Of a stretch of DNA of 64,000 bases, positions 1 to 64,000 are shown in pieces. The notes below the pieces were generated by a model, which saw only the letters and a program-made list of their open reading frames with translations, was not told the DNA's origin and searched no databases. Origin of the DNA: a virus. A program made the translations under genes and the position numbers. The stretch is from IMG/VR virus record IMGVR_UViG_3300036761_003567, positions 43,224 through 107,223 of that record, one strand, 5' to 3'. Positions within the stretch are counted from its first letter, which is position 1, and each line of letters begins with the position of its first letter.

Positions 1-180
1 GAGGCGCTTGCCGTCGGCGGAGGCATCTCCGTAAAGGTAGCCTGGTCAGACAAGTACAGGAGCTTCTCCATAGCTTCAGGGTCCATGATCATCCCGCTCA
101 TCAAGAAGGGGCTCGAGCCAGACGCGCCGGTTCTACCTGCCCCGGATGAATTAGAGGAAGCTTATGCTGCTGACGAGTAA
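1..180 (+). CDS. C-terminal end of an unrecognised protein (partial)
   Basis: Frame 1 is open from the window edge to a TAA at 178-180, giving 59 residues; the start lies to the left. The tail is acidic (PDELEEAYAADE). It overlaps the next start by 17 nt and a GAGGAAG inside it serves as ribosome site for that gene, so the two are probably translated together. No domain recognised. Confidence 0.6.
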   Translation, partial: EALAVGGGISVKVAWSDKYRSFSIASGSMIIPLIKKGLEPDAPVLPAPDELEEAYAADE

Positions 181-397
181 GGATGGCATCGCCTGCGATC
201 TATGCGGGAGAGAATACAAGCACAAGTTCTCGTATTACTCTGCGGAATTTACGAAGATCTCGGCCGACGCCGAGAAGAAGATCACTGGCCCAACGGAAGT
301 GGACAAGAAGTATCTGAACCTGGACATCTGCCAGATCTGCTATGACGGCTTCGCAAAGAAGGTCGTAGAAGTCGCTAAGGCTAAGGGCATGGCCTAG
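164..397 (+). CDS. small zinc-ribbon-like protein
   Basis: 77 residues. Two CxxC knuckles are visible (Cys11/Cys14 and Cys56/Cys59), about right to hold one zinc ion. It overlaps the end of the preceding gene and is followed 9 nt later by another CxxC protein, so the three appear co-transcribed. Zinc ribbons of this size are common in phages and may bind DNA, RNA or protein; nothing here says which. Confidence 0.75.
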   Translation: MLLTSKDGIACDLCGREYKHKFSYYSAEFTKISADAEKKITGPTEVDKKYLNLDICQICYDGFAKKVVEVAKAKGMA

Positions 398-406
398 GAG
401 ATAAAG

Positions 407-754
407 ATGGGAACCTATGATATGCTAGAAGTCGTCATCGGCGGCGAGACGATGCAGGCACGGCCCGTGGCCTGGGCTGAGGAAGTGCCCATCAAGTTCC
501 AGACGACTTGCCCGAAATGCTCACAACTCATCGAGTTCGATGGGCACGACTTCGTCTGTGCCTCCTGCGGGACGCCCGGGGCCGTAAAGAATAACCCGCC
601 GCCCCCGGTCGGGATAACGGTGGCGGTCTTTCCGGATCTCAAGAACGTGGGGATGGTGGAACAGAAGATCCCAAAGGGGCCTATCCTGGACCCCCTGGAT
701 GAGGGCCTGTTCCCGAAGGACTTGCTGGATCTCCAATACCTGGAAAAATCATGA
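407..754 (+). CDS. zinc-ribbon protein
   Basis: 115 residues with a clear ribbon, CPKC at 35-38 and CASC at 51-54, followed by a proline-rich linker and an unrecognised C-terminus. AGGAG lies 8 nt before the ATG. Its stop overlaps the next start (ATGA), which indicates translational coupling to the FAD protein. Function unknown. Confidence 0.75.
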   Translation: MGTYDMLEVVIGGETMQARPVAWAEEVPIKFQTTCPKCSQLIEFDGHDFVCASCGTPGAVKNNPPPPVGITVAVFPDLKNVGMVEQKIPKGPILDPLDEGLFPKDLLDLQYLEKS

Positions 755-1680
755 AAGTCGTAATCCTAGGAAGCGGCTTAGTTGGCCTACTCGCCAAGGA
801 AATCTTCGAAGATGCCGTAATCATCCCCTTCGGCAAGTCGCGATTCTTCTATTTCGCCCCACCCCTCGCTGATGACTTCATCATCCGTAGCGAGAAGATA
901 GACCCTTTCATGGGCCCGTGCCTAAGACAGTTTTTTGGGCACCTCGCAGCCGCACCTCTCATCATGAAAAGGGTAATTTCACTGGGCGGACAACTCGCAA
1001 CTGATTCTATCGCAATCAAGCAGTATATTTCGAAGGTCTACGAGGATGCTCCAGCCTACGCGCAGGACCTACTGAAGACGGAATTCGCTACTTATCCGAT
1101 GACGTGCCACAATCTTTATAGGAAGCTTCTGGCGAAGCACATCAATGCCTTGAGGGCCGAGATAGAGGTTCGCGGCATCCCATTGAAAATAGACCCGGGT
1201 ATCGTCCATTGCGATCTCGGCACCGTGGAATATGACCGAATCATCTCGACAATCCCGCTGGACGTCCTGCTGGAACTTACTGGCGTGTTTCAGTCGCTCT
1301 CCGCGCACGATGAACACTGCTTCCACATTACGACGGATGCTCTGGACTTTGAGGGAGCAAGCCAGGTCCTAGTCGCGGACAATCCTATCGGCTTTCACAA
1401 AGTCGACAAAGTCGGCATTTATGACTACATCTTTCACAATCTGGGATCCATTGAGACGCCGCTCCCTTATTTCGATGCCTTTATTGCCCATAACCGTTAT
1501 CGTATCGTCGGAGAGACGAAAATCCTTAAGGCGATCCCGAAATCGCCGCACGCTCCCCGGATTCCAGAACTAAAGGACAAGTTCAAGATAGACCTGGTCG
1601 GCAGCTGTGCGCAATGGGACGACTTCATGGACATCGCTTCGTGCACCTGGCGGCTTCTCCAGCTGAAGGACAAGCCGTAG
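751..1680 (+). CDS. FAD/NAD(P)-binding protein, UDP-galactopyranose-mutase-like
   Basis: 309 residues. The N-terminus is a dinucleotide-binding strand-turn-helix (VVILGSGLVGLLAKEIF). A later YDRIISTIPLDVLL resembles the strand before the flavin-binding end of UDP-galactopyranose mutase and related FAD amine-oxidase-fold enzymes. The family uses reduced or oxidised FAD on sugars or amines; the substrate here is unknown. It is coupled to the previous gene by ATGA, and a uracil-DNA glycosylase follows immediately. Possible roles are surface sugar modification or chemistry on modified bases, but the sequence does not decide. Confidence 0.6.
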   Translation: MKVVILGSGLVGLLAKEIFEDAVIIPFGKSRFFYFAPPLADDFIIRSEKIDPFMGPCLRQFFGHLAAAPLIMKRVISLGGQLATDSIAIKQYISKVYEDAPAYAQDLLKTEFATYPMTCHNLYRKLLAKHINALRAEIEVRGIPLKIDPGIVHCDLGTVEYDRIISTIPLDVLLELTGVFQSLSAHDEHCFHITTDALDFEGASQVLVADNPIGFHKVDKVGIYDYIFHNLGSIETPLPYFDAFIAHNRYRIVGETKILKAIPKSPHAPRIPELKDKFKIDLVGSCAQWDDFMDIASCTWRLLQLKDKP

Positions 1681-2388
1681 ATGACTTTCACTCAGGACTT
1701 CCCTGAAACCTCCAGTCTCCTACAATACTACCTCTTTCTGGATAGAAATATGAACAAGGATAGAAGGCACAGGATGCTGTCGTTGCTCGGAGCAGTATGC
1801 CACGAATGCCAGATGTGCGTCCTCGGAGAGCATGCCCAGGAAGTCAGGGGGCACAAATTCGACCCGCATTGCTGGAGTTCGATGAAAGTCTCAAAGATCA
1901 TGGTCATCGGACAGGGGCCTGGCCTGAATGAATGTCTGGAGGGGGTGCCATTCGTAGGGGATTCAGGCAAGAACTTCAATGAGGAGCTCGCGCGGCACGG
2001 CCTGACCCGGGACAATTTCTACATCAGCAACACGGTAAAATGCTATGCGCCTCAGAATCGTGCGCCGACGGAATCAGAAGTCAGTGCGTGTAAGCTCTTC
2101 TTACAGATGGAAATGGCCATTTTGAGGCCGGTGCTCATCGTGACCCTCGGGCAAGTCGCCTTCGACAGGATGTGTCCAAACCACGATTACTCGTCAAGCT
2201 TGGGGACGATTTCCAGAGATAACGGTTCGGGCCATGTGCCTGTCTTTGCGGTTTATCATCCGTCGCCGAGGAACTTGGAAGTGCCAGAACGGAAGGCGAG
2301 ATTCAAGAGACAGATGGCCGTCCTTTGTGCTCTCGTTAAGAAGATTGAGGCTGGCGCTCTAAAAGATAGCCCTGAGTCGTTTTCTTGA
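1681..2388 (+). CDS. uracil-DNA glycosylase, family 4 type (4Fe-4S)
   Basis: 235 residues. Motif A is IGQGPGLNECLEGVPFVGDSG, close to the GEGPGxxEDxxGxPFVGxAG of family 4 enzymes; the usual acidic residues after GPG are replaced by NE-C. Four cysteines fit the iron-sulfur pattern: CHEC early and VKC...SAC after motif A. A VYHPS motif near residue 197 matches the C-terminal catalytic loop. The enzyme would remove uracil from DNA. It abuts the FAD gene with no gap. Its last 53 nt overlap a convergent minus-strand gene. Confidence 0.85.
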   Translation: MTFTQDFPETSSLLQYYLFLDRNMNKDRRHRMLSLLGAVCHECQMCVLGEHAQEVRGHKFDPHCWSSMKVSKIMVIGQGPGLNECLEGVPFVGDSGKNFNEELARHGLTRDNFYISNTVKCYAPQNRAPTESEVSACKLFLQMEMAILRPVLIVTLGQVAFDRMCPNHDYSSSLGTISRDNGSGHVPVFAVYHPSPRNLEVPERKARFKRQMAVLCALVKKIEAGALKDSPESFS

Positions 2389-2680
2389 GCTTCCAACCAT
2401 CCTTCTCGACGAACTTCCGCAGCTTGCAGATGAGGGCGCTCGGGAAGCAGATTCCGAAGGCTTCTACCAGGTCCTTCGACGACACAGGTCCGCCCGCGGT
2501 CTGAAGCTTGTCCCTTAAGATCGTCAGCTTTTCCGGGCTATAAAGACAGAAGACTTCTCTCGGCTTGGACGCATCGATGAGGGATTTTAATCTCGATTGG
2601 AAAGTATCTGAAAATACGGCGGGGACTATCGTCCTGACTTCCTCGTCAGTAATTAAGAATACGTTCAGTATGTTGGGCAT
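2336..2680 (-). CDS. hypothetical protein, convergent with UDG
   Basis: 114 residues, no recognised domain; the C-terminal half is basic and may form a small helical DNA-binding fold, which is a guess. The start codon is 15 nt from the plus-strand start at 2696 and a TTTAAA palindrome sits in the gap. No Shine-Dalgarno precedes the ATG; the upstream sequence is a GTATTTAAAT box. Confidence 0.6.
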   Translation of the reverse strand: MPNILNVFLITDEEVRTIVPAVFSDTFQSRLKSLIDASKPREVFCLYSPEKLTILRDKLQTAGGPVSSKDLVEAFGICFPSALICKLRKFVEKDGWKLKKTTQGYLLERQPQSS

Positions 2681-2684
2681 GGAG

Positions 2685-2694
2685 ATTTAAATAC
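2685..2694 (-). promoter_or_regulatory. GTATTTAAAT box in a 15-nt divergent gap
   Basis: The whole space between two divergent start codons (2680 minus, 2696 plus) is 15 nt and is centred on TTTAAA. The same box precedes other starts at 24241, 25567 and 27361. It may be a phage-specific promoter giving leaderless or near-leaderless transcripts in both directions. Confidence 0.4.
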
Positions 2695-2695
2695 C

Positions 2696-3469
2696 ATGGC
2701 AAAATGTTGCCTCTACTGCGGAACACAGGAGAAGATCGTCATAGACATGACGATGTCCCTCGTGGAAGGGGAATCGCCGGTAGCCATCTCCCTGTGCGAA
2801 CAGCACCAGAACAAGACGCAACTTCCGTCTCTGAAGAAGGCCTACCTAAAGAAGAAACAGGCTATCGAGAAATTGAAGCAGCAAGCCAAGCAATACGGCT
2901 TCGACGTCATGGACACTGCCCCGGCAGGGCAGGCTATCAAAGTCTCAGTGCCCGCTAAGGCTGCTGGGCCTACTATCGTGCACGTCCAGAAATCTGGAGA
3001 GCAGACATCGCAACCTGCGCCCCAGGCTGCGCCGGCTTCACAGCAATCAGACGCTCAATCTGCCGTTTCTACGCAAGGAAGGCCTCTACTTGCCAATGTT
3101 CCGGAGGATACCGAGGCACCCAGATTCGCTGCTCACGAAATCGACAAGAAGAAGGCACCAAAGGTCCTATCAACCACGGAGCAGATTTACGAGCGTGGAG
3201 ACGGCCTGCCCATTAAATTGCCGAAGAAGATCGTGAGCGAGGCGGGCGAGACGAACATCCGGGTAGTCCAGACCGGTGGGGACGCTGCTATGCAGGCGCG
3301 GCTCAAGAACCTGAAAAGCCAACTGGACCAGAACGAGAACGCGCACTCCTTCAACAAGGACGGATACGCCCTGCGGACATGCACGCTCTGCCAGGGAAAG
3401 GGGAAGACGGCCATCAACGGTCAGATATGTACGAAGTGCAACGGAGCTGGTGAGGTGTCGAAACTCTAG
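2696..3469 (+). CDS. zinc-binding protein with DnaJ-like C-terminal ribbon
   Basis: 257 residues. N-terminal CCLYC and a later CEQH form a first zinc site; next comes a lysine-rich helix, then an Ala/Gln/Pro-rich linker (about 75-130). The C-terminus has CTLCQGKGK and CTKCNGAGE, the paired CxxCxGxG knuckles of the DnaJ zinc domain without a J domain. Such a protein could bridge nucleic acid or protein partners, but its role is unknown. It ends overlapping a convergent gene by 4 nt. Confidence 0.75.
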   Translation: MAKCCLYCGTQEKIVIDMTMSLVEGESPVAISLCEQHQNKTQLPSLKKAYLKKKQAIEKLKQQAKQYGFDVMDTAPAGQAIKVSVPAKAAGPTIVHVQKSGEQTSQPAPQAAPASQQSDAQSAVSTQGRPLLANVPEDTEAPRFAAHEIDKKKAPKVLSTTEQIYERGDGLPIKLPKKIVSEAGETNIRVVQTGGDAAMQARLKNLKSQLDQNENAHSFNKDGYALRTCTLCQGKGKTAINGQICTKCNGAGEVSKL

Positions 3470-3789
3470 GGCCTGTCGAATTTGCCCTTCCTCTGAAGGA
3501 AGCCGGAGTGCCTTGAGCCCTTCCGCTTCGGTCCAGCGTCCCCGCCCATCAGATCCCCGCCTAATGGACTTCCGCGGCCAATCTTCCCCTGTACGGCGCC
3601 AATCGGCGCATTGAAGTAAATCCGATGCCTCGGCTTGAGCGGCGTATCTTGATTACCAGATCTCTGTGGCAGGAGCTTCTTTTGTGCGGGGTATGATCTA
3701 AGCGGGTCCTGCATTCTCTTGAAATACCGCAGACCCATGGCTTGCTTGAGGTCGCCTGCTGTGGATTCGAATAGCGCGGTCAGTCTCAT
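3466..3789 (-). CDS. hypothetical basic protein
   Basis: 107 residues, strongly basic in the second half with GGDLMGGDAGPKRKGS. It overlaps the upstream minus-strand gene by 4 nt, so the two form a small minus-strand operon. No family recognised. Confidence 0.55.
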   Translation of the reverse strand: MRLTALFESTAGDLKQAMGLRYFKRMQDPLRSYPAQKKLLPQRSGNQDTPLKPRHRIYFNAPIGAVQGKIGRGSPLGGDLMGGDAGPKRKGSRHSGFLQRKGKFDRP

Positions 3790-4292
3790 TTTGCAGCTTT
3801 TAGGGCCTTGTCCCTCTCAGGTTGTGGGTTTGGCCCGCCCCCGGTCCAGGGCGGCTCGTGAGACATTTCGTGCTTGTCGGCATTGGAGGTGAGGTCGACC
3901 AGCTCGTCCATCCGCGGATTCCAGCCAGCAGCCCTCTCTCCGCCCTCCACCAGCTCCTTGATAACCTTGTCGACTGACTTCAGGGCGAGGTCGCGGTCCT
4001 CTTGCGGGAGGCCCATGGAGCGCATTTCGGTGTCCATCGCCAGCTTGAACGTCGGATCGTCGATGTACTTGTGGCAGTGAACCTTGCTGAATGCGGCAGT
4101 GAGGGAGTCGGCGAACTTACTTTCGGAGATCGCAAGCTGGTACATATCGTCGATGGTCTCTCGATGGAACTGCATGAAGTGAGAAGACTCCCGCTTCACC
4201 TGGTCCGGCTTGTGATAAGCCAGACCTAGCCTAGCATCCTGGTGCAACATGTTGCGGACGGCTTCCAGGAGGAGCTTCTCACTAGCGTTCAT
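3786..4292 (-). CDS. hypothetical helical protein
   Basis: 168 residues from the second ATG. I prefer it because GGAG lies 7 nt upstream, whereas an in-frame ATG at 4304 has no ribosome site and sits against an ATTAAAT box. Mostly charged helix with a Pro/Gly-rich tail (PPWTGGGPNPQP). No recognised domain. It is divergent from the gene at 4337. Confidence 0.65.
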   Translation of the reverse strand: MNASEKLLLEAVRNMLHQDARLGLAYHKPDQVKRESSHFMQFHRETIDDMYQLAISESKFADSLTAAFSKVHCHKYIDDPTFKLAMDTEMRSMGLPQEDRDLALKSVDKVIKELVEGGERAAGWNPRMDELVDLTSNADKHEMSHEPPWTGGGPNPQPERDKALKAAK

Positions 4293-4336
4293 GGCAGTCT
4301 CCATTTAATGGTCAACATATCTTTGAGGAAGGCTTT

Positions 4337-4582
4337 ATGTTTAGACAAAATGACATCGTCCGTTTGAAGGAAGAAAAGCACGTTAAATATGTCTCCGGCC
4401 CAAAGGGCAGGCCAGCCACGCCCAAAGGGGATTGGATAGTCGTCGGTTCCATGGGTGCGGATCTCATGCTGGCTAGAAACAATACTATCATCCGAATTCC
4501 CATGATCGACGTCGTCAAAATCGCTTCGTATGACATGGGTAGGATTCTCAAGGCAGTCGACGACGCAAAGCCAGTATTTTAA
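4337..4582 (+). CDS. small KOW/SH3-like hypothetical protein
   Basis: 81 residues beginning MFRQNDIVRLKEEK, a pattern of short beta strands typical of small KOW or SH3-like barrels. GAGGAAGG precedes the ATG. It runs directly into the recA leader, and its stop codon overlaps a GTATTTTAA box. Role unknown. Confidence 0.65.
   Translation: MFRQNDIVRLKEEKHVKYVSGPKGRPATPKGDWIVVGSMGADLMLARNNTIIRIPMIDVVKIASYDMGRILKAVDDAKPVF
4574..4582 (+). promoter_or_regulatory. GTATTTTAA box upstream of recA
   Basis: This box overlaps the stop of the preceding gene and lies 28 nt before the recA ATG. It matches the GTATTTHA motif found upstream of ssb, 12653, 21850, 25580 and others. A phage promoter is one explanation; no -35 is seen. 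Confidence 0.35.
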
Positions 4583-4610
4583 TTGAGCGCGGCCCCTTTA
4601 AGAGTATCCC

Positions 4611-5657
4611 ATGGCGAAAGAAAAAGATGAGTTCCAGGCCGAAGAGAAGGCGATCCAACATGCCTGGGATTCTGTCGAGAAGGACTTCGGCAAGGGTTCC
4701 GTCATGCACGGGCAGACGATCATCCGCGATATTGAGGCTATCCCGACGGGATCCCTTCGCCTGGACATCGCCCTCGGAATTGGGGGAGTTCCTCGTGGCC
4801 GTATCACGGAGATCTATGGTCCTGAGGCGTCAGGGAAGACGACACTCTGCATGGAAATTGTCAAGAACGTCCAAGCCAAAAAGGGCCGGGCAATGTTCGT
4901 TGACGTCGAGAACGCCTTCGACTCTGCCTATGCCAAGAGGATTAATTTAGACATGGACAAGCTCTACCTTTCCCAGCCAAACAGCGGCGAACAAGCCTTA
5001 ACCATCGTCGAGAGGTTCGTAGCATCGAATGCCATGGACCTTATCGTCATCGATTCCGTCGCCGGCCTGGTCCCCCAGGCAGAATTGGAAGGCGACCTCA
5101 TAGATAAGCAGATGGGCGCCCAGGCAGCCCTCATGTCAAAAGCCTTACGCAAGCTGGCGCCCATCGTAAACAAGACGAAGACCTGCGTCATTTTCACGAA
5201 CCAGCTGCGAGAGAAGATCGGAGTCATGTTCGGAAATCCGGAGACGACATCCGGAGGCCGCGCTCTGAAATATTGGGCGTCTGTCCGGATCGAGATCAGG
5301 CGCCTTTCGACCGTCAAGGAAGGAGACGATGCCGTCGCCATCATCGTCCGCGCCAAGGTCCAGAAGAACAAGGTCGCCCCGCCGTTCCGCCAGGCCGAAT
5401 TCAAACTCGTCTTCGGGAGAGGCATCCAAAGGGAAGCTTGCATTGCCGACATGGCGGAGCAGTGTGGTATCCTGAAGAGGGCCGGCGCCTGGATTTGCTT
5501 CAAGGACGAAAAGATTGGGAACGGCATAGATCAAGCTCTTAAATTCCTTGTAGAAAGGCCCGAGATAACAGCGGAACTGGAGAACCTGGTCCGGGAGGAG
5601 ATCCGGAAGAGGGACGTGATCATCAGCAAACCGGAGGAGGAAGCGCCGGAGGAATAA
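4611..5657 (+). CDS. recA: RecA recombinase
   Basis: 348 residues, full bacterial RecA length. Walker A is GPEASGKTT at 70-78, the Walker B strand is DLIVIDSV, and the DNA loops QMGAQAALMSKALRKL and NPETTSGGRALK are present. The C-terminal domain ends in an acidic tail (EEEAPEE). It would polymerise on single-stranded DNA and catalyse ATP-dependent strand exchange, here probably serving phage recombination-dependent replication with the SSB and mediator encoded nearby. It is a true RecA rather than a T4 UvsX type. The leader has no strong AGGAGG. Confidence 0.97.
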   Translation: MAKEKDEFQAEEKAIQHAWDSVEKDFGKGSVMHGQTIIRDIEAIPTGSLRLDIALGIGGVPRGRITEIYGPEASGKTTLCMEIVKNVQAKKGRAMFVDVENAFDSAYAKRINLDMDKLYLSQPNSGEQALTIVERFVASNAMDLIVIDSVAGLVPQAELEGDLIDKQMGAQAALMSKALRKLAPIVNKTKTCVIFTNQLREKIGVMFGNPETTSGGRALKYWASVRIEIRRLSTVKEGDDAVAIIVRAKVQKNKVAPPFRQAEFKLVFGRGIQREACIADMAEQCGILKRAGAWICFKDEKIGNGIDQALKFLVERPEITAELENLVREEIRKRDVIISKPEEEAPEE

Positions 5658-5688
5658 AAGATACGCCAGGCCCAATAGGAGTCTGGCT

Positions 5689-6081
5689 ATGGCTATTGTC
5701 AGCGCATTCCGGATCGATGACGTCGTGTATCTAAGGTCCTCGGCGCAGATCGGCTTCCTGGAAGCCTACAAGATCAGCGGGATCTTCCAGCTCAGGAACG
5801 ACCGGTATGTCTACACGATCGACATCAACAGGAGGCCGCCGTCCGCTCAGACGCTCGGCGACCATATTGACCTGAAGCGCATCCAGACGCTCTACTTCAC
5901 GGAGGATGAGCTTCTGACGTTCTGCGAGGCCGAGACGCTTGTCGTGCAGAATCTCGAGAGAAGGCTGCGGGAGGAGAAGGCTCGGTTCGCTGCCAGATGT
6001 TCAGTTTCACCAGGATCGGGAAGCACCGGTCCGACTCCGCCTGGAAGCGGGAGCGCCGGATCAACTGGGAGTGCCCCATGA
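5689..6081 (+). CDS. hypothetical protein with Ser/Gly/Pro tail
   Basis: 130 residues. An N-terminal beta-rich part is followed by a coiled-coil-like NLERRLREEKARF and a low-complexity tail of PGSGS repeats. AGGAG precedes the ATG. The stop overlaps the next start (ATGA). No family recognised. Confidence 0.65.
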   Translation: MAIVSAFRIDDVVYLRSSAQIGFLEAYKISGIFQLRNDRYVYTIDINRRPPSAQTLGDHIDLKRIQTLYFTEDELLTFCEAETLVVQNLERRLREEKARFAARCSVSPGSGSTGPTPPGSGSAGSTGSAP

Positions 6082-6527
6082 ACAGACGATCTCTTTTAAA
6101 AGCCCTCACACTCCTCCCATTTGCACCCCTGCTCGGACGCAAGACAGAAGCAGCCATTCCGAATGGAGAAGACGACCTAGCCTATTGGCGGCGCATTCCG
6201 AATGGAGAAGACGACCTAGCCTATTGGCGGCACAAAGTAGAGCATTGCGAATCGATTGGGGACCATAAGAAGGCAGAGCTTTACCGCAGGAGACTGCTGC
6301 TCGCCGAGGACGTCGCTCTAATCCACGACATCCAACGGGCCAGAAATGGTCGGAAATTCTCTATGCACGTGGAACGTGTTGGTCGGGAAACTCTTTGCGT
6401 CACGATTCCAGCCGACCTATCGCCCCAGGAGGCCGTGAAGTATCTCGATTCCATAAAGAGACACTTTCGAAAAGTTGGGTGTCGCAATGCACGACGAGGT
6501 CTGGCACAAGCATATCTATTTAGCTGA
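6078..6527 (+). CDS. small protein with Tat-like signal and tandem 13-residue repeat
   Basis: 149 residues. It starts MNRRSLLKALTLLPFAPLLG, which has the twin-arginine and hydrophobic stretch of a Tat signal, with an A-x-A-like cleavage site near TEAA. Directly after this a 13-codon unit (IPNGEDDLAYWRR/H) is repeated twice. The C-terminal half looks like a small alpha/beta fold. Export would be odd for a gene between recA and the helicase, so the signal-like start should be tested. Confidence 0.65.
   Translation: MNRRSLLKALTLLPFAPLLGRKTEAAIPNGEDDLAYWRRIPNGEDDLAYWRHKVEHCESIGDHKKAELYRRRLLLAEDVALIHDIQRARNGRKFSMHVERVGRETLCVTIPADLSPQEAVKYLDSIKRHFRKVGCRNARRGLAQAYLFS
6156..6233 (+). repeat. 39-bp tandem duplication inside a coding region
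   Basis: Two adjacent 39-bp units differ at one base, so they look like a recent duplication. It keeps frame and adds 13 residues to the protein from 6078. Confidence 0.9.
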
Positions 6528-6536
6528 ACAAAAAGA

Positions 6537-7949
6537 ATGTCAGACGAACAGACCCTTCACGATAAGGATTCTCGCACGTTCGGCGAGAACGAAGAACAAG
6601 CCATCATAGCGCTAGCCTTCGACCTCCCGGAGTTTTTTAGCTCCGTCGTGCCCTACCTCCAGATCGATCACTTCAAGCACATCCCGTCCAAGTTCCTGTT
6701 CGCCATCATCAAGAAACTCATAGAGAAGCACCGGGTATCGCCGACCCGCGGCCTGGTAAAGGACATTGCCAGGAAGAATCTCACGGTCGATGACGATTAT
6801 GAGCCGATCATCTCCCTCATCGACAAGCAGTCTGATCCCCGGGAAGCTCCGGTTGTCAAGCAGTCCGTCGTCGAATTCGCCAAGCGTCGCGCCCTGGGAC
6901 TCCTCTACTCCAAGGAAGTCATGGAGGAAGTCTCGCGCGGAAATTATGACCGCGTGAACGAGATCGTCGAATCAGCCAGGAAGATCACCGACGTCAGCCA
7001 GACGGGAATCTGGTTCTTCGAGCGCGCTCACGAGCTCTTCACGGTGGAGAATGAGATCAAGTTCACGACGGGCTTCCCGAAGCTGGATAGGTACATCAAC
7101 GACGGCGGGCCTACGATAAGCGACGTCTTCGTCTGGATGGCTCCGACTAACGTCGGCAAGACTTACATGCTCTGCAACACGGGCGAGGCTAACGTGCGGG
7201 CCGGGCACAACGTCGTACACTTCTCCTTCGAAGGAGACATCAAGAAGACCCAGGTCAGGTACGCCGGCGCATTCACCAATGTGCCGGTCGTCACGCATAT
7301 GCATCGGATGGCGCACAAGGATCAGATCACGCAAATCCTGAGCCGATGCAAGGCCCATTATGGAGCGGAACTCGTCCTCTACAAGTTTCCTGCGGACGAG
7401 GTCAGCGTAGACACCCTCCATCAGGTCATGGACTTCCTGAGGCGGAACAAGGGCTTCAATCCGAGAGTCGTGATTATCGACTACCTGGAACTCATGGTCT
7501 CGCGGAACAAGTTCATGAACCGGGACGATTACGCTAGACAGAAGTCCATCTCCACGGAGCTGTGCGGATTCGCCGACAAGGAAAACGTGGCAGTCTTCAC
7601 GGCGACGCAGACCAACCGGTACGGCATGAACGAGGAAGAGCAGTCCAGCAAGAAGACGGCCGGGACTGGCGGCGGGAAGTCAATCGACCTGGATAAGATC
7701 GCAGAGTCCTTCGGGAAATCTATGCCGCTTTCCTACGTCGTGAGTATCAATCAGACGAAGAACGAATACGAGGCCGGCTACGACGCGAGCCGGGCTGAAA
7801 ACACAGCCGCCCGAGCGAGACTCTTCATCGCCAAGAATCGGAACGGTCCGAAGTCCGAGACAGTAGCTATCCGTATGAACTACGTCACCATGAAGGCCAA
7901 GGAGGACGAGCCGGCCGTCAACATTACGACGGTAGGCGGGAATTCCTAA
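6537..7949 (+). CDS. dnaB: replicative DNA helicase, DnaB type
   Basis: 470 residues. The N-terminal alpha-helical DnaB domain starts near NEEQAIIALAFDLPEFF. The RecA-like motor has Walker A APTNVGKTY near residue 201 and Walker B VVIIDYLELM near 310, plus the DnaB-typical ATQTNR segment and a late SINQTKNE. It would unwind DNA 5' to 3' as a hexameric ring at the phage fork. It overlaps the next gene by 1 nt. No separate primase was found in this window. Confidence 0.92.
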   Translation: MSDEQTLHDKDSRTFGENEEQAIIALAFDLPEFFSSVVPYLQIDHFKHIPSKFLFAIIKKLIEKHRVSPTRGLVKDIARKNLTVDDDYEPIISLIDKQSDPREAPVVKQSVVEFAKRRALGLLYSKEVMEEVSRGNYDRVNEIVESARKITDVSQTGIWFFERAHELFTVENEIKFTTGFPKLDRYINDGGPTISDVFVWMAPTNVGKTYMLCNTGEANVRAGHNVVHFSFEGDIKKTQVRYAGAFTNVPVVTHMHRMAHKDQITQILSRCKAHYGAELVLYKFPADEVSVDTLHQVMDFLRRNKGFNPRVVIIDYLELMVSRNKFMNRDDYARQKSISTELCGFADKENVAVFTATQTNRYGMNEEEQSSKKTAGTGGGKSIDLDKIAESFGKSMPLSYVVSINQTKNEYEAGYDASRAENTAARARLFIAKNRNGPKSETVAIRMNYVTMKAKEDEPAVNITTVGGNS

Positions 7950-8308
7950 TGCCAACTTACAACTACATCTGCGAACATCACAAGACGGAAGATAGTCAGG
8001 ATTTCGTCTTCGAAGTCAATCACGGCATGAACCAGAAGCCGGAAGTCCTCTGTCCCCAGTGCAAGAAGCCCTGTAAGAGGACTTGGCTGGGGATGACGTT
8101 CCAGTTCTTCTTCCCTGGCAATGGGCTGGTCAGAGATAAGGCAGGCGCCAGGCGTAGTATGAACCTACACCAACTCGAGAACGACGACCCCTATGGTTAT
8201 ATGCGCCAGCCGGGCGAGAAAGCGGACTTGGTGGACAAGCTCCGAAAGGGCGGCAAGCACCAGGGACACCCGAAGGTCATCGCGACCCACGGGATCAAGA
8301 AGAAATGA
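7949..8308 (+). CDS. FmdB-like zinc-ribbon protein
   Basis: 119 residues. It begins MPTYNYICEHHK and has CPQCKKPCKR near 50, resembling the FmdB-type regulatory ribbon (Tyr-rich start, CxxH then CPxC). It is coupled to the helicase by a 1-nt overlap and to the next gene by ATGA. Regulatory or structural role not known. Confidence 0.7.
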   Translation: MPTYNYICEHHKTEDSQDFVFEVNHGMNQKPEVLCPQCKKPCKRTWLGMTFQFFFPGNGLVRDKAGARRSMNLHQLENDDPYGYMRQPGEKADLVDKLRKGGKHQGHPKVIATHGIKKK

Positions 8309-8631
8309 GCTACTGTGGAATGCGTTTTCCAGGGTCGCCAGGTCTACTTCAAATGAAAACGTGGTACAGCGCCATCTGTCGCAAATGTGGAGAGGGCGCG
8401 CAGATCTTCGTCTCAAATCCGAGCTGTACTATGGCCTACCTTGGAGAGAAGGATAAGGAGATTCAAGCCTTCCTAGAGAAGCACTTCGGATGTGAGCTCG
8501 AGCTCATCTGGCGGGATGACCAACTGGACGCACTCTTCAATTCGGGCTGGAAAGTCAGCATTCTCCCGGGCGTCTGCCGTTATTTCCGACCGGAAAGTAT
8601 TTCATCTCCGTGTCCAAGCACGCCTTCGTAA
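8305..8631 (+). CDS. hypothetical protein with CxxC motif
   Basis: 108 residues with CRKCGEG at about 25 and several further cysteines. ATGA overlap with the preceding gene. Its last 22 nt overlap the polymerase if the GTG start at 8610 is used. No family recognised. Confidence 0.6.
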   Translation: MSYCGMRFPGSPGLLQMKTWYSAICRKCGEGAQIFVSNPSCTMAYLGEKDKEIQAFLEKHFGCELELIWRDDQLDALFNSGWKVSILPGVCRYFRPESISSPCPSTPS

Positions 8632-9794
8632 TGTGTCAGTACACGAAGCAGTCCTCTCGTCCGCTCATGGCTGCCTTCATGGACGACGGGAGTGATGCCG
8701 TCAGATCGTACCCCCTGCTTCTCTCTGGCGTCGGTCTCAGCTTGAAGACGGTCTGGGAGAGCGCAAAGGCCATCCTTGGAGAATTCAAAGGGAGTCCTCT
8801 TCCCGCCGTAACGATGAACGACTTCAAAACGGTCCTTGATTTCCTGGACCGCGAATGCAACCTACTGGCGCATCCGTTTAACGTCTGGGATTTTGGCATC
8901 CCGAAGCAGCCGAATTACGGCACGCTGTCCGCCGAGAGGGCAAGGGAGATCTGCGAGAAGCTCGTCCGCGGCGTTGCCAGCATCCAGCCCACCCCCTGGA
9001 TGAAGCTGCTTGGAAGAGCCACGCAAGTCTACCACATGCTCCAAAAGCGCGGTCTCATGAATGGCCATCTTCTTACCTATCCTCGGTATGTCCTCAACAC
9101 GGTCAGTGGCCGGTCGAAGACGCTGGGTTTCAACGTCCAGGGGACGGACGCATCCTATGACGTGAAGCACCCCGATGAAGAAAAATCCTATTTCATCCAT
9201 CTGGACTGGATCTCAGCAGACCTTAAGGCTGGCCAGATCCTGAGCGGGGACGAGCTCCTTGCTGAAGCCTTCAGGAAGTCCGATCCCTACACCGTCATGG
9301 CGAAGGGAGACCTGACCCGGGCAGATTGCAAGGGCATGATGATCCGTGCGCTCTATGAAATGGATCAAGATAGTCCAGCCCTTCAGTTCTGGCCAGACCT
9401 TCAAAAATGGGTCGCGGTCGAAAAAGCCAAGTTGGAAGACAGAGGCTGGACGGAGTCCGTTCTGGGTAGAAGGTTCAGAATGGCCACAGAAGGCGATCCT
9501 CTCCACAATATGAGGAGCGTATTTAACGCCTCGCTCCAGGGGACGGTAGTGCACGCCATGCACAACGCCCTCTGGCAGATTTACAAAGTGATGCCTGATT
9601 GTATCGTGGCGGAGATGCACGACTCGATTACTCTGGCAGCGAACAGGCATGCGATTAAGGAAGTTCTGAATGTCGGCGTCGAAGCCATGCTCCATCCGTT
9701 CAAGGACATACTAGATAGCAATCCGACGTTTCCGCTTCGGATTTACGTCGGCCGTCATTGGAAGAAGTGGAAGCTTTACAAGGAAATCCGATGA
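8610..9794 (+). CDS. polA: DNA polymerase, family A, without exonuclease domain
   Basis: 394 residues, only the polymerase half of the family; no 3'-5' or 5'-3' exonuclease domain is present. Motif A is HLDWISADLKAG near 197, with the catalytic Asp kept. The fingers helix reads RADCKGMMIRALYEM, with Arg and Lys spaced as expected. Motif C is EMHDSIT near 335, where the usual HDE is HDS: the metal-binding Asp remains and the Glu is Ser. A GTG at 8610 extends the frame; an ATG at 8631 overlapping the previous stop is an alternative start. The separate exonuclease at 11461 may supply the missing 5' nuclease. Confidence 0.88.
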   Translation: MSKHAFVMCQYTKQSSRPLMAAFMDDGSDAVRSYPLLLSGVGLSLKTVWESAKAILGEFKGSPLPAVTMNDFKTVLDFLDRECNLLAHPFNVWDFGIPKQPNYGTLSAERAREICEKLVRGVASIQPTPWMKLLGRATQVYHMLQKRGLMNGHLLTYPRYVLNTVSGRSKTLGFNVQGTDASYDVKHPDEEKSYFIHLDWISADLKAGQILSGDELLAEAFRKSDPYTVMAKGDLTRADCKGMMIRALYEMDQDSPALQFWPDLQKWVAVEKAKLEDRGWTESVLGRRFRMATEGDPLHNMRSVFNASLQGTVVHAMHNALWQIYKVMPDCIVAEMHDSITLAANRHAIKEVLNVGVEAMLHPFKDILDSNPTFPLRIYVGRHWKKWKLYKEIR

Positions 9795-10291
9795 CAGCCC
9801 CCAAGAACAAATGGTTTGCCGACAATATTCCTGAGGACGTTGCGAATATCGTCGTCCGCATCCACGTTAAGGTGCCAGGTGGCGGCACCATCTCTCGAGA
9901 CTTTAGGACTGATGTAGAAATAGACTACGACAATCTCGAAGAGCAGCTCGCAAGGACACCAAGCGCGTTTTCTTATTGGGCCGGAGTCATGAGCGAGCAG
10001 AAGATGGTGGTCGGCGTATTCGAGCGCAAGATAAAGAGACGCAGAGCCATAGTCGCAGAACAGATCCTTAATACAGCCAAGGCAGAAGGCGTTTCCCTGC
10101 GTGCCGCAGACATAAAGGAACTCATTGAGGCAGATGACATTCTGGAGAAGCTGGAAGCGGAGCTCCTGATCGCGCAGAGGTCCTCTGGCAAGCTTTACAA
10201 CATCGTAGAAGCGATAAAGATGAAGTCTGAACATTTGCGGTCATTGGCGGGCTTTAAGAGACAAGAACTCAGGGACGCCGGAAGCGTGTAG
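9791..10291 (+). CDS. UvsY-like recombination mediator (putative)
   Basis: 166 residues, coupled to the polymerase by ATGA. The helical C-terminal region with SYWAGVMSEQKMVV early and LRSLAGFKRQEL late follows the pattern of phage UvsY mediators, which load the recombinase on SSB-coated DNA. Its place between polymerase and gp32-like SSB, with RecA nearby, supports this. Overall similarity to T4 UvsY is weak, so the assignment is inferred. Confidence 0.55.
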   Translation: MTAPKNKWFADNIPEDVANIVVRIHVKVPGGGTISRDFRTDVEIDYDNLEEQLARTPSAFSYWAGVMSEQKMVVGVFERKIKRRRAIVAEQILNTAKAEGVSLRAADIKELIEADDILEKLEAELLIAQRSSGKLYNIVEAIKMKSEHLRSLAGFKRQELRDAGSV

Positions 10292-10294
10292 GCC

Positions 10295-10302
10295 GTATTT
10301 CA
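10295..10302 (+). promoter_or_regulatory. GTATTTCA box upstream of ssb
   Basis: It is followed by CGGAGAACC, then AGGAGG and the ATG at 10328. The same CGTATTTCACGGA string occurs on the minus strand at 31888, and shorter matches occur at 29529 and 44153, so it may be a shared promoter or leader signal. Confidence 0.4.
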
Positions 10303-10327
10303 CGGAGAACCATTAAAGGAGGAAGTC

Positions 10328-11404
10328 ATGACAGTGATCCGGGAGAACGAGGACATTGCGCGAATCCGCAAGCTGATGCAGGACAAGAAGGGCGGCGGCC
10401 AGAAGGATCCGAATGAGTTCCGGTTCCCCAAGGCCAAGGAAAACGAGACGCTCACTTACTACATCAAGTTTCTACCGCCCGTTCCGAGCATGGGCGACCT
10501 CTGGTTCTACATGAACGGCAGCCACTTCATCGACAACAAGCGGCTGGAATGCCCGCGCATCCACGACCAGGGAGCGGAATGCCCGCTCTGTCAGTTCGGC
10601 TTCCAGCTGATGGACGGGATGGACAAGGAGCAGAAGAGCAAGATTGCCAAGACATACCTCGCCAGGAGCTACTACGGCGTCAACATCTACTTTCCACAGT
10701 CCACCAACGTGCAGGAAGATCTCCGCGGCAAGGTCTTCTGGGCCAACATCCCGAAGACGCTCTACGACAAATGCGAGGAATGCATCCTGCGGGACGACGC
10801 AGGAAGCGAGGATGATCCCGCGCCGTTCGGCCTGTTCTACAGCGAAAAGGCCGGATACGTCATGAAGGTCGTCATCAAGAGCAAGGGCGGCTACAACAAC
10901 TACGAAGAGTCCAAGTTCCTGGTCACGACCAAGGGGCCTCTGTCCAAGGACGAGGCCAAAGTCAAGGAGATCCTGTCCAGGCGGCATGATGTGCCTACGA
11001 AATTCGTTGCACGCGATCTGGCGGCGCTCCAGGCGAAGGTGGACCAGATCCTGAAGAAACCGTCGACCGTCACGGCGGGAGACGATGCCGGCTTCCACGA
11101 GGATCACACGGAAGAACAGCCCGTGGCAGCCAAGTCTGCGCCGGCCGCAAAGCCCGCGGCAGCCAAACCTGCCCCAGCAGCAGCCAAGTCTGCGCCGGCC
11201 GCAAAGCCCGCGGCAGTCAAACCTGCTCCTCCTGCGGAGGAATTCCAGGACGAGGTTACGGAGGAAGCTCCTGCCAAGCCATCGGCTAAGACAGCGGCCG
11301 CAAAAGCTGCGCCTGCGCCGGAGCCCGAGGAGTCTCCGGCAGATGGTGGGCCCATCGCGGACGCGGAAATCGACAGCCTACTGAAGGAAATCAAGGACGA
11401 GTAG
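10328..11404 (+). CDS. single-stranded DNA-binding protein, T4 gp32-like
   Basis: 358 residues. The core has KENETLTYYIKFLPP and a His-Cys3 zinc site (HFIDNKRLECPRIHDQGAEC then PLC), as in T4 gp32. After about residue 255 there is an Ala/Pro/Lys linker containing a 47-bp direct repeat, then an acidic tail ending IDSLLKEIKDE that in gp32 recruits partner proteins. It coats single-stranded DNA during replication and recombination. A strong AGGAGG suggests high expression, and a terminator follows directly. Confidence 0.88.
   Translation: MTVIRENEDIARIRKLMQDKKGGGQKDPNEFRFPKAKENETLTYYIKFLPPVPSMGDLWFYMNGSHFIDNKRLECPRIHDQGAECPLCQFGFQLMDGMDKEQKSKIAKTYLARSYYGVNIYFPQSTNVQEDLRGKVFWANIPKTLYDKCEECILRDDAGSEDDPAPFGLFYSEKAGYVMKVVIKSKGGYNNYEESKFLVTTKGPLSKDEAKVKEILSRRHDVPTKFVARDLAALQAKVDQILKKPSTVTAGDDAGFHEDHTEEQPVAAKSAPAAKPAAAKPAPAAAKSAPAAKPAAVKPAPPAEEFQDEVTEEAPAKPSAKTAAAKAAPAPEPEESPADGGPIADAEIDSLLKEIKDE
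11126..11226 (+). repeat. 47-bp direct repeat in the SSB linker
   Basis: Copies at 11126-11172 and 11180-11226 differ at one base and have a 54-bp period. They encode AAKSAPAAKPAA-type linker, so copy number could change linker length without touching the core. Confidence 0.9.
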
Positions 11405-11432
11405 CCGGTTCTGCTAAAGCGTAATCGGAGGC

Positions 11433-11460
11433 GGGCGCGGGACACCGCGCCCGTTTCTTT
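11433..11460 (+). terminator. intrinsic terminator after ssb
   Basis: GGGCGCGG (11433-11440), loop GACA, CCGCGCCC (11445-11452), then GTTTCTTT. It ends exactly where the next ATG begins, so the exonuclease has no separate leader and must come from read-through or translation within the terminator. Confidence 0.8.
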
Positions 11461-12312
11461 ATGAAGCACCTCCTGGTAGACGGCCGCAACTCGATCTACC
11501 GCGCCATGTTCGCGGGAATGGCGGACCCTGCCTTCCGAAAGTCCGGGTTCCACACCATCATCATCTTCGTTCGGTTCCTCCACCACTACCTCCGCACGTT
11601 CAGGCCATCAGAGATCCACGTATTCTGGGATGACAAGCCAGAAAACCTCTGGCGCCGGAAATTCTTCCCGGCTTACAAGGCACAAAGAAAGGCGGAGCGC
11701 GACAAGAGGAACGCCTTTGACGTCGATAAAGTCATGGCAGATTGCGTCAATGTTGCCATGGCGATCATACCGGAAATGGGCATCCGGATGTACTTCCGTG
11801 AGACACAGGAAGCGGACGACCTAATTTACGCGTTCATTCAGACCCTGCAGGACAAGGAGTCCGCGACGATAGTCTCCAGCGATAGCGATTTCGTACAGCT
11901 CGAGAAGGGAAATGTTCATGTCTTCAATCCGATGCACACTGGACACCGGAAGGAATATAGATATCCTCTCTTAATGAAGTGCATGATGGGCGACAAGGCC
12001 GACAACATTCCCGGCTATGTCGGCATAGGTCCCAAGAGGGCTGCGAAGCTCTGTGAGAATGATGGTGAAATGAAGGCCTTCCTGAAGACCAGGGGCATCA
12101 AGACGCTCGTCGATAATAGGTTCCTCATCGATATGTCGAAGTGCCCGTTCGTTGAGGACAATGTCAAGTACGTCAAGGCTATAAGATCCTCACGCCCTGT
12201 CTTCAACGGGCCTGCCATAGAGACGGCAGCAATGCGGCTCAAGATCCGGGGTCTCATAGGGGAATTCCATAGATTCGTCCTCCCATTCAAAAATCTAACC
12301 AGGATAAGTTAA
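11461..12312 (+). CDS. 5'-3' exonuclease / flap endonuclease
   Basis: 283 residues of the PolI-type 5' nuclease family. Metal-binding acids are visible in LLVDGRN at the start, VFWDDKP, QEADDLIY, SSDSDFVQ and GDKADNIPGYVGIGPKRA, the last being the helix-hairpin-helix region. It would remove RNA primers and 5' flaps, complementing the polymerase at 8610. The ATG lies immediately after the U-rich end of a terminator and no Shine-Dalgarno is seen beyond the GC stem, so expression may be limited. Confidence 0.92.
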   Translation: MKHLLVDGRNSIYRAMFAGMADPAFRKSGFHTIIIFVRFLHHYLRTFRPSEIHVFWDDKPENLWRRKFFPAYKAQRKAERDKRNAFDVDKVMADCVNVAMAIIPEMGIRMYFRETQEADDLIYAFIQTLQDKESATIVSSDSDFVQLEKGNVHVFNPMHTGHRKEYRYPLLMKCMMGDKADNIPGYVGIGPKRAAKLCENDGEMKAFLKTRGIKTLVDNRFLIDMSKCPFVEDNVKYVKAIRSSRPVFNGPAIETAAMRLKIRGLIGEFHRFVLPFKNLTRIS

Positions 12313-12323
12313 AGGAGAAAAAG

Positions 12324-12569
12324 ATGGCAAGCGTACACGTCGCCTCCACGATTATAAAGCCGATCGACGCCACGGGAAGCGTCGTAGACAAGAACAACAC
12401 GACTATCAGCGTCATGACCAAGAGCAGCTCGGAGATCCGCGTCGACGTAGCTGGATTCCCGACTATCGAAGCGTATCTCGCGGCTGAGTATGCCAGCGGG
12501 TTCAGACTCATACACATGGATCAGACCTATATCATCACGGATGATACGCTAATCGGCAGCAATCCATAA
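12324..12569 (+). CDS. hypothetical protein
   Basis: 81 residues, beta-rich, with AAAGGAG 8 nt before the ATG. No domain recognised. It ends before a pair of hairpins that probably stop transcription. Confidence 0.65.
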   Translation: MASVHVASTIIKPIDATGSVVDKNNTTISVMTKSSSEIRVDVAGFPTIEAYLAAEYASGFRLIHMDQTYIITDDTLIGSNP

Positions 12570-12571
12570 CG

Positions 12572-12627
12572 AGCCAGCTCCCACTGGCTTGACCTAGCTG
12601 GCCCGCAGGTTCGTGCTTGCGGGCCAG
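12572..12627 (+). terminator. two tandem hairpins
   Basis: AGCCAG/CTGGCT (12572-12577 with 12584-12589) is followed by a perfect 10-bp stem CTGGCCCGCA/TGCGGGCCAG (12598-12607 with 12618-12627). There is no T-tract, so the hairpins may be RNA stabilisers or a factor-dependent stop rather than a classic terminator. A GTATATAAG box follows at 12632. Confidence 0.5.
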
Positions 12628-12631
12628 CAGC

Positions 12632-12640
12632 GTATATAAG
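12632..12640 (+). promoter_or_regulatory. GTATATAAG box
   Basis: It lies between the hairpin pair and the ATG at 12653, resembles the GTATTTHA boxes elsewhere and also approaches the TATAAATA of T4-type late promoters. Candidate promoter for the 12653 operon. Confidence 0.3.
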
Positions 12641-12652
12641 TCAGGGTGAACA

Positions 12653-13222
12653 ATGGGTAATTCGTGGAAAGTCGCTGAGCGAAAAGTAGCCCGTCTCCTG
12701 GGTAAGTGGGCTTGTGGAAATGAAGATGCCCTCCGCCGGATGCCCCTCCAGGGGCGCATGATGGAAGAGTATCTCGGCGACATTATAGTAAACGAGGCGG
12801 CTCCGGAAGATGTCCGAAAGAAAGGCGCCGCCTTCCTCAGCAAGTTCATGATCGACGTCAAGAAGAGGATAACCAAGCAGAGCGCTACGGGATGGCATTT
12901 CGAGCAGTTTCTGACCAGTCCGAAGCACCAAATATTTGCCTGGTGGCGAAAACTCGAGGGAGCGGCAGAGAAGTACCAGAAAATGCCACTTCTGATCATT
13001 ACCAAAGGGGACAGAAACTGGTTTATATTGGTAGATGAAAAATTGTATGGTAGGGTCAAAGTCAGAAGGCAGGGTCTAATGCCGAATTCCATCACTATTA
13101 AGTGCCTGGAAGCAAAGACACTTATGGCAATGAATCTCTTTGACTTCCTGAAGATACCCGTGGAGGCCATATGGCCTGTGGAGCCTGCGGCAAGCGCCGA
13201 GAGCAGCAAGGCGCAAGCGTAG
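12653..13222 (+). CDS. putative PD-(D/E)XK nuclease
   Basis: 189 residues. An early helix with conserved basic residues (WKVAERKVARLLGKW) precedes GDIIV and FMIDVKKR, which fit the D...(D/E)xK active site of restriction-like or Holliday-junction nucleases. Then comes HFEQFL...IFAWWRKL and a strand MPLLIITKGDRNWFIL, also typical of that fold. A role in phage DNA processing or junction resolution would suit the neighbouring replication genes; the assignment rests on motif reading only. Confidence 0.5.
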   Translation: MGNSWKVAERKVARLLGKWACGNEDALRRMPLQGRMMEEYLGDIIVNEAAPEDVRKKGAAFLSKFMIDVKKRITKQSATGWHFEQFLTSPKHQIFAWWRKLEGAAEKYQKMPLLIITKGDRNWFILVDEKLYGRVKVRRQGLMPNSITIKCLEAKTLMAMNLFDFLKIPVEAIWPVEPAASAESSKAQA

Positions 13223-13395
13223 CCCCAAAGGGCTCACATATTGCCATAGGTCGCCCTGTCATTAGCGTCGGCGTTGCCGAACGCTGCCCCAGGTGCGGCT
13301 GGCCTATGAGACGGGTACATAAGTTCGACAGGGAGAAGAGACAGCCGACGCTCGCCCTGGTATGTATCAACAACCACTGTAGGTTCTCTCAGTGA
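13171..13395 (+). CDS. zinc-ribbon protein
   Basis: 74 residues with CGACGKR at the start, CPRCGWPM in the middle and CINNHC near the end. It overlaps the preceding gene by 52 nt in another frame and the next start by 4 nt. Function unknown. Confidence 0.6.
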   Translation: MACGACGKRREQQGASVAPKGSHIAIGRPVISVGVAERCPRCGWPMRRVHKFDREKRQPTLALVCINNHCRFSQ

Positions 13396-13817
13396 CGCAA
13401 CTATGCCAATCTCTCCTACTCTGGCTCATGGCCGCCCTGGCCGTCGAGGCCGTCACTGAGATTGTCGTATCATCCAGCCTATTCTTCGGCCTCCGTACCG
13501 GCATTTCGCGTCTTCCAGGCCGGATCGGGGCGTTCTTCGGCGAGCTCGTTTCCTGCGGCTACTGCTTTTCCGTTTGGGCAAGCGCAGCCGTGGCATGGGC
13601 CCTTCCGGGGGCCCTCTTCCCCGGCGAGTATGGCTGGGTTGCCGATATTGCCTTGCGCACGTTCGCACTTCACAGGGTATCTAACTTCATGCACGGCAAG
13701 ATAAAGATGGCGTGTGACCGGCCACCCCAGGAGCATGTCCTGACGCTGTTCATCCGGGAGAAAGACGATGACCAAGGAACTGAAACTGGAACCAGTAATA
13801 GTCAAGAGCCAAGCTGA
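13392..13817 (+). CDS. DUF1360-like membrane protein
   Basis: 141 residues from a GTG overlapping the previous stop. Two hydrophobic segments flank a CGYCFSVWASAAVAWAL motif typical of the DUF1360 family of small membrane proteins found in phages. The C-terminus is charged and disordered. Overlaps the next gene by 50 nt. Family role is not established. Confidence 0.6.
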   Translation: MTQLCQSLLLWLMAALAVEAVTEIVVSSSLFFGLRTGISRLPGRIGAFFGELVSCGYCFSVWASAAVAWALPGALFPGEYGWVADIALRTFALHRVSNFMHGKIKMACDRPPQEHVLTLFIREKDDDQGTETGTSNSQEPS

Positions 13818-14082
13818 CATCGTCCAGGCCCTCAAGCCTTTCATGGACGACAAGCATCAGCTCCGGGCTTCACTCCTGGAAGGCTTTGAGCTGGTCAAAA
13901 AGCGAAAGCTGTTCAACGAGAAGACGGATTCCGGTCTGGACGTGGACCAGATGCACTTCTGGGTCGATGATCTTATCAAGCAGCGGATGGGTGGCAAGCG
14001 CAAGGACATGGTCGTCGTCTGGGAGTTGCCAGAAGGGAAGTTCCAGTTCGAACCTCTAACAAAGAAGCTTTCCGATGCCTGA
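13768..14082 (+). CDS. hypothetical protein
   Basis: 104 residues, mixed charge, no recognised fold. GGGAGAAAG precedes the ATG. It overlaps both neighbours, so it belongs to the run 12653-15008. Confidence 0.6.
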   Translation: MTKELKLEPVIVKSQADIVQALKPFMDDKHQLRASLLEGFELVKKRKLFNEKTDSGLDVDQMHFWVDDLIKQRMGGKRKDMVVVWELPEGKFQFEPLTKKLSDA

Positions 14083-14383
14083 TCAATCAGTGATGGTGGA
14101 CCTCGCCCATTATGCCGCCATAAGCACTTGGCAGCCTAAGATGGGCGACATCGTAATCTGGCACGGCTGGTTTACGCACTGGTATGGCGTCGTGAACCAG
14201 GTCCAGGCCAGTGGGCACGTTTCCGTTATCCGCGGCGGCCTTCCGCTCCTCCTGTTCACGATGGATCAGGATTCCATGCAGAGGAAGACGAAGCTGGTTC
14301 ACATCACGAAGATCAGGGCGTCCCGAGGCGGAGAATGGGCGGCTATTCAGACGGCCAACAATCAGATAACCTGGTTCGTATGA
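14075..14383 (+). CDS. hypothetical protein
   Basis: 102 residues, beta-rich with several Trp (IVIWHGWFTHWYGVV). It overlaps the previous gene by 8 nt and the next start by ATGA. No family recognised. Confidence 0.6.
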   Translation: MPDQSVMVDLAHYAAISTWQPKMGDIVIWHGWFTHWYGVVNQVQASGHVSVIRGGLPLLLFTMDQDSMQRKTKLVHITKIRASRGGEWAAIQTANNQITWFV

Positions 14384-14904
14384 CGCCAACCATCCTCCCC
14401 TATGTCCCGCTCCTCGAGCTGAAGGATGTCAAGCCAATTCTCGGGCGCCTTTGTTACTTCATAGAACCCTACAAGCTGGAAGGCGTCGCTGTAGTCATCT
14501 ATCTGTCCAAAGGGCTCTTTCACGTAAAAGCCAGCAAGTGGAGTGGAATGACGGTCTCTGCTGACCTGGACGTTACGAAGATCAAGAAAGGAACGCTGGA
14601 AGCAGATATTCTGGCGAGGTGGATACCGCACATCATCAAGATTATGAAGTATGCGAAGATCATCCAGGCAGAGTACTATTTCAGTGGGATGATGCTCGTG
14701 GACGTAAGGCTATCCGTGGACAAGTTCATCGGACCCGGCATGCTCCGGGACCTCTTTGCCAAGACCATTTCCACCCAGAAGATCTTGAAGGTCGCGGCTG
14801 CGACGGAAGAGGAAATGAAGGGCATAGCCGCGATTCTGAAGCCCTCTGTATACAAAACTATAGTAGCCGGAGATGATATGGTCCCCCTTTACTGCAAGAT
14901 ATGA
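14380..14904 (+). CDS. hypothetical protein
   Basis: 174 residues from the ATG that overlaps the previous stop; an earlier in-frame ATG at 14335 lies inside the upstream gene and is less likely. No recognised domain. Confidence 0.6.
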   Translation: MTPTILPYVPLLELKDVKPILGRLCYFIEPYKLEGVAVVIYLSKGLFHVKASKWSGMTVSADLDVTKIKKGTLEADILARWIPHIIKIMKYAKIIQAEYYFSGMMLVDVRLSVDKFIGPGMLRDLFAKTISTQKILKVAAATEEEMKGIAAILKPSVYKTIVAGDDMVPLYCKI

Positions 14905-15008
14905 AACTCAAGAGACTTCACTCCAACATCGCGGGCGTAACCCTCGTGAGGCCGCTTCCGATGTTCCTAGAAGCGAAGCGAAAGCGAAAGGCGCGCCGCA
15001 ACAAGTAG
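14901..15008 (+). CDS. very small basic protein
   Basis: 35 residues starting at the ATG that overlaps the preceding stop codon (ATATGA). It ends EAKRKRKARRNK and is strongly basic, as expected for a nucleic-acid-binding or ribosome-associated peptide. No homologue recognised. Confidence 0.45.
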   Translation: MKLKRLHSNIAGVTLVRPLPMFLEAKRKRKARRNK

Positions 15009-15015
15009 ATATGTC

Positions 15016-16935
15016 ATGCCCCTCATCGAATTTGTCAATCCGAACCAGCATAGCGTACACTTGATGGGTCCGGACAAGAAGGTCATCGTCGTAGGCGGCA
15101 AGCAGAAGGTCGTCCTCCAGGATTGGTTTTCCAGGTATGCGCCCAACTTCATCCGACCGGTCCGCGGAGTAGAAAGGGATTCCATCTCCGTAATCAATCC
15201 CAATACGCGTCCGCAAGTCCAAGTCGCACGTGCCACCCGACCCAAGATCCCCACTGGCATAAAAGGAATTCGAGTAGAATATGCGAATCGTGCGATCAAG
15301 GTATTGAATGAGCGGCATGGCCATCCGCGCCAGCCAGTAAACATTAGGAACCATGGTCCTATCGTCGGAAAGACGACCTTTCACGGGGAGGTCGCGACAA
15401 AGTATTTCCAGATGATCATTCCGTCTTTCAGAATTTGCCTTTCCAACGACATTGGCGTCGGCATCTTAAGTTACAACAGGCTCGGATCCATCCAGCGACT
15501 TCTGGCGTCTATTGCGGCTCACACGAACCTCCAGAGAACAACCGTCTTCGTCAGCGATGAGTCATCCCAGCCGGAAGTGAAGCAATGGCTGCGGACCGTC
15601 GACTGGATCGTCCTTTTGGACAATCAGGAACGTCTTGGGGTTGCAGGGAATACAAATCGCCTCATCCAATGCCTAGATAGGTTCAGACATAAGGTCATCC
15701 TCAATGACGACGTCGAGATCCTGGCCAATGGTTGGGAGCAGTTTTATCCGGTGGCTACGGCCGAATCCGGGATCCATCATTTCTGCTTCAGACAGCTTGG
15801 CGTCTATGGCGCAGCAAAGACTGGCGTCGTAGAAACCAGAATCAAGGGCAGGCTCATCAAGTCGGTCCATGATAAGCCGCAGGGCGCCGTGATAGCCTAC
15901 GACGATGCCGCGGCCAGGGCCGTCGGCTTCATGGACGAGTCTATGGGGCTCTATGGAATGGAGCACGTCGACTGGTCCAATCGCATATCCCTTTCCGGCA
16001 TCCAGCCGCGAGGGTTCCACGACGTGGAGGGCTCGGAGCAGTTCTTCAAGCTCCATAATGAGTCTTCCGCCGTCGAGGGCAGGGTTCAGCTGCTGCTCAA
16101 GGCGCGAGAGCTCTGGGAAAGCGTAAAGACAAATCCTGCTCGAATTCACGTCCAGCGCACGCCGCGTTCAGACGTACCGAGCGTAAGCTGCGTCATTCCC
16201 TGCCGCGGTTTGGAAAGACAGAAGTCTGTCGATGCGGTCATCGCCTGTATCAAGGGCCAGAACTTCCCCGCCGTAGAGATCCTGGTCGTCGAGCAGGACG
16301 AGACGGAGAAGATCCGCCTGAGCCAGTTCGCTCGGAAGTTATTCATCAGGGCACCACGCGAACAGCCTTTCTGCAAGGCAGTCGCCTTCAACAAAGGCGT
16401 AGCAGAGACGAAGCATCTACAGCTGGTCCTGCAGGACGGGGACATTATCTTCCATAGGGATTATCTTAGAAAGCTCATGGGCGTGCTGAAAGGGCAGCAA
16501 GGAGCCCACATCGGCAAGGAAGTTATCTACATGGACAGCGCTAGCACGAGTGAGATTATTTCCCAATTCAGAATCAGCGAGAGCCTGAAGTCGAGCCAGG
16601 TCGTCGGTTATTTCGAGGGAGGCTCTCTGGCCTGCACAAAGCAGGCGTACTTCGCCTGCGGCGGGTTCCTAGAGGAGTTCATCGGCTACGGATGTGAAGA
16701 CTGCGACTTTTTCAATAGGCTCAAGAACCTCGGAAAGTTCTTCGACGTGCGGACGGAGGCCTTCATCCATCTAGATCATGGTCGCCCGCCGGGATGGAAG
16801 GAAATTCACGCGAAGAATAAGAAGCTCTTCGCCAATCTCAAGGTCGGGCATGACATGACCCAATTGTCGGGATATTGTCGCGGAAAGCTGCGTACTGCCG
16901 GGTACGGCCCCCTCATGGATAGCCTGGGCATTTAG
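15016..16935 (+). CDS. two-domain glycosyltransferase (GT2-like twice)
   Basis: 639 residues. The first 50 or so form a separate small domain. A first GT-A domain begins at VGILSYNRLGSIQRLLASI and has an acidic NDDVEIL segment in the place of the DxD metal site. A second begins at SCVIPCRGLERQKSVDAV, with VEQDET and LQDGDIIF as its sugar-nucleotide and metal motifs. Together they could transfer two different sugars to DNA, virion protein or host surface. A second glycosyltransferase follows after an inserted antisense HNH gene. Confidence 0.8.
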   Translation: MPLIEFVNPNQHSVHLMGPDKKVIVVGGKQKVVLQDWFSRYAPNFIRPVRGVERDSISVINPNTRPQVQVARATRPKIPTGIKGIRVEYANRAIKVLNERHGHPRQPVNIRNHGPIVGKTTFHGEVATKYFQMIIPSFRICLSNDIGVGILSYNRLGSIQRLLASIAAHTNLQRTTVFVSDESSQPEVKQWLRTVDWIVLLDNQERLGVAGNTNRLIQCLDRFRHKVILNDDVEILANGWEQFYPVATAESGIHHFCFRQLGVYGAAKTGVVETRIKGRLIKSVHDKPQGAVIAYDDAAARAVGFMDESMGLYGMEHVDWSNRISLSGIQPRGFHDVEGSEQFFKLHNESSAVEGRVQLLLKARELWESVKTNPARIHVQRTPRSDVPSVSCVIPCRGLERQKSVDAVIACIKGQNFPAVEILVVEQDETEKIRLSQFARKLFIRAPREQPFCKAVAFNKGVAETKHLQLVLQDGDIIFHRDYLRKLMGVLKGQQGAHIGKEVIYMDSASTSEIISQFRISESLKSSQVVGYFEGGSLACTKQAYFACGGFLEEFIGYGCEDCDFFNRLKNLGKFFDVRTEAFIHLDHGRPPGWKEIHAKNKKLFANLKVGHDMTQLSGYCRGKLRTAGYGPLMDSLGI

Positions 16936-18004
16936 ATTGATGTGCTCGGAGCATTCTTTTAAATTCAATTAACGCGTGATAGCTCCGAGCCAAATTGACC
17001 CACACGCATACCAATTGGATGTTATCCTTTAGATAGCCAGTCGAATTCTCTATCCTGTCGATGCTACAGGAATTTAGATGACCTCCCTGGAGTCTCATCG
17101 GCACTTTCGTGATAGCGCATCGTCCTTTTTGACTCTTATAAAGATCACATAAGAAATCGAGCGTTAAGTTATGGTTAAAACCCTTTCGTCTTTTGAATAT
17201 TTTGCTATGAATACGTTGTCTTATTACTCGGAATAAATGTCTGAAGTATGTTCTGATTTTGGTATCATTGGTATTGTATTCCCGACCGCCGCCATTTCTA
17301 AACTGTTTTAGTGTTTCTCTAAATTCTCTGGCCGTATGTCTTCGACGGCCCAAATTTACCCATTTGCATACCAGTCTAATATTTCCTTTGTTATACCCCA
17401 TATTGTTATCGATGCGGTCAATAGATACTGAAAGAAGATGTCTAAAGCAGTGTGTCATTTTAATGCCGGTGGCTTTACATCTTCCATTTTGACGTTCCCA
17501 TAGCTGCATTAGGTATTCAATGCCAAAATCGCAAGGTTTTCGTAGCCTTGCCAGAGCGGATCTGAGGAAGTTTTCCGGAGTGCTCTCTCTGTGCTGTTTT
17601 ATGGAGTCGTTGTGCTGCCGTCGCCTAGCCGGGCTACTTTGCCTTTCTCTACTTTCTAGTCTTTTCTTTAATTTCCTACACTCATAACAAATATTCTTGC
17701 GTTTTGGTCTGAAGCGGGATAACTCGGTAGTGCCACATACGTTGCACCTTGGGGTAAGATTAGTTTGGCTTCTTGATAAATGTTCCCTTGCGCGGCACCC
17801 ACAATGTGGCGGGTATGATTTTGCCACATAATTCACTTCTGATATGCACTTTACGCATTTATTACCACATTCGCAGTAGAATTTATAGAAAACGCGCTTT
17901 GGTTCATGTTGCATATGAAAAGGGCGACTCACCACTTTTAGATGGCCGACGATAGTACCTATCTTTAGTCGCCGATGCTGCGAATCTATTGGCAAAAAGT
18001 ACAT
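16913..18004 (-). CDS. double HNH homing endonuclease
   Basis: 363 residues from the ATG at 18004. An N-terminal zinc-rich part with CECGNKC and CNVCGTTE is followed by two HNH-like repeats: GRCKATGIKMTH...SIDRIDNNMGYNKGNIRLVC and GRCAITKVPMRL...SIDRIENSTGYLKDNIQLVC. Such enzymes cut DNA and move into homologous sites. The gene is antisense, visibly more AT-rich than its neighbours, overlaps the end of the glycosyltransferase by 23 nt and lies 7 nt from the next start, so it looks like a recent insertion. Confidence 0.85.
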   Translation of the reverse strand: MYFLPIDSQHRRLKIGTIVGHLKVVSRPFHMQHEPKRVFYKFYCECGNKCVKCISEVNYVAKSYPPHCGCRAREHLSRSQTNLTPRCNVCGTTELSRFRPKRKNICYECRKLKKRLESRERQSSPARRRQHNDSIKQHRESTPENFLRSALARLRKPCDFGIEYLMQLWERQNGRCKATGIKMTHCFRHLLSVSIDRIDNNMGYNKGNIRLVCKWVNLGRRRHTAREFRETLKQFRNGGGREYNTNDTKIRTYFRHLFRVIRQRIHSKIFKRRKGFNHNLTLDFLCDLYKSQKGRCAITKVPMRLQGGHLNSCSIDRIENSTGYLKDNIQLVCVWVNLARSYHALIEFKRMLRAHQSKCPGYP

Positions 18005-18011
18005 AGATGAT

Positions 18012-18998
18012 ATGCGCGTGCTATTACCACATAGACCCGGGGGCGCTTTCAGCTTCATATCAGATGGATGGCTCAATGCCTTCATTGCCACGGGTCACCA
18101 AGCGCAACGCTGGGACGGCAAACAAAGCTCCTGGAATATATTTGATCCGGATCTGATAATCGCATGTTCTGGCCACCGCCAACCCATACCCGCACCGCGC
18201 GGCAGAACAAAATTGGCCGTCCATGTGAACCCTTACGGGCCAGAAAAAATTAAAGGCATTGATGAGCCACAGGAGGCTATAAACTGGACTCTCGCGCAAC
18301 GGCCAGATGCCGTATTCGGATACGGCCACAAAGACGACGGGAGATTCTGGGAGTATTGGACTTCAAAACATGGCATCCCTTGGGTGCCGATGGCTACGGC
18401 CGGGGATGCCACTGTCTTCTACTCCAGGCAAGGTCTAACAAACGCCCCGGTGCCGCGCGACATCCCCATAGGGTACGTTGGCGGTCGCTGGGATTACAAG
18501 GCCAAGAATTTGGACAGATATCTGTTTCCCCTTTTCTCAAACAAGACGCTTGGCTGTAAGGTCCATGGCTGGGGCGGTTGGCAGCCCGGGATCAGCTCTG
18601 GTGTCATTCGGGACGAGGACGTGGCTGGTTTCTTTTCGAGATGCCGAGTCTGCCCCTGCGTTGCCGAACCCCATACCACACAATGGGGTATAGACTTGCC
18701 GGAGCGCGTATTCAAGGTTATCCTCTGTGGCGCCCTGGCTATCCACGATCCTGTAAAGGGCCTGGAACGATTCTCGACGAACATCGTCATGGCCAATGGC
18801 CCGATGGAATTCATAGAGCTCTGTGTCAAATGGTCCAGACCGGAGATGGAACCACAGCGGCAGGAACTCGCCCGGAAACAGCGAAGGGACATATTAAACG
18901 GACACACTTACTTCCACAGGCTGGCAGGACTGCTGAGGACAGTAGGATTTGCAGGGGAGGCGGATAAGATGCTCGAGCACGCCAAATCAATAGTCTAA
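18012..18998 (+). CDS. glycosyltransferase, CgeB/GT1-like
   Basis: 328 residues. The layout matches the GT-B CgeB-like group: an N-terminal half with VLLPHRPGGAFSF and DPDLIIACSGH, and a C-terminal half with IGYVGGRWDYKAKN and PERVFKVILCGALAIHD, the nucleotide-sugar binding region. With the two-domain enzyme at 15016 it probably forms a sugar-decoration cassette. Its start is 7 nt from the divergent HNH start, leaving no room for its own promoter, which suggests transcription originally came from upstream. Confidence 0.75.
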   Translation: MRVLLPHRPGGAFSFISDGWLNAFIATGHQAQRWDGKQSSWNIFDPDLIIACSGHRQPIPAPRGRTKLAVHVNPYGPEKIKGIDEPQEAINWTLAQRPDAVFGYGHKDDGRFWEYWTSKHGIPWVPMATAGDATVFYSRQGLTNAPVPRDIPIGYVGGRWDYKAKNLDRYLFPLFSNKTLGCKVHGWGGWQPGISSGVIRDEDVAGFFSRCRVCPCVAEPHTTQWGIDLPERVFKVILCGALAIHDPVKGLERFSTNIVMANGPMEFIELCVKWSRPEMEPQRQELARKQRRDILNGHTYFHRLAGLLRTVGFAGEADKMLEHAKSIV

Positions 18999-19345
18999 GC
19001 CGGCTTCTCTTCCCTCTGTTCCGCTTCCAGCTTCGCCACGAGCTTCTTCAAGTCCACGAGCGGTACCTTCTCCAGTTTGATGCCCTCATCCAGGAAGGCA
19101 AAGTCCACTTTCTTCTTTCCGATCCCGTCCAAGACCTTCCGGAGGGCCGCCCCAGAGGCCTTCATCCAGAATTGGGCCTTTTGCTGGCTAAGCTTCCTAC
19201 GATATTCCGTCGCAAGCCTGATGATAATGAGATCCCCATCCGCGAGGGAAAGCTTTTCTATTACGGACTTCAGGAGAGCATCCTTGACGTCGGGCGCTGG
19301 TTCGCCGCCAGGCAGATAGGGTGGTTTCGGAGATCCGTTGTTCAT
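18995..19345 (-). CDS. hypothetical protein
   Basis: 116 residues, Lys-rich C-terminal helices. Convergent with the glycosyltransferase, overlapping it by 4 nt. Second gene of a minus-strand pair with 19362. No domain recognised. Confidence 0.6.
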   Translation of the reverse strand: MNNGSPKPPYLPGGEPAPDVKDALLKSVIEKLSLADGDLIIIRLATEYRRKLSQQKAQFWMKASGAALRKVLDGIGKKKVDFAFLDEGIKLEKVPLVDLKKLVAKLEAEQREEKPA

Positions 19346-19361
19346 GGGGGTCCCTTTTGGA

Positions 19362-19838
19362 TTATGCGTGTGAAATACAGGTAGCCATCGCTATCGTCCT
19401 TGCGGACACGAGGATGTTGCCGATATAGAGTTCCTCGACGAGGACAGCCGGCTTGCTCTTGTCGCTATGGAACCAGGATTTGGCAAGGAGGAGGGCTTCG
19501 TTGGGCCTATACTGTCTTTCTGAGTGCGACCAGGCGAGATTTTGTGGCAGGAACGGATGGCCTTCTATGCTCGCCATCTCGCGGTAAGCCCTGTAGTATC
19601 GTTCCTCTTTTCCCGTTGGGATGAATTGTGATCTGTCGAGATGCGCTGCAATGAAGACCTTTCCATTACCTGTGCCGCACGGAGAACCCGTATACCTGAC
19701 AGTGTAAATAAGGGTACCGGCGCTTTTCATATCACTTATATCGGAAGAGCTACAGATGACGTCTTCTTTGGACGGAGGGAAGAGAGAACCATCCCTGACG
19801 TCGGCCCCCAGCCGGACGGCAAAATGGCTGATTTTCAT
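19362..19838 (-). CDS. hypothetical protein
   Basis: 158 residues from the ATG at 19838 (MKISHFAVRLG). A TTTTAAAT box lies about 10 nt upstream and the divergent gene starts at 19896. Mixed alpha/beta, no recognised motif. Confidence 0.6.
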   Translation of the reverse strand: MKISHFAVRLGADVRDGSLFPPSKEDVICSSSDISDMKSAGTLIYTVRYTGSPCGTGNGKVFIAAHLDRSQFIPTGKEERYYRAYREMASIEGHPFLPQNLAWSHSERQYRPNEALLLAKSWFHSDKSKPAVLVEELYIGNILVSARTIAMATCISHA

Positions 19839-19895
19839 ACAGACATTTAAAACAGACTTGGATTCTGCTGTCAATCATTTGTGTATCTAATAAAT

Positions 19896-20249
19896 ATGGA
19901 ACCACTTCGCCTCAGGCTCGTGAAGCAGGCAAAGGAAGAGGAATCAAAGTACTTTCAGAAGTATATCGTCATCAAGAGAGAGAAGATTGGCGGCCTATTT
20001 GCCAAGTTCATGAAGGCCGTCTTCAACGCAGACATCGGCCCCCGGGAAATCGAGACGTTCAAGAGTACGCTGGATGGCATGATGAATCTCCAGGGCCTCC
20101 ACTATTTCGTCGTCAATCTGGATGAAAAAGAAGGCCGGGAAGCCATGATCCAGTACTGGCTCTTGAAAGGCTATCCTCGCGAAGAGATAGAGAAGTGCAT
20201 CCCAAGTTTAAAGGAAGAAGCCAATGACCAAGCCAAAGGCAAAAGCTGA
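19896..20249 (+). CDS. hypothetical protein
   Basis: 117 residues from the ATG at 19896; a GTG 15 nt earlier is possible. The upstream sequence is AT-rich (CTAATAAAT) with no ribosome site. Overlaps the next gene by 26 nt. No recognised domain. Confidence 0.6.
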   Translation: MEPLRLRLVKQAKEEESKYFQKYIVIKREKIGGLFAKFMKAVFNADIGPREIETFKSTLDGMMNLQGLHYFVVNLDEKEGREAMIQYWLLKGYPREEIEKCIPSLKEEANDQAKGKS

Positions 20250-20892
20250 GCAGAAAAAGGAAGTCCCACCGTATCCGGTCGTCCCAGCAGACCTCCGGGA
20301 GATGGCAGGCCGGATTCAGTTTAGCCTGAAGCCGAGTCCCTTCGTAGCGGACAAGGCTGCGGACGACTTCGCTACCTTCGTGACAGCGAACATCAACCAT
20401 AGCGCCCTCCGTATACTATCTCTGGAAGCTAAGATAAATGGCGACAACCCCACGGTTGCGATCCAGAAGGCGGATGAAGCCTTCGGCGGAGTTGCGGAAT
20501 TCATTTTCGTACAATGCCCGTACTGCCACACCCCACTTCACATCATCGACAACATACACCTCGCGAATTGCCCCGAAGTCCAGAAGAAATATTCCGGCAA
20601 GACGGAGCTCTGGACGACTGGGCAGTGCCTGAAGGATTTCCCGGATACCCAGATGAGATCCTGGCTTGCTTCCTACATTGCACATCTTTCAGTAATGGCG
20701 CCCGGCCCGGTTGCTGAGACGAGCCCGATTCCGCCGCGTCCGGCAGTCATCGACAAGCGCAAGGGGTTGAACGCGATTCAGCCCAAGATCCGCGTCGTGG
20801 GGCAACCTATCCGGGTCCAGCCACAAGTTTCTGCGGTATCGCAGAGGAAGGGATTCGTACCGCCGCGGATGCAGAGAGGGTTCCGGAGGTGA
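20224..20892 (+). CDS. hypothetical protein with a zinc-ribbon centre
   Basis: 222 residues. A CPYCHTPLH motif near 97 and a later NCPE form a likely zinc site; the C-terminal 60 residues are basic and Pro/Arg-rich (FVPPRMQRGFRR), which would suit nucleic-acid or virion binding. AAGGAAG precedes the ATG. Unknown function. Confidence 0.6.
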   Translation: MTKPKAKAEQKKEVPPYPVVPADLREMAGRIQFSLKPSPFVADKAADDFATFVTANINHSALRILSLEAKINGDNPTVAIQKADEAFGGVAEFIFVQCPYCHTPLHIIDNIHLANCPEVQKKYSGKTELWTTGQCLKDFPDTQMRSWLASYIAHLSVMAPGPVAETSPIPPRPAVIDKRKGLNAIQPKIRVVGQPIRVQPQVSAVSQRKGFVPPRMQRGFRR

Positions 20893-21063
20893 TTACTTCT
20901 GGCTTTTGAAGAACTCGACTTCGCCTAGGCGCTTTACGGCTCCCTTTCTCGACGAAGACGTGCCGAGGTTCTTCCCCTTCTTGGATAGGACTCGCCATTT
21001 CTTGGGGCCGATCTTCTTGATGCGTTCCAGGATCACATCTTCGGTGAGTAATCTGAGCTTCAT
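20893..21063 (-). CDS. small basic protein
   Basis: 56 residues, MKLRLLTEDVILERIKK then W-R-V-x-S-K-K-G-K-N-L-G and KRLGEVEFFK. The pattern of short basic beta strands plus a final KRLxEVEFFK helix recurs in small uncharacterised phage proteins. Its stop abuts the stop of the plus-strand gene, and it diverges from 21078. Confidence 0.55.
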   Translation of the reverse strand: MKLRLLTEDVILERIKKIGPKKWRVLSKKGKNLGTSSSRKGAVKRLGEVEFFKSQK

Positions 21064-21077
21064 AAGGTAGCTTTGCT

Positions 21078-21266
21078 GTGATCACGCACAAGGAATGTCG
21101 GAAGAATCTCGGCGGATGCGGGCAGGTCAAACTGGTTGGAGAGTTTGGCGTGGACATCAAGAACTGCGATGGCCGCAGAAACCTCTGCAAGATCTGCGCG
21201 AATGCAAGAAGAAGAGCGGCATACAAGACCAAAGGACCTACCGAAGCTTCTGCGCCCCCGGCATGA
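21078..21266 (+). CDS. small zinc-binding protein
   Basis: 62 residues from a GTG. Cysteines follow the pattern CRKNLGGC, then NCDGRRNLCKIC and a basic ARRRAAY, like the knuckle that precedes HNH domains, but no nuclease domain follows. Only 14 nt separate it from the divergent start at 21063. The 3' end overlaps a convergent gene. Confidence 0.5.
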   Translation: MITHKECRKNLGGCGQVKLVGEFGVDIKNCDGRRNLCKICANARRRAAYKTKGPTEASAPPA

Positions 21267-21786
21267 CCTCGAGCACGGCATTCTTCGCCCAATCCCAAAT
21301 ATCCAGTTTCAGGTCCTTTAGCCCCGATGACGTAATGGGATAATTCTGGGTCTCCACCACCTTCTCTTTTTCCATCGCTTGCACAACCATGATTGGGCCC
21401 GCTTGCACGCGCCTTTCTTTATTTAGAACACCGAAGATCGTCCTTGCCAGGAAGAGAGGTATGCTCTGCGTAGCCTGTTCCGCCTTCCGCATGATATCCG
21501 CCCACTTTTCATCCCTCGTTTTCTGCTTACCGGGCTTACCCGTTCCAAGGCTTATGAGATAAGTCCTCTCCGCGACGGATCTGCCACCGGCTCCGGCGCT
21601 TACGCGGCATCTTATGACGTCGTCGCGGATGGTGTCGCTAACGGGGCTGGGCCAGTTAAACTGGAATGAGTGGAAGTCCTTTCCAAGTCGCTTAATCCCA
21701 GAGAATACTTCACTCTCCAGAATTCTGGCGACTTGGATAATGTCTATCTGGCCTGCTTCGGCTTCATGTAAAAGACAAAGTCTCAT
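21238..21786 (-). CDS. hypothetical protein
   Basis: 182 residues from the ATG at 21786 (MRLCLLHEAEAGQIDIIQ); an extension to 21900 would overlap the divergent gene and is less likely. AAATATACGCT sits just upstream. C-terminal LKLDIWDWAKNAVLEVMPG. No domain recognised. Confidence 0.6.
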   Translation of the reverse strand: MRLCLLHEAEAGQIDIIQVARILESEVFSGIKRLGKDFHSFQFNWPSPVSDTIRDDVIRCRVSAGAGGRSVAERTYLISLGTGKPGKQKTRDEKWADIMRKAEQATQSIPLFLARTIFGVLNKERRVQAGPIMVVQAMEKEKVVETQNYPITSSGLKDLKLDIWDWAKNAVLEVMPGAQKLR

Positions 21787-21819
21787 AGCGTATATTTGGA
21801 TCCGTCGGCCATCTTCTTT

Positions 21820-21828
21820 GTATTTAAG
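21820..21828 (+). promoter_or_regulatory. GTATTTAAG box
   Basis: It lies 22 nt before the ATG at 21850 with a GGAGCGGG ribosome site between. This is a GTATTTHA-family box with enough distance to act as a -10 with a short leader. Confidence 0.4.
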
Positions 21829-21849
21829 AAACGGAGCGGGAAAGATACA

Positions 21850-22095
21850 ATGAAGGTTCCCAAGCCAGTAAGACGTCTGATCTGCCAGATCTTCGGCCAC
21901 CGATGGAAACTGATGCTGGACAAATGGGACAGGCCATGGCCGCTCTATTGCGTGCGTTGTGAGACGGCAGACCTGAATACTAGGCTATTCAGCATACGCC
22001 AGATAAGGGATAGGTGGCTCTGGAGGAAGAAGCGAGGCCTTCCGAATGAATTGGCCGACCGCGGAGACACGATAGAGTTCCTGGAGCAGGAATGA
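21850..22095 (+). CDS. hypothetical zinc-knuckle protein
   Basis: 81 residues with FGHRWKLM...YCVRCETAD, a pattern like short host or phage zinc proteins. Coupled to the next gene (ATGA). Unknown role. Confidence 0.6.
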   Translation: MKVPKPVRRLICQIFGHRWKLMLDKWDRPWPLYCVRCETADLNTRLFSIRQIRDRWLWRKKRGLPNELADRGDTIEFLEQE

Positions 22096-22559
22096 GCAAG
22101 ATAGTCGTCCTGCATGACAAAGAACCGACCCGGTGTCTGGTGGGTACCATAAACCTGAACCAGGACGGGCAATTTCCTGTCTTCGCCGCGGACTATCGCC
22201 AATCGGCGAACCAAGAGAGCGCAAGCAAGCTTCTTCGGTTCCTGTCCGGGCAGCGATTCATCATCTTAAGGATCTTCAGCAGTACCTACCACGTGTTCGT
22301 CGATGAGGATGTGGCGGTCCCGGTCGCGATCGATGGGAAACTCTGTGCCATAAACTGGCACTTAAATTATCAGCCCAATGAACCAGATCACGTTGCGTTT
22401 TTCAAAGCTCTTTTGGAACACGGAAGCTGGGTCCTTTGCGTCGTCACCCAAGACAAGGTCTTGCGGACCGTCATCGGACCCCGATGCCAGGTAATTACCT
22501 CCAGTACCGTGGACGCCACGTTTGAAAATACGGAGATTTTCGATCGCATTAGTACATAG
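22092..22559 (+). CDS. hypothetical protein
   Basis: 155 residues, beta-rich, possibly membrane- or surface-associated from its hydrophobic strands, but without a signal peptide. ATGA overlap with the upstream gene. No family recognised. Confidence 0.6.
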   Translation: MSKIVVLHDKEPTRCLVGTINLNQDGQFPVFAADYRQSANQESASKLLRFLSGQRFIILRIFSSTYHVFVDEDVAVPVAIDGKLCAINWHLNYQPNEPDHVAFFKALLEHGSWVLCVVTQDKVLRTVIGPRCQVITSSTVDATFENTEIFDRIST

Positions 22560-22567
22560 GAGCCAAA

Positions 22568-22747
22568 ATGCCGAAGACAACGGAAGACCGCCGGATTCTG
22601 ATCATGGCCCGCGATTTCCTACAAGATGGGATTCAGGGAAATCCGGATGCCGGAGACGTTGCTACGATAGTAGATTGGGACAGGTATGACAAAGTTATGT
22701 TGAATATCAATGGTTATCTGAACAAGACCCAGAAGAAGGCGAGATGA
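22568..22747 (+). CDS. small hypothetical protein
   Basis: 59 residues, start ATG after CATAGGAGCCAAA. Helical with an acidic centre. Its stop overlaps the next start (ATGATG). Unknown. Confidence 0.55.
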   Translation: MPKTTEDRRILIMARDFLQDGIQGNPDAGDVATIVDWDRYDKVMLNINGYLNKTQKKAR

Positions 22748-22839
22748 TGGAAGAAGAACTTTTTAGATATCAGGTCCTGATCGTAGTTCTCGTCGTGAGC
22801 ATTATTCTCATTGTCATAGACCGCTTCAGAAAGAAATAA
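22744..22839 (+). CDS. single-span membrane peptide
   Basis: 31 residues: MMEEELFRYQ, then a transmembrane run VLIVVLVVSIILIVI and a basic end DRFRKK, so the N-terminus would face outward by the positive-inside rule. Overlaps the upstream stop by 4 nt and a convergent gene at its end. Small phage membrane peptides can be holin-like or accessory; no evidence decides. Confidence 0.5.
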   Translation: MMEEELFRYQVLIVVLVVSIILIVIDRFRKK

Positions 22840-23278
22840 CCCGATTACCGAGTTCGCCGATCGGACCAGAAACCGTCTCGCCCGCCTTCTTCCCGTCCAG
22901 ACGCCATTCCTTCCCGTCCCAGACCAGCACGCCGAATCCCTGGATGGAGATCTTCTTGCCAAGGCCCTCTGCAGTCAGCGTGACCTCCCTGACCCCATTC
23001 ACGGGGGCGGAAGAGACGGAGACCTGGACCGCCTGAGGTGAATATTGGCCCTGATTACCCAGACCCTGCAATCCCACAGAACCCTGCCAGCCTTGATAAC
23101 CCGGCGGGCCGACAAACCCTTGAACGCCTTGAGAAGGGCCAGGGTAGATATCATCATCTGGAGCAAGCGGATTCCAGTTGGGATTGACGGCTCCGGGAGC
23201 TGTAATTGGCTTCGCCTTTCCGGCAAGAAAACCCTTCTTGCCAGTCAGCTTCTTGATGAGGTCTGCGAGCGGGCTCAT
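22826..23278 (-). CDS. collagen-like repeat protein
   Basis: 150 residues. Residues about 47-77 contain glycine every third position (GVQGFVGPPGYQGWQGSVG), a short collagen-like triple helix as in phage tail fibres and head decorations. The C-terminal part is a beta-rich domain with VLVWDGKEWRLDGKK. Coupled to the upstream minus-strand gene by a 4-nt overlap; the pair may form a virion appendage. Confidence 0.65.
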   Translation of the reverse strand: MSPLADLIKKLTGKKGFLAGKAKPITAPGAVNPNWNPLAPDDDIYPGPSQGVQGFVGPPGYQGWQGSVGLQGLGNQGQYSPQAVQVSVSSAPVNGVREVTLTAEGLGKKISIQGFGVLVWDGKEWRLDGKKAGETVSGPIGELGNRVISF

Positions 23279-24237
23279 GTCGGATCCACCTTTCTGCCTC
23301 CCATCTTGCCAAGCGGCAATCCCGACGGTTTATCTATGACCGCGGGAGGGGAGAGCGGATTACCAAAAGCAGGCAATTGCTTATTCTGGAGTTGTAGGAT
23401 GCCCAGCTGTTGCAGTTTTTGCAGAGTTGCAAAGTCGCAGTTCTTCAAGACATCAGCTAGAGTTGCGGGCGAGACCTGGGACGGAGCCGCCCCCCCGATT
23501 TTATAATCATCTTCTGGCGCATATAGGGAATTTTGCAATTTCTGATTCATGAGGACTAGCTGCTGCTTCAAATCAACTGCCTCTTCCTCTTTTATTTTGG
23601 CAACCTTCTTGGCTTCTTCTGATTCGTAGAGGACCTCCGGTAAGATGATCTCTACGCCCCTCAGGCTGAACGTACCCTCAAATGTGTCCTCTGGATCTGT
23701 TCCTTCGCGCGTGATCAGGACATAAACGGATTTGTCGCTTTTGTCGCCTATTATCTTGATGTTATCAAAAAGAATTTGACTATTCCAGCTGTCTTGGACA
23801 GGGACTACCTTCCTGATTATCTGTGCATTCTCGTAGGGAGACCCCATGTTCGTTATCTTGACGTGAAAGACCATCTGCTTGTTCTCGAGCGACTCTGCGA
23901 TTTTTACTATGTCCGTATCCTGATCATCCTTGGGCAGATCCATGATCTTGGCGATGCAGGACGGACCAAAGTCCGAATTTATGTGTCCGTTAAGCACCAC
24001 GCGTATTGTGGTCCATTTCTTACCATCGCTCTTGAACAATACCCCCGCCGCGCTCTGCTTCTTGGAATAGAAGAGCATATCCCCGTTGCTGTGAAGAGGC
24101 GGGCCCTTGTCGCCAAGTTTCTTGGTCTGGGGCTGGAGATCTTTCGCTTTAAAGGAATAACAGCCATTTGCGGCCTTGTTCTGGCCTTCCTGCCAGCCCT
24201 GGGCTCCAGCCCAACCAGATAGAGGCATGGGAGACAT
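23275..24237 (-). CDS. hypothetical protein, possible structural partner
   Basis: 320 residues. A beta-rich region (30-190) resembling a carbohydrate- or ligand-binding sandwich is followed by a coiled coil (LYESEEAKKVAKIKEEEAVDLKQQLVLMNQKL) and a Pro-rich tail. It has no ribosome site; a GTATTTAAAA box is 3 nt upstream. The coiled coil and collagen-like partner fit a fibre or decoration complex, which is inference. Confidence 0.55.
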   Translation of the reverse strand: MSPMPLSGWAGAQGWQEGQNKAANGCYSFKAKDLQPQTKKLGDKGPPLHSNGDMLFYSKKQSAAGVLFKSDGKKWTTIRVVLNGHINSDFGPSCIAKIMDLPKDDQDTDIVKIAESLENKQMVFHVKITNMGSPYENAQIIRKVVPVQDSWNSQILFDNIKIIGDKSDKSVYVLITREGTDPEDTFEGTFSLRGVEIILPEVLYESEEAKKVAKIKEEEAVDLKQQLVLMNQKLQNSLYAPEDDYKIGGAAPSQVSPATLADVLKNCDFATLQKLQQLGILQLQNKQLPAFGNPLSPPAVIDKPSGLPLGKMGGRKVDPT

Positions 24238-24240
24238 GGC

Positions 24241-24250
24241 TTTTAAATAC
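24241..24250 (-). promoter_or_regulatory. GTATTTAAAA box abutting a start codon
   Basis: On the minus strand the box ends 3 nt before the ATG at 24237. With no room for a ribosome site, it would give a leaderless message if it is a -10 element. Confidence 0.4.
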
Positions 24251-24299
24251 GAGACGGTGAATTATTGACGCCAAACGAATCCTGTGGTTTGATACCGTC

Positions 24300-24560
24300 A
24301 TGGAAACAACCTGCCGATATTGTCGGGGCGTGGCCAGGCGTACGCGAGAGACATGGGACGGTGCCTATGTCTGGGTCTGTGAGGGCGTAGGTGGCCTGGG
24401 TGGGTGCAAGCGGAGGATGATCTACAACTTCCAGTACAAGCTCGTCGTCATCTCGCCAAGCATCAAACCTCGCCAAGGGCCTTCTCAAGCCTCTGCCGCA
24501 AAGACTCCGGGTATCCAGCGCGTGATGGAAGCGGAGGCGGCTCCTCAGGAGCAGCCTTAG
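24300..24560 (+). CDS. small zinc-finger protein
   Basis: 86 residues. CRYCRG near the start and CEGVGGLGGC later give a four-cysteine site. The second half is Pro/Ala-rich and overlaps the convergent gene. No ribosome site is seen. Confidence 0.45.
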   Translation: METTCRYCRGVARRTRETWDGAYVWVCEGVGGLGGCKRRMIYNFQYKLVVISPSIKPRQGPSQASAAKTPGIQRVMEAEAAPQEQP

Positions 24561-24957
24561 GGAGCGGAGGCGGCACCTCTGCCTTCTTCTCCGATGCTAG
24601 TTTCGCGACGACAGCCCGCACATCCTTCTCAATCGCGGCTTCCCATTCACCACGGACGTTGTTGTGCCAGAGATTCTTGGGGATCGTCACGCCACCCACT
24701 TCCCACTCCAGGACTTCTATTTCTGCCTTCTGGCCTGGAGCCGCAACCGCAACGCCATCCGCCGCGATAGGCCTCTTCTTACCGAAATCCGGCTTGTCGT
24801 GCTTGAGCTCGGCCCGCCAGTCCACCTCGATGATGTCGCCGACCGAGCGGTCATTGGTAAGCTTTACATCGAAGAACGTCCGAGGATCGAGAGCCACCGC
24901 ATGGCGTCCGGAAATGACTTCGCTGATCGCCTGTTCCAGCCGTTCCAGGAATGTCAT
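24463..24957 (-). CDS. hypothetical protein with Pro-rich linker
   Basis: 164 residues: an N-terminal helical and beta domain to about residue 115, then PPPLPKAAPEEPPPLPS and a short C-terminal helix. Coupled to the upstream HAD gene by ATGA. Unknown. Confidence 0.6.
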   Translation of the reverse strand: MTFLERLEQAISEVISGRHAVALDPRTFFDVKLTNDRSVGDIIEVDWRAELKHDKPDFGKKRPIAADGVAVAAPGQKAEIEVLEWEVGGVTIPKNLWHNNVRGEWEAAIEKDVRAVVAKLASEKKAEVPPPLPKAAPEEPPPLPSRAGYPESLRQRLEKALGEV

Positions 24958-25550
24958 GTCTGATCTTTGCTAAAATAGGGGATTATGCTTCCGTTGTGTG
25001 CCTTATAGAGGACGGCATCAGGCCACTCCTTCCCGATCGCATCCAAGACAGTCGGCTCGTTATCGATCACGAACTTGGGTATGTAGTTCTTCCTCTTGAT
25101 GGCATCCACCTTATATTCTGGCGCCTTCAGCATCCGCTGGCCTTCCGGCTTCAGGATGATATCCGTCAGCGGAATGCCCTTGAGCACTTTCATGGCGCTG
25201 TTGATCATCTTTTCCGGCCGGCCGGAGACGGCTACCACGGGGAGGCTTGACTTGCTGGCCAGGATACGGATGAAATCGTAAATGGCTCTATGTGGCGCAT
25301 CCAGATGCGTGAAGGCGTCGTCCAGGAACATCTTGAAGAACTGACTGACCTTGTCCCTATCCTCCTGGGATTGCTTCGCCTTCTGTTTTAGGGCATCCAG
25401 CTTTTCTTCCCAGTCCTCGGGGGTGGCCTCGATGTCGAGCTGCCTGAGGGACTCTACTGCCCGATTCCCGACCGCGACGAGGGTGTCGTCGATGTCGGTT
25501 ATGATGACCTCGAGGCCGAGGACTTCACAGAGCAGACGTTCGAATGCCAT
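24954..25550 (-). CDS. HAD-superfamily phosphatase
   Basis: 198 residues. Motif I is ITDIDDTLVA with the nucleophile and general-acid Asp, motif II VVAVSGRPEK, a conserved Lys in the KRKNYIPK region and motif III FVIDNEPTVLDAI. It would hydrolyse a phosphate ester; nucleotide or nucleic-acid 3'/5' end phosphatase is plausible in a phage, but the substrate is unknown. Divergent from 25580 with 29 nt between starts. Confidence 0.8.
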   Translation of the reverse strand: MAFERLLCEVLGLEVIITDIDDTLVAVGNRAVESLRQLDIEATPEDWEEKLDALKQKAKQSQEDRDKVSQFFKMFLDDAFTHLDAPHRAIYDFIRILASKSSLPVVAVSGRPEKMINSAMKVLKGIPLTDIILKPEGQRMLKAPEYKVDAIKRKNYIPKFVIDNEPTVLDAIGKEWPDAVLYKAHNGSIIPYFSKDQT

Positions 25551-25566
25551 ACGGTACTTTTGGTTC

Positions 25567-25576
25567 GTATTTTAAT
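25567..25576 (+). promoter_or_regulatory. GTATTTTAAT box before 25580
   Basis: The box ends 3 nt before the ATG with no Shine-Dalgarno, the same geometry as at 24241 and 27361. Confidence 0.4.
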
Positions 25577-25579
25577 TCC

Positions 25580-26242
25580 ATGGACGCGCCAAAGGTCAAG
25601 AAGTATCCCTTCATCGACGAGGTTGGTTATGTCCCGAATGAGATTATAAAGAAATGGGCGGGGGTCATAGGTAAAATACCCAAAGGGCCTCTGCCCAAAA
25701 TCATCTCAAGCCAGGAAGAATTCGTAAAAGAGTTCGGCACACCCTCACCCGCAAATTCATTCGAGAAGAATTTTACATTTCCCTTGCTCAAGAAAGTGAA
25801 TCCCGGCGTGAATTTCTTCGCCGATAGTCTGGTCAGCGTGCAACCAATGCCGACACCGTCCATGAAAGGGCTGAAGGCAGCCTGGTCCGTAGAGGCTGTG
25901 GAAGACCTAAAGGCGGTTCACGGCATTGACATAGGAGAGCGACTTCAAGAAGAACTGATCCAGGCAATGTCCCAGCAGATGGCCAAAGAGGTCGATGAAC
26001 AGATTCTTAAAGACCTTATAGAGCAGGTCCAGGAAGCGAAGCGTAGGGTGGCGATAAAGGCAGAGGAGAAGAGAAGGGAAGCCGTGTGGCGCAGTACTTT
26101 CAGCGTCATTGGCCGGAGATATTTGGACCCGGAAGAAATAAGAGCCGAAGAAGAGTCGGAAATCGAGACAGTGGAAAGAAAAGTCATCGTGGTCGTGCCG
26201 GACTTGCCGTTCGGATTAGGCTGTAGGCGGGTTCTGGTCTAG
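25580..26242 (+). CDS. protein with a T4 gp23-like capsid segment
   Basis: 220 residues. Residues about 80-150 (VSVQPMPTPSMKGLKAAWSV, EDLKAVHGIDIGERL, IQAMSQQMAKEVDEQILKDL) closely follow the stretch of T4-type major capsid proteins that reads 'LKA.W.IE...DLKA.HG.D.E..L'. The rest of the capsid fold is missing, since T4-type capsid proteins are about 500 residues. It could be a truncated or specialised capsid relative such as a vertex or decoy protein. The full capsid gene is not in the window. Tail overlaps the convergent gene. Confidence 0.55.
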   Translation: MDAPKVKKYPFIDEVGYVPNEIIKKWAGVIGKIPKGPLPKIISSQEEFVKEFGTPSPANSFEKNFTFPLLKKVNPGVNFFADSLVSVQPMPTPSMKGLKAAWSVEAVEDLKAVHGIDIGERLQEELIQAMSQQMAKEVDEQILKDLIEQVQEAKRRVAIKAEEKRREAVWRSTFSVIGRRYLDPEEIRAEEESEIETVERKVIVVVPDLPFGLGCRRVLV

Positions 26243-26428
26243 ATTCGGCAACTCAGGTGGGGCTAGCTGCACAGACTCCCACCGCGGACAGCTCATGTCA
26301 TCCCAGGTGCCTTCCCGGGTATTGGGATTATCGGGAAAAGGCGGCTTCATAGCGCAATCCCCGCAGTTCGTCTGCTGGAATTGCGTATAGTGCTTGCACG
26401 TCTTACAGACCTTTTCTTGATCTGCCAT
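26216..26428 (-). CDS. small zinc-binding protein
   Basis: 70 residues with CKTCKHY, CGDC and a later MSCPRW, a four/five-cysteine pattern seen in small phage proteins of unknown role. Pro-rich tail. Two nt from the upstream minus gene. Confidence 0.65.
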   Translation of the reverse strand: MADQEKVCKTCKHYTQFQQTNCGDCAMKPPFPDNPNTREGTWDDMSCPRWESVQLAPPELPNLDQNPPTA

Positions 26429-26429
26429 A

Positions 26430-26870
26430 TTAGCTCCCCAGCTTGCTCAGGATCTCTTCTGGATTTGCAGCGAAGGTCCTCTCCTGTCCGGTGGACGATT
26501 CCCTTCGGAAGCCGAGGTTCCTATAATACTCTTCCATTCCCGCAATGCTATTGAGCCAAATCTGCTTCTTTGCCATCTTCGCCTTCTCGGCTAGATATTT
26601 CATGAGCATCGATCCGGCGCCCTTCTTCGTGGATCCGAACATGTGCATCCAAATGACCTTCGGTTCCTCAGACCAGGATATGGCACCGATGACCTCGTCG
26701 CTGTCCAGCACGGCAGTCCTGGTCATATCGTCGTTGGTCAGAGCCCCTACGACGAAATTACTATTCTCCTTCTCCAGGTCCACCTGGTCAGCTAGCTCGG
26801 ACTTCGCACCCGGGCGCAGCTCAATAATGCGGTATGAAGGCTCAGCTTCTGTCAATAAGGATAGGCGCAT
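26430..26870 (-). CDS. GNAT-family acetyltransferase
   Basis: 146 residues. The acetyl-CoA loop is GSTKKGAGSMLMKYLAEKA, and the C-terminal EYYRNLGF is the usual GNAT end motif. It would acetylate a small molecule or protein. The ATG is preceded directly by TTATTTT with no ribosome site. Confidence 0.75.
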   Translation of the reverse strand: MRLSLLTEAEPSYRIIELRPGAKSELADQVDLEKENSNFVVGALTNDDMTRTAVLDSDEVIGAISWSEEPKVIWMHMFGSTKKGAGSMLMKYLAEKAKMAKKQIWLNSIAGMEEYYRNLGFRRESSTGQERTFAANPEEILSKLGS

Positions 26871-26904
26871 AAAATAACTTTGCCAATGGAAGAGAAGGGG
26901 AGCG

Positions 26905-27357
26905 TTAGAGGGCGACCGCGGTGAGCTTCTTCTCGAGGTCTTCGAGCGTGCTGTCGTTCTTCACGACTTCGTCTGCGTCGTCTGCGACCAGTTCGTCGGA
27001 GAATCCGCCGTCGACGCCGGGCCTGTCTATCCAGATGACCTTATCGAACAGAGGCCTGACGACTCCGAGCTGCCTTCTGGTCCGTACCCCGGAGACGACA
27101 TCCGCCTCCCGGACCGCCTCATCTACTGGATAGGCTGCGTCCTTTTGCTGCCTAGCAAGGCCATACTCCCAGAGCTGCTTCCGATATGTCTCCTTGTCAG
27201 CCAGGATCTTCTCCGGATCGAGGCCTTTCTTGGCGGCGAAGTCGCGGATGATGTATTTAGAGGTGCTATCGACAACCTTGACACCCAAGATCCTGCCGAG
27301 CATCCGGGTTGCTTCGGTCTTGCCGGACCGCGTGTATCCGAGGACGAGGATTTTCAT
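26905..27357 (-). CDS. P-loop kinase-like protein (dNMP kinase-like)
   Basis: 150 residues from the ATG at 27357. Walker A GYTRSGKTEATR at the N-terminus and a later VIWIDRP fit small nucleotide or adenylate-type kinases; T4 deoxynucleoside monophosphate kinase is the nearest phage comparison by layout. Substrate unknown. A GTATTTAAAT box is 3 nt upstream. Confidence 0.65.
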   Translation of the reverse strand: MKILVLGYTRSGKTEATRMLGRILGVKVVDSTSKYIIRDFAAKKGLDPEKILADKETYRKQLWEYGLARQQKDAAYPVDEAVREADVVSGVRTRRQLGVVRPLFDKVIWIDRPGVDGGFSDELVADDADEVVKNDSTLEDLEKKLTAVAL

Positions 27358-27360
27358 GGT

Positions 27361-27370
27361 ATTTAAATAC
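27361..27370 (-). promoter_or_regulatory. GTATTTAAAT box abutting a start codon
   Basis: The minus-strand order is box, ACC, ATG (27357). Same geometry as 24241 and, on the other strand, 25567. Confidence 0.4.
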
Positions 27371-27438
27371 TTGAACGGATATTCCAGTACCTGGTTTAAT
27401 ATCTTTGCAAACGTATCTAACTCCTCCAGGAGGAAGCC

Positions 27439-27726
27439 ATGGAAGAATTGATGGGACAGCTCCGGCTGCTTCAGAAACAGGATCTGGAGCTTGAGAGGGC
27501 CAAGAAGCGCCTGCGCGAAGTCGAGAAACAGGCCATAAAAGCAGCCTTGACTGTCATCGGCCTCGTCCTTTCCGCGGTCCTCTTCGGCCTGGCTATCGTC
27601 TATTTGGATCTTGATACGCCGATCTGTACCTACCATCTGCTCCTACTATCGCCTTTCCCTTTCATGTGCTGGGTTCAAGGCGTTCAGGGGAAGGAATGGG
27701 AAAAGTTTAAGAAGGACATGGGATAG
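27439..27726 (+). CDS. membrane protein with coiled-coil N-terminus
   Basis: 95 residues. A heptad-like helix (1-35) is followed by transmembrane segments near 36-58 and 64-80, then a charged end. AGGAGGAAG precedes the ATG. A holin- or anti-holin-like function is possible from size and topology, but nothing else supports lysis here. Confidence 0.6.
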   Translation: MEELMGQLRLLQKQDLELERAKKRLREVEKQAIKAALTVIGLVLSAVLFGLAIVYLDLDTPICTYHLLLLSPFPFMCWVQGVQGKEWEKFKKDMG

Positions 27727-27731
27727 GCCTG

Positions 27732-27902
27732 ATGAAACAGAAGAACGCCCTGGAGTCCGGTTTCTGCACGGCGCTTCGCTGCCGGGTATTCGTCAGGAAC
27801 GGGGATGGCGTGCAGTTCGTGGACGGAAAGAAGGAAATCCAGCGCTATTGCTGGAGGTGCTGGCTGCGCAAGGTCTTGGACGTTCCAGAAACGGTGAAGT
27901 GA
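27732..27902 (+). CDS. small cysteine-rich protein
   Basis: 56 residues with CTALRC and CWRC motifs that could bind zinc. ATG overlaps the GATGA after the previous stop. Followed by a clear promoter, so this closes the operon. Confidence 0.55.
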   Translation: MKQKNALESGFCTALRCRVFVRNGDGVQFVDGKKEIQRYCWRCWLRKVLDVPETVK

Positions 27903-27932
27903 TACGCGGTGTCCTCTCTCCACCTCAAATCC

Positions 27933-27962
27933 TTGACCAGGGATTCCTCTATCTGCTAAAAT
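27933..27962 (+). promoter_or_regulatory. sigma70-type promoter
   Basis: TTGACC (27933-27938), an 18-nt spacer, TAAAAT (27957-27962). The spacer contains AGGGATTCC, shared with promoters at 31951 and 55723. It serves the gene at 27989 and the ParB-like gene. Confidence 0.75.
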
Positions 27963-27988
27963 TAGCCAGTGGACAAGGAGATTGACGC

Positions 27989-28741
27989 ATGGACGCGGGA
28001 ACGACGGAAATCTTCAGAGGCCATTTGGACGAGTGCCTAAAGCACCTCGACACCAGGCTGGCCATATTGGCGCCAAGACGCTCAAGGAACTCCGCAAAGT
28101 CCAGGCTGCCTATGGCGATATTCTGCGGTATCCAGGGTAAGTCAATCTTGGAGTGGTTTAACGAGAAAGCCAAGCCCAAGGGTACGCAGCTCTTCAAGTG
28201 CATGTGTTATTTGGACATGATCGGGTACAGGGTCATTGAGCTTGAGAGGACGAAGAGGGTCAAGCGCAACATCGTGGAGCTTATCGGCTTTGGCGTCTTC
28301 TCTTCTCAGCAAGTGACTGAACTCTTGGGTTATGCTTCTTCTTCCCACTTCTTCCGTGCCATGGAAGGACAAGCTGACAAGACCATGGAACAGAAGATGT
28401 GGGATCTTTGGAAGGAGAGAAAGGAGGAGCTCGACAAGAAGAAGCAGGAAGCGAAGCCTCAGGCGATCGTTGTTCCGGCGGCTGCTCCGGCGGCTGCTCC
28501 GGCGGTTATCGTAGAGACGCCACGTGCGCGTGCGGCGAAAGAAGGGACCAGCGGAGACATTCATACGGGTGCCGCAGCTGGCTCTCTCGTCGTGAACTTC
28601 ATGAAGGGCCTTCTGGTCCTCCTTGAGAGTGTCTCCGACGAGTCCCTTCTGAATCTTACGAGGCAGGAATCGGGTATGATTCTCAAACTCTCAGCGCGCA
28701 TGAGCACGCTGAGTTCCAAACTCATTGGAAAGGCTCAGTGA
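27989..28741 (+). CDS. putative DNA-binding regulator upstream of ParB-like gene
   Basis: 250 residues. The segment ELIGFGVFSSQQVTELLGYASSSHFFRAM looks like a helix-turn-helix. Then come a charged helix rich in Lys/Glu, an Ala/Pro linker encoded by repeated GCTCCGGCG, and a C-terminal helical domain. It follows a sigma70 promoter and overlaps the ParB-like gene by 4 nt. The arrangement recalls partition or copy-control operons, but no ParA-type Walker motif exists. Unrecognised family. Confidence 0.55.
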   Translation: MDAGTTEIFRGHLDECLKHLDTRLAILAPRRSRNSAKSRLPMAIFCGIQGKSILEWFNEKAKPKGTQLFKCMCYLDMIGYRVIELERTKRVKRNIVELIGFGVFSSQQVTELLGYASSSHFFRAMEGQADKTMEQKMWDLWKERKEELDKKKQEAKPQAIVVPAAAPAAAPAVIVETPRARAAKEGTSGDIHTGAAAGSLVVNFMKGLLVLLESVSDESLLNLTRQESGMILKLSARMSTLSSKLIGKAQ

Positions 28742-29526
28742 TTATGAAGACAAAGATGGTTGCGATCAAGGACCTGAAGTCCAACCTGTTCGTACGCGAG
28801 TGCCTGAATCAGGATCACGCGCTTCACCTGGCGGCGCTCCTGGAGAACGGTGTCAAGCTGCCGCCGATCAAGGTCAATCCGGAACTCATCGTCATCGATG
28901 GCCGTCACCGAATCGAGGCTCACGACGTCCTCAGCCGTAAGCAGATCGAGGCGGAGGTCGTCGACATCACCGACGAGACGAAGCTCATCGCCGAGGCGTA
29001 TAAGGCGAACATCGGCGGGTCGCTGCTCCCCACCAAGGAAGACACCGAACACACGGTTACGCTCCTGGTGGAGCGTGGCGAGAGCATCAAGACTATCGCC
29101 GAGATGCTCGCGCTTCCTCCCGGCATCACCCGTTCCTATGTCTCAAGTGTGAAATCCATTATTACACGGCGCAACCTCCAACGCGCTGCCGAAATGGTCA
29201 CCAATGACGTACTTTCGACCGCCCAGGCCGCCGAGAAGTACAAAGTCGACCTTAATACGCTCAAGGAGAAAATGGACGGCCGTCGCCATCCAATCAAGCA
29301 CGGCGTTAGGGAACTCAAGGACCAGATCTCCAAGCTCTACCGCTCGACCGCCCAAAGGAACGCCGGAATCTTCAAGGGCCTGCTGCACAAGTACCAGGAT
29401 GCCGTCTTCACGGAGCAGCAGGTTACGGTCTTCATTAAGCATATTGAGGGCCTCCAGGATAACCAGTCTCGCACGCTGCTCAAGTGGAAGCAGCGGTTCG
29501 AGGCTCTGATCAACAATGGCAAGTGA
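28738..29526 (+). CDS. ParB/Srx-fold protein
   Basis: 262 residues. The ParB N-terminal fold is visible, with the box-II-like motif IVIDGRHRIEAH; the residues around it are those used for CTP binding or nuclease action in the superfamily. Next are one or two HTH segments (ESIKTIAEMLALPPGITRSYV and LSTAQAAEKYKVDLNTLKEKM) and a helical C-terminus. GTG at 28738 has close SD spacing; ATG at 28744 is the alternative. In phages such proteins act in partition, transcription or DNA modification systems. Confidence 0.7.
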   Translation: MIMKTKMVAIKDLKSNLFVRECLNQDHALHLAALLENGVKLPPIKVNPELIVIDGRHRIEAHDVLSRKQIEAEVVDITDETKLIAEAYKANIGGSLLPTKEDTEHTVTLLVERGESIKTIAEMLALPPGITRSYVSSVKSIITRRNLQRAAEMVTNDVLSTAQAAEKYKVDLNTLKEKMDGRRHPIKHGVRELKDQISKLYRSTAQRNAGIFKGLLHKYQDAVFTEQQVTVFIKHIEGLQDNQSRTLLKWKQRFEALINNGK

Positions 29527-29528
29527 CC

Positions 29529-29536
29529 GTATTTCA
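29529..29536 (+). promoter_or_regulatory. GTATTTCA box before a structured RNA
   Basis: The box overlaps the ParB-like stop region and lies 4 nt before the candidate RNA at 29540. It could start that RNA at its first stem base. Confidence 0.35.
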
Positions 29537-29539
29537 TTC

Positions 29540-29630
29540 CGGGTGGCGCGCGGGGTCTGCCGAATAAGTGCCTTGTGGCACAAATAAGGCAGGGCGGCTC
29601 GAGCCGACACCATACTCCGCGCGCTACCCG
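29540..29630 (+). ncRNA. candidate three-way-junction RNA
   Basis: A 14-nt arm at 29540-29553 (CGGGTGGCGCGCGG) pairs with 29617-29630 (CCGCGCGCTACCCG) with one G-T pair. Inside are two hairpins. In the first, CTGCC/GGCAG and GTGCC/GGCAC surround a symmetric GAATAA/AAATAA internal loop and a TTGT tetraloop. The second is the self-complementary CGGCTCGAGCCG. It fills the gap between the ParB-like gene and 29648. It may be an independent RNA, a leader regulator or a binding site; DNA-level cruciform is also possible. Confidence 0.6.
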
Positions 29631-29647
29631 TCCTCGGAGGCTAGACA

Positions 29648-30268
29648 ATGGGTTTAGACGAGCCTGTTTGCCCGAGATGTGGAAGTCGGGAGTGGTCCCG
29701 CCATTGCCATGAGGGTACGTGTTTCTACGTCGTCCCCGCCGAATTAGACCCTGGTACCCAATATGGGCCAGACCCGGAAGCGTCACCCTTCTACAAAGAA
29801 GAAACTAATAAGCTCCCTACTCACGTCGTCGAGCCCGTCATGATCAGCAAAGGCTATAGTCCCATTCCGCAACAGCATGTGCCTCCCGAACTCTTGGAAA
29901 AGCTCAAAGCCGTAACTGCAGAACGAGATGCTCTTAAAGCCGACGTCAAGCGGCTGGGCGGGATGCTGGGAGAGAAGTTGCTGGAAAAGGTGGATGGGGC
30001 TCTCAAGACTCTCTCCGCCGTCGAGGACTCGCGGGAAGCCTACCATAAGGAGCTGGTAGCAGAGAATGAGAAGCTCCGGGAGGAGCGAGATACCCTGCGG
30101 GCGTTATTCGCCGAGGACCGTTCCTACGATGACAAGAGCATCCTGGACCACATGGACATAGCGGGGGTGTTGCTTCACAATAAGTGCGGAGAGGTGGGAT
30201 TCGCACTCAGCAATAAGTTCTCCGGCTGGATCAAAAAGGCGCAGGCCGTCATATCGGGTAAGACATGA
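29648..30268 (+). CDS. zinc-ribbon plus coiled-coil protein
   Basis: 206 residues. CPRCGSREW near the start, then a long coiled coil (ELLEKLKAVTAERDALKADVKRL and EKLREERDTLRALF). Similar 'LTAERDAL' helices occur in the protein at 37114. Coupled to the HD hydrolase by ATGA. Scaffold-like; role unknown. Confidence 0.65.
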   Translation: MGLDEPVCPRCGSREWSRHCHEGTCFYVVPAELDPGTQYGPDPEASPFYKEETNKLPTHVVEPVMISKGYSPIPQQHVPPELLEKLKAVTAERDALKADVKRLGGMLGEKLLEKVDGALKTLSAVEDSREAYHKELVAENEKLREERDTLRALFAEDRSYDDKSILDHMDIAGVLLHNKCGEVGFALSNKFSGWIKKAQAVISGKT

Positions 30269-30864
30269 ATAACTACATCCTGATCGCAGCACGTGTGGCG
30301 GCTGGCTACCACCAGCAGCAAGTCCGTAAATATACCGGTGCCCCGTACATTGTGCACCCCGCCCGGGTGGCTGCCCGCCTGACTCGTCATCCCTTGGGGA
30401 CCGAGGAAGGCGTCTGTGCGGCGTGGCTTCATGACGTGCTGGAGGACTGTGAAACCAGGCCACGCGACATACGGCTCTCGTTCCCGGATGAGCCCATACT
30501 ATCCGAGGATATCGACTATTTCCTGGGGAAGAAGACTGATGAACGCCATTTCGGCGAGCGGGTGGCCGATCTGATCCTGGAGCTCACCAATCCGTCCAAG
30601 CAGCATCCAGAGCTGCCGCGAGCCGAACGCAAGAAGATGGACCGGGATCACCTGCTTACCGCCTCCGTGCAGGCTAAGCTCATTAAGTTAATAGACAGGA
30701 CGGACAACTTGCTGGAAATGGGCGATGCGCCGGCCGACTTCGTCCAGGTGTATGGGGAGGAGTCCAAACTCCTGTTTGAGGTGTTGAGCGGCACGGATGT
30801 AGGGCTCGAGCAGGAATATATTGCCGCCCTGCACGCCGCACTCAGGAAGGTAGGACGTCCATGA
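30265..30864 (+). CDS. SpoT/MESH1-like HD hydrolase
   Basis: 199 residues. It has the (p)ppGpp hydrolase signature: RKYTGAPYIVHPARVA, the HD motif in AAWLHDVLEDC, and KLIDRTDNL near 135 with the conserved Asp. The synthetase, TGS and ACT domains are absent, so it is a stand-alone small alarmone hydrolase type. It could blunt the host stringent response, or act on another nucleotide. Overlaps both neighbours by 4 nt. Confidence 0.75.
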   Translation: MNNYILIAARVAAGYHQQQVRKYTGAPYIVHPARVAARLTRHPLGTEEGVCAAWLHDVLEDCETRPRDIRLSFPDEPILSEDIDYFLGKKTDERHFGERVADLILELTNPSKQHPELPRAERKKMDRDHLLTASVQAKLIKLIDRTDNLLEMGDAPADFVQVYGEESKLLFEVLSGTDVGLEQEYIAALHAALRKVGRP

Positions 30865-31118
30865 CGAGATGGACCGCACTAGCCATCTATGAGGGAGGCG
30901 ACGACATCAAGTGTGAGGTGGGAGGCCCCTGTACCGAGGAAGGTCCGTGCAAGGGCAAGTTCATAGGCTGGATCCAGTTATACCGCGACGGGATCCTTCA
31001 CACGCCGCTTCTGAGTTCGAATCCCGTCTTCGACGACGCAGAATCTGCCAAGAGGGCGATGGAGAAGATCGTGGCCGACGTCCGCGCCCTGTCGCTTGAT
31101 AAACTGATGTCCGCCTAG
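30861..31118 (+). CDS. hypothetical protein
   Basis: 85 residues with CEVGGPCTEEGPC, a cysteine cluster, then a small alpha/beta part. Last gene of the operon from 27989; a terminator follows its stop. Confidence 0.6.
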   Translation: MTRWTALAIYEGGDDIKCEVGGPCTEEGPCKGKFIGWIQLYRDGILHTPLLSSNPVFDDAESAKRAMEKIVADVRALSLDKLMSA

Positions 31119-31159
31119 GGGCCTGGACCAGCAAGTGGCTGGTCCAGGCCCTTCTATCT
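31119..31159. terminator. bidirectional terminator
   Basis: A perfect 14-bp stem GGGCCTGGACCAGC/GCTGGTCCAGGCCC (31119-31132 with 31138-31151) with a 5-nt loop AAGTG, then TTCTATCT. It separates convergent genes 30861 and 31158. Confidence 0.85.
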
Positions 31160-31847
31160 AGGAATCTGTTCTGGCCGCAGAATCACCGCGCTCCGCCCGC
31201 CTCTTGAGTTCCTCCACCTTGGATGCCACCCGCTTGCGAGTTCCCTCGAACATCGTGCCGATGAAGTTGTGCATACTCTCGGCCGTCGAGCGATCGATCT
31301 TCCAGCGCGCCATCATCCATTCGATGACGGCCTTCTCGTCCTTCCCTCCGAAATCACGCCGGATCTGCTTAGAGATCTCGGAGGCCACCTTATCGGTAGT
31401 CCATTTCCTAATCTCGTCGGCCGGCGTGGCCATCCCGGGACGTCGGGTGCTCACGGCAGCATCTCCTGCCGGCTTGAGCAGCTTGTCCAGCTCGCCTAAC
31501 TTGGCGGCCTCTCTCTCCGCCAGGGTGCGGGTTAGATGGGCAAGTTTTTCGTCTCCCTGCTTGAGCCCCTCCTGTTCCTTGCGCCAGACGGGCGACTGTT
31601 TCCTCCGGATCTCGATGAATACGCGCAGGAGAGCCTGGACCGTGGCGTCTCCGTCGCCGCATGCATAGTCGGCATCCGCCTTCTTGGTCCATGTTTCCAG
31701 GATCGTCTCCAGCGCCTTCAGGTTGCAGCACCTGAGATTTCGACGAGTGATCCAGCTAGCCAGTTTGGCCAGCCCAATGTCGTCCCTCTTGAATGCCTCC
31801 AGCAGGGCTGCCTGGATCCGACCGTCGCTTTTGACCTGCTTACTCAT
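31158..31847 (-). CDS. hypothetical helical protein
   Basis: 229 residues, almost all helix, with a C-terminal RKRVASKVEELKRRAERG. AAGGAGG precedes the ATG. It stands alone on the minus strand between two plus-strand operons. No recognised domain. Confidence 0.65.
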   Translation of the reverse strand: MSKQVKSDGRIQAALLEAFKRDDIGLAKLASWITRRNLRCCNLKALETILETWTKKADADYACGDGDATVQALLRVFIEIRRKQSPVWRKEQEGLKQGDEKLAHLTRTLAEREAAKLGELDKLLKPAGDAAVSTRRPGMATPADEIRKWTTDKVASEISKQIRRDFGGKDEKAVIEWMMARWKIDRSTAESMHNFIGTMFEGTRKRVASKVEELKRRAERGDSAARTDS

Positions 31848-31887
31848 AGCGCGCCTCCTTGAGAAGGGAAATAATCCGAACTTTCCG

Positions 31888-31895
31888 TGAAATAC
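31888..31895 (-). promoter_or_regulatory. GTATTTCA box for the minus-strand gene
   Basis: The minus strand reads CGTATTTCACGGAAA, matching 10295 upstream of ssb over 13 nt. It lies 40 nt before the ATG at 31847. Confidence 0.4.
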
Positions 31896-31950
31896 GTTTG
31901 CCCGCGAGCTCGCTCCTATTGTTGTATTGCTCTAGGATACAACGAAATCC

Positions 31951-31980
31951 TTGACGAGAGATTCCCCTCTGTATTTTAAT
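31951..31980 (+). promoter_or_regulatory. sigma70-type promoter overlapping a GTATTTTAAT box
   Basis: TTGACG (31951-31956), an 18-nt spacer holding AGAGATTCCCCTCT, TTTAAT (31975-31980). The final ten bases are also a GTATTTTAAT box. It drives the gene set 32025-35387. Confidence 0.65.
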
Positions 31981-32024
31981 GATCTTGTTGATTGAAGGTT
32001 CTTGGAACTTTGGAGGGCGATCAA

Positions 32025-32597
32025 ATGAGGACTTTTCGAGTGGCGCTGAAGAATCCGGTAGACGGCTCGATCACGACAGAAGAGGTCAAAGCAAGCGGAC
32101 TGAAGGAGATCCTGTACAGCGAACGGGTCCAGGCGCTCGTCGAGACGGCCGGATTCTCCTTAACCGTCGAGCCGGTTCCGCACGGGAACTCCAGGATGGT
32201 CGGACAGAAGCGCGTCTCTCGCCGCAGACGGGCCTTCAGTATGTCCGGCGACAAGCAGTGGGAGGGGCGCGTCAGGTGCCACTTCAGCACCAAGACCTGC
32301 CCCGTCTGCGTCAAGGAATCCTGGACGCGGGGGCAGTGCGACGACCACATTGTGGAAGTTCACAAGATGGATGACATCCAGACGGAAGCGGCCCGCGGGC
32401 GGCTGAAGGCCTGGCTTTCTGGGACCGACGCCAAAGCCACCATGGCCAGGATCCGTTCTGCGGGTCATGAGCCGCGGTTCTGCATCCGGACTCTAAAGTC
32501 CATGTGGAAAGCGCTGCCGACCTGGGCCGAGCCCCAGTCGGCAGGGATCGAGAAGGCTCCGGCGACTCCCTCTGATGCTACACTGGCTGGAGGATAA
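32025..32597 (+). CDS. zinc-finger protein leading the modular HTH operon
   Basis: 190 residues. The ATG at 32025 is chosen because GGAGGG lies 8 nt upstream; a TTG at 31992 would be weaker. A C2H2/C-rich finger is visible near residues 80-110 (CHFSTKTCPVC then CDDHIVEVH). Basic stretch KRVSRRRRAF just before. Probably a DNA-binding partner of the three genes that follow. Confidence 0.6.
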   Translation: MRTFRVALKNPVDGSITTEEVKASGLKEILYSERVQALVETAGFSLTVEPVPHGNSRMVGQKRVSRRRRAFSMSGDKQWEGRVRCHFSTKTCPVCVKESWTRGQCDDHIVEVHKMDDIQTEAARGRLKAWLSGTDAKATMARIRSAGHEPRFCIRTLKSMWKALPTWAEPQSAGIEKAPATPSDATLAGG

Positions 32598-33269
32598 ATG
32601 CAGCAGGGCCATCGCCAGGAGAACATGAGTGCTATCATTCAGCACGAGAGGGCCGTCCAGAAATGGACGGCGCTCATGCCGAAGGTCCGGGATCTCATCT
32701 ATGCAGGGAAATCCGTCCAGGAAACCGCCAATGAGCTCAAGCTTGCCTATTCCTATCTCATAGAGTATGTCAAGGAGGACCCGCAGCTCAAGGCCAGGGC
32801 AAGGCAGTCCTGGCTGGAAAAGATGAGTTCGCCTGAGCATAGGGCGCTCCTATCCAGGACCGGACGCGAACGGGCCCAGAACCGGAGCCCGGAGGCCCGG
32901 CAACAGGCGGCTGAACGCACCAGGAAGTGCTGGCAGGATCCCGCCTTCCGCGAGAACCACGTGCGAAAGATCCGCCAGAAGTGGCAGGATCCGGAGTATC
33001 GCGCCAACATGGAACGCAAGTGGAATGATCCAAACTGGCGGGCTAAGCTATCCAGTAGCCTGAAGGGCAGTACTGCCTTCCAGGCTTCCTTCGCGACCAA
33101 GGACACGAGCTTCCGACAGGACCCCGCGTGGCGGGCCCGAGTAGCAGAGAACATGAAGGAGGAATGGAAACGCAGGGGCTTCTGGACCTGGATCAAATCT
33201 TTCGACCCGGAAAAAAGAAAGAGGATACTTCAGGCAATTTATGCCTGGAAGAAGAAGCAACATGCATGA
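32598..33269 (+). CDS. modular DNA-binding-like protein 1 (one HTH)
   Basis: 223 residues. One HTH-like module (LMPKVRDLIYAGKSVQETAN) is followed by four short repeats of the W/F-x-DP-x-(Y/F/W)R-x type (KWQDPEYRAN, KWNDPNWRAK and others) and a C-terminal motif GFWTWIKSFDPEKRKRILQAI. The DP repeats resemble modules that position homing endonucleases on DNA, but no nuclease domain is present. Overlaps the next gene by 4 nt. Confidence 0.7.
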   Translation: MQQGHRQENMSAIIQHERAVQKWTALMPKVRDLIYAGKSVQETANELKLAYSYLIEYVKEDPQLKARARQSWLEKMSSPEHRALLSRTGRERAQNRSPEARQQAAERTRKCWQDPAFRENHVRKIRQKWQDPEYRANMERKWNDPNWRAKLSSSLKGSTAFQASFATKDTSFRQDPAWRARVAENMKEEWKRRGFWTWIKSFDPEKRKRILQAIYAWKKKQHA

Positions 33270-34246
33270 CCAAGTTTGAAGAGTTAGGATCTCACCTCCC
33301 AAGGATCCTAGAGCTTATCAAGGCCCAGGAGACGACGAGGTCTATCCCGCGCATCCTGGGGTGCAGCAGGACAGCCTTTAGGGAGTTCCTTTGGGATCAT
33401 CCAGAACTATGCACGGAACTTAGGGCAAATTATGCGGCCAGGCGGTCAGAAGTAGGTCGCAGGAACGCGCAGCAGGTCATTCAGAAGCGGCTCAGTCTCC
33501 CAATAGAGGAACAGGCCGCTCTGGCCCGGGAAAGGGTCGCTAGAGCCGTCAAGGGTGCAAGGGTTTCTGCCGCACTGGCTCGCGAGAAGTCCAGGCAGAA
33601 ATGGGCGGGGCTCATGCCCAAGGTCTACGAACTCATCAACGCAGGGCAGTCGGTACAGGAAATAGCTGACGAGACTGGTATAGATTTTTCTGTCATATAC
33701 GATCGCCTGAAGATTGATCCACGGCGGTCGGAACTTATGACTAGACTGAGACAGACCCGCTGGGAGCACCTCCACAGTCCTGAATACAGAGCCCTCCATT
33801 GCGAGCTGGCCCGCAAGGAGATGAAGGATCCGGAAGTTATCAGAAAGTTGTCAGAAGCTACTAAGAAGAAATGGTTAGACCCGTCCTTCCGTCAGGCTGC
33901 CGTACAAGTAGCATGTGCGAACTGGGAGCGCCCAGAGTATCGAGCGCGCATGGAACGCCTCTGGAACGACCCGAAGCACCGGGCGATGCTCGCGGCACAC
34001 ATAGCCGAGCAGCGGAAAGACCCGGTCTTCATCGCCGCCTGTAGAAACCGGGACACGAGCTTCATGAAAGACCCGGAGCACCTGGCACTGATGTCCGAGG
34101 TCATGAAGAAATGGTGGAGCACTAGGGATTTCTGGGCTTGGGTGGATACGTTCCCGCCAGAAAAGAAGAAGCAGATCCTGTGCGCCATACATGCGGGGCG
34201 CGCTACGGCCGCGACTAACTGGAAAAGGTACAAACATGATTCATAA
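33266..34246 (+). CDS. modular DNA-binding-like protein 2 (two HTH)
   Basis: 326 residues from the ATG overlapping the previous stop. An extra N-terminal HTH module of a second type (HLPRILELIKAQETTRSIPR) precedes a module like protein 1 (LMPKVYELINAGQSVQEIAD). About six DP repeats (KWLDPSFRQA, LWNDPKHRAM) and the same end motif DFWAWVDTFPPEKKKQIL follow. No catalytic residues seen. Confidence 0.7.
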   Translation: MTKFEELGSHLPRILELIKAQETTRSIPRILGCSRTAFREFLWDHPELCTELRANYAARRSEVGRRNAQQVIQKRLSLPIEEQAALARERVARAVKGARVSAALAREKSRQKWAGLMPKVYELINAGQSVQEIADETGIDFSVIYDRLKIDPRRSELMTRLRQTRWEHLHSPEYRALHCELARKEMKDPEVIRKLSEATKKKWLDPSFRQAAVQVACANWERPEYRARMERLWNDPKHRAMLAAHIAEQRKDPVFIAACRNRDTSFMKDPEHLALMSEVMKKWWSTRDFWAWVDTFPPEKKKQILCAIHAGRATAATNWKRYKHDS

Positions 34247-35387
34247 TTGGAACGAGTTGATGTCTAAGATCCGAGAGGCCATTTTAGCCGGCAAGTCCGT
34301 CCAGGAAATTGCCAATGAGTTAGGCCTGGGTTTCGGAGCCGTCTACCATCACATCAATGAGGACCCCGCGCGCAACGAGCTAAGGGCAAAGCTGTACGAG
34401 ACGCGCCTAGCAAACTATAATACTCCTAAGTATAAGGCAGCTCTGCGTGCCAGGCTAACAGGGCGCATGCGCGTCAAGTATTACGAGATAGGCGATCATC
34501 TTTCCAGGATTCGAGAACTAATTGAGGCCGGAACGGCCGCGCGCGACATTCCTTCCCTATTAGGTTGTGGCGCATCTTCGTTTTTCAAATGGCTGAAGGG
34601 TCAGCCAGACCTTCTTGCCGTCGCGAAGGCATTCCAAAGGGCCAAGATGAAGGAAGGTAAACAACAAGCAGACCTTCGGCTCAGTGCTGAAGAGCGAGAG
34701 GCCCGTGCTGCCCATCAGCGGGAAGTTGTCAGGAGAACCTACGAACGCTGGCGGGCTAGATCTAATAAGGAATGGGCCGATCTCGCACCCAAGGTCAAGA
34801 GCCTCATTTTCTCCGGTGAGACGATAGTGGACGTCGCCGTTATGACTGGCATAAATGAGAAGGCACTTGGCGCCCGTATAGATGCGGATCCTCAGCGTGA
34901 CGAATTAAGGGAAAAGCTGTATGAAAACTGGCTTGCGCGTATTAACACTCCCGAGCATAAGGCACTACTCTCTCAGAATATGAGTAGACGTATGGAGGAC
35001 CCAAAAGCCAGGGAACATCTATCCCAAGTCACTAAAGAGCAGTGGGAATGTGGCGTTCATGATGGCCACTCTGAATTCATGAAAGAGCTCTGGAAGGACC
35101 CAAAATTCCGAGCCGTGTTGGAACGCCATGCGCGGAGTCCAGAAAGGCGAATGCAGTCGTCCGAAAGGATTAAGGCTTTGTGGCGTGATCCTGCCTTCGT
35201 AGCGGCTTATTTGGAATCTAGAAAGTCTCCTGGATTGCGGGCTAAGCTATCGGAATCCTTAAAAGAGTCTTGGAGCCATAGGGATTTCTGGGAATGGCTC
35301 AATTCGTTCGATCCAGATAAGCGAGCGGAAATCCTGAGAGCAATGCATGCTTCCAACGCGGCCCGCAGGGCCTTAAGATTGGCCTAG
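34236..35387 (+). CDS. modular DNA-binding-like protein 3 (three HTH)
   Basis: 383 residues. Module order is type A (LMSKIREAILAGKSVQEIAN), type B (HLSRIRELIEAGTAARDIPS), type A again (LAPKVKSLIFSGETIVDVAV), then DP repeats (LWKDPKFRAV, LWRDPAFVAA) and DFWEWLNSFDPDKRAEILRAM. The three paralogues thus carry one, two and three HTH modules before a common C-terminal half. Overlaps the preceding gene by 11 nt. Confidence 0.7.
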   Translation: MIHNWNELMSKIREAILAGKSVQEIANELGLGFGAVYHHINEDPARNELRAKLYETRLANYNTPKYKAALRARLTGRMRVKYYEIGDHLSRIRELIEAGTAARDIPSLLGCGASSFFKWLKGQPDLLAVAKAFQRAKMKEGKQQADLRLSAEEREARAAHQREVVRRTYERWRARSNKEWADLAPKVKSLIFSGETIVDVAVMTGINEKALGARIDADPQRDELREKLYENWLARINTPEHKALLSQNMSRRMEDPKAREHLSQVTKEQWECGVHDGHSEFMKELWKDPKFRAVLERHARSPERRMQSSERIKALWRDPAFVAAYLESRKSPGLRAKLSESLKESWSHRDFWEWLNSFDPDKRAEILRAMHASNAARRALRLA

Positions 35388-35468
35388 GGAAAGCCCAGAA
35401 GGGTTTCGATCTTCACGAAGGAGCGCGCCTTCTTGACCGCTCTAGTCCCTCGGCAGTGGGCAGACATC

Positions 35469-35513
35469 CAGAAGGATTCTTAAGCTGGACCGGGTTTCCA
35501 GTATATCCTTCTG
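35469..35513 (+). other. nested hairpin in a 150-nt gap
   Basis: CAGAAGGAT (35469-35477) pairs with ATCCTTCTG (35505-35513); inside, CTGGA/TCCAG (35485-35489 with 35497-35501) closes a 7-nt loop. The rest of the gap 35388-35537 shows a TTGACC but no matching -10. Possible terminator for the modular operon or a leader structure for 35538. Confidence 0.45.
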
Positions 35514-35537
35514 CGGACCAGCTTTCAGTGATCTAAC

Positions 35538-35756
35538 ATGACAGCCCAAGGGTTCCAGGAACCGTCGATCGCGGAAGCTCTTCGCCAGAGGGTCCAGCAG
35601 CTCGAGCGAGCCCTGTGTAAGATGCACGGGTTTGACGGCAAGGCGGAGCGCTTCGCCGGTCAGGAACCCTGCCGCTTGTGCGGCCTCCCGGCGGACGACA
35701 TAGTCCACAGCGTTTCTGCCCTCCGGGAATCCACGGACCAGCCATCAGGAGGATAA
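35538..35756 (+). CDS. small zinc-knuckle protein
   Basis: 72 residues. An N-terminal helix is followed by CRLCGLPADDIVH, a short CxxC...H knuckle common in small phage proteins. Ends 1 nt before the next ATG. Confidence 0.65.
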   Translation: MTAQGFQEPSIAEALRQRVQQLERALCKMHGFDGKAERFAGQEPCRLCGLPADDIVHSVSALRESTDQPSGG

Positions 35757-35757
35757 A

Positions 35758-36114
35758 ATGCTTACCCTGCTTACTCGCAAGCAGATCGAGGCACTCACCG
35801 ACGCGGAGGCCAGCAAGTATCTGGCCGAGAAGGTGATGGGGTGGACATTCTCCTACGGCACCTGGTGGACGGGAGATATCAGCCGAACGAGTTCTTATGC
35901 CGCCCAGTTTGCCACCGATCTCAACCAGGCTGTCGAGGCGGCGGGGAAGATGGGGCTGGAATTAGAGGGATTGACTTTTGGTCTCGTCTGGAATTTAGGT
36001 ACGAAGAAGTGGATGGCCGGATGGGGTGCCGTAGTGGATTGGATGTCGCATAGCGCCCCCGCCCGCGCCGTCTGCAATGCAGTCATTGCAGCCCATGAGG
36101 CGAAACATGCTTAG
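35758..36114 (+). CDS. phage ABA-sandwich-like protein 1
   Basis: 118 residues. Start 'LTRKQIEALTDAEASKYLAEKVMGW', a middle YAAQFATDLNQAVEAAGKM and the end ARAVCNAVIAAHE fit the phage ABA-sandwich family (GxELDxLVAExVMGW ... ICxAALxA). Function of the family is unknown. GGAGG precedes the ATG; overlaps its paralogue by 8 nt. Confidence 0.65.
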   Translation: MLTLLTRKQIEALTDAEASKYLAEKVMGWTFSYGTWWTGDISRTSSYAAQFATDLNQAVEAAGKMGLELEGLTFGLVWNLGTKKWMAGWGAVVDWMSHSAPARAVCNAVIAAHEAKHA

Positions 36115-36607
36115 CCAGAAACAAATAGCAGCGATGACCGACGACGAGGCAGACGTCTTCATTGCCTCCAAGATCCTCGGCATGACATGGAAGTCCTGGT
36201 CCTGGGACAAGGAGGGGATGGACCTCGTCTGGCCGTCTCCCAAGCCTTATGCCGATGACCACGGCTGCTGGGAGCGCGACGACCGCGCTACCGGAGGCGT
36301 CTTCGAAAGCGAGTGGGTGAACATCCCGGATTCCCACTCCTGGACGCCCGCCCGATGCATTGATGACGCGATGGAGGCGGTCAAGAAGATAGGGCTGCGC
36401 CTGCGCGTCGGCAAGCGACCTGCTCTCACCGGGCGCTTTAGCCTGATCTACCACGAAGAGCTTGACCTGTGGGTAGCCGGGTGGTTCTACGTCGTAGGAA
36501 CCGCGGATGACGCGTGGAACGAGGTCGACTGGGAAGGCACTGCCAAGCACCCCGCCCGTGCCGTCTGCAACGCGGTGATTGCGGCCCATGAAATGAAAGG
36601 GAAATAA
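36107..36607 (+). CDS. phage ABA-sandwich-like protein 2
   Basis: 166 residues, paralogue of the preceding gene: MLSQKQIAAMTDDEADVFIA at the start and HPARAVCNAVIAAHEMKGK at the end. The middle is longer and carries a Pro/Trp-rich insert. A tandem duplication with divergence is the simplest origin. Confidence 0.65.
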   Translation: MLSQKQIAAMTDDEADVFIASKILGMTWKSWSWDKEGMDLVWPSPKPYADDHGCWERDDRATGGVFESEWVNIPDSHSWTPARCIDDAMEAVKKIGLRLRVGKRPALTGRFSLIYHEELDLWVAGWFYVVGTADDAWNEVDWEGTAKHPARAVCNAVIAAHEMKGK

Positions 36608-36841
36608 ATGACCAGACAGACGAGATGCAGCCTGGGGCGCCGGGGACCTCAGAAGATCGATGCCAAGTCCTGGTACTACGAGTGCAAGGGCCGGATAGAG
36701 GTCGTCGTGGAATTCAGAGGCCCCGAGGGCAACTACCTCGGCACGAAACACGTCAACATCCAGGCGTCAAGGCTCAAGCGGTCGCTGGCCCGGATGGACA
36801 GGCGAAAGAGCCAAACTGTGCGGAGTACGCCTCGACGGTGA
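36608..36841 (+). CDS. hypothetical basic protein
   Basis: 77 residues starting directly after the previous stop. Beta strands then a basic helix (RLKRSLARMDRRKSQ). No family recognised. Confidence 0.55.
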   Translation: MTRQTRCSLGRRGPQKIDAKSWYYECKGRIEVVVEFRGPEGNYLGTKHVNIQASRLKRSLARMDRRKSQTVRSTPRR

Positions 36842-36889
36842 GGTCACTGGATCGGCCCTGTTGCCACAGCACTATTAAGGAAGAGTACT

Positions 36890-37099
36890 GTGCCAGAAAA
36901 TCCTGACCTCGGCTTGCGCCCTACGCAGCTACGCTTCCTGCGGCTGGAACCCGAGAGGTCCCTGACCGAGAAGCTGGACTTAGCAGTAGCCGCCCTCCAG
37001 GCGGTCTGCAAGGAAGACGGGCCCGGATGCGACCTTTCGCCAGCTGGACCCTGCTTTCACATCGCCGCGGAAGCACTGCACAAGATCGTCATCAAGTAA
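36890..37099 (+). CDS. small hypothetical protein
   Basis: 69 residues from a GTG with AAGGAAGAG upstream. Two cysteines and helices; no recognised domain. Confidence 0.5.
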   Translation: MPENPDLGLRPTQLRFLRLEPERSLTEKLDLAVAALQAVCKEDGPGCDLSPAGPCFHIAAEALHKIVIK

Positions 37100-37113
37100 C
37101 CAGGAGGCACAAA

Positions 37114-38115
37114 GTGGGCGACCCTACAAGTCACGAGGCGCGAATTGATGCACTGACCGACGAGCGGGATGCACTGAAGGCCGGAGTAAACGGTCTAGTG
37201 CAGGAACGCGATATGTTGCGGACTCGGATAACCTGTGTGGAGGCCGCATACGAGAAACGCATCGCCACTCTGACTGCTGAGCGGGATGCGCTGAACAAGA
37301 TCGTCAATAGCCAGGAGGCTAAGGTGCCTGAAACAATCCGCGAAGGGCTCGTCAAGAAGGGTGGAGTGAACGAACCTCCCACGACGCCTCGACCGCCTCC
37401 TCCTAAGGGGCAATGTCCGCCTCCCGTGGAAGGATTTCATGACGGGAAACGATGCCCCTGCGAGTTCGAGGAAATCGAGCCCTGCGGCAGGATGTGCTCC
37501 TGCCGGAACCCGAATATGAGCGGTGCGTGTCGTCGCTGCTGTACTGTCGGATCTCCCGAGCAGCAACTGGCGAAGGCCCGGTGGCTGGTAGCCCGGGAAA
37601 TAAACTTCACTATCCTGACCCGCGAAGAGGCCATTGACAGGATCGGGAAGCTGGACGATCCCAAGCTTCGTCCGCTGATCAAGTGGATAGCGGAATCCCT
37701 GGCGTTCGGGCGGGTAGCTTATGACGTCAGGGTCAACATAGCTGAGGCAGAAAGGTCTGTGGAGAGGATCGTGGAAGGCCAAAACCCTGGAATCCCTGCT
37801 GGCGGCCTTGCTGACCATACACCCGACGTGAAGAAATGGCCCCCTCTGGACCCCGGTACGAAGGTGAAGACCACAAAGCCTTTCTGGTCTGGCCGCGGTG
37901 ACTGGACCGGAGAAGCTCTGGCGTCCAGGAAATGGGGCGTCAAGGGGACTATCCTCAAGCATCATGACTCCCACGGCCTTTGTTACGAAGTCCAGCACGA
38001 TGACGGGACGGTGGGCCATTATGACCCTTCGGAACTGGAAGTCCTAGACATATATCTGGACGTCCGGCCGGAGTGCTACCGCTCCAGGACGTCGCGCATC
38101 CGGGAGAAGAAATGA
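37114..38115 (+). CDS. coiled-coil and cysteine-rich multi-domain protein
   Basis: 333 residues from a GTG behind AGGAGG. The N-terminal coiled coil contains two DERDAL-type repeats, similar to 29648. Then follow a Pro-rich linker (TTPRPPPPKGQCPPP), a cysteine cluster (CPCEFEEIEPCGRMCSC...CRRCC), a helical part and a C-terminal SH3-like region (GTKVKTTKPFWSGRGDWTGE...YEVQHDDGTVGHYDPSEL). Looks like an adaptor; function unknown. Confidence 0.65.
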   Translation: MGDPTSHEARIDALTDERDALKAGVNGLVQERDMLRTRITCVEAAYEKRIATLTAERDALNKIVNSQEAKVPETIREGLVKKGGVNEPPTTPRPPPPKGQCPPPVEGFHDGKRCPCEFEEIEPCGRMCSCRNPNMSGACRRCCTVGSPEQQLAKARWLVAREINFTILTREEAIDRIGKLDDPKLRPLIKWIAESLAFGRVAYDVRVNIAEAERSVERIVEGQNPGIPAGGLADHTPDVKKWPPLDPGTKVKTTKPFWSGRGDWTGEALASRKWGVKGTILKHHDSHGLCYEVQHDDGTVGHYDPSELEVLDIYLDVRPECYRSRTSRIREKK

Positions 38116-38684
38116 ACCTATCCAGGGAGATACGAAGGGAGCTTAAGCGCCTCCGCCGCCAATATAGGTGGGAGCTCGCCCATGGCTTCATCAAGGACCC
38201 TACAACGGGGCTGGACCTATACCGCATGTGCTCTACCACTGCTGCCATCTTCGTCTGGGAGTTCGGGGGTAAGCTCACGGGGTACCTCCATCAGCGCGGC
38301 CCCCGACCTAACAACAGTGCCGTGATCGTTGCGAAGGGGCTGGGTCACGACTTCTGCCTCATCGACGGCCGCTGGCTGGTGGACTTCTGGGCGTGGACCG
38401 GCCACTGCCTCCCCTTCCGCGAGCGCGACTTATACGACCTCCAGAATCCCAGGGACGACGCCATAGTCGACTACCTTTATGGGGACAGGTCCACCTGGAT
38501 GGACACATACGATACCTACATGAACGGATGCGGTCTAGACGTCCTGGGCGATCACCTGGGGATCGTCAGGCGGATCGGCTATTCGATCGTGATCAATGGA
38601 GGCCTGCCGCTCACCGAGCGAATTGCACATGCAAACAGGATGAGGGGGAACAAATACGCGAGGGAGATGGGCTGGTCAGCTTGA
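38112..38684 (+). CDS. hypothetical protein
   Basis: 190 residues, ATGA overlap with the upstream gene. Features IDGRWLVDFWAW and YLYGDRSTWMDTYDTYMNG, but no family recognised. Last gene before the composition boundary. Confidence 0.65.
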   Translation: MNLSREIRRELKRLRRQYRWELAHGFIKDPTTGLDLYRMCSTTAAIFVWEFGGKLTGYLHQRGPRPNNSAVIVAKGLGHDFCLIDGRWLVDFWAWTGHCLPFRERDLYDLQNPRDDAIVDYLYGDRSTWMDTYDTYMNGCGLDVLGDHLGIVRRIGYSIVINGGLPLTERIAHANRMRGNKYAREMGWSA

Positions 38685-38738
38685 TGTGTGCTGGCCAATA
38701 AGAAGCTTGACCAGCTAGTCCGCAGTACTTATCCCACC

Positions 38739-38902
38739 GTTCGAAGCCTCCGCGTACGCGCGTGACGCGTCCAGAATCTCAAAAAGCTGATTCTCTCAAA
38801 GCTGATTCTCTCAAAAGCTGATTCTCTCAAAAGCTGATTCTCTCAAAAGCTGATTCTCTCAAAAGCTGGTCAGCGGCATAGTTCGAAGCCTCCGCGTACG
38901 CG
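38739..38902 (+). repeat. 22-bp direct repeats flanking an iteron array
   Basis: An exact 22-bp sequence beginning GTTCGAAGCCTCC occurs at 38739-38760 and 38881-38902, and bounds the 16-bp array. It ends in CGTACGCG, itself a near-palindrome. No gene is read in 38685-39223 (538 nt). Confidence 0.9.
38786..38864 (+). repeat. five tandem 16-bp iterons
   Basis: Unit GCTGATTCTCTCAAAA repeated five times without spacers (the first lacks one A), with a partial unit before and GCTGGTCAGC after. Direct AT-richer repeats in a GC-rich setting resemble replication-origin or centromere iterons. The spacing excludes a CRISPR. Confidence 0.9.
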
Positions 38903-38929
38903 ATGCGCTCGCCGAGAAGCGATCCGAAA

Positions 38930-39110
38930 CGGGACCGGCCGCCCGCCCCCCGCCCGGGCCCCTGGGGGCGGGGGGCAGCACGCCCCCCGGGCCCGCCGGC
39001 CCGGCCCACCCCCCGCCCCCGGCGGGGCGGCGCGACCCCCACCCCCGGCCCCAGCCAAACCCCCCCCCCCACCGGGGGGACCAGCAGCACCCGGACCCCA
39101 GCCCGCCGCC
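38930..39110 (+). other. extreme C-rich tract (G-quadruplex potential on minus strand)
   Basis: The plus strand has runs of up to 13 C and many CCCC blocks, so the minus strand offers several G4 tracts. It sits just right of the iteron array. It could be a replication pause or packaging signal, or a sequencing problem region; reading frames through it are biased by composition and not trusted. Confidence 0.6.
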
Positions 39111-39223
39111 GTCCCGTCTCGGCGGCGCGCCGGAGTCCGCCGCGTCCGGCCCCGTGCCACACCTCCGCGTGTCCGGCGGTGTGTCTCGGCCCAGCCGGTC
39201 CGGCAAACCAACGGAGGCTGCCA

Positions 39224-39532
39224 ATGGCAAGCGCCACCGCCGTCCGCCCCGTCGTCTCCGCCCTCGTCGGCCCCGTGTCCGCCCGCCCCCGCCCGCTCGT
39301 CCGCCCCGTCCGGCCGGACTTCCGGCTCTGCGACCTCCGCGTCCCCCCGCTGACCGAGCCCCAACTGCTGGCCCGCTACCCGCACATGATCCCCGGCACG
39401 CTCCGGCGCGACCCCGTCGCCAACAAGAACGCGGTCGACATCCGGTGCGCGTGCGGAGCGGTCCGGATCGTGTACACCTCGGACCTGTTCCACGTCCGGG
39501 CGTGCCGCGCCTGCAAGGCCTCCGGCAAGTAG
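39224..39532 (+). CDS. zinc-ribbon paralogue A (TSDL family)
   Basis: 102 residues. ATG at 39224 follows CGGAGG; the open frame further left is a composition artefact. After an Ala/Pro/Arg N-terminus comes LLARYPHMIPGT, then CACG, VYTSDLFHVRACRACK: two Cys pairs around a TSDL motif. Paralogues lie at 40924 and at the C-terminus of 50647. Likely binds nucleic acid or a partner through the ribbon. Confidence 0.65.
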   Translation: MASATAVRPVVSALVGPVSARPRPLVRPVRPDFRLCDLRVPPLTEPQLLARYPHMIPGTLRRDPVANKNAVDIRCACGAVRIVYTSDLFHVRACRACKASGK

Positions 39533-39571
39533 TCGCCCCGCGTGATCCCACGTGCGATCTTTGCGACCGGG

Positions 39572-39606
39572 CCCACCCAGCAACCTGCGCTGGGTGGGCC
39601 CATCTG
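39572..39606 (+). terminator. long hairpin after 39224
   Basis: GGGCCCACCCAGC and GCTGGGTGGGCCC form a perfect 13-bp stem with a 7-nt loop. An outer CGACC/GGTCG can extend it. No T-tract, so RNA-stabilising or processing roles are possible. Confidence 0.55.
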
Positions 39607-39617
39607 GTCGTGAAACA

Positions 39618-39645
39618 CCCCTTCCTGCTCGACCCCAGGAAGGGG
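39618..39645 (+). ncRNA. hairpin with CTCGACCC loop, copy 1
   Basis: Perfect 10-bp stem CCCCTTCCTG/CAGGAAGGGG with the 8-nt loop CTCGACCC. A second hairpin at 40236 has the same loop on an unrelated perfect stem. It lies 27 nt before the ATG at 39673. Same loop with different paired stems suggests a selected RNA structure. Confidence 0.6.
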
Positions 39646-39672
39646 AGTTCCACGTCCATTAGGAGACCAGAC

Positions 39673-39855
39673 ATGAAGCGGATCACGCCCAAGATTCGCG
39701 GGTACGCCTCGAGAGCAGATCGGGAGCGGGCCATCAAGCAGCTGTTCAGGAAGGGGTGGAATCACTTCGTCTGCTTCAGGGACGTACAGAGCGAGTTCGC
39801 GCTCCAGTACGGCCTCGCGCTCTGGGCCGGCAATTCCCCGTACATCCTGCGTTAG
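39673..39855 (+). CDS. small basic protein (RAIxQLxRKG family, copy 1)
   Basis: 60 residues: RGYASRADRERAIKQLFRKG then WNHFVCF. A paralogue is encoded at 50436; both lie next to a TSDL zinc-ribbon gene, so the pair is probably a duplicated module. The fold looks like a small alpha/beta domain. Function unknown. Confidence 0.6.
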   Translation: MKRITPKIRGYASRADRERAIKQLFRKGWNHFVCFRDVQSEFALQYGLALWAGNSPYILR

Positions 39856-39865
39856 GAGACCGAAC

Positions 39866-39964
39866 GTGCAGAAGGCGGAGCAGACGGAGGAAGGGCGGGC
39901 GACTGCCACCCTCGGCGTGCTCGCGTTCGTGGCGATCCTGGCGATTCTGTGGCTGATCCTTTAG
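39866..39964 (+). CDS. single-span membrane peptide
   Basis: 32 residues from a GTG 8 nt after AGGAG: VQKAEQTEEGRATAT followed by LGVLAFVAILAILWLIL. A typical short tail-anchored helix. Overlooked easily because of its length and GTG start. Confidence 0.5.
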   Translation: MQKAEQTEEGRATATLGVLAFVAILAILWLIL

Positions 39965-40000
39965 TGCGCTAAAGGATCATATATTGAGGAGGGCAGGTAC

Positions 40001-40222
40001 ATGAACCGCTGGACGCTGCTCCGCGCGGCCACGCACACGTACTCGGCCAAGACCGTTGAGGTCCTGGTCGGGAAGGCGCAATTGCCCACCCTGGTGCAGG
40101 TGGGCACGATCATGAAGGACGACCGCACCGTCGCGGAGGAGTTCGCCATGGACCTCGCCATCGAGGGGCTCTACCCCTTGGACTGCGGGGACCACTGGCG
40201 CGTCTACAACATCGCGGCGTAG
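40001..40222 (+). CDS. small hypothetical protein
   Basis: 73 residues behind GAGGAGG. Helical with HTYSAKTVEVLVGKAQ near the N-terminus. No recognised domain. Confidence 0.6.
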   Translation: MNRWTLLRAATHTYSAKTVEVLVGKAQLPTLVQVGTIMKDDRTVAEEFAMDLAIEGLYPLDCGDHWRVYNIAA

Positions 40223-40235
40223 CCGGCGCGCAAGG

Positions 40236-40263
40236 CCGCCTCCCTCTCGACCCAGGGAGGCGG
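40236..40263 (+). ncRNA. hairpin with CTCGACCC loop, copy 2
   Basis: Perfect 10-bp stem CCGCCTCCCT/AGGGAGGCGG with the loop CTCGACCC, identical to the loop at 39628. It is 37 nt before the ATG at 40301. Confidence 0.6.
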
Positions 40264-40300
40264 ATTTGCTTGCCGTATACCTCTTTTCAGGAGGGCAGAC

Positions 40301-40465
40301 ATGCCCCGCGTCAAGATCGTGGAGAGCGAGAAGCGGTTCCGGCGCGAGCCGGACCGGGCCTCGACCCTGCGCTTCTCCGTCATCGAGCGGCTGGGACCCG
40401 ACGCCCAGGAACGCCGTGAGCAGGAGCCGGAGTTCCTGCAGGCCCAGGCCGAGGGACGCGCGTAA
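40301..40465 (+). CDS. small charged protein
   Basis: 54 residues, MPRVKIVESEKRFRREPD..., strongly charged helix. TTTTCAGGAGG precedes the ATG. No family recognised. Confidence 0.55.
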   Translation: MPRVKIVESEKRFRREPDRASTLRFSVIERLGPDAQERREQEPEFLQAQAEGRA

Positions 40466-40498
40466 GCAAGCCCCGACAAGACAGAGGGTTCCCACACC

Positions 40499-40521
40499 CC
40501 TGCACGTTCACTCGTGTCAGG
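40499..40521 (+). ncRNA. leader hairpin with TTCACT loop, copy 1
   Basis: CCTG/CAGG and CACG/CGTG stems close a TTCACT hexaloop with one T bulge; 57 nt before the ATG at 40578. Closely related to 41294 and to hairpins at 42083 and 43379. A second small hairpin CCTCT/AGAGG at 40560 masks part of the ribosome site. Confidence 0.55.
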
Positions 40522-40577
40522 AACTGGGCACTCTGGCTCTGACGTTTTGCGAGCGGCGGCCTCTTTCAGAGGGTCCC

Positions 40578-40736
40578 ATGCCAGAGGATTTCGCCCTCAA
40601 ACCCGACCAGGTGAAGAGCCTGGCCGCGGCAATGGCCCTGTTGTACAAGATCTGCGACGGCTCGAACGAGTCCGTGCGTCAGGAAGCAGATCCGATCGCG
40701 TCGCTCTTGCGGAACTTCATCGCCAGGCACAAGTGA
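40578..40736 (+). CDS. small hypothetical protein
   Basis: 52 residues, helical, MPEDFALKPDQVKSLAAAMA. The 112-nt leader holds two hairpins. Function unknown. Confidence 0.55.
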   Translation: MPEDFALKPDQVKSLAAAMALLYKICDGSNESVRQEADPIASLLRNFIARHK

Positions 40737-40749
40737 GGAGGGTCAGGCC

Positions 40750-40875
40750 ATGACGAAGACCGAGCGAGTCATGGTGGCGAAGGTCGCCCGCGAGATTCGC
40801 GTCGTCATGCGCACCGTCGGCCGTCATGAGAACGGGAAGGTCAGGGTCTGGATTCGCCAGACCCTCACGCGCTGA
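40750..40875 (+). CDS. very small basic protein
   Basis: 41 residues behind GAGGAGGG: MTKTERVMVAKVAREIRVVM ending RVWIRQTLTR. Basic amphipathic helix then strands, which could bind nucleic acid. Unknown. Confidence 0.5.
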   Translation: MTKTERVMVAKVAREIRVVMRTVGRHENGKVRVWIRQTLTR

Positions 40876-40923
40876 TGTGTGTCCGTTTCCACTTCTTTCT
40901 CAACTCTCTACAGGAGGTGTACC

Positions 40924-41232
40924 ATGGCGCCCGCCATCGCCGCCCGCCCGCTCGTGGAGGCCGTGAAGGTCTCCAAGCCGTTCCCGAAGGACGCCCTGTG
41001 GGCGCAGAAGAAGGGCCCGATCTCGGAGGCCCAGATCCTCGCGAAGCACCCGCACGCGATCCCCGGGACGCGCCAGTACGACGTCGTGGCCAGGAAGTGG
41101 GCCATGACGATCCAGTGCGCCTGCGGCGCCACGCGGATCGTCTACACCTCGGACCTGCACCACGTCCGGACCTGCCGGGCGTGCAAGGCCAAGGCCGACG
41201 CCGCCAAGGTGGCCGTCGCGGTCCAGGCGTAA
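40924..41232 (+). CDS. zinc-ribbon paralogue B (TSDL family)
   Basis: 102 residues. ILAKHPHAIPGT, CACGATRIVYTSDL and CRACKAKA align without gaps to 39224. AGGAGG lies before the ATG after a pyrimidine-rich tract. Conserved positions are the two Cys pairs, Pro-His, Gly-Thr and Thr-Ser-Asp-Leu. Confidence 0.65.
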   Translation: MAPAIAARPLVEAVKVSKPFPKDALWAQKKGPISEAQILAKHPHAIPGTRQYDVVARKWAMTIQCACGATRIVYTSDLHHVRTCRACKAKADAAKVAVAVQA

Positions 41233-41247
41233 GCCTCTGCTCGCCAT

Positions 41248-41271
41248 GGGACCGGCAATCTTGCCGGTCCC
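41248..41271 (+). terminator. perfect inverted repeat after 40924
   Basis: GGGACCGGCA and TGCCGGTCCC with loop ATCT, a 10-bp stem; no T-tract. Likely the 3' end or stabiliser of the preceding message. Confidence 0.55.
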
Positions 41272-41282
41272 ACAAGCCAGGA

Positions 41283-41324
41283 GCATCCACCCACCTGCAC
41301 GTTCACTCGCGCAGGACCTGGATG
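41283..41324 (+). ncRNA. leader hairpin with TTCACT loop, copy 2
   Basis: An outer GCATCCA/TGGATGC stem encloses CCTGC/GCAGG (41294-41298 with 41311-41315) around the TTCACT loop. The loop and lower stem match 40499 while the outer arms differ. It lies about 55 nt before the ATG at 41377. Confidence 0.55.
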
Positions 41325-41376
41325 CTGATCAGCCAGTCCGTCTTCCACTTTCTTGTGGCTCCGACAAGGAGGCTCT

Positions 41377-41637
41377 ATGACCACGCCCGCCCAGCCGCTC
41401 GTCGTCGCCGAGGCCGCCACCAAGGTCGCCAAGATCGCCAAGGCCCCCCGCAACGTGAACGTCACTGTCGCGGACGGGAAGCTCACCCTCGTCGTCGACC
41501 TGTCCGTCAACCTCGGACCCAGCTCGTCCGGGAAGACGAACCTCATCGCCTCCGGCACCGCGAAGGTCGCCGGCTACGAGGGCGTGAGCTTCGGCCTCAA
41601 CGTCTTCAAGAAGGCGAAGAAGGCCGACAAGAAGTAG
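41377..41637 (+). CDS. hypothetical protein
   Basis: 86 residues, beta-rich (NVNVTVADGKLTLVVDLSVN) with Lys-rich tail. AAGGAGG precedes the ATG. Its stop is immediately followed by structured element A. No recognised family. Confidence 0.6.
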   Translation: MTTPAQPLVVAEAATKVAKIAKAPRNVNVTVADGKLTLVVDLSVNLGPSSSGKTNLIASGTAKVAGYEGVSFGLNVFKKAKKADKK

Positions 41638-41643
41638 GCTCAT

Positions 41644-41739
41644 GGTCCAACGGGCGCGGCCGGACAAACGGGCGGACCGGAGGTGACCAAACCGGGAAAC
41701 CGGCGAAGGGGCCTCGCCCGCCGGCCGCGCTTTTGGGTC
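41644..41739 (+). ncRNA. structured element A, copy 1
   Basis: Outer GGTCCAA/TTGGGTC and inner GCGCGGCCGG/CCGGCCGCGC (41654-41663 with 41721-41730), next CGGGCG/CGCCCG and a hairpin CCGG-GAAA-CCGG with a GNRA tetraloop. Copy 2 at 43141 keeps the flanks but has different, still paired arms. The TTTT after the main stem also fits an intrinsic terminator with a large branched loop. Confidence 0.6.
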
Positions 41740-41791
41740 CTGATCCCGCGGAGCGAAAGCTCCCTAGTCTCACATGACCAGAGGAGGGCAA

Positions 41792-41869
41792 ATGCCCCGA
41801 AAGTGTCGATCGCCCCCGGCCAATCCGCCTGAGAGATCCGCCGTGAGCCAGAGTGCCACGGCCGGTTGA
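41792..41869 (+). CDS. possible 25-residue peptide
   Basis: ATG behind GAGGAGGG, MPRKCRSPPANPPERSAVSQ, stop at 41867-41869. The ribosome site is good but composition is biased and no homologue is recognised. Could be a leader peptide for element B. Confidence 0.25.
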   Translation: MPRKCRSPPANPPERSAVSQSATAG

Positions 41870-42009
41870 GGCACGTCAGGCACCCGAACAGGGGTAGGCG
41901 AATGCCGAGAACCCCAGAAAGGTAGAGATCGAATACTCCTTACATAGCGCCACCTCCAGAGTGCCCATATAAAGGAACGGTTTGAAGATTTCTCGTTTCC
42001 CCGGGCAAG

Positions 42010-42123
42010 AGGTGGCGAACCGGTTCAGGACCGGCCTGACCGCGACGAGGACAGGACGTATAAAACCTGTCCGCTCCGGCTCCGCCAGGACACCGTTCAT
42101 TCGGGTCTGGCGTCCCGTCGCGG
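42010..42123 (+). ncRNA. structured element B, copy 1
   Basis: CCGCGACG/CGTCGCGG (42040-42047 with 42116-42123) closes a junction with two hairpins: GGACAGG/CCTGTCC (42049-42055 with 42066-42072) and CGCCAG/CTGGCG (42083-42088 with 42107-42112), whose tip is CCG-TTCATT-CGG. Sequence blocks AGGTGGCGA and CTGACCGCGACGA recur at 43329-43374. It ends 32 nt before the ATG at 42156. Confidence 0.6.
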
Positions 42124-42155
42124 GGAGATCGGCCCCTTTCCAGGAAGGTGAAAAT

Positions 42156-42311
42156 ATGGACGAGCTGACGCAGCAGATGCGGGACCGGCTGGTCGAGATC
42201 CTGCTGACCAGCTCGAGAGATGAGGCGATCAAGTACCTGCGCAGGCAGGGCGTCCCCGAGGACCGGGCCATCGTCTACGTCGACGACGAGGAGAACCGGC
42301 TTCTCGCGTAG
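42156..42311 (+). CDS. small hypothetical protein
   Basis: 51 residues: helix-rich MDELTQQMRDRLVEILLTSS then VPEDRAIVYVDDEENRLLA. AGGAAGG precedes the ATG. Downstream of structured element B, which may control it. Confidence 0.55.
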   Translation: MDELTQQMRDRLVEILLTSSRDEAIKYLRRQGVPEDRAIVYVDDEENRLLA

Positions 42312-42697
42312 GTCGGCGCACAAATATGGGTCCGAACGATGACCGAAGTTCGGTATCCATGAAGAGAAAGGTAACCTGTTGGCAAGGACGGGGTTTCCTT
42401 GCCATTCCGAGTGCCACGGACGGGCATTGGATCGGCAATTGCCAACCTGTTCATCAAGCAACTAATTCCGACGGACGGAAAGGCTGGACGGCTGGTCAGC
42501 AACGTTCGGGCCGGAAACACGTGCGACGCGGTCGTTTCGAGAGTTTCGGGTTGTCGCGGTCTGGCAGGACCAGCCCGACCAGCAGACCAGCACCCGGCCT
42601 CTTGGATCAATTCTTCAACTCACACGCTGACACGGACCAGTTTGGACCGGTCACGGACGCCCCGGGAAGGGGAAGTGGCCACGTTTCAGGAGGGGAC
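42312..42697 (+). other. 386-nt gap with hairpins
   Basis: No gene is supported here. A hairpin GGCAAGG/CCTTGCC lies near 42381-42403 and several shorter inverted repeats follow (for example around ATCGGCAATTGCC at 42431). It ends in TTTCAGGAGGGG before the ATG at 42698. No clear copy of elements A or B was found. Confidence 0.5.
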
Positions 42698-42958
42698 ATG
42701 AAGATCGTGTCAGCCACGTACGCAGGCCTCGAGCGTCCGTTCACCAAGGTCAAGGTGGCTGTCCAGTTCGAGGACGGGACGGTGGACGAAGGCACGATCC
42801 TCTTCGAGAACGAGGGTCGGGACATCGATTTCGAGGGCTTCAAGGACGGAGACCGGGTCAGCGAGGCCTTCCCCGATCTCGATGAGGCGGACTGGGACAA
42901 GATCGAGAAGCCGGTGAAGGAGGGCATGGTGGAGTACGACGCGATCGTCGGACACTGA
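42698..42958 (+). CDS. hypothetical acidic protein
   Basis: 86 residues, beta strands then acidic helices (FPDLDEADWDKIEKPVKEGM). Strong TTTCAGGAGG ribosome site. No family recognised. Confidence 0.6.
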   Translation: MKIVSATYAGLERPFTKVKVAVQFEDGTVDEGTILFENEGRDIDFEGFKDGDRVSEAFPDLDEADWDKIEKPVKEGMVEYDAIVGH

Positions 42959-42989
42959 CACAGTTTCCGGCCTTTTCAGGAGATGGGAC

Positions 42990-43142
42990 ATGCCGAAGCA
43001 GCAGGACAACTCGACCAGCGCCGCGTGGTTCAAGCGGGACCCCCGCAAGGTGGATCGGCCCGCGAAGAACTTCTTCCACCGGCCGCTCACGGTCAAGCTG
43101 GACCATCTGGTCAGGCTCAAGCTCGTGCAGTGCGGCTCATGA
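42990..43142 (+). CDS. small basic protein
   Basis: 50 residues: MPKQQDNSTSAAWFKRDPRK and RPLTVKLDHLVRLKLVQCGS. Behind TTTTCAGGAG. Its stop codon is the first base-paired part of structured element A copy 2, so translation end and RNA folding may interact. Confidence 0.5.
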   Translation: MPKQQDNSTSAAWFKRDPRKVDRPAKNFFHRPLTVKLDHLVRLKLVQCGS

Positions 43143-43219
43143 TCCAACGGGCGCGGGCTGGTATTCCGTAACGGAAGCAGGCAGGGAGTTGCCCCGCCGC
43201 CAGCCCGCGCTTTTGGGTC
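43141..43219 (+). ncRNA. structured element A, copy 2
   Basis: GATCCAA/TTGGGTC and the 11-bp stem GCGCGGGCTGG/CCAGCCCGCGC (43151-43161 with 43200-43210). Internal hairpins are TTCCG-TAA-CGGAA and GGCA/TGCC. The conserved 3' flank CGCTTTTGGGTCCTGATCCC is identical to copy 1, while stems differ but pair. Also immediately after a stop codon. Confidence 0.6.
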
Positions 43220-43328
43220 CTGATCCCGTGAGGCTTATGGGACGTCCGAGGACGAACGTGGACCTCCTGTTTGCTTCCAAGGCGCAGACCCAAGAAAGGA
43301 GGCCGGACCATGCGGTGAATGTGAAGGG

Positions 43329-43410
43329 AGGTGGCGACCCACTTCCGTCCCGTAGACCGGGCTGACCGCGACGACGCGCCAGGCCGTTAATTCGGGCTGG
43401 CCAACGGCGC
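43329..43410 (+). ncRNA. structured element B, copy 2
   Basis: Shares AGGTGGCGA, GACCGG-CTGACCGCGACGA and the apical hairpin CCAG...CTGG (43379-43382 with 43397-43400) whose tip is CCG-TTAATT-CGG. GCGCC/GGCGC and CGCG/CGCG can close it, replacing the closing stem of copy 1. It is 145 nt before the ATG at 43555. Confidence 0.5.
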
Positions 43411-43484
43411 CGCGAGTGGGCTGGTCTCCGATCTCTCAGTGTTATCAGGACGTCCTTACTCTTGTGTCTCTCCCGGATCAGGAA

Positions 43485-43506
43485 GACCCGGGAATCTTGA
43501 CGAACC
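43485..43506 (+). repeat. 22-nt intergenic repeat, copy 1
   Basis: GACCCGGGAATCTTGA-C-GAACC; the same sequence with one change occurs at 45721-45742 in another gene leader. CCCGG can pair with TCCCGG upstream to form a hairpin. Confidence 0.6.
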
Positions 43507-43554
43507 GCAACTGAAATGGACACAACCCCGTGAGATCCCTTTGGGAGGAAGACA

Positions 43555-43842
43555 ATGCGAGCCATAGACCTCAAGGTAGCCGTCCGGGTCGCGCTGCTGT
43601 ACGGGATCCGCGGCTTTGCCAGGGCGGATGACACGGGCATCATCTCGCAGGACGAATCGCAGCAGGGGATGCGGGCCATGCGCCAGTGGGAGAAGCTGCC
43701 CCTCGTCCTGCAGGGCGTGCTGGCCGTCCGGGACATGTTCGCGGCGGTGTGCTCCGATTTCAAGACATCGCCCGAGGAGTATGACGCGCTGATCCTCGAG
43801 TTCTTCGAGAAGGACTTCAGGCAGCCCCACGAAGGGGGCTAA
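43555..43842 (+). CDS. hypothetical protein
   Basis: 95 residues, helical. GGGAGGAAG precedes the ATG. The 412-nt leader holds element A copy 2, element B copy 2 and a 22-nt repeat. No recognised domain. Confidence 0.6.
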   Translation: MRAIDLKVAVRVALLYGIRGFARADDTGIISQDESQQGMRAMRQWEKLPLVLQGVLAVRDMFAAVCSDFKTSPEEYDALILEFFEKDFRQPHEGG

Positions 43843-43883
43843 CCGAGCGGACCAACGTCGTGGACTCAATTAGGGGTTGGACC

Positions 43884-44129
43884 ATGACCTTCGCCGAGAC
43901 GCTCGCTGCAGCCATCAAGCTCCTGGGGCCAGACGACTCCGTGTGCGTCGGCGTGGACGCATGGAGCTACCCGGGCGGCGACACCCGCCTGACGTGGGAC
44001 GTCTGGAGCGACAGCCGTCGCATGCACTGGTACGGATCGACGCCCGAGGCGGCACTCGCCGCCGTCCAGTCCACCTTGGACGAACTGGCGCACGACGCAC
44101 ATCTCCGGATCGAGGCCGTCCAGATGTAG
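43884..44129 (+). CDS. hypothetical protein
   Basis: 81 residues from the ATG with AGGGG 9 nt upstream; a GTG at 43860 is possible. VGVDAWSYPGGDTRLTWDVW suggests a small beta-sheet domain. Unknown. Confidence 0.55.
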   Translation: MTFAETLAAAIKLLGPDDSVCVGVDAWSYPGGDTRLTWDVWSDSRRMHWYGSTPEAALAAVQSTLDELAHDAHLRIEAVQM

Positions 44130-44152
44130 TTCCGGATTCCCATTCCCCTCCC

Positions 44153-44160
44153 GTATTTCA
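44153..44160 (+). promoter_or_regulatory. GTATTTCA box in a pyrimidine-rich leader
   Basis: TTCCCATTCCCCTCCC leads into GTATTTCA and then GGAG. Similar TTCCC-rich tracts precede 47203, 50647 and the gap at 52550. Confidence 0.3.
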
Positions 44161-44171
44161 GGAGTAGGCCC

Positions 44172-44363
44172 ATGTTCCTGATCCGCGTGGTCGTAGCCCG
44201 TCTCTGGGCGGTCCTGACCGGCTTGGCGATCCGCAGCAAAAGCGGCAGGAACGCGTGCGCCTACTGCCGCGGGGCGGGGTGCGTGCCCGATTCGGGCCTC
44301 TTCTCCGAGGCGTGCCCGCTGTGCGGCGGAACGGGAACGTCCTCCCAGGAGGTGGCAAGGTGA
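44172..44363 (+). CDS. membrane-anchored DnaJ-type zinc-knuckle protein
   Basis: 63 residues: a hydrophobic N-terminus (MFLIRVVVARLWAVLTGLAI) that could be membrane-bound, then CAYCRGAGC and CPLCGGTGT, the CxxCxGxG pair of DnaJ zinc domains. Overlaps the next gene by 4 nt. Confidence 0.6.
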   Translation: MFLIRVVVARLWAVLTGLAIRSKSGRNACAYCRGAGCVPDSGLFSEACPLCGGTGTSSQEVAR

Positions 44364-44659
44364 AGCCGTCCGAACTCAAGGAGGGCCAGCACACCGAGAT
44401 CCGGACCAACGGGGTCTTGTGTGCCCAGTTCACCTTCGAATATGGGTGGCTGGAACTCGTCATGTGGGCGGATGACCAGGTCGTCGACGAACACATCCCA
44501 GACCACCTCCTGGCTGACAAGGTCATGTCCATCCGCTTCAACTACGGGACGTCCTTCCCCCGCAATCCCGAGGGTCCGAACCCGCTCACGCCCGAGGGTG
44601 CGGACGAAGCCTGGGTGCAGATCGAGGGAGACCTGCCACAGATCAAGGAGGCAATGTGA
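44360..44659 (+). CDS. hypothetical protein
   Basis: 99 residues from a GTG overlapping the previous stop, with CAGGAGG ahead. VKPSELKEGQHTEIRTNGVL suggests a small beta domain. Coupled to the next gene. Confidence 0.6.
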   Translation: MKPSELKEGQHTEIRTNGVLCAQFTFEYGWLELVMWADDQVVDEHIPDHLLADKVMSIRFNYGTSFPRNPEGPNPLTPEGADEAWVQIEGDLPQIKEAM

Positions 44660-44922
44660 TCTATACACAACAAGCTCTTGGTGAAGTACGACGAAAAAGC
44701 GGGATCTCCCTCAAGTCGATATGTGAGAGGAACGGATGGGCCACGACCGAGGCCCTGGCGCTGGCGAAGGACGCCTCTCTGGCCACGCTGGACGAGGTCG
44801 AGCGGCGCTACCTGGACGCGGCGAAGGCCTGCGTCGGGAAGGGGCACAACATCGAGGCGTCGTACGTCCAGGAGCTGACCGGCAACGTCATGCGGATCCT
44901 GAGACAGGAGGTGAGGGGATGA
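44656..44922 (+). CDS. putative HTH protein
   Basis: 88 residues from a GTG behind AAGGAGG. LGEVRRKSGISLKSICERNG resembles a small HTH; the rest is helical. Coupled to both neighbours. Function inferred weakly. Confidence 0.5.
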   Translation: MIYTQQALGEVRRKSGISLKSICERNGWATTEALALAKDASLATLDEVERRYLDAAKACVGKGHNIEASYVQELTGNVMRILRQEVRG

Positions 44923-45101
44923 GGAACCTGGATTCATCCTCCCTGCCAGAGCCTCAATTAAGGGCGGGAGAGATCCTGATCCCATCCGGTCGCGTCGGCG
45001 ACGTCGACCTGTTTTCGGCCGCCAACGACGAAGACTTCTGCTCAAGCAAGGAAGAGAAGCTCAGGGTCCGGCAGCGGAACAGGAAATCAAGAAGGGGGTG
45101 A
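44919..45101 (+). CDS. small hypothetical protein
   Basis: 60 residues, ATGA overlap with the previous gene. Ends in a basic stretch RQRNRKSRRG. Unknown. Confidence 0.5.
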   Translation: MRNLDSSSLPEPQLRAGEILIPSGRVGDVDLFSAANDEDFCSSKEEKLRVRQRNRKSRRG

Positions 45102-45105
45102 CGGG

Positions 45106-45405
45106 ATGAAGGTCATGGTCCGACTCGACAAGCACAAGCAGAGAGCCGTCCGGGAGCAGAACTTCAGCCTGGCGATCAAGATCCGCTGCGAGATGCGCGC
45201 CCGGAGCTATTGGACCCTGTCCACCCTGCTCAGGTCGCTCCTGGGACTCGATCCCTTCGAGAACAGGCGGATTGAGAAGGCAGCCGAGGCCCTCGACCTC
45301 CTGGCGATCAGGAACGCCAGCAAGGCCGGCACCACCCACGAAGCCCTGTTCGGCGACGGCGACAACACCTACGGCGTCGACCTGGGAGATTTGAAGCTCC
45401 TGTAA
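45106..45405 (+). CDS. hypothetical protein
   Basis: 99 residues. Basic N-terminal helix region and a hydrophobic YWTLSTLLRSLLGL. GGGGGTGA precedes. No family recognised. Confidence 0.55.
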   Translation: MKVMVRLDKHKQRAVREQNFSLAIKIRCEMRARSYWTLSTLLRSLLGLDPFENRRIEKAAEALDLLAIRNASKAGTTHEALFGDGDNTYGVDLGDLKLL

Positions 45406-45415
45406 GGAGATCAAG

Positions 45416-45718
45416 GTGAAGAAGGCAAAGTACTCTCCCATGGATGACCTGCGCCAGATCGTCAGCTGCATGGACGAGTACGGGCAGCTCGAGCACGAGG
45501 TGGAGGTCATACTCTGGAACGAGGACCCCAAGATGGGACAGGTCCAGGTGAAGCTCATCGACATGACGCTCGAGGATGGGGGCAAGAACCCGGCCTTCAC
45601 GCTCTCCTGGGCCGGGCGCTTCTGCGGCAGGCCGATGCTCCGGATCAAGGGGCCCAAGATCGACGTCCTGATCTCCCCCATCCCCAAGTTCGTGCTGGCT
45701 ATCCTGATGGAGGCGTAG
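45416..45718 (+). CDS. hypothetical protein
   Basis: 100 residues from a GTG behind AAGGAG. Mixed fold, several acidic strands (EVEVILWNEDPKMGQVQVKL). Unknown. Confidence 0.55.
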   Translation: MKKAKYSPMDDLRQIVSCMDEYGQLEHEVEVILWNEDPKMGQVQVKLIDMTLEDGGKNPAFTLSWAGRFCGRPMLRIKGPKIDVLISPIPKFVLAILMEA

Positions 45719-45720
45719 CC

Positions 45721-45742
45721 GACCCGGGAATCTTGAAGAACC
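45721..45742 (+). repeat. 22-nt intergenic repeat, copy 2
   Basis: GACCCGGGAATCTTGA-A-GAACC, one difference from 43485-43506. Begins 3 nt after a stop codon and ends 14 nt before the ATG at 45757. Confidence 0.6.
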
Positions 45743-45756
45743 AAATGGGAGGTGGC

Positions 45757-46071
45757 ATGATCGAGACCAAGACCAGCAGCAGGGACCAGGCGGTCGAGTG
45801 GCTGGAGAAGGCCATCCCGAACTTCGCCATCCGAGTGGCTCCCGTCTACCAGGCGCTCAACTGGACCTGGTGGATGAGCCCCGTCTCGCCGGATGCGGCT
45901 GCGATCGAGCGGGCGCTGCGGGAGCTGATGACCCACGTAAGGCAGGGGAGCACCTCTGCCGCGACGGGCGGGCTGGTGGTCGAGCTGACCGAGAAGTGCG
46001 GGACGCTGGAGGCGCGGCTGTCGATGCAGGTCGATGAGGAGCGCAAGTTCACAGTGGGAGGTGCCCGATGA
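45757..46071 (+). CDS. hypothetical protein
   Basis: 104 residues from the ATG with GGGAGG upstream; ATG at 45733 overlaps the repeat and lacks a ribosome site. Helical. Coupled to the next gene by ATGA. Confidence 0.55.
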   Translation: MIETKTSSRDQAVEWLEKAIPNFAIRVAPVYQALNWTWWMSPVSPDAAAIERALRELMTHVRQGSTSAATGGLVVELTEKCGTLEARLSMQVDEERKFTVGGAR

Positions 46072-46481
46072 AGGCCTCTTGGAAACCCGAGGGAAGCCAT
46101 GAGTTCCTGTTCGACTTCGAGCTGGAAGGGGGAGTGAACGACGAGCACATGTTCACGATCGCCTTCAACGCGACGCCATTCTCCCCCGCCAAGACGCAGG
46201 GAGACCCGGACGACTGCCACGACGCGGAGGGAGGGGAGATCGAGGACCTGACGGTCTTCATCAATACCTACAGTGGCCCCATGAACGAGGCCTGCACTGT
46301 CCACGAGGTCCCTGAGTACCTGTGGCCCGCCCTGGGCTTCGACAGGAAGGTTCTGGTCCAGCAGTGCGAGGACCACGTCCGCGACGAGGACGAGCGGCTG
46401 GCGTCCCAGGAAGGGGACCGCAAGTGCGACGAGGCAAGGGAACGGCGCGGGGTGGAAGGATTAGGGGAAGGAGACAAGTGA
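46068..46481 (+). CDS. hypothetical acidic protein
   Basis: 137 residues, beta-rich N-terminus then acidic and charged helices (CEDHVRDEDERLASQEGD). No recognised domain. One-nt overlap with the next gene. Confidence 0.55.
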   Translation: MKASWKPEGSHEFLFDFELEGGVNDEHMFTIAFNATPFSPAKTQGDPDDCHDAEGGEIEDLTVFINTYSGPMNEACTVHEVPEYLWPALGFDRKVLVQQCEDHVRDEDERLASQEGDRKCDEARERRGVEGLGEGDK

Positions 46482-46663
46482 TGGACACGGGCTTTCTCAT
46501 CGCCTGCCTGGTCTGGCACCTGCACGACAGGTTCTACGCGACCGACACCGAGGTCTATGCGAAGGCCGGAGGCGAGCTGATACGGATGGCGGACGAATGC
46601 GGAATTCCCTGGCTCAAGGTGGCGGGAATCCTCGTGATCAAGCCCACCGAGGAGGTCTCATGA
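46481..46663 (+). CDS. small hypothetical protein
   Basis: 60 residues; helix-rich MDTGFLIACLVWHLHDRFYA. AAGGAGAC precedes the ATG. Coupled to the next gene by ATGA. Confidence 0.5.
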   Translation: MDTGFLIACLVWHLHDRFYATDTEVYAKAGGELIRMADECGIPWLKVAGILVIKPTEEVS

Positions 46664-46824
46664 AGGCCTATTTGGTCAGCGAGTGCTGGTTCAGCCGGGG
46701 CGACGTCCGGATGAACGAGTGGCGGGCGGGGATGACCTGCCTGCCGCTAGTCGGGAAGTCCTGGCGGTGGCTGTACCTCTGGGCCCTGAACACCGTCCGC
46801 TGCCTGCGGGCGCTGTTCTTCTAG
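46660..46824 (+). CDS. small hydrophobic protein
   Basis: 54 residues, MKAYLVSECWFSRGDVRMNE..., ending in a Trp/Leu-rich stretch WRWLYLWALNTVRCLRALFF that could lie on or in a membrane. Unknown. Confidence 0.5.
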   Translation: MKAYLVSECWFSRGDVRMNEWRAGMTCLPLVGKSWRWLYLWALNTVRCLRALFF

Positions 46825-46832
46825 GAGATTCC

Positions 46833-47162
46833 ATGATTCCCGCCATCTCCCGTCTGGCCGACTGGTGGACGCAGGGGAAGTCCCATCTGGTGCTGGAGGC
46901 GTGGAGGCGGTCCGTCAACATCCCCCTGATCATCCCCGTGCCCCTGCGCGAGAGCGTTGCCCAGCTGGTCTCGCTCCGGGAGCGGGTGTCCGCTTGCTGG
47001 GACTTCTGCCCCGGCTCCGTCAAGGAGGTGCTGGTCACCCGTCAGCTCCCCCGCAATCAGGCCCGTCGCCACGTCGCGAAGGTCATCTCCCGCCTGCCCT
47101 ACCGGCAGGTGATCCGGCTCAACCCGAAGGTCGCCTACCGCGTGGTCTGGCAGCTCATGTAA
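46833..47162 (+). CDS. hypothetical protein
   Basis: 109 residues behind TAGGAGATT. Two hydrophobic strands (NIPLIIPVPLRESVAQLV), basic C-terminus. Unknown. Confidence 0.55.
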   Translation: MIPAISRLADWWTQGKSHLVLEAWRRSVNIPLIIPVPLRESVAQLVSLRERVSACWDFCPGSVKEVLVTRQLPRNQARRHVAKVISRLPYRQVIRLNPKVAYRVVWQLM

Positions 47163-47202
47163 CCTGACGTTTCCCGCTTCCCTTTCCCTTGGAGGTGCGT
47201 GC

Positions 47203-47793
47203 ATGTCGAAGAAGGACATCGTGCTGGCGGCCGGGTCCCTCCCGCCCGGGGTCGTCACGGACTTCACCGTGACGAAGGACGACGTGCTGGCGATCTTCGT
47301 CAGCAGGAAGGAGCAGGAGCTCCTGGCCGAGAAGGAGGCCGCCGACAAGCAGATCGAAGCGGTCGCCGACGACATCGAGAAGGCGAGCGAGGCGCTCAAG
47401 AAGGCCGTCGAGAAGGCCGGCGAGGACCTGATCGGCAACGTCGTCAGGAAGGTCAACGAGCTGCTGAAGGAGGCCGGGCTCAGCGGGAAATTCGAGGCCC
47501 GCACGTGCCTCATGGACGAGGACGACAAGAAGAGCCTGGAGATCGGCATCTCCGGGTGCATGGGCGGGGCGAAGAAGGCCCTGACCCCCGAGGTCAGGAC
47601 CGTGCTCAGCGACATCAAGAAGCTGGAGGAGAAGGGCGTGGAGGCCGAGAAGGCCGCCATCGCCGCCCGCCAGCAGCTGATGAAGCTGCCCGCGGAGGAG
47701 CGCCGCGTCCGGGCCAAGCTGGCCACCCGCGCGCTCAGCCAGTCCGACGCCGGCCGCAAGTTCCTGGAGTCCTTCGAGGGGAACCAGGAGTAG
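47203..47793 (+). CDS. coiled-coil protein
   Basis: 196 residues. A long charged coiled coil (about 40-95), a small CLMDEDDKKSLEIGISGCMGG core, and a second helical region (115-165). A pyrimidine-rich tract and TTGGAGG precede the ATG. Scaffold or partner-binding role possible; unknown. Confidence 0.6.
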   Translation: MSKKDIVLAAGSLPPGVVTDFTVTKDDVLAIFVSRKEQELLAEKEAADKQIEAVADDIEKASEALKKAVEKAGEDLIGNVVRKVNELLKEAGLSGKFEARTCLMDEDDKKSLEIGISGCMGGAKKALTPEVRTVLSDIKKLEEKGVEAEKAAIAARQQLMKLPAEERRVRAKLATRALSQSDAGRKFLESFEGNQE

Positions 47794-47801
47794 GGACCGG
47801 G

Positions 47802-47838
47802 CGCGCCGCAGGGAAGGGGCAACCTACCCTCCGGCGCG
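47802..47838 (+). terminator. hairpin after 47203
   Basis: CGCGCCG/CGGCGCG with an inner AGGG/CCCT stem; no T-tract. Probably the 3' end of the preceding message. Confidence 0.5.
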
Positions 47839-47865
47839 TACGGGCCTCACTTTTGGAGATCAAAT

Positions 47866-48996
47866 ATGGGCGATTTCGACGACTGCTCGGTTCGGGAAGC
47901 TCCAGTCCGTAAAGCTCCCCGGATGGCAGCTGCCGTGGCGGAGGATATCGACATCGGCAAGGTGTTCGTTCCCGTGGAGGATGCCAAGAAGGCTCTCAGC
48001 CTGGAGAAGGATGGGAAGGAGATCGTCTGGGCCGACAACATCAAGACCCTGACGGAGATGCTTCGCGACAGGAGCGGGATCAACAATGTCGTCGCGTTCC
48101 AGGACTGCCAGTATGGAGGGTCCAAGATCAAGGTCTACGAGCTGAATGCCCCCGTCTTCACGAATCCGCTGGACGTCAAGTCGGCAGTCAAGGGTGGCGG
48201 GAAGGCCATCCTTTACACGATTTCGGAGTCGTCCAACGACCACTTCGACGCGATCAAGAAGGTCATAGAAGACGGCACGATCAAGTCATGCTTCAGAATC
48301 GACGAATACGTCAGGAAGTCCGGCACAGCGGCGTGCTCAACCGGCATTCGCCACGCTTTCTCCCTGCTGAAGTCCTATGACAAGGCGAAGGCCAAGGAGG
48401 CCTCCAAGAGGCGGAAGGCGTGGATCGTCCAGCACGGACGGATCGACTGCAACGACCTGAACGAGGTCTTCGGCATTCTCATCAGGACCGTCCGTGATTA
48501 CTACTCATTCGACGGCTTCCATTACTTCGTGAACTGGAACTGGCAGCGTCCGAAGGAGCGCGAAGCCATCTACAAGGCCGTCATCATCCTGTCCCGGCGC
48601 ATCGACCAGCTCGTCTACGACGAATTCAGCGGAAGCAAGAAGGTCAACAAGTTCGACTTGACGTTCAGCAAGTTGACGTTCAGCAAGTACAGCAAGTGGG
48701 TCAAGATTCCCTACACGAAGTGGGTCATCAGCCTGCGTCAGTACAGGAAGGGGCTGCTCCAGACGGAGGATGGGACGAAGACAATCCGCAAGACGGAATG
48801 GAGGCCCGTGGACAAAAGCGAAGTCCACGATTCGCGTGTTGTAAACCGCGGACCGAACGAGTGGGTCAAGGTGAAGAAGCAGGTGAAGGTCAGCGGGAAG
48901 CCCGCCCGTGAGTTTGGCAAGTGGCTGGACAGCGAGATCCGCGCGTGCATCCAGTATCTCCGGTCCAAGAAGGCCAAGAAGGAGGGAAAGAGATGA
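47866..48996 (+). CDS. unrecognised 376-residue protein
   Basis: The N-terminal part (about 20-160) reads as two alpha/beta units (IDIGKVFVPVEDAKKALSLE; FDAIKKVIEDGTIKSCFRID), and the C-terminal half is very basic with many Tyr/Trp and a 15-bp tandem repeat encoding LTFSK twice at 48658-48687. Basic, aromatic-rich sequence suggests nucleic-acid binding. Largest unknown in the right arm. Overlaps the next gene by 4 nt. Confidence 0.65.
   Translation: MGDFDDCSVREAPVRKAPRMAAAVAEDIDIGKVFVPVEDAKKALSLEKDGKEIVWADNIKTLTEMLRDRSGINNVVAFQDCQYGGSKIKVYELNAPVFTNPLDVKSAVKGGGKAILYTISESSNDHFDAIKKVIEDGTIKSCFRIDEYVRKSGTAACSTGIRHAFSLLKSYDKAKAKEASKRRKAWIVQHGRIDCNDLNEVFGILIRTVRDYYSFDGFHYFVNWNWQRPKEREAIYKAVIILSRRIDQLVYDEFSGSKKVNKFDLTFSKLTFSKYSKWVKIPYTKWVISLRQYRKGLLQTEDGTKTIRKTEWRPVDKSEVHDSRVVNRGPNEWVKVKKQVKVSGKPAREFGKWLDSEIRACIQYLRSKKAKKEGKR
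48658..48687 (+). repeat. 15-bp tandem repeat in a gene
   Basis: TTGACGTTCAGCAAG twice in a row, in frame, giving LTFSK-LTFSK in the 47866 protein. Confidence 0.9.
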
Positions 48997-49253
48997 AGAC
49001 CCAGAAGATTCCGCCACGCATCCAGATCGCCGCGGTCATCATGCTCCAGAAGCCGGACAAGGGCTGGAAGTCAGGCGACAACCCCGAGATCGACTCGCTC
49101 GCGGAAGACTTCGCGGCAGACGACCTCAACGTCGATGACATCCTCGTCAAGAAGGGCAGCAGGAAGGTTGAGTTCCTCGTGTCGTGGAGCCTGCCCAGTT
49201 CGTTCAACGGGTTCAAGATCGTCAACCTGGAGGCGATGAAGGGGAGCAAATGA
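48993..49253 (+). CDS. hypothetical protein
   Basis: 86 residues; beta/alpha mix ending FKIVNLEAMKGSK. Coupled on both sides by 4-nt overlaps. Unknown. Confidence 0.55.
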   Translation: MKTQKIPPRIQIAAVIMLQKPDKGWKSGDNPEIDSLAEDFAADDLNVDDILVKKGSRKVEFLVSWSLPSSFNGFKIVNLEAMKGSK

Positions 49254-49708
49254 AGCCTGTCCTCCTGCTGGACGTCGACGGCGTGCTCAACATCGGCGGA
49301 GACCAGCGCGAGACGGTCCATCTGCCCGGAACCTTCCTTCCTCTCTGGGCCTGCCGGAACTGGAAGTCCTTCCTGCGGAAGGTGGACCAGATCTCCGAGC
49401 TGGTCTGGTGCACCTGCTGGATGGAGCGGGCGAACTTCATCGGGAAGGCGGCAGGGATCCCCGAGAGGCCGCATATTCCCATGGTCGCTATCGAGGGGAA
49501 GGATCAGGACTGGAAGTGCGTCTCCGTCGACCGCATGTTCCCCGATCCGGCCCGCAAGCTGGTCTGGGTCGAGGACGGATTCCGCGACGACACGAGGCAG
49601 TGGGCCAAGCGGCGCGGGAACATGAAGCTCATCCACGTCCGCTTTCTGAGCGGTCTCACCAAGCGGACGATGCGGAAGGTGATTCGGCATCTGAGTAAAG
49701 GAGACTGA
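49250..49708 (+). CDS. HAD-fold protein, Swiss-Army-Knife type
   Basis: 152 residues. Motif I LLLDVDGVLNIGG holds both Asp; ELVWCTCWMERAN and LVWVEDGF follow at the spacing of the small HAD group found with RNA-repair enzymes (ELVWATGWE...; WIDDE). It would be a phosphatase or phosphoesterase; an RNA-end or nucleotide substrate is plausible but unproven. Confidence 0.7.
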   Translation: MKPVLLLDVDGVLNIGGDQRETVHLPGTFLPLWACRNWKSFLRKVDQISELVWCTCWMERANFIGKAAGIPERPHIPMVAIEGKDQDWKCVSVDRMFPDPARKLVWVEDGFRDDTRQWAKRRGNMKLIHVRFLSGLTKRTMRKVIRHLSKGD

Positions 49709-49709
49709 C

Positions 49710-49913
49710 ATGGCGAAGATCACGGTCCATTTCAAGACCCCGGACGCCGTAGACGCGGCCATCTTCGATGCCACGGGGACGGAAGTCCACGGCAACTTGA
49801 CCCAGGAGCAGCAGGAGATCAAGGACGCCCTGGCGAAGTTCATCGAGTACGGCGAGAGCATCGAGGTCGAGTTCGACACGGAAGCAGGCACGGCCACCGT
49901 CATCCCCCTCTAG
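49710..49913 (+). CDS. small acidic protein
   Basis: 67 residues, MAKITVHFKTPDAVDAAIFD..., a strand-helix-strand protein with acidic C-terminal strands. AAAGGAG precedes. Unknown. Confidence 0.55.
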   Translation: MAKITVHFKTPDAVDAAIFDATGTEVHGNLTQEQQEIKDALAKFIEYGESIEVEFDTEAGTATVIPL

Positions 49914-49923
49914 GAGACCTACC

Positions 49924-50379
49924 ATGTCGCAGACCCTTCTCGGCGTGGACGGCCCGATCGGCTGGACCGACCACTACACGACCCGGCGCGGCGTCCGCGG
50001 CAGCAACACGATCTTCAAGCCGGACGCGATCGTCGCCGTCGACCTGTCCGTCCCCCGCTTCTACAAGCTGGTCGTGCGGAACGGGAGCTCGCGGCCCTTC
50101 GTGGCCACCGGCAGCTTCCACGCGATGTGGGAGCTCTGGAAGCACCTCGGCCTCTCGGACGGCCAGATGGAAGAGGGATCCCTTCCCAAGAAGGCGGACT
50201 ACGCGTCCATCTCCCCCGTCTCGGGCAAGGGCTCGAACCTGTTCGCCTCCCGCGGGGGTGAGCACCGCGAGAACCTGCTGGCCGCGGACCTGGTGATGAC
50301 CGCCGGCGTCGAGGACGTGCTCGACGCGTGGGCGGAGCTGTCCCGCTTCGGCTGGAAGGCCAACATCCAGGCGGCGTAG
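49924..50379 (+). CDS. hypothetical protein
   Basis: 151 residues. HYTTRRGVRGSNTIFKPDAI and LSVPRFYKLVVRNGSS give a beta-rich core; C-terminal helices. TAGGAG precedes. No recognised family. Confidence 0.6.
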   Translation: MSQTLLGVDGPIGWTDHYTTRRGVRGSNTIFKPDAIVAVDLSVPRFYKLVVRNGSSRPFVATGSFHAMWELWKHLGLSDGQMEEGSLPKKADYASISPVSGKGSNLFASRGGEHRENLLAADLVMTAGVEDVLDAWAELSRFGWKANIQAA

Positions 50380-50435
50380 CGTCGGCGTGGACAAGGCAAG
50401 GGTTTCATCGAAGACTCCATCAGGAAGGCCAACGC

Positions 50436-50609
50436 GTGATCCAGACCATCTGCCGGAGTTATGGGCGGCTCGCTGACAGGAACCGGGCGATCGCCCAGCT
50501 CAAACGCAAGGGCTACAACCGGTTCGTGCTGTTCTACGACGCCAAGGGCTTCTTCGCGCTGTCGTACACGAGGCGCTATTCTGACACCTCGTGCTCGTTC
50601 TCCTGGTAA
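50436..50609 (+). CDS. small basic protein (RAIxQLxRKG family, copy 2)
   Basis: 57 residues from a GTG behind CAGGAAGG. CRSYGRLADRNRAIAQLKRKG then YNRFVLFYD aligns with 39673. It precedes the third TSDL zinc-ribbon gene, as 39673 follows the first, so the two genes probably work together. Confidence 0.55.
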   Translation: MIQTICRSYGRLADRNRAIAQLKRKGYNRFVLFYDAKGFFALSYTRRYSDTSCSFSW

Positions 50610-50646
50610 TTCCCATCCCCACTCTCCCTCTGGCAAGGAGCCAAAT

Positions 50647-51213
50647 ATGGACGAGATGGAAGCGTTGCAGGCGCAGCTCGAGAAGAATCTGGGCCTCGGC
50701 CAGAGGCTGATCGACAAGCCGGCCAAGCAGACGCCGAAGGCCGACGTGCCGGTGCTGGTCGTCGCCGAGGGCCAGACCCAAGTCAAGCCGGTCAAGCCGG
50801 TGAAGACTCCGGGCCTCGCCATCGTCAAGGCGATCGTCGACAAGAACAAGAAGCTCAAGCCCAAGTCAGAGATCAATGCGGCCTCGGCGAGGGCGATGAA
50901 GAGCAGGAACCCGGACGGGACGAAGAAGCCCAGAATCCCGACGCTCAAGACCAAGGGGCCGGACGAGGCAGCCCTGCTCAAGAAGTACCCGCACGCGAAG
51001 GCGGGCACGCTCTACTACCAGCCCGCCGCCAAGAAGTGGACCATCGAGATCGCCTGCGCCAAGTGCAAGGCGGCGCGGATGGTACATACCTCAGACCTCT
51101 TCCAGGTCAAGCTGTGCGTAGCCTGCAAGGGCGCGAAGCCGACCAAGCAGACGGTATCCACGGAGCAGAAGGCCAAGAACATCGAGGCCCTCGCCAAGGA
51201 GATCCTGGGGTGA
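50647..51213 (+). CDS. zinc-ribbon paralogue C with long N-terminus (TSDL family)
   Basis: 188 residues. The first 110 are a Lys/Pro/Val-rich linker with VKPVKPVKTP; the C-terminal part LLKKYPHAKAGT, CAKCKAARMVHTSDL and CVACKGAKP matches 39224 and 40924. AAGGAG precedes the ATG, which overlaps the next gene by 4 nt at its end. Confidence 0.65.
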   Translation: MDEMEALQAQLEKNLGLGQRLIDKPAKQTPKADVPVLVVAEGQTQVKPVKPVKTPGLAIVKAIVDKNKKLKPKSEINAASARAMKSRNPDGTKKPRIPTLKTKGPDEAALLKKYPHAKAGTLYYQPAAKKWTIEIACAKCKAARMVHTSDLFQVKLCVACKGAKPTKQTVSTEQKAKNIEALAKEILG

Positions 51214-51395
51214 GCACCGAATCGAAGATGGTCTTCGCCGGGCTTACCGGCATCTTCGGCCTGCCGCCCTCCCTGCGAGAGAGGAAGCGGGAGGCGAGGA
51301 AATGTGCGCTGCCCGGATGCGACAAGACCACCACGCACAATGGCGGGTACTGCTGCGCCGAGCACTGCAAACAACACAAGGAGGCGAAGTCATGA
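51210..51395 (+). CDS. small zinc-finger protein
   Basis: 61 residues from a GTG. C-terminal CALPGCDKTTTHNGGYCCAE then HCKQHKE forms a compact Cys/His site like small phage zinc fingers. Overlaps the next start. Confidence 0.6.
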   Translation: MSTESKMVFAGLTGIFGLPPSLRERKREARKCALPGCDKTTTHNGGYCCAEHCKQHKEAKS

Positions 51396-51610
51396 AACTC
51401 CTGCCTATCAATATCATCGAAGGCGATCGCACGGTACCGGCGTGCGTGAACCTGGACGCGATCGACATCATCGTGCCAGGGGAACACGGCCATATGACGA
51501 TCCACTTGCGTGGCGGCTTTTACTCCCAGATGGAGGCCGGGGAACTCGACACGATCCTCGCCGCCAATGAACTGATTTTCAAGTGCATCAAGAAGGAGGA
51601 ACCCAAATGA
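51392..51610 (+). CDS. hypothetical protein
   Basis: 72 residues, ATGA-coupled. Beta strands (DAIDIIVPGEHGHMTIHLRG) then a helix. Unknown. Confidence 0.55.
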   Translation: MKLLPINIIEGDRTVPACVNLDAIDIIVPGEHGHMTIHLRGGFYSQMEAGELDTILAANELIFKCIKKEEPK

Positions 51611-51888
51611 ACGCAACAATCAAGGCCCCGACGGATCAGCAACTCGAGCTGATCACCCAGATCATGGACAACCTGTCCAAGCTCGGGAAGGGGAAGGCGA
51701 TCGCCGCAGAGACCCGCCGGCTCACCGTGAAGGACGGCGAGCTCAAGAGCGAGTACGAGCTCCGGCAGGTGAACTACGGGCTCAAGCAGCTGATCAAGCA
51801 GGAAGAGGAGAAGGCGCGGCCCAGGCCCACCGTCCTCGTGGAGGAGACCAGCCGTCGCGGTCCGGATCTGGGCCTTCAGGAACTCTAA
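51607..51888 (+). CDS. hypothetical helical protein
   Basis: 93 residues with AAGGAGG overlapping the upstream end. Long helices (TDQQLELITQIMDNLSKLGK). Unknown. Confidence 0.55.
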   Translation: MNATIKAPTDQQLELITQIMDNLSKLGKGKAIAAETRRLTVKDGELKSEYELRQVNYGLKQLIKQEEEKARPRPTVLVEETSRRGPDLGLQEL

Positions 51889-51901
51889 CACAGGAGGCAT
51901 C

Positions 51902-52297
51902 ATGCACCGGCTTTTCGCTCTAGTCATTCTGCTGGTCCCGCTCGCGATCGTCGGTTGTGATGACGGGAGCAAGGACCGGGAGATCAGCAAGCTCAATACG
52001 CAGCTCCAAGCCGCCCTGCGCCAGCAGCGGGAGATGGAGAAGACGCTGCCGTCCGAGCAACCCGAAGTGCTCAAGGAGAACGCCAAGCTCCGCGTAGAGC
52101 TTATCGCCACCAAGCAGGCCTTGGCCGCATCTAGTGAGCGGATTCCCGGCGAGATCCTGCCGCTGGCGATCTGGCTCAAGGAACTCCAGAAACGGCTGGA
52201 TGCGGTCGAGCCTCTGGCACGAGGAGCTTCCAGGAAGGGGGCACACGCACAGCTACAAGAAGGGCGACTCATTCCTCTCGAGCACCACGAGTCCTGA
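51902..52297 (+). CDS. lipoprotein with coiled coil
   Basis: 131 residues. Signal MHRLFALVILLVPLAIVG and lipobox Cys19, then a coiled coil (EISKLNTQLQAALRQQREME). Lipoprotein with a coiled coil could be an outer spanin-like protein, but no inner spanin or endolysin is seen. The signal DNA is nearly the same as in the next gene. Confidence 0.65.
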   Translation: MHRLFALVILLVPLAIVGCDDGSKDREISKLNTQLQAALRQQREMEKTLPSEQPEVLKENAKLRVELIATKQALAASSERIPGEILPLAIWLKELQKRLDAVEPLARGASRKGAHAQLQEGRLIPLEHHES

Positions 52298-52328
52298 CTA
52301 GTCTTGCTCTGCCCATTAGGAGGCCTCT

Positions 52329-52541
52329 ATGCGTTGGCTACTACTGGTCATTCTGCTGGTCCCGCTCACGACCCTCGGTTGCAGCGAAGGCGTCTCGCAA
52401 CGTGAGGGATTTGGCGTGGAGTACAAGAACAACCTGAATTCCTGGCGCGTAGTCCCGATCGTCATCGACGGGCACAAATACATCCTGGCAACCGGTGGTG
52501 ACAGCGGCGCATGCTCCATCTGCCCGGCCAAATCTGACTAG
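52329..52541 (+). CDS. small lipoprotein, duplicate signal
   Basis: 70 residues. MRWLLLVILLVPLTTLGC: a lipobox at Cys18. The stretch encoding VILLVPL matches 51902 almost base for base, and CTGACTAGTCTT follows both stop codons, so the unit duplicated with its flank. The mature part ends CSICPAKSD. Confidence 0.65.
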   Translation: MRWLLLVILLVPLTTLGCSEGVSQREGFGVEYKNNLNSWRVVPIVIDGHKYILATGGDSGACSICPAKSD

Positions 52542-52600
52542 TCTTCAAGTCTCCTATTCCCAGTCCCATTGAGGAGAATTCTAGACTGTATTTCAAATAA

Positions 52601-52630
52601 TTGACAATAAGATACGCTCCCTGATAGAAT
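52601..52630 (+). promoter_or_regulatory. sigma70-type promoter
   Basis: TTGACA (52601-52606), an 18-nt spacer ending CTCCCTGA, TAGAAT (52625-52630). It drives the gene at 52676. A GTATTTCAAAT box lies directly upstream at 52588. Confidence 0.85.
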
Positions 52631-52675
52631 ACGCCTGTTGACGGAAGCATCCACCCCTTTCTAGGAGTTGCGATC

Positions 52676-53287
52676 ATGGCGAAAGCCCCCATCAACGTGG
52701 ACGACCTCCTCGCCGGGCTCGCGTCCGGCAAGCCCGCGAAGAAGTCGAAGAGCACGACCCCGACGATCACCGTCCCCGGCATCGACAAGGACGTGGCCGC
52801 CTTCCTGAAGGCCAAGCAGGACAGCAAGAACGCCGCGGCAGCGCAGGCGACCGCGGAAGAGGAGATCATGCCCAAGGCTCTGGCCGCCCGCATCAAGGAG
52901 CTCCGCGCCCTCGGCCGGTTCGAGAGCGCCGTCGTGCTCAACGAGGCCCTGCTGCTGGTCACCCAGAACAAGTACAGCAAGGTCCCCACCGACGCCAAGG
53001 ACGCGCTGGAGAAGGCCTTCGGCGACGAGATGGACAAGCTGGTCAAGAAGGTCACCGAGATCAGCCTCAGCGAGAAGGCGGTCAACGACCCGGACGGCCT
53101 GAAGCGGATCATCGAGGCCATCGGCATCGACAAGTTCAAGGACTACCTCGTGGTCGAGCAGTACTACGTGCCGACCGAGGCTCTCCACCACGGGATCGTG
53201 ATGGACGAGAAGATCGAGGCGAAGGCCAAGGGCCTGCTCGAGCAGGGGATCCTCAAGCCCACCAAGCCCTCGCTCCGGGCAAAGTAA
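52676..53287 (+). CDS. conserved hypothetical phage protein
   Basis: 203 residues. A Lys/Thr-rich N-terminus precedes a helical body with VVLNEALLLVTQNKYSKVPT and FKDYLVVEQYYVPTEALH, ending ILKPTKPSLRAK. Its own strong promoter and AGGAG indicate high expression. Family function unknown to me. Confidence 0.65.
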   Translation: MAKAPINVDDLLAGLASGKPAKKSKSTTPTITVPGIDKDVAAFLKAKQDSKNAAAAQATAEEEIMPKALAARIKELRALGRFESAVVLNEALLLVTQNKYSKVPTDAKDALEKAFGDEMDKLVKKVTEISLSEKAVNDPDGLKRIIEAIGIDKFKDYLVVEQYYVPTEALHHGIVMDEKIEAKAKGLLEQGILKPTKPSLRAK

Positions 53288-53292
53288 ACCAC

Positions 53293-53325
53293 ATGGCCCG
53301 CCGTCCGCATCGGGCGGCGGGCCAT
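53293..53325 (+). terminator. hairpin after 52676
   Basis: ATGGCCCGCCG/CGGCGGGCCAT, 11 bp, with an inner CCG/CGG. No T-tract; followed by GGAG for the next reading frame. Confidence 0.6.
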
Positions 53326-53336
53326 TGGAGAAAGAC

Positions 53337-53381
53337 ATGAGGCAGGTCATCTTCCAGTTCAAGATCAGGAAGGTCAAATGA
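53337..53381 (+). CDS. possible 14-residue peptide
   Basis: ATG 8 nt after GGAG, MRQVIFQFKIRKVK, and ATGA overlap with 53378. A leader peptide is possible; support is only the ribosome site and coupling. Confidence 0.25.
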   Translation: MRQVIFQFKIRKVK

Positions 53382-53587
53382 AGATCCCCAAAGGATCAGA
53401 TGTGAAGTGGCTGACGCGCGAGGCCAAGCGGGTAGCAAAGGCGATGTTGGCCAGCGGCGACAACGACCCAGCCGAAGCCCTTGAGTGGACCTACCGCGAT
53501 GGGACGGAGGCTGAGGCACGATGGGTCATAGCCAAGGCTACGGTCCTGTGGAAGAAGCTCAAGAAGGCCGTGGAGACGGCATGCTGA
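53378..53587 (+). CDS. small hypothetical protein
   Basis: 69 residues, helical with TREAKRVAKAMLASGDNDPA. AGGTC upstream; overlaps the next gene by 7 nt. Unknown. Confidence 0.55.
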   Translation: MKIPKGSDVKWLTREAKRVAKAMLASGDNDPAEALEWTYRDGTEAEARWVIAKATVLWKKLKKAVETAC

Positions 53588-53865
53588 AGATCAACACGCT
53601 GGTGGTCCTCCAGGTCAGGCAGGCCAAGCGCGAAGGCTTCCTGTCGCCCCGCTACCTCGTGGCGAGGAAGGTCGGCGACATGGTCACCATCGGTCTGATC
53701 GGGAGGGCTCACTCGGAGACGATCCACGCGGTCCTCACCCTCGACGGAGTCAAGAGGCTGGAGGACGCGCTCCACATGGTCCGCACCGTGGGAAGGGACA
53801 TCCAGATCGGCATCGTGCCAAGGAGGGAGGAGCATGCGCGAAGGGTTTCGCGTCGTCGGTCCTGA
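53581..53865 (+). CDS. hypothetical protein
   Basis: 94 residues; beta strands then a helix, basic tail RREEHARRVSRRRS. Overlaps both neighbours. Confidence 0.55.
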   Translation: MLKINTLVVLQVRQAKREGFLSPRYLVARKVGDMVTIGLIGRAHSETIHAVLTLDGVKRLEDALHMVRTVGRDIQIGIVPRREEHARRVSRRRS

Positions 53866-54472
53866 CGGGAAGGCGATGCCGGAGCTGTTCCGCGAGGTCC
53901 GGCGGGACCGGTCCCAGGTCGAGGTCGAAGACATAAAGAGCGGCGCCCGTGCGGTCGTCCACTGCACGCGGATCATCTCATCCAAGAAGGAGGAACAGAT
54001 GGCGACGCAGAAGGTGAGCGGCACCCCGAAGTTCGACTTCAAGTCGATCGCCGGCGAGCGCTGGTCGAAGCCGATGGCGTTCGACCACAAGGGCGTGAAG
54101 GCGGAGGCCCACGTGATCGTCAACCGGATCACGAAGAAGTACCGCGCCCTCAACACGTACAACGGCAGCCTCGGCAAGCAGGGCAAGACGGGAATGTCCT
54201 TCGCGTTCAAGGACTACAACCAGCTGGTCGCCCGTCTGGCCGAGCGCGGCTACAAGCGCGTCGGCGGCGGCCCCGCGCCCAAGAAGGCCGTCGGCCCCAC
54301 CATCCTGCCGAAGACCAAGCCCGCCCCGGTGAAGCCCATCAAGGGTCCGGTCACCGTCATCCCCAAGGCGAAGCCCACGCAGGCCCTCGCCCCCGCTCCC
54401 GTGAAGGAGGCTCCGAATGCGAACGTACCCGCTCAGCCCGTCGCTCCGCCCGCCCCTCCCGCGCAGTCCTGA
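53834..54472 (+). CDS. hypothetical protein with possible internal start
   Basis: 212 residues. The first ATG follows AAGGAGGGAGGAG. A second in-frame ATG at 53999 also has a strong AAGGAGG 6 nt upstream, so a shorter product of 157 residues (MATQKVSGTPKFDFK) is likely. The core is beta-rich; the tail is Pro/Ala/Lys-rich and disordered. Unknown. Confidence 0.6.
   Translation: MREGFRVVGPDGKAMPELFREVRRDRSQVEVEDIKSGARAVVHCTRIISSKKEEQMATQKVSGTPKFDFKSIAGERWSKPMAFDHKGVKAEAHVIVNRITKKYRALNTYNGSLGKQGKTGMSFAFKDYNQLVARLAERGYKRVGGGPAPKKAVGPTILPKTKPAPVKPIKGPVTVIPKAKPTQALAPAPVKEAPNANVPAQPVAPPAPPAQS
53984..53999 (+). promoter_or_regulatory. internal ribosome-binding site
   Basis: AAGGAGGAACAG directly before an in-frame ATG inside the 53834 gene. 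It may give a nested product without the first 55 residues. Confidence 0.45.
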
Positions 54473-54605
54473 TCTGAAGGAGACGCACTACGAGGTCTGC
54501 AAGAGAGAGGGAATGACGGACGAGGAGATCGCCAAGGACTGGGCCGAAGTGGAGAAGGAACTCCAGGCCCAGTTCCTGCAGGTGGTGGAAGGAGATCGGG
54601 CCTGA
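54417..54605 (+). CDS. small hypothetical protein
   Basis: 62 residues. Pro-rich start (shared with the overlapping frame) then an acidic helix MTDEEIAKDWAEVEKELQAQ. GAAGGAGG precedes the ATG. Overlaps the 53834 tail by 56 nt. Confidence 0.5.
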   Translation: MRTYPLSPSLRPPLPRSPDLKETHYEVCKREGMTDEEIAKDWAEVEKELQAQFLQVVEGDRA

Positions 54606-55144
54606 TGGACATCACCAGCATGATCGTGGCTCGCGTATACAAGATCGATGGAGAAGACGCCAGGAAGGATGATAGGAACCCGAGGATCGCGTTCCTCAAC
54701 GCCCGTTTCGTGGAAGGTCGGACCGTGGCCCCGTATCAATTCTGGGCGGGACCCTGCATGCTCCAGCTTTCCCATCTCAAAGTAGTGATCTCCCAGTCTT
54801 GCGAGGTCATTGTCTGCCACAAGGACCTTGGCATCGACATCGCGAACGTCTGGTTCCGCGACTACTGCGGGACCCGTGGGGAAGGTCTCAAAGGTCTCAA
54901 AGGTCTCGAGTGGGGAGAGGCTATCGAGCTGGTCTGGGACGGGAAGTGCTATCGGGAGCTGGGAGCCACGGAGCCCGGCGAGGGGCTGTTCATGTTCGGC
55001 AGTTCCTACGGCGGGGACGGCATCAAACTGCCCATCGCTACGAAGCTCGGCACCCGGTCGATCTTCTACAAGGAAGGGGAAGGGGACGAGGAAGGCAGCA
55101 TCAAGCGTCCGCCCATGGGATTCCAAATGGGAATGAAAGCATGA
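54605..55144 (+). CDS. hypothetical protein
   Basis: 179 residues. A 9-bp unit AAAGGTCTC is repeated three times at 54882-54908 (GLKGLKGLE). Several aromatic and cysteine residues; no recognised fold. Coupled to the next gene. Confidence 0.55.
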   Translation: MDITSMIVARVYKIDGEDARKDDRNPRIAFLNARFVEGRTVAPYQFWAGPCMLQLSHLKVVISQSCEVIVCHKDLGIDIANVWFRDYCGTRGEGLKGLKGLEWGEAIELVWDGKCYRELGATEPGEGLFMFGSSYGGDGIKLPIATKLGTRSIFYKEGEGDEEGSIKRPPMGFQMGMKA

Positions 55145-55548
55145 CCAAGGAGAGTCCAGACTATACGACTTGGCTAATCTGCGGCATCAAGGTCAAGCGT
55201 TCCGATTTGATGCCGGAGCGGAAGGTGTCCGGATGCGCCCATCCGAAGAAGGGGGCGAAGTTCTGTCCGGAATGCGGGAAGCAATCGTGGACAACAGAAC
55301 CCCGCCCCGTCAAGGGCTACAATGAAGACGACGGCGAATACTTGGGATACCGCGTCTACCCGGTCGGAGATTCCGAAGGCGACGAAGTGATCGTCGGCAA
55401 GCAGGTGGCAGAGGTCAGGAGTGATGGACCGTTCCTGTACAACCCATCCACCCTCGACTCCGTGCGGGCCTTCATGCTGAAAAGGTCCGAGGAATGGGAA
55501 CTCAAGGGGACGTTCGGGGTATGGCTTGTCCTATACTGCTCGTACTAA
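55141..55548 (+). CDS. zinc-ribbon protein
   Basis: 135 residues. CAHPKKGAKFCPECGKQSW is a clear ribbon near 32-50; the rest is beta-rich. ATGA coupling to the previous gene. Unknown role. Confidence 0.6.
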   Translation: MTKESPDYTTWLICGIKVKRSDLMPERKVSGCAHPKKGAKFCPECGKQSWTTEPRPVKGYNEDDGEYLGYRVYPVGDSEGDEVIVGKQVAEVRSDGPFLYNPSTLDSVRAFMLKRSEEWELKGTFGVWLVLYCSY

Positions 55549-55557
55549 GGGGACAAC

Positions 55558-55725
55558 ATGGTGTACTTGGCCCTCGCTTTCATCGTGACCGCACAATTCA
55601 TCCGGTATTTAACCACGATCGGCGACCAGCCCACGCACATACAGGCCTCGGCCGATTTGGGAATCTGCCTGCTGATCTTCCTCAGCTACCAGACGCAGAG
55701 GCTGATCAAGAAGGGGAATAGTTGA
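55558..55725 (+). CDS. two-span membrane protein
   Basis: 55 residues behind AAGGGGA: MVYLALAFIVTAQFIRYLT then ASADLGICLLIFLSYQTQ, two hydrophobic segments and a basic C-terminus. Its stop overlaps the -35 of the next promoter. Holin-like size, but no lytic partner nearby. Confidence 0.5.
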   Translation: MVYLALAFIVTAQFIRYLTTIGDQPTHIQASADLGICLLIFLSYQTQRLIKKGNS

Positions 55726-55752
55726 CAGGGGATTTCCCTCCCTGATATACTG
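55723..55752 (+). promoter_or_regulatory. sigma70-type promoter
   Basis: TTGACA (55723-55728), an 18-nt spacer containing GGGGATTTCCCT, TATACT (55747-55752). The -35 overlaps the stop codon of 55558. Spacer core matches 27933 and 31951. Confidence 0.85.
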
Positions 55753-55769
55753 TTCCTAGGAGAACGTGT

Positions 55770-56177
55770 ATGAACATGGAAGATCCGGACGAGCCAGAAG
55801 AGTTCGAGGGGCCTGACCCCAACGGCGAATACGGGGGCGCCTTCGGGGGCGGCGAGGAGCCCGAGGGAATGCCATCGCCTTTGGAGATCAAAGGCATGCT
55901 GGGGGAGCTGGGGAAGATCCTGGGCGGCGGCAACATCTTCGCTACCGTCGTCCCCTCTCTCGTCCCCTCCCGGTACGCGAGCCTCGTGTGTCCGCCCAGC
56001 CCGGAGGACGTGGCCAAGCTCAAGGTGAGGTTCGACCAGCACGTCGCCGAGGCGAAGGCTCTCATCGCCAAGGCCAAGGACGAAGGCAGCCCGCCGACGC
56101 AGGAGATCATGCAGTCGCTTGGACAGGTCGCCCAGGATGAGGAACTCCTGAAGCGCGCCCAGTCCCTCGTGAATTGA
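55770..56177 (+). CDS. hypothetical acidic protein
   Basis: 135 residues. Acidic, Gly-rich N-terminus (EFEGPDPNGEYGGAFGGGEE) then a helical body. TAGGAGA precedes the ATG. First gene after a strong promoter. Unknown. Confidence 0.6.
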   Translation: MNMEDPDEPEEFEGPDPNGEYGGAFGGGEEPEGMPSPLEIKGMLGELGKILGGGNIFATVVPSLVPSRYASLVCPPSPEDVAKLKVRFDQHVAEAKALIAKAKDEGSPPTQEIMQSLGQVAQDEELLKRAQSLVN

Positions 56178-56185
56178 GGGCAGCC

Positions 56186-56428
56186 ATGGAAGACAAGTAC
56201 TGCGACATCTGGCGCATCACACTGGCGTCTGGATCTACGGTCCATATCGCCATCCAGGTCAAGTCCAAGACATCCAGCCCGGAGGACGCGTTAGCCGCGC
56301 TCCGCTCAATGGAGTTGTACAAATCGCTCGTCGTGAAGTCCCTCGAGCGCGTGGGTGGAAGCGACTGCTTCTACTTCTCCAGTCTTGAGGTAAGGAAGGC
56401 CTGGTCCGTCGTGATTCATGCCACCTAG
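56186..56428 (+). CDS. hypothetical protein
   Basis: 80 residues from the ATG with GAGGGCAG ahead. Strand-helix-strand core. Unknown. Confidence 0.55.
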   Translation: MEDKYCDIWRITLASGSTVHIAIQVKSKTSSPEDALAALRSMELYKSLVVKSLERVGGSDCFYFSSLEVRKAWSVVIHAT

Positions 56429-56436
56429 GAGGCCAG

Positions 56437-56787
56437 ATGCCCAAACGCGTTCCGCCGAAGTTCCGTCGTCTCCCGACCCTGAACGAGACCGCCTCGGTCC
56501 TGGAACCGGGAGCGCCGGAATTCATCACCATGGAGGTCAGCACCTCCCCCGGTGAGGAAAAGAAGAAGATCATCTACATCCGACAGGACACGCTTCCCGA
56601 GAAGCTGCGCAAGGACGTCGGCAAGGCGGTCATCGAGAAGTGCCTCGGCCTGCCGCTGTTCCAGACCCTCGGGAACCTGGGCCAGCGGATCCTCTTGGGA
56701 GACGACGTGCCGATCTCGACCGGGAACAAGACGGACGGGCCGAGCGATCCGGAGGGTCCGGATCTGGCCACGGAGGGGGACAAATGA
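56437..56787 (+). CDS. hypothetical protein
   Basis: 116 residues. LPEKLRKDVGKAVIEKCLGL is a likely helix pair. TAGGAGG precedes the ATG; ATGA overlap with the next gene. Unknown. Confidence 0.55.
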   Translation: MPKRVPPKFRRLPTLNETASVLEPGAPEFITMEVSTSPGEEKKKIIYIRQDTLPEKLRKDVGKAVIEKCLGLPLFQTLGNLGQRILLGDDVPISTGNKTDGPSDPEGPDLATEGDK

Positions 56788-56891
56788 AGCGCCACGGGAT
56801 ACCTCCGATCCGGGTCAAACGCGGGGACATCTGTGTGCAGGGCAAGCTGCGTCTAGAGGCTTGGAAGCAACTGCGCAAGGGGAGCAAGTGA
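56784..56891 (+). CDS. very small basic protein
   Basis: 35 residues: MKRHGIPPIRVKRGDICVQG then a basic helix. Coupled on both sides by 4-nt overlaps, which supports it despite its size. Confidence 0.5.
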   Translation: MKRHGIPPIRVKRGDICVQGKLRLEAWKQLRKGSK

Positions 56892-57223
56892 AGATCATCA
56901 AGAAGTACCTGATCGAGAGGCCCATCGGCATGATCCGGGTGCCGAAGGGTGCCACGTGCCTTTCAGCCAGCATGGACGAATACGACCGAGACGAGCATGG
57001 GGAGAGGGTCCTAGTCGTGTGGGTGATGTACGACTGGACCGATCCGATGCCGCCGAAGGGAACGGAAGCGTGGGAGACCAGATTTATCCAGTGCGAGACG
57101 GCGGACTCCCTCTTCACGCCTGGACGTTTCATCGGCTCGGTCAGGTACGAATACGCGAGCGGCGGGGTCACCACGTACCACCTGTTCGAGTCCGATGGCG
57201 AGCCTCCCAAGAAGGAGGGATAG
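56888..57223 (+). CDS. hypothetical protein
   Basis: 111 residues from a GTG. Beta-rich with several Trp/Tyr (VLVVWVMYDWTDPMP). Overlaps the next GTG by 1 nt. Unknown. Confidence 0.55.
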   Translation: MKIIKKYLIERPIGMIRVPKGATCLSASMDEYDRDEHGERVLVVWVMYDWTDPMPPKGTEAWETRFIQCETADSLFTPGRFIGSVRYEYASGGVTTYHLFESDGEPPKKEG

Positions 57224-57483
57224 TGTCCAAGCACGAGATGGTCATCGGCAACGACGGCTCGCTGCGGATGGTCTATGCCGACGAGCTGACCCCGCTTCTC
57301 TCCTTGGGGAAGGCCGAAATCCGGCGGGCCAGCCACGTCGAGCCGGCAGGAGTCCGGTGGGTCGTCAATCTCAAGCCGGTCGGCGGCCCCCGAATCGGAC
57401 CGTTCAGGACCCGGGCGAAGGCGCTCGCAATCGAGCACGCCTGGCTCGTCAAGCACAACATCCCGTTCCCCAAGGAGGCCTAA
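57223..57483 (+). CDS. hypothetical protein
   Basis: 86 residues from a GTG behind AAGGAGG. Strands then a helix FRTRAKALAIEHAWL. Ends directly before the DUF1257 start. Confidence 0.55.
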   Translation: MSKHEMVIGNDGSLRMVYADELTPLLSLGKAEIRRASHVEPAGVRWVVNLKPVGGPRIGPFRTRAKALAIEHAWLVKHNIPFPKEA

Positions 57484-57939
57484 ATGTCTCATGTCGCTCG
57501 ACTCGAGTTGGACGTGCTCGATCTGGAAGCCCTCAAGAAGGCGGTCAAGGCGTCGGGCCTCCAGTGGAAAGAAGGCCAGAAGCATCACAAGTGGTACGGT
57601 TCGTGGGTCAACGACTACCACGGGGCGAACGCCGCCTACCACCACGGGATCAAGCCCGAGGACTACGGCAAGTGCGAGCACGCCATCGGCGTCCCCGGCA
57701 ACTCGCAGGCGTACGAGATCGGCGTCTGCAAGAACCCCAACGGGAAAGGCCACGTGCTGGTCTGGGACTTCTACGCCGGCGGACACGGACTGCAGGCGCT
57801 GGCCGGGGACAATTGCTCCAACATCGTAAAGGGGTACGTCGCCGAGGTGGCCAAGAAGAAAATGACAGCCCAGGGCTACACCTGCACGCAGACCAAGCTC
57901 CCGACGGGCGAGGTCAAGCTCCAGTTCGTCAAGTACTAG
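57484..57939 (+). CDS. DUF1257 (Ycf35-like) protein, copy 1
   Basis: 151 residues. MSHVARLELDVLDLEALKKA, then GLQWKEGQ, a HKWYGSWVNDYHG centre, CEHAIGVPG and VLVWDFYAGGHGLQAL follow the DUF1257 pattern. In bacteria and plastids this family is found with Ycf46-type AAA ATPases; the one at 59621 lies 1.7 kb downstream. Biochemical role is not established. Confidence 0.8.
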   Translation: MSHVARLELDVLDLEALKKAVKASGLQWKEGQKHHKWYGSWVNDYHGANAAYHHGIKPEDYGKCEHAIGVPGNSQAYEIGVCKNPNGKGHVLVWDFYAGGHGLQALAGDNCSNIVKGYVAEVAKKKMTAQGYTCTQTKLPTGEVKLQFVKY

Positions 57940-57969
57940 GCGACTTCCCCCAGCACAGGAGCCTGACCG

Positions 57970-58161
57970 ATGCACACGATCACGCTAATCATCGACAACA
58001 AGGGCGGCCTCAAGATCTCGGTCGACGGGCTCAAGGGCACCGCCTGCAAGGACGCGACCAAGACGCTGGAGAACGCGCTGGGCACGGTCAAGGACGACCA
58101 GAAGACCAGCGAGTTCTACCAGCAGCCGCAGGCCAACAACCAGCAGAAACTGGGACACTGA
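57970..58161 (+). CDS. DUF2997-like small protein, copy 1
   Basis: 63 residues. HTITLIIDNKGGLKISVDG, KGTACKDATKTLENALGTV and SEFYQQ match the short DUF2997 family that usually follows DUF1257. The gene overlaps the next ATG by 1 nt. Confidence 0.7.
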   Translation: MHTITLIIDNKGGLKISVDGLKGTACKDATKTLENALGTVKDDQKTSEFYQQPQANNQQKLGH

Positions 58162-58733
58162 TGACAAACAAGATCCTGAATCCCAAGCGGAAGGTCCTGG
58201 ACGAACGGCTCCTCCGCCTCGTCTGGCTCGTCGCAGGAAAACCCGGAGAGGAATGGGCGGATGGGCCGGTACAGGTTCCCGATGGCGGAGGCTTGCCAGA
58301 GCTGGAATTCAACCCTGCGGTGGCGGAGGCCCTGCAGATCATCGAAACTCTCGACATCGAGACGTGCGCATCAAGGCCATGGCTGTACGCGGACCAACAG
58401 ATCGGCTCCAATTGCCTGACACCGCATGAAGCCGCCGCCCGCGAGATCAAGGCGCTTGTCGCTCCCGTCCACCGAGACGGCGAATGGGACGTTGCCGACA
58501 TCAGGGAGATCCTGACCCGGCACTTCACACCCGAGACGCCGTGCGTTCCACAAGTGGAGAAGAAATTCCACGTCGAGCTAGTGCTGACCGGCGGCACGAA
58601 GGCCGTATGCCTCAAGGCCCAGTCCTGCGCGGACGCCGAGACGAAGGCCATGAAACAGGCAGGCGAGCAGATCGAGGCACTGGGCTTCCAAGGCGTCGAC
58701 ATCGAGATCGTGTCCGTGGAGGAGGGACGGTGA
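58161..58733 (+). CDS. hypothetical protein
   Basis: 190 residues. LLRLVWLVAGKPGEEWADG then a helical part and VEKKFHVELVLTGGTKAVCL near the C-terminus. No recognised family; linked by overlaps to the DUF2997-like gene and 58730. Confidence 0.6.
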   Translation: MTNKILNPKRKVLDERLLRLVWLVAGKPGEEWADGPVQVPDGGGLPELEFNPAVAEALQIIETLDIETCASRPWLYADQQIGSNCLTPHEAAAREIKALVAPVHRDGEWDVADIREILTRHFTPETPCVPQVEKKFHVELVLTGGTKAVCLKAQSCADAETKAMKQAGEQIEALGFQGVDIEIVSVEEGR

Positions 58734-59071
58734 AGACCACGGTATTCATGGTCCGGCACAAGCCATCCAAGCGCTGGCTTCCCAAGACGGCCGACGTCGG
58801 GTGCCAGGACGCATCTGGGTGGGTGTCCGACCTCTGGGACGCCAGACAATACAAGGGTGAGGAGTCGGCTCGTGCAGCCATCTTTGCCGCAGGCGCCACT
58901 CCATACGGGATTCAGGCTTACCGTCTCACTTGGGAGCAAAAGAAGGCCAAGCGCCAGGCCTACGTGGACCTGTGCGAGGTCGTGAAGGTGGATGTGAATT
59001 TCACCCTTACTTCGATGCCGTCGCGGTCAGCCCCGTTCGGTCAGGTGGGTGGCCGCGTATTGGAGGCCTAA
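58730..59071 (+). CDS. hypothetical protein
   Basis: 113 residues from a GTG behind GGAGGG. VFMVRHKPSKRWLPKTADVG start, then helices; C-terminal region basic. Unknown. Confidence 0.55.
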   Translation: MKTTVFMVRHKPSKRWLPKTADVGCQDASGWVSDLWDARQYKGEESARAAIFAAGATPYGIQAYRLTWEQKKAKRQAYVDLCEVVKVDVNFTLTSMPSRSAPFGQVGGRVLEA

Positions 59072-59301
59072 TGAGCGACGAAAAGCACGTCATCTGCCCG
59101 TTCGAGGACTGCCATGCCAGCGGCGCCTACATCACCGTCCACATCGAAGCCGAGGACGTGACGGGCTCCGGCATCCAGCATACGGCCCTCTGCGGCCTGT
59201 GCAACAGGACCTTCGACATCACCGAGGACGAGTACGACCGGCACGTCGACCAGATAGAGCACGCCCTGGCGCACGCAGGCTCCGTTCCCCACGTCCATTA
59301 G
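59071..59301 (+). CDS. small zinc-ribbon protein
   Basis: 76 residues: CPFEDCHASG and CGLCNRTFDI form a zinc ribbon, then an acidic helix rich in His. TGGAGG precedes the ATG. Unknown. Confidence 0.6.
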   Translation: MSDEKHVICPFEDCHASGAYITVHIEAEDVTGSGIQHTALCGLCNRTFDITEDEYDRHVDQIEHALAHAGSVPHVH

Positions 59302-59311
59302 GAAGGAGACC

Positions 59312-59599
59312 ATGAGCTTCGTGATCGTGGAGTACCAGATCAACAGGAGCGGTTCAGCCATCCTCAGCGACCTGGACAAGCCGCCGACCTTCTTCGTCGG
59401 CTATGGCACCAAACAGGAAGCCGAGTCCGCGCTCAAGAACCTCGGCGCGAAGTGGAGCGATTGCTCATACGTTCTGACCTCAGACGATCGCCCAGGCGAT
59501 GCCAACATGTGGTGCGTCGGCGAGTCGGAAGACGAGGACAAGGACAGCCGCCGCAAGTTCGAGATCTTCGAAGCCAAGGACAAGAGCGAATTGCGTTAG
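59312..59599 (+). CDS. hypothetical protein
   Basis: 95 residues; beta-rich N-terminus (FVIVEYQINRSGSAIL), acidic C-terminus. AGGAAGGAG precedes the ATG. Adjacent to the AAA ATPase. Confidence 0.55.
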   Translation: MSFVIVEYQINRSGSAILSDLDKPPTFFVGYGTKQEAESALKNLGAKWSDCSYVLTSDDRPGDANMWCVGESEDEDKDSRRKFEIFEAKDKSELR

Positions 59600-59620
59600 T
59601 TCCCTTTACAGGAGGTTCGC

Positions 59621-61168
59621 ATGTTTGACAGCTACATCAAGGCCCGCTATCCGGTGCTGATGGTCGTGAGCCCCGAGGAGGCGCGCGTCGAGCTGGAGCT
59701 CGCCAACACGCTGAAGGAGCTCAAGTGGAAGGTGGTCGTGTGGAGCCACACGGACGGCTTCATCGACGCCAACGGCAAGACCATCGACGAGGTTGACGAC
59801 CCGGTCGCCGCCCTCGCGAAGATCCGCGGCGCCGAGAGCACGACCACGTTCGGCGAGAAGGTGGTGTTCCTGTTCCGCGACCTGCACCCGTTCTTCCAGG
59901 TGCCCAAGATCGCGCGGCTCATCCGGGACATCGCCCGCGAGTTCAAGACGGCCAAGAAGACGCTCATCATGATCAGCCCGCTCAACGAGCTGCCCGTCGG
60001 GCTGCAGCGCGACGTGACGCTCCTGGAGTTCGGCCTCCCCGAGAGGGCGATCATCGGCACCATGATCGACCGGTTCGTGACGGAGAACAAGACCGTCGTG
60101 GGGGACGTCGCGAAGGACGAGGTCTTCGCCATCGTGGAGGCCTGCATGGGCCTGACCACGGTCGAGGCGGAGAACGCCATGGCCAAGGGCGTGGTGGACT
60201 GGAAGAAGTCCACCAAGGACGACCCGAAGTCCAAGACGCAGATCTCCACGCTGGTCATGTCCGAGAAGGCCAACGCCATCAAGAAGTCGGGCGTGCTGGA
60301 GTGGTACCCCGCCAAGCAGGGGATGGACGACATCGGCGGGCTGGTGGTGCTCAAGGAGTGGCTGAGCATCAGGAAGCTGGCGTTCACCGAGGAGGCCCGC
60401 AAGTACGGCCTCCCCGCCCCGCGTGGCGTGATGCTCACGGGCATCCCGGGAACGGGCAAGTCCCTGGCGGCGAAGGCGTGCGCCGCCAACTTCGGGGTCC
60501 CGCTCATCAAGTTCGACGTGGGACGCGTCTTCGGCGGGCTGGTCGGCCAGAGCGAGGCGAACATGCGGGTCGCCATCCAGACGGCAGAGGCCGTGGGCCG
60601 CTGCGTGTTGTGGGTGGACGAGATCGAGAAGGCCTTCGCTGGGATGTCCAGCTCGGGCCAGACGGACTCCGGGGTGAGCGCCCGCGTCTTCGGGTCGTTC
60701 ATCACCTGGATGCAGGAGAAGACCGCGCCGGTCTTCATCGTGGCGACGTGCAACAAGATCGACGGGCTCCCGCCTGAGCTGCTCAGGAAGGGGCGCTTCG
60801 ATGAGATCTTCTACGTCGACCTCCCGGACGAGAAGGAGCGGGAGGAGATTCTCAAGATCCACATCACCAAGCGGGGCCGCGATCCCAAGAAGTTCGACGC
60901 CCAGGGCCTCAAGGAGTGCGCCTCCAACAGCGAGGGGTACTCGGGGGCGGAGCTGGAGGAGGCCGTGATCTCGGGCCTCTACACCGGCTTCTACCGCAAG
61001 GAGGAGCTGAACGACATGCACATCCTGTCCGCCATCCTGCGGACCGTGCCCCTCTCCCGGTCCCGGAGGGGCGACCTGGAGTCGATGAAGAAGTGGGCCA
61101 GCGACTTCGCCCAGAACGCGAACCACCGCAAGGAAGAGGAGCAGAAGTCCCGCAAGGTGGACGCGTAA
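59621..61168 (+). CDS. Ycf46-like AAA ATPase
   Basis: 515 residues. The N-terminal RecA-like region typical of Ycf46 (MFDSYIKARYPVLMVVSPEE... then a repeat-like helicase fold) is followed by a full AAA module: Walker A GIPGTGKS near 274, Walker B VLWVDEIEKA near 330, sensor 1 ATCNKID, and the arginine-finger region LRKGRFDE near 388. It would form an ATP-driven hexamer remodelling protein or nucleic-acid complexes. The DUF1257/DUF2997 pairs on each side are its likely partners. A terminator follows. Confidence 0.9.
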   Translation: MFDSYIKARYPVLMVVSPEEARVELELANTLKELKWKVVVWSHTDGFIDANGKTIDEVDDPVAALAKIRGAESTTTFGEKVVFLFRDLHPFFQVPKIARLIRDIAREFKTAKKTLIMISPLNELPVGLQRDVTLLEFGLPERAIIGTMIDRFVTENKTVVGDVAKDEVFAIVEACMGLTTVEAENAMAKGVVDWKKSTKDDPKSKTQISTLVMSEKANAIKKSGVLEWYPAKQGMDDIGGLVVLKEWLSIRKLAFTEEARKYGLPAPRGVMLTGIPGTGKSLAAKACAANFGVPLIKFDVGRVFGGLVGQSEANMRVAIQTAEAVGRCVLWVDEIEKAFAGMSSSGQTDSGVSARVFGSFITWMQEKTAPVFIVATCNKIDGLPPELLRKGRFDEIFYVDLPDEKEREEILKIHITKRGRDPKKFDAQGLKECASNSEGYSGAELEEAVISGLYTGFYRKEELNDMHILSAILRTVPLSRSRRGDLESMKKWASDFAQNANHRKEEEQKSRKVDA

Positions 61169-61175
61169 GCAATCA

Positions 61176-61204
61176 GGCGCGGGGGTCAAACCGGCCCCCG
61201 CGCC
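61176..61204 (+). terminator. hairpin after the AAA gene
   Basis: GGCGCGGGGG/CCCCCGCGCC, a perfect 10-bp stem with loop TCAAACCGG, followed by CTTGGAGGG. No T-run; likely the 3' end or a stabiliser. Confidence 0.6.
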
Positions 61205-61216
61205 CTTGGAGGGACC

Positions 61217-61432
61217 ATGAAGAAGGGGAACAGCGTTCCAGTCACGTTCAAGGGAGAAGCTGGCGCAGAGGCCGTCATCCTCTGCAAGGTCTGGTCGGTT
61301 AGAGCGGACGGATTCGAGATCGAAGAGAAGAACACGGTGGGGCATCGTCTCCGATTCGGACCGAGCGGCGTCTGTCTGAATTCGGATACGCCGTATGGTT
61401 CGATTTCCGTGAAGGGAGAGATATGTCTCTGA
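61217..61432 (+). CDS. small hypothetical protein
   Basis: 71 residues, beta-rich (VPVTFKGEAGAEAVILCKVW). GGAGGG precedes the ATG. Overlaps the next gene by 10 nt. Unknown. Confidence 0.6.
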   Translation: MKKGNSVPVTFKGEAGAEAVILCKVWSVRADGFEIEEKNTVGHRLRFGPSGVCLNSDTPYGSISVKGEICL

Positions 61433-61671
61433 TCCTAGCTCACGCCAAGCCGGAAGCCGTGGCCAAGGCCATGTTCGGATCCGTGGGGATCCGCATCAAG
61501 AAGGGCCGCTTCACCGACATTCCCTACGCGGAATTCGTCGAGCTGGTCGAGTACGTGCTCACCAACGAGGACCTCTTCCCTGCTGATCCGCGACTGGCGC
61601 TGATCAAGAAGTTGCGCAAGGCGAAGGTCGTCCACGGCTTCAATCCGACCGGCCGCAGGATAACGCTCTAG
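61423..61671 (+). CDS. hypothetical protein
   Basis: 82 residues; helical with FTDIPYAEFVELVEYVLTNE. GGGAG upstream. Unknown. Confidence 0.6.
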   Translation: MSLILAHAKPEAVAKAMFGSVGIRIKKGRFTDIPYAEFVELVEYVLTNEDLFPADPRLALIKKLRKAKVVHGFNPTGRRITL

Positions 61672-61679
61672 GAGGAACT

Positions 61680-61961
61680 ATGCCCTGCTTTACGAGGGTC
61701 AGCATCGAGGTCAAGGACCAGGCAGCCGCGAAGGCAGCCGCGGAGAAGCTGAAGAAGGACCACGGCTGGGAGTCCAAGATCACCAAGCTCCCGAACGGGA
61801 TGTACAAGGTCGAGCCCAAGGAGCAATATGCCGGGTTCGAGAAGCTGTTCAAGAACGAGTACGCCGCATCCCTCGCCACCGCGAAGGCGAAGCAGGCGGG
61901 GTACACCGTCGTCCGCATGAACAACGGGAACGAGATCCAGCTCACCCTGAGGCAATACTAG
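61680..61961 (+). CDS. DUF1257-like protein, copy 2 (divergent)
   Basis: 93 residues. FTRVSIEVKDQAAAKAAAEK, a Trp and Tyr centre and SLATAKAKQAGYTVVRMNNG ending EIQLTLRQY resemble 57484 in shape, but it is shorter and the HxWYG centre is missing. TAGGAGG precedes. The next gene is a DUF2997-like protein, so the order repeats. Confidence 0.55.
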   Translation: MPCFTRVSIEVKDQAAAKAAAEKLKKDHGWESKITKLPNGMYKVEPKEQYAGFEKLFKNEYAASLATAKAKQAGYTVVRMNNGNEIQLTLRQY

Positions 61962-61969
61962 GAGGATCC

Positions 61970-62158
61970 ATGAAGGAAGTTATCATCAAGATCAACGACG
62001 GCCAATGCAAGATCCATGCGGAAGGGGCCAACGGTCAGGGTACGGCCTCCTTCACCGAGGATCTGGCCAAGAGCCTGGGCAAGATCGAGGAGCGGCACAA
62101 GGGGATGGACCATGTGGTCCAGGCCAACAAGAACCAGGTCAAGCAGGGGAACGGATGA
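61970..62158 (+). CDS. DUF2997-like small protein, copy 2
   Basis: 62 residues. MKEVIIKINDGQCKIHAEGA, GTASFTEDLAKSLGKIEE: same strand-helix plan as 57970. Overlaps the next ATG by 4 nt. Confidence 0.55.
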   Translation: MKEVIIKINDGQCKIHAEGANGQGTASFTEDLAKSLGKIEERHKGMDHVVQANKNQVKQGNG

Positions 62159-62373
62159 TGGTCAACAACCTGAACGGGGGAAAGTTCGTCCGAGTCAACG
62201 GCTTCGACAAGGTCGGCGGCGTCTGCGCCTTCGTCCCATTCGAGGTCATTCGCGCCCTCGGCCTTGCCGTCGAGCAGGGCTGCGACGAGCCGACCCAGCG
62301 GGCGCAGCATGGAGACCTGACAGTCGACTGGATCAGAGAAATGACACAGGCCAGCCAGCAGGTCAAGCAGTGA
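62155..62373 (+). CDS. small hypothetical protein
   Basis: 72 residues. LNGGKFVRVNGFDKVGGVCA beta region and a helix. Coupled to the upstream gene. Unknown. Confidence 0.55.
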   Translation: MMVNNLNGGKFVRVNGFDKVGGVCAFVPFEVIRALGLAVEQGCDEPTQRAQHGDLTVDWIREMTQASQQVKQ

Positions 62374-62389
62374 CTGCGTACCAAAGGAG

Positions 62390-63055
62390 TTATCTAGGAA
62401 TAGCCCGGAGCGCCTTAATGAATGCCATCATCTCCTCGTTCGTGTTCTTATTCTTCGCGAGGTTGATGGCCTTGCACACAAGCTGGATGTTCCCAGGCAC
62501 GTAGCCTTTGGTGGAGTCGATCCGGTCTATGGATGCGCCATCAAGCCTGTATCGTTGCATTGTCATGGGAAGACCAGAAAGAGCACATTTGCCTTTTTGG
62601 TCTTCCCAAAGACCACACAGGAAATCCAGACTAACGCCCCACTTGAAGTTACTGCGTCGCCCGTGTGTTCTCCCTCTGCGCGTCTTTGCAAAAAGCCACC
62701 TGCGTGGGGAGCTTTCGTCGTAGGCTTGTATCAAGCCCAGCCGCCAGCGTTCTTTGTTGCGTACCCGGCATTTGGCGAGATAGTGTTGTCTGTAAGCTGC
62801 GTCTTCCTTGTACCGGCGCCTGTTGTACGCGTTGCATTTTTCCCGGTATTTGGGGTCTTTACGCTTACAAACCCAAGCACAAGCATAACACCTAAGACTG
62901 GCTGGGGGGAATTTTTTCTTTGGTTTGGTTACTCCGCAAATCTTGCATGGCTTGCTTTTGCGCGCACGATAGGCCAAGCACTTAAAACAAACTGGATAAT
63001 GCAGGGGAAATTTCGAATTCGGCTTTGGCGTCTTGCACCAGGCGCATTTCTTCAT
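62390..63055 (-). CDS. HNH homing endonuclease
   Basis: 221 residues. Two zinc knuckles (CAWCKTPKPNSKF; CKICGVTKPKKKF), a basic linker, and an HNH core near the end (GKCALSGLPMTM...SIDRIDSTKGYVPGNIQLVC). It matches one HNH half of 16913. Antisense, AT-richer than its neighbours, and lying between two plus-strand genes, it looks like an insertion. It would cut unoccupied homologous sites. Confidence 0.85.
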   Translation of the reverse strand: MKKCAWCKTPKPNSKFPLHYPVCFKCLAYRARKSKPCKICGVTKPKKKFPPASLRCYACAWVCKRKDPKYREKCNAYNRRRYKEDAAYRQHYLAKCRVRNKERWRLGLIQAYDESSPRRWLFAKTRRGRTHGRRSNFKWGVSLDFLCGLWEDQKGKCALSGLPMTMQRYRLDGASIDRIDSTKGYVPGNIQLVCKAINLAKNKNTNEEMMAFIKALRAIPR

Positions 63056-63111
63056 AGCATTACCCCATGTTGCTTATGTTCTATATTTGACTATCCCAAG
63101 TGGAGGAGCAC

Positions 63112-64000
63112 ATGACTGCTCAGGAGAAACGCGCACAATTCTTCCTCAAGATGAAAGGTCTGGACTGCCCGATCTTGGGGTCGGTTGTGTTCTGGAACGT
63201 GAGGAACGTCTCGATCACCAAGGACGAGTTCACCAAGCTGCTGGAGGAAAGCGGACTCCCGACCAAATACGCTCGCGAACATAATTACCGCAGTGCCTTC
63301 ATCCGCGCCCTGCGCAACCTGGAGGAAGGTCGGATCATCCGGCGGGTCAGCGAGGACGACGACTTCATCGTCTTCCAGTTCACGGCTGAACAGCTGACCG
63401 GCACCTCCGTCGGGTCCGGCGAGCTCAAGTACACGACCGAGACTCGGGTCATCGTGTCCAAGAGCAAGTACTACGAGACGAAGAACTTCGCCGAGGCCCT
63501 CATCTCGGAGATGCCCGGCTACACCGCCAACGCCGCGATCAACAAGCTGGTCCTCGAGCTGTTCGAGAAGGAGAAGGTCCGGTACAACTCGAGCGACATC
63601 ACCCGCTACCTCCAGCGCATCATCGAGGAGGAGGCGGACCTGATCACCCTGCGGGACCAGGGCAACGTCTACTTCGTCCCGGCGCAGTTCAACGGCGTCG
63701 TGGAGAAGGTTTCCACCCTGGTGTCGAAACTCTCCCCGAACACCAACGACGCGCGCTTCGAGTACCTTCCCGTGCCGGATGCCGAGGTCTCCAAGGTGAC
63801 CCTCGGCCGGTCCGTGCTGGAGGAGCTGGAGTCCGTCGTGAAAGGGCTGGCCGAAGAGGTCGAGCAGCTCGACCCCGGGCTCACCGACAAGGGCAAGATC
63901 ACCTGGATGGAAGCCCGGCTCAGGAAGGTCAAGAAGCTCAAGGACCGGATCGAGATGTACGGGGAGATCGTCCCCGACGTGAAGGTCAAGGAGCTCAACG
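63112..64000 (+). CDS. large unrecognised protein (partial)
   Basis: At least 296 residues, open to the right edge. ATG behind GTGGAGGAG. N-terminal winged-helix-like region (FWNVRNVSITKDEFTKLLEE; FIRALRNLEEGRIIRRVSED), then a second similar region (ETKNFAEALISEMPGYTANA) and a C-terminal coiled coil (VLEELESVVKGLAEEVEQLD). Repeated winged-helix units suggest DNA binding, which is inference. Confidence 0.65.
   Translation, partial: MTAQEKRAQFFLKMKGLDCPILGSVVFWNVRNVSITKDEFTKLLEESGLPTKYAREHNYRSAFIRALRNLEEGRIIRRVSEDDDFIVFQFTAEQLTGTSVGSGELKYTTETRVIVSKSKYYETKNFAEALISEMPGYTANAAINKLVLELFEKEKVRYNSSDITRYLQRIIEEEADLITLRDQGNVYFVPAQFNGVVEKVSTLVSKLSPNTNDARFEYLPVPDAEVSKVTLGRSVLEELESVVKGLAEEVEQLDPGLTDKGKITWMEARLRKVKKLKDRIEMYGEIVPDVKVKELN

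Follow-up and report, generated by a model that had tools for sequence, protein, structure and literature searches.

What do three consecutive, overlapping viral genes encode when their products share a C-terminal half and differ in the number of HTH units that precede it? The genes lie in a window of 64,000 bases, the whole stretch of DNA analysed here, which corresponds to bases 43224–107223 of the 107,223-base viral record IMGVR_UViG_3300036761_003567 (Table 1). On balance, the three proteins are probably nuclease-free, sequence-specific DNA binders made from homing-endonuclease modules, and most likely regulators. Translation and alignment confirmed the three consecutive overlapping genes of the preliminary description, and the alignment agrees with both of its architectural claims, an N-terminal module order of A, B-A and A-B-A in genes 1, 2 and 3, and a C-terminal half common to all three proteins, in which DP repeats are followed by an FW-x-W-x3-F-x-P-[ED]-K end, the cap. 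An upstream zinc-finger gene ends directly at gene 1, its stop codon abutting the gene 1 start, so the cluster is a run of four genes; a match of its product to L053 was rejected as a chance match to a structural protein. Between the cluster and its divergent upstream neighbour lies a dyad with perfect 7-bp arms, the sole match in the window, which is a weak candidate for an operator since it was noticed after the fact. Promoter and terminator scans returned nothing above chance, and no Rfam intron was found in the window.

Table 1. Window positions of the gene run, the upstream dyad and the parts of the three proteins.
Feature	Position	Strand	Details
Candidate operator dyad GTTGTAT-N9-ATACAAC	31921..31943		divergent intergenic region upstream of cluster
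Upstream zinc-finger gene	32025..32597	+	190 aa; C2H2-like motif CPVC-x11-H-x4-H; without known family; GGAGG before ATG 32025
Gene 1	32598..33269	+	223 aa: HTH A, DP repeats, FWxW cap; GGAGG just 5' of ATG 32598; alternative start ATG 32625
Gene 1 HTH A	32652..32783	+	model helices to residue 35, 40-47, 51-60; pLDDT 82-89
Gene 1 DP chain	32817..33176	+	four units, 13.5-17.5 bits each
Gene 1 FWxW...FxPEK cap	33165..33266	+	alignment
Gene 2	33266..34246	+	326 aa: HTH B, HTH A, DP repeats, cap; likely start ATG 33266; 4-nt ATGA overlap with gene 1
Gene 2 HTH B	33272..33403	+	unit alignment
Gene 2 HTH A	33590..33721	+	weak Pfam HTH_7 / HTH_23 matches, below cut-off
Gene 2 DP chain	33773..34117	+	DP profile
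Gene 2 cap	34115..34243	+	alignment
Gene 3	34236..35387	+	383 aa: HTH A1, HTH B, HTH A2, DP repeats, cap; likely start ATG 34236; overlaps gene 2 by 11 nt
Gene 3 HTH A1	34236..34367	+	model helices 5-17, 22-29, 33-42
Gene 3 lone DP-like element NTPKYKAAL, after A1	34419..34463	+	weak, 0.1 bit
Gene 3 HTH B	34476..34607	+	model helices 82-97, 102-109, 113-121
Gene 3 HTH A2	34761..34892	+	model helix ending at 192, then 197-204, 208-217
Gene 3 DP chain, degenerate	34944..35273	+	DP profile; short helices between 239 and 347
Gene 3 cap	35271..35384	+	alignment

The record is that of a tailed phage, given its large conserved genes (tail sheath, an SbcC-like nuclease subunit, a polymerase of the DNA polymerase III type and a UvsX-like recombinase). 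For one of its proteins the only similar phages are two uncultured ones, of 485 and 595 kb, and for this reason the 107-kb record may be incomplete and come from a very large phage. Searches found no near relative at the DNA level and no related genome without the insert for comparison. At about 38000–40000 of the window, GC rises from about 0.54–0.60 to 0.65, with third-position GC reaching about 0.9, and the genes to the right are short with functions that were not recognised; the jump may mark the edge of a module or a join made during assembly. Just beyond the cluster, two adjacent genes (35758–36111 and 36077–36604) have similar N-termini, and the first matched the Phage ABA sandwich domain close to threshold.

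The DP repeats, with the motif W-x-D-P-x-[YF]-R, were scored with a profile of 93 units taken solely from proteins of other genomes. Genes 1, 2 and 3 reached 48.6, 16.8 and 10.9 bits, compared to 4.8, 6.4 and 6.8 bits for the best of 200 shuffles of each protein. Gene 1 has strong repeats, which become increasingly degenerate towards gene 3, and the units vary throughout the three proteins and are irregularly spaced. Only the three genes were recovered when the record was searched with gene 1. The relatives comprised 38 loci from a profile scan of viral contigs and five from cellular genomes, most with a GIY-YIG domain N-terminal to the DP chain. Among the 36 aligned relatives, 15 matched the Pfam GIY-YIG model, 22 matched PHROG 314 (‘homing endonuclease’) and 29 matched PHROG 22215, as do all three window proteins. 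Elsewhere, DP repeats occur beside Vsr-like or DUF559 domains (SP-15 gp103, L036), beside HNH domains (L025, L038) and in gyrase A inteins (L047, L048), several of the nuclease-domain assignments among the relatives having been made by eye.

As the viral relatives are mostly GIY-YIG fusions and the others involve Vsr-like/DUF559 domains, HNH domains or gyrase inteins, the DP chain is very probably, judged from sequence, a DNA-binding module of homing endonucleases, and the profile of these mostly nuclease-bearing relatives matches all three window proteins above their shuffles. The likeness to the DNA-reading modules of homing endonucleases, proposed earlier, therefore holds, DP repeats being found in the DNA-binding part of such enzymes. 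NUMOD3 (PF07460) is likewise a short repeat of GIY-YIG/HNH homing endonucleases and occurs with DP units within one protein (L007), but the DP repeat starts W-x-D-P and the Pfam NUMOD3 model did not match the three proteins even at E 10. A solved DNA complex of a DP repeat was sought and none was found.

Several other arrangements were seen among the relatives. In L047 and L048, from Chloroflexota MAGs, the DP repeats lie mid-intein, where the intein endonuclease would sit. The viral proteins L019 and L020 combine DP repeats, a Vsr-like nuclease segment (assigned by eye) and a Mom-type acetyltransferase domain in one chain, the last with Pfam support in L020. Two small Dehalococcoidia proteins (L045:9758-10228 and L049:3934-4308) have a CxxC zinc-ribbon-like part and DP repeats without a nuclease, and are possible cellular nuclease-free cases. 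The 241,648-base virus record of L007 and L042 (G005) has at least eight separate DP-repeat ORFs, several behind GIY-YIG domains.

AlphaFold2, run on an alignment of the three sequences, returned all-helical models in which each HTH unit forms the three-helix fold (pLDDT about 80–91), each DP unit is one helix of about 10–16 residues, making the chain a string of short helices, and the cap is a short helical piece. The pTM of 0.30–0.35 indicates a low global confidence, and the models can be trusted only for the HTH units and for their helical character. A DNA-binding-like fold is accordingly predicted in the models, the lack of which had been named in advance as counting against DNA binding. 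The predicted isoelectric points are 9.8–10.4, with a net positive charge. Foldseek matches were local and non-significant, none passing E 0.001 in the PDB and viral libraries, and were mostly to HTH regulators; they included LuxR-type HTH, SpoIIID, 2lvs and a phage DUF559 protein, the last with a probability of 0.96 in the viral library. The top PDB match by E-value was the CRISPR-repeat binder 2lvs (E 0.57, not significant), which we take to be Cbp1, a CRISPR-repeat-binding protein with three HTH units; Cbp1 shares the tandem HTH units in one small DNA-binding protein, but is archaeal and lacks both DP repeats and cap. A match to the PDB 8vd6 ‘CAP repeat’ (E 8e-9) was not accepted as homology, being the sum of five individually insignificant HTH-like repeats, and GerD, SIR2, FlgM and similar Pfam/PADLOC matches were weak or below cut-off.

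No Pfam HTH model scored above cut-off on the three proteins. The A and B units have a weak identity to one another (15–22%) and look like two subtypes of one HTH unit, and the idea of a family in which such units are combined in differing numbers is borne out. At the DNA level, direct repeats were limited to the A unit (78 nt, 72–77% identity) and the cap (80 nt, 60–71%). The best-conserved parts among the copies are the cap and HTH helices 1 and 2. IMG/VR was scanned for the exact architecture with single proteins and with profiles, using the whole proteins, the A unit, the cap and gene 2, and no close relative emerged, nor was a protein with A/B units and an FWxW cap found anywhere searched; the six HTH units, aligned together, proved too diverse to serve as a search query.

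The copies are under purifying selection. Between copies, the C-terminal half has a pS of 0.74–0.78 compared to a pN of 0.37–0.44, and since pN is well below pS the duplicates have been kept as proteins, though the ratios are rough because dS is near saturation. In the three closest A units, the predicted reading helix and turn are 18% identical compared to 64% for scaffold helices 1 and 2 (helix limits from the AlphaFold2 model), random choices of columns being as low in 0.01% of trials (column permutation P = 0.0001), and the reading helix also has the higher pooled pN, 0.54 compared to 0.24 for the scaffold. This is the pattern that duplicated binders with changed targets would show, in a comparison of three sequences, and as the scaffolds are conserved and the predicted reading helices diverged, each copy probably recognises a different site. 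Relaxed constraint alone may also produce such divergence. The term ‘programmable-like’, used for these proteins at the outset, is not supported here: no modular repeat-to-base code is indicated of the TALE kind, where a variable residue pair in an otherwise constant repeat reads one base, and the helix divergence shows only that the specificities probably differ. Along the array, third-position GC drops from 0.73 to 0.55, and the copies may therefore not all have the same origin or age.

A similar set occurs in the unrelated contig L012 (IMGVR_UViG_3300017527_000075), where 4053 bases hold four consecutive ORFs, each with DP chains; wherever the ends of these ORFs are included, an HTH at the N-terminus and a domain at the C-terminus are conserved, the latter showing no nuclease signature. 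An hhalign comparison of the HTH-to-DP stretch with the window proteins matched in order (probability 98.8%, E 4e-17), a score that owes much to the repeats, and here too the reading helix is variable (25% vs 65%). The L012 proteins thus resemble the window proteins as tandem nuclease-free products with HTH, DP chain and conserved end, but they carry one HTH each, longer DP chains, a different N-terminus and an unrelated end domain, a kinship of that domain to the FWxW cap having been rejected (hhalign 18%).

Nuclease loss is common in homing-endonuclease life cycles, and the increasing degeneracy of the DP units from gene 1 to gene 3 would fit three decaying remnants that have lost their function along with their nuclease. 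The three ORFs, however, are intact and tightly overlapping with plausible ribosome-binding sites, pN is well below pS between the copies, the cap is conserved, the duplication products are intact, and a parallel tandem set exists in L012, all of which make decay unlikely.

Pfam, PHROGs, NCBIfam and the predicted fold reveal no catalytic domain in the three proteins, in line with the initial impression that no nuclease residues were visible; no hidden one appears in the C-terminal half, where its presence was to count against the original reading, and the models contain no beta sheet. GIY-YIG, HNH, HNH_3 and DUF559 domains are absent across the whole 107-kb record (a crude GIY-YIG motif count was unreliable and was kept out of the evidence), and the only homing endonuclease seen in it is that of a LAGLIDADG-type intein, which interrupts a helicase gene about 47 kb from the cluster. 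These absences, from a record that is itself maybe a fragment, weigh against a split homing endonuclease acting in trans, with the three proteins as targeting subunits for a nuclease encoded by another gene. L046, where the same HTH-DP design is joined to a C-terminus that looks nuclease-like by eye but matches no Pfam family, and the separate zinc-finger motif of the neighbouring gene, of a kind found in SP-15 gp103, lend such a split enzyme some plausibility, but it is rather improbable.

The intein lies outside the window (L051:6096-8972, record bases 26096–28972) and apparently sits inside the DEAH-like motif of the helicase (VDE/CFHPHT...SLVSN/CHQM). The record also has a split DNA polymerase III alpha-type gene (L068, record bases 37000–45000; N-part 37526–38878, C-part 41298–43403), and the roughly 2.4 kb between its parts contain two ORFs, a fragment resembling an intein (GITPVDPVDC EYVFKID...) and some 0.9 kb in which no clear gene is seen; no Rfam intron was found at the split.

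The DP chain could instead be an oligomerisation rope, the proteins being ordinary HTH regulators or oligomers like packaging small subunits. A sub-threshold resemblance between the GerD core and the DP repeats (E 2e-4 to 0.005) and a local HTH similarity to phage terminase small subunits point that way, but the GerD match is below cut-off and is shared by authentic DP-repeat homing endonucleases, the repeats occupy the position of a DNA-binding module behind GIY-YIG, and three tandem small-terminase genes would be odd, with no packaging gene seen beside them; this is quite improbable. It is highly improbable that the proteins are whole homing endonucleases whose catalytic domain, for example in the FWxW cap, escaped recognition: the cap is without known family and matched in conservation only by HTH helices 1 and 2, but it is about 35 aa with two short helices, has no conserved acidic/His/Asn cluster able to bind metal, and is replaced at the same place in L012 by its unrelated end domain.

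The window proteins have their nearest counterparts in phage-borne enzymes, the GIY-YIG DP enzymes (PHROG 314; for example gp69 of Burkholderia phage FLC6) and gp103 of Bacillus phage SP-15, with the same W-x-D-P-x-[YF]-R repeats and beads-on-a-string DNA-binding half; those enzymes carry a GIY-YIG or Vsr-like C-terminal domain, whereas the window proteins carry neither and are tandem paralogues. The DNA-binding domains of T4 endonucleases have been described as beads on a string, and that of I-TevI, a modular domain of zinc finger, helix and HTH, acts alone as an autorepressor, repressing its own promoter without cutting where no suitably spaced cleavage sequence is present (PMC2988022). I-TevI differs as a single intron-encoded enzyme with an active GIY-YIG domain and without a DP chain, for which repression is a second job. 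By analogy, a protein keeping only the DNA-binding half could only occupy or repress, and site-specific DNA occupancy is proposed for the window proteins on that basis.

We infer that the three proteins bind DNA at distinct targets, and conjecture a regulatory role. In the proposed mechanism, one to three HTH units, DP helices that probably track the DNA and a small end cap would form a beads-on-a-string binder; the array would have arisen by tandem duplication plus gain or loss of HTH units; and with HTH scaffolds kept and DNA-reading helices diverged, each copy would probably settle on a different site. The proteins would occupy DNA as transcriptional repressors or regulators of phage genes, possibly of their own cluster, or of host genes. 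It is possible, though doubtful, that modular homing endonucleases had their nuclease removed, their DNA-binding half tandemly copied and their reading helices diversified, with at least two origins (this phage and L012). The modules themselves were already known; the limited literature searched contained no tandem nuclease-free sets whose reading helices diverge.

Homing endonucleases are regarded as a source of transcription factors, as for WhiA, a transcription factor related to them (PMC3781837), and the plant AP2/ERF factors proposed to come from them, but intermediate stages are rarely seen. Both examples are cellular, involve the LAGLIDADG and HNH-AP2 nuclease classes, respectively, and are not HTH-DP proteins. 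If the proposed explanation is true, the tandem nuclease-free copies would be such an intermediate stage, inside a phage. They would also provide a natural set for learning how chains of HTH units and DP helices recognise long DNA sites, a question relevant to the way in which homing endonucleases acquire new targets.
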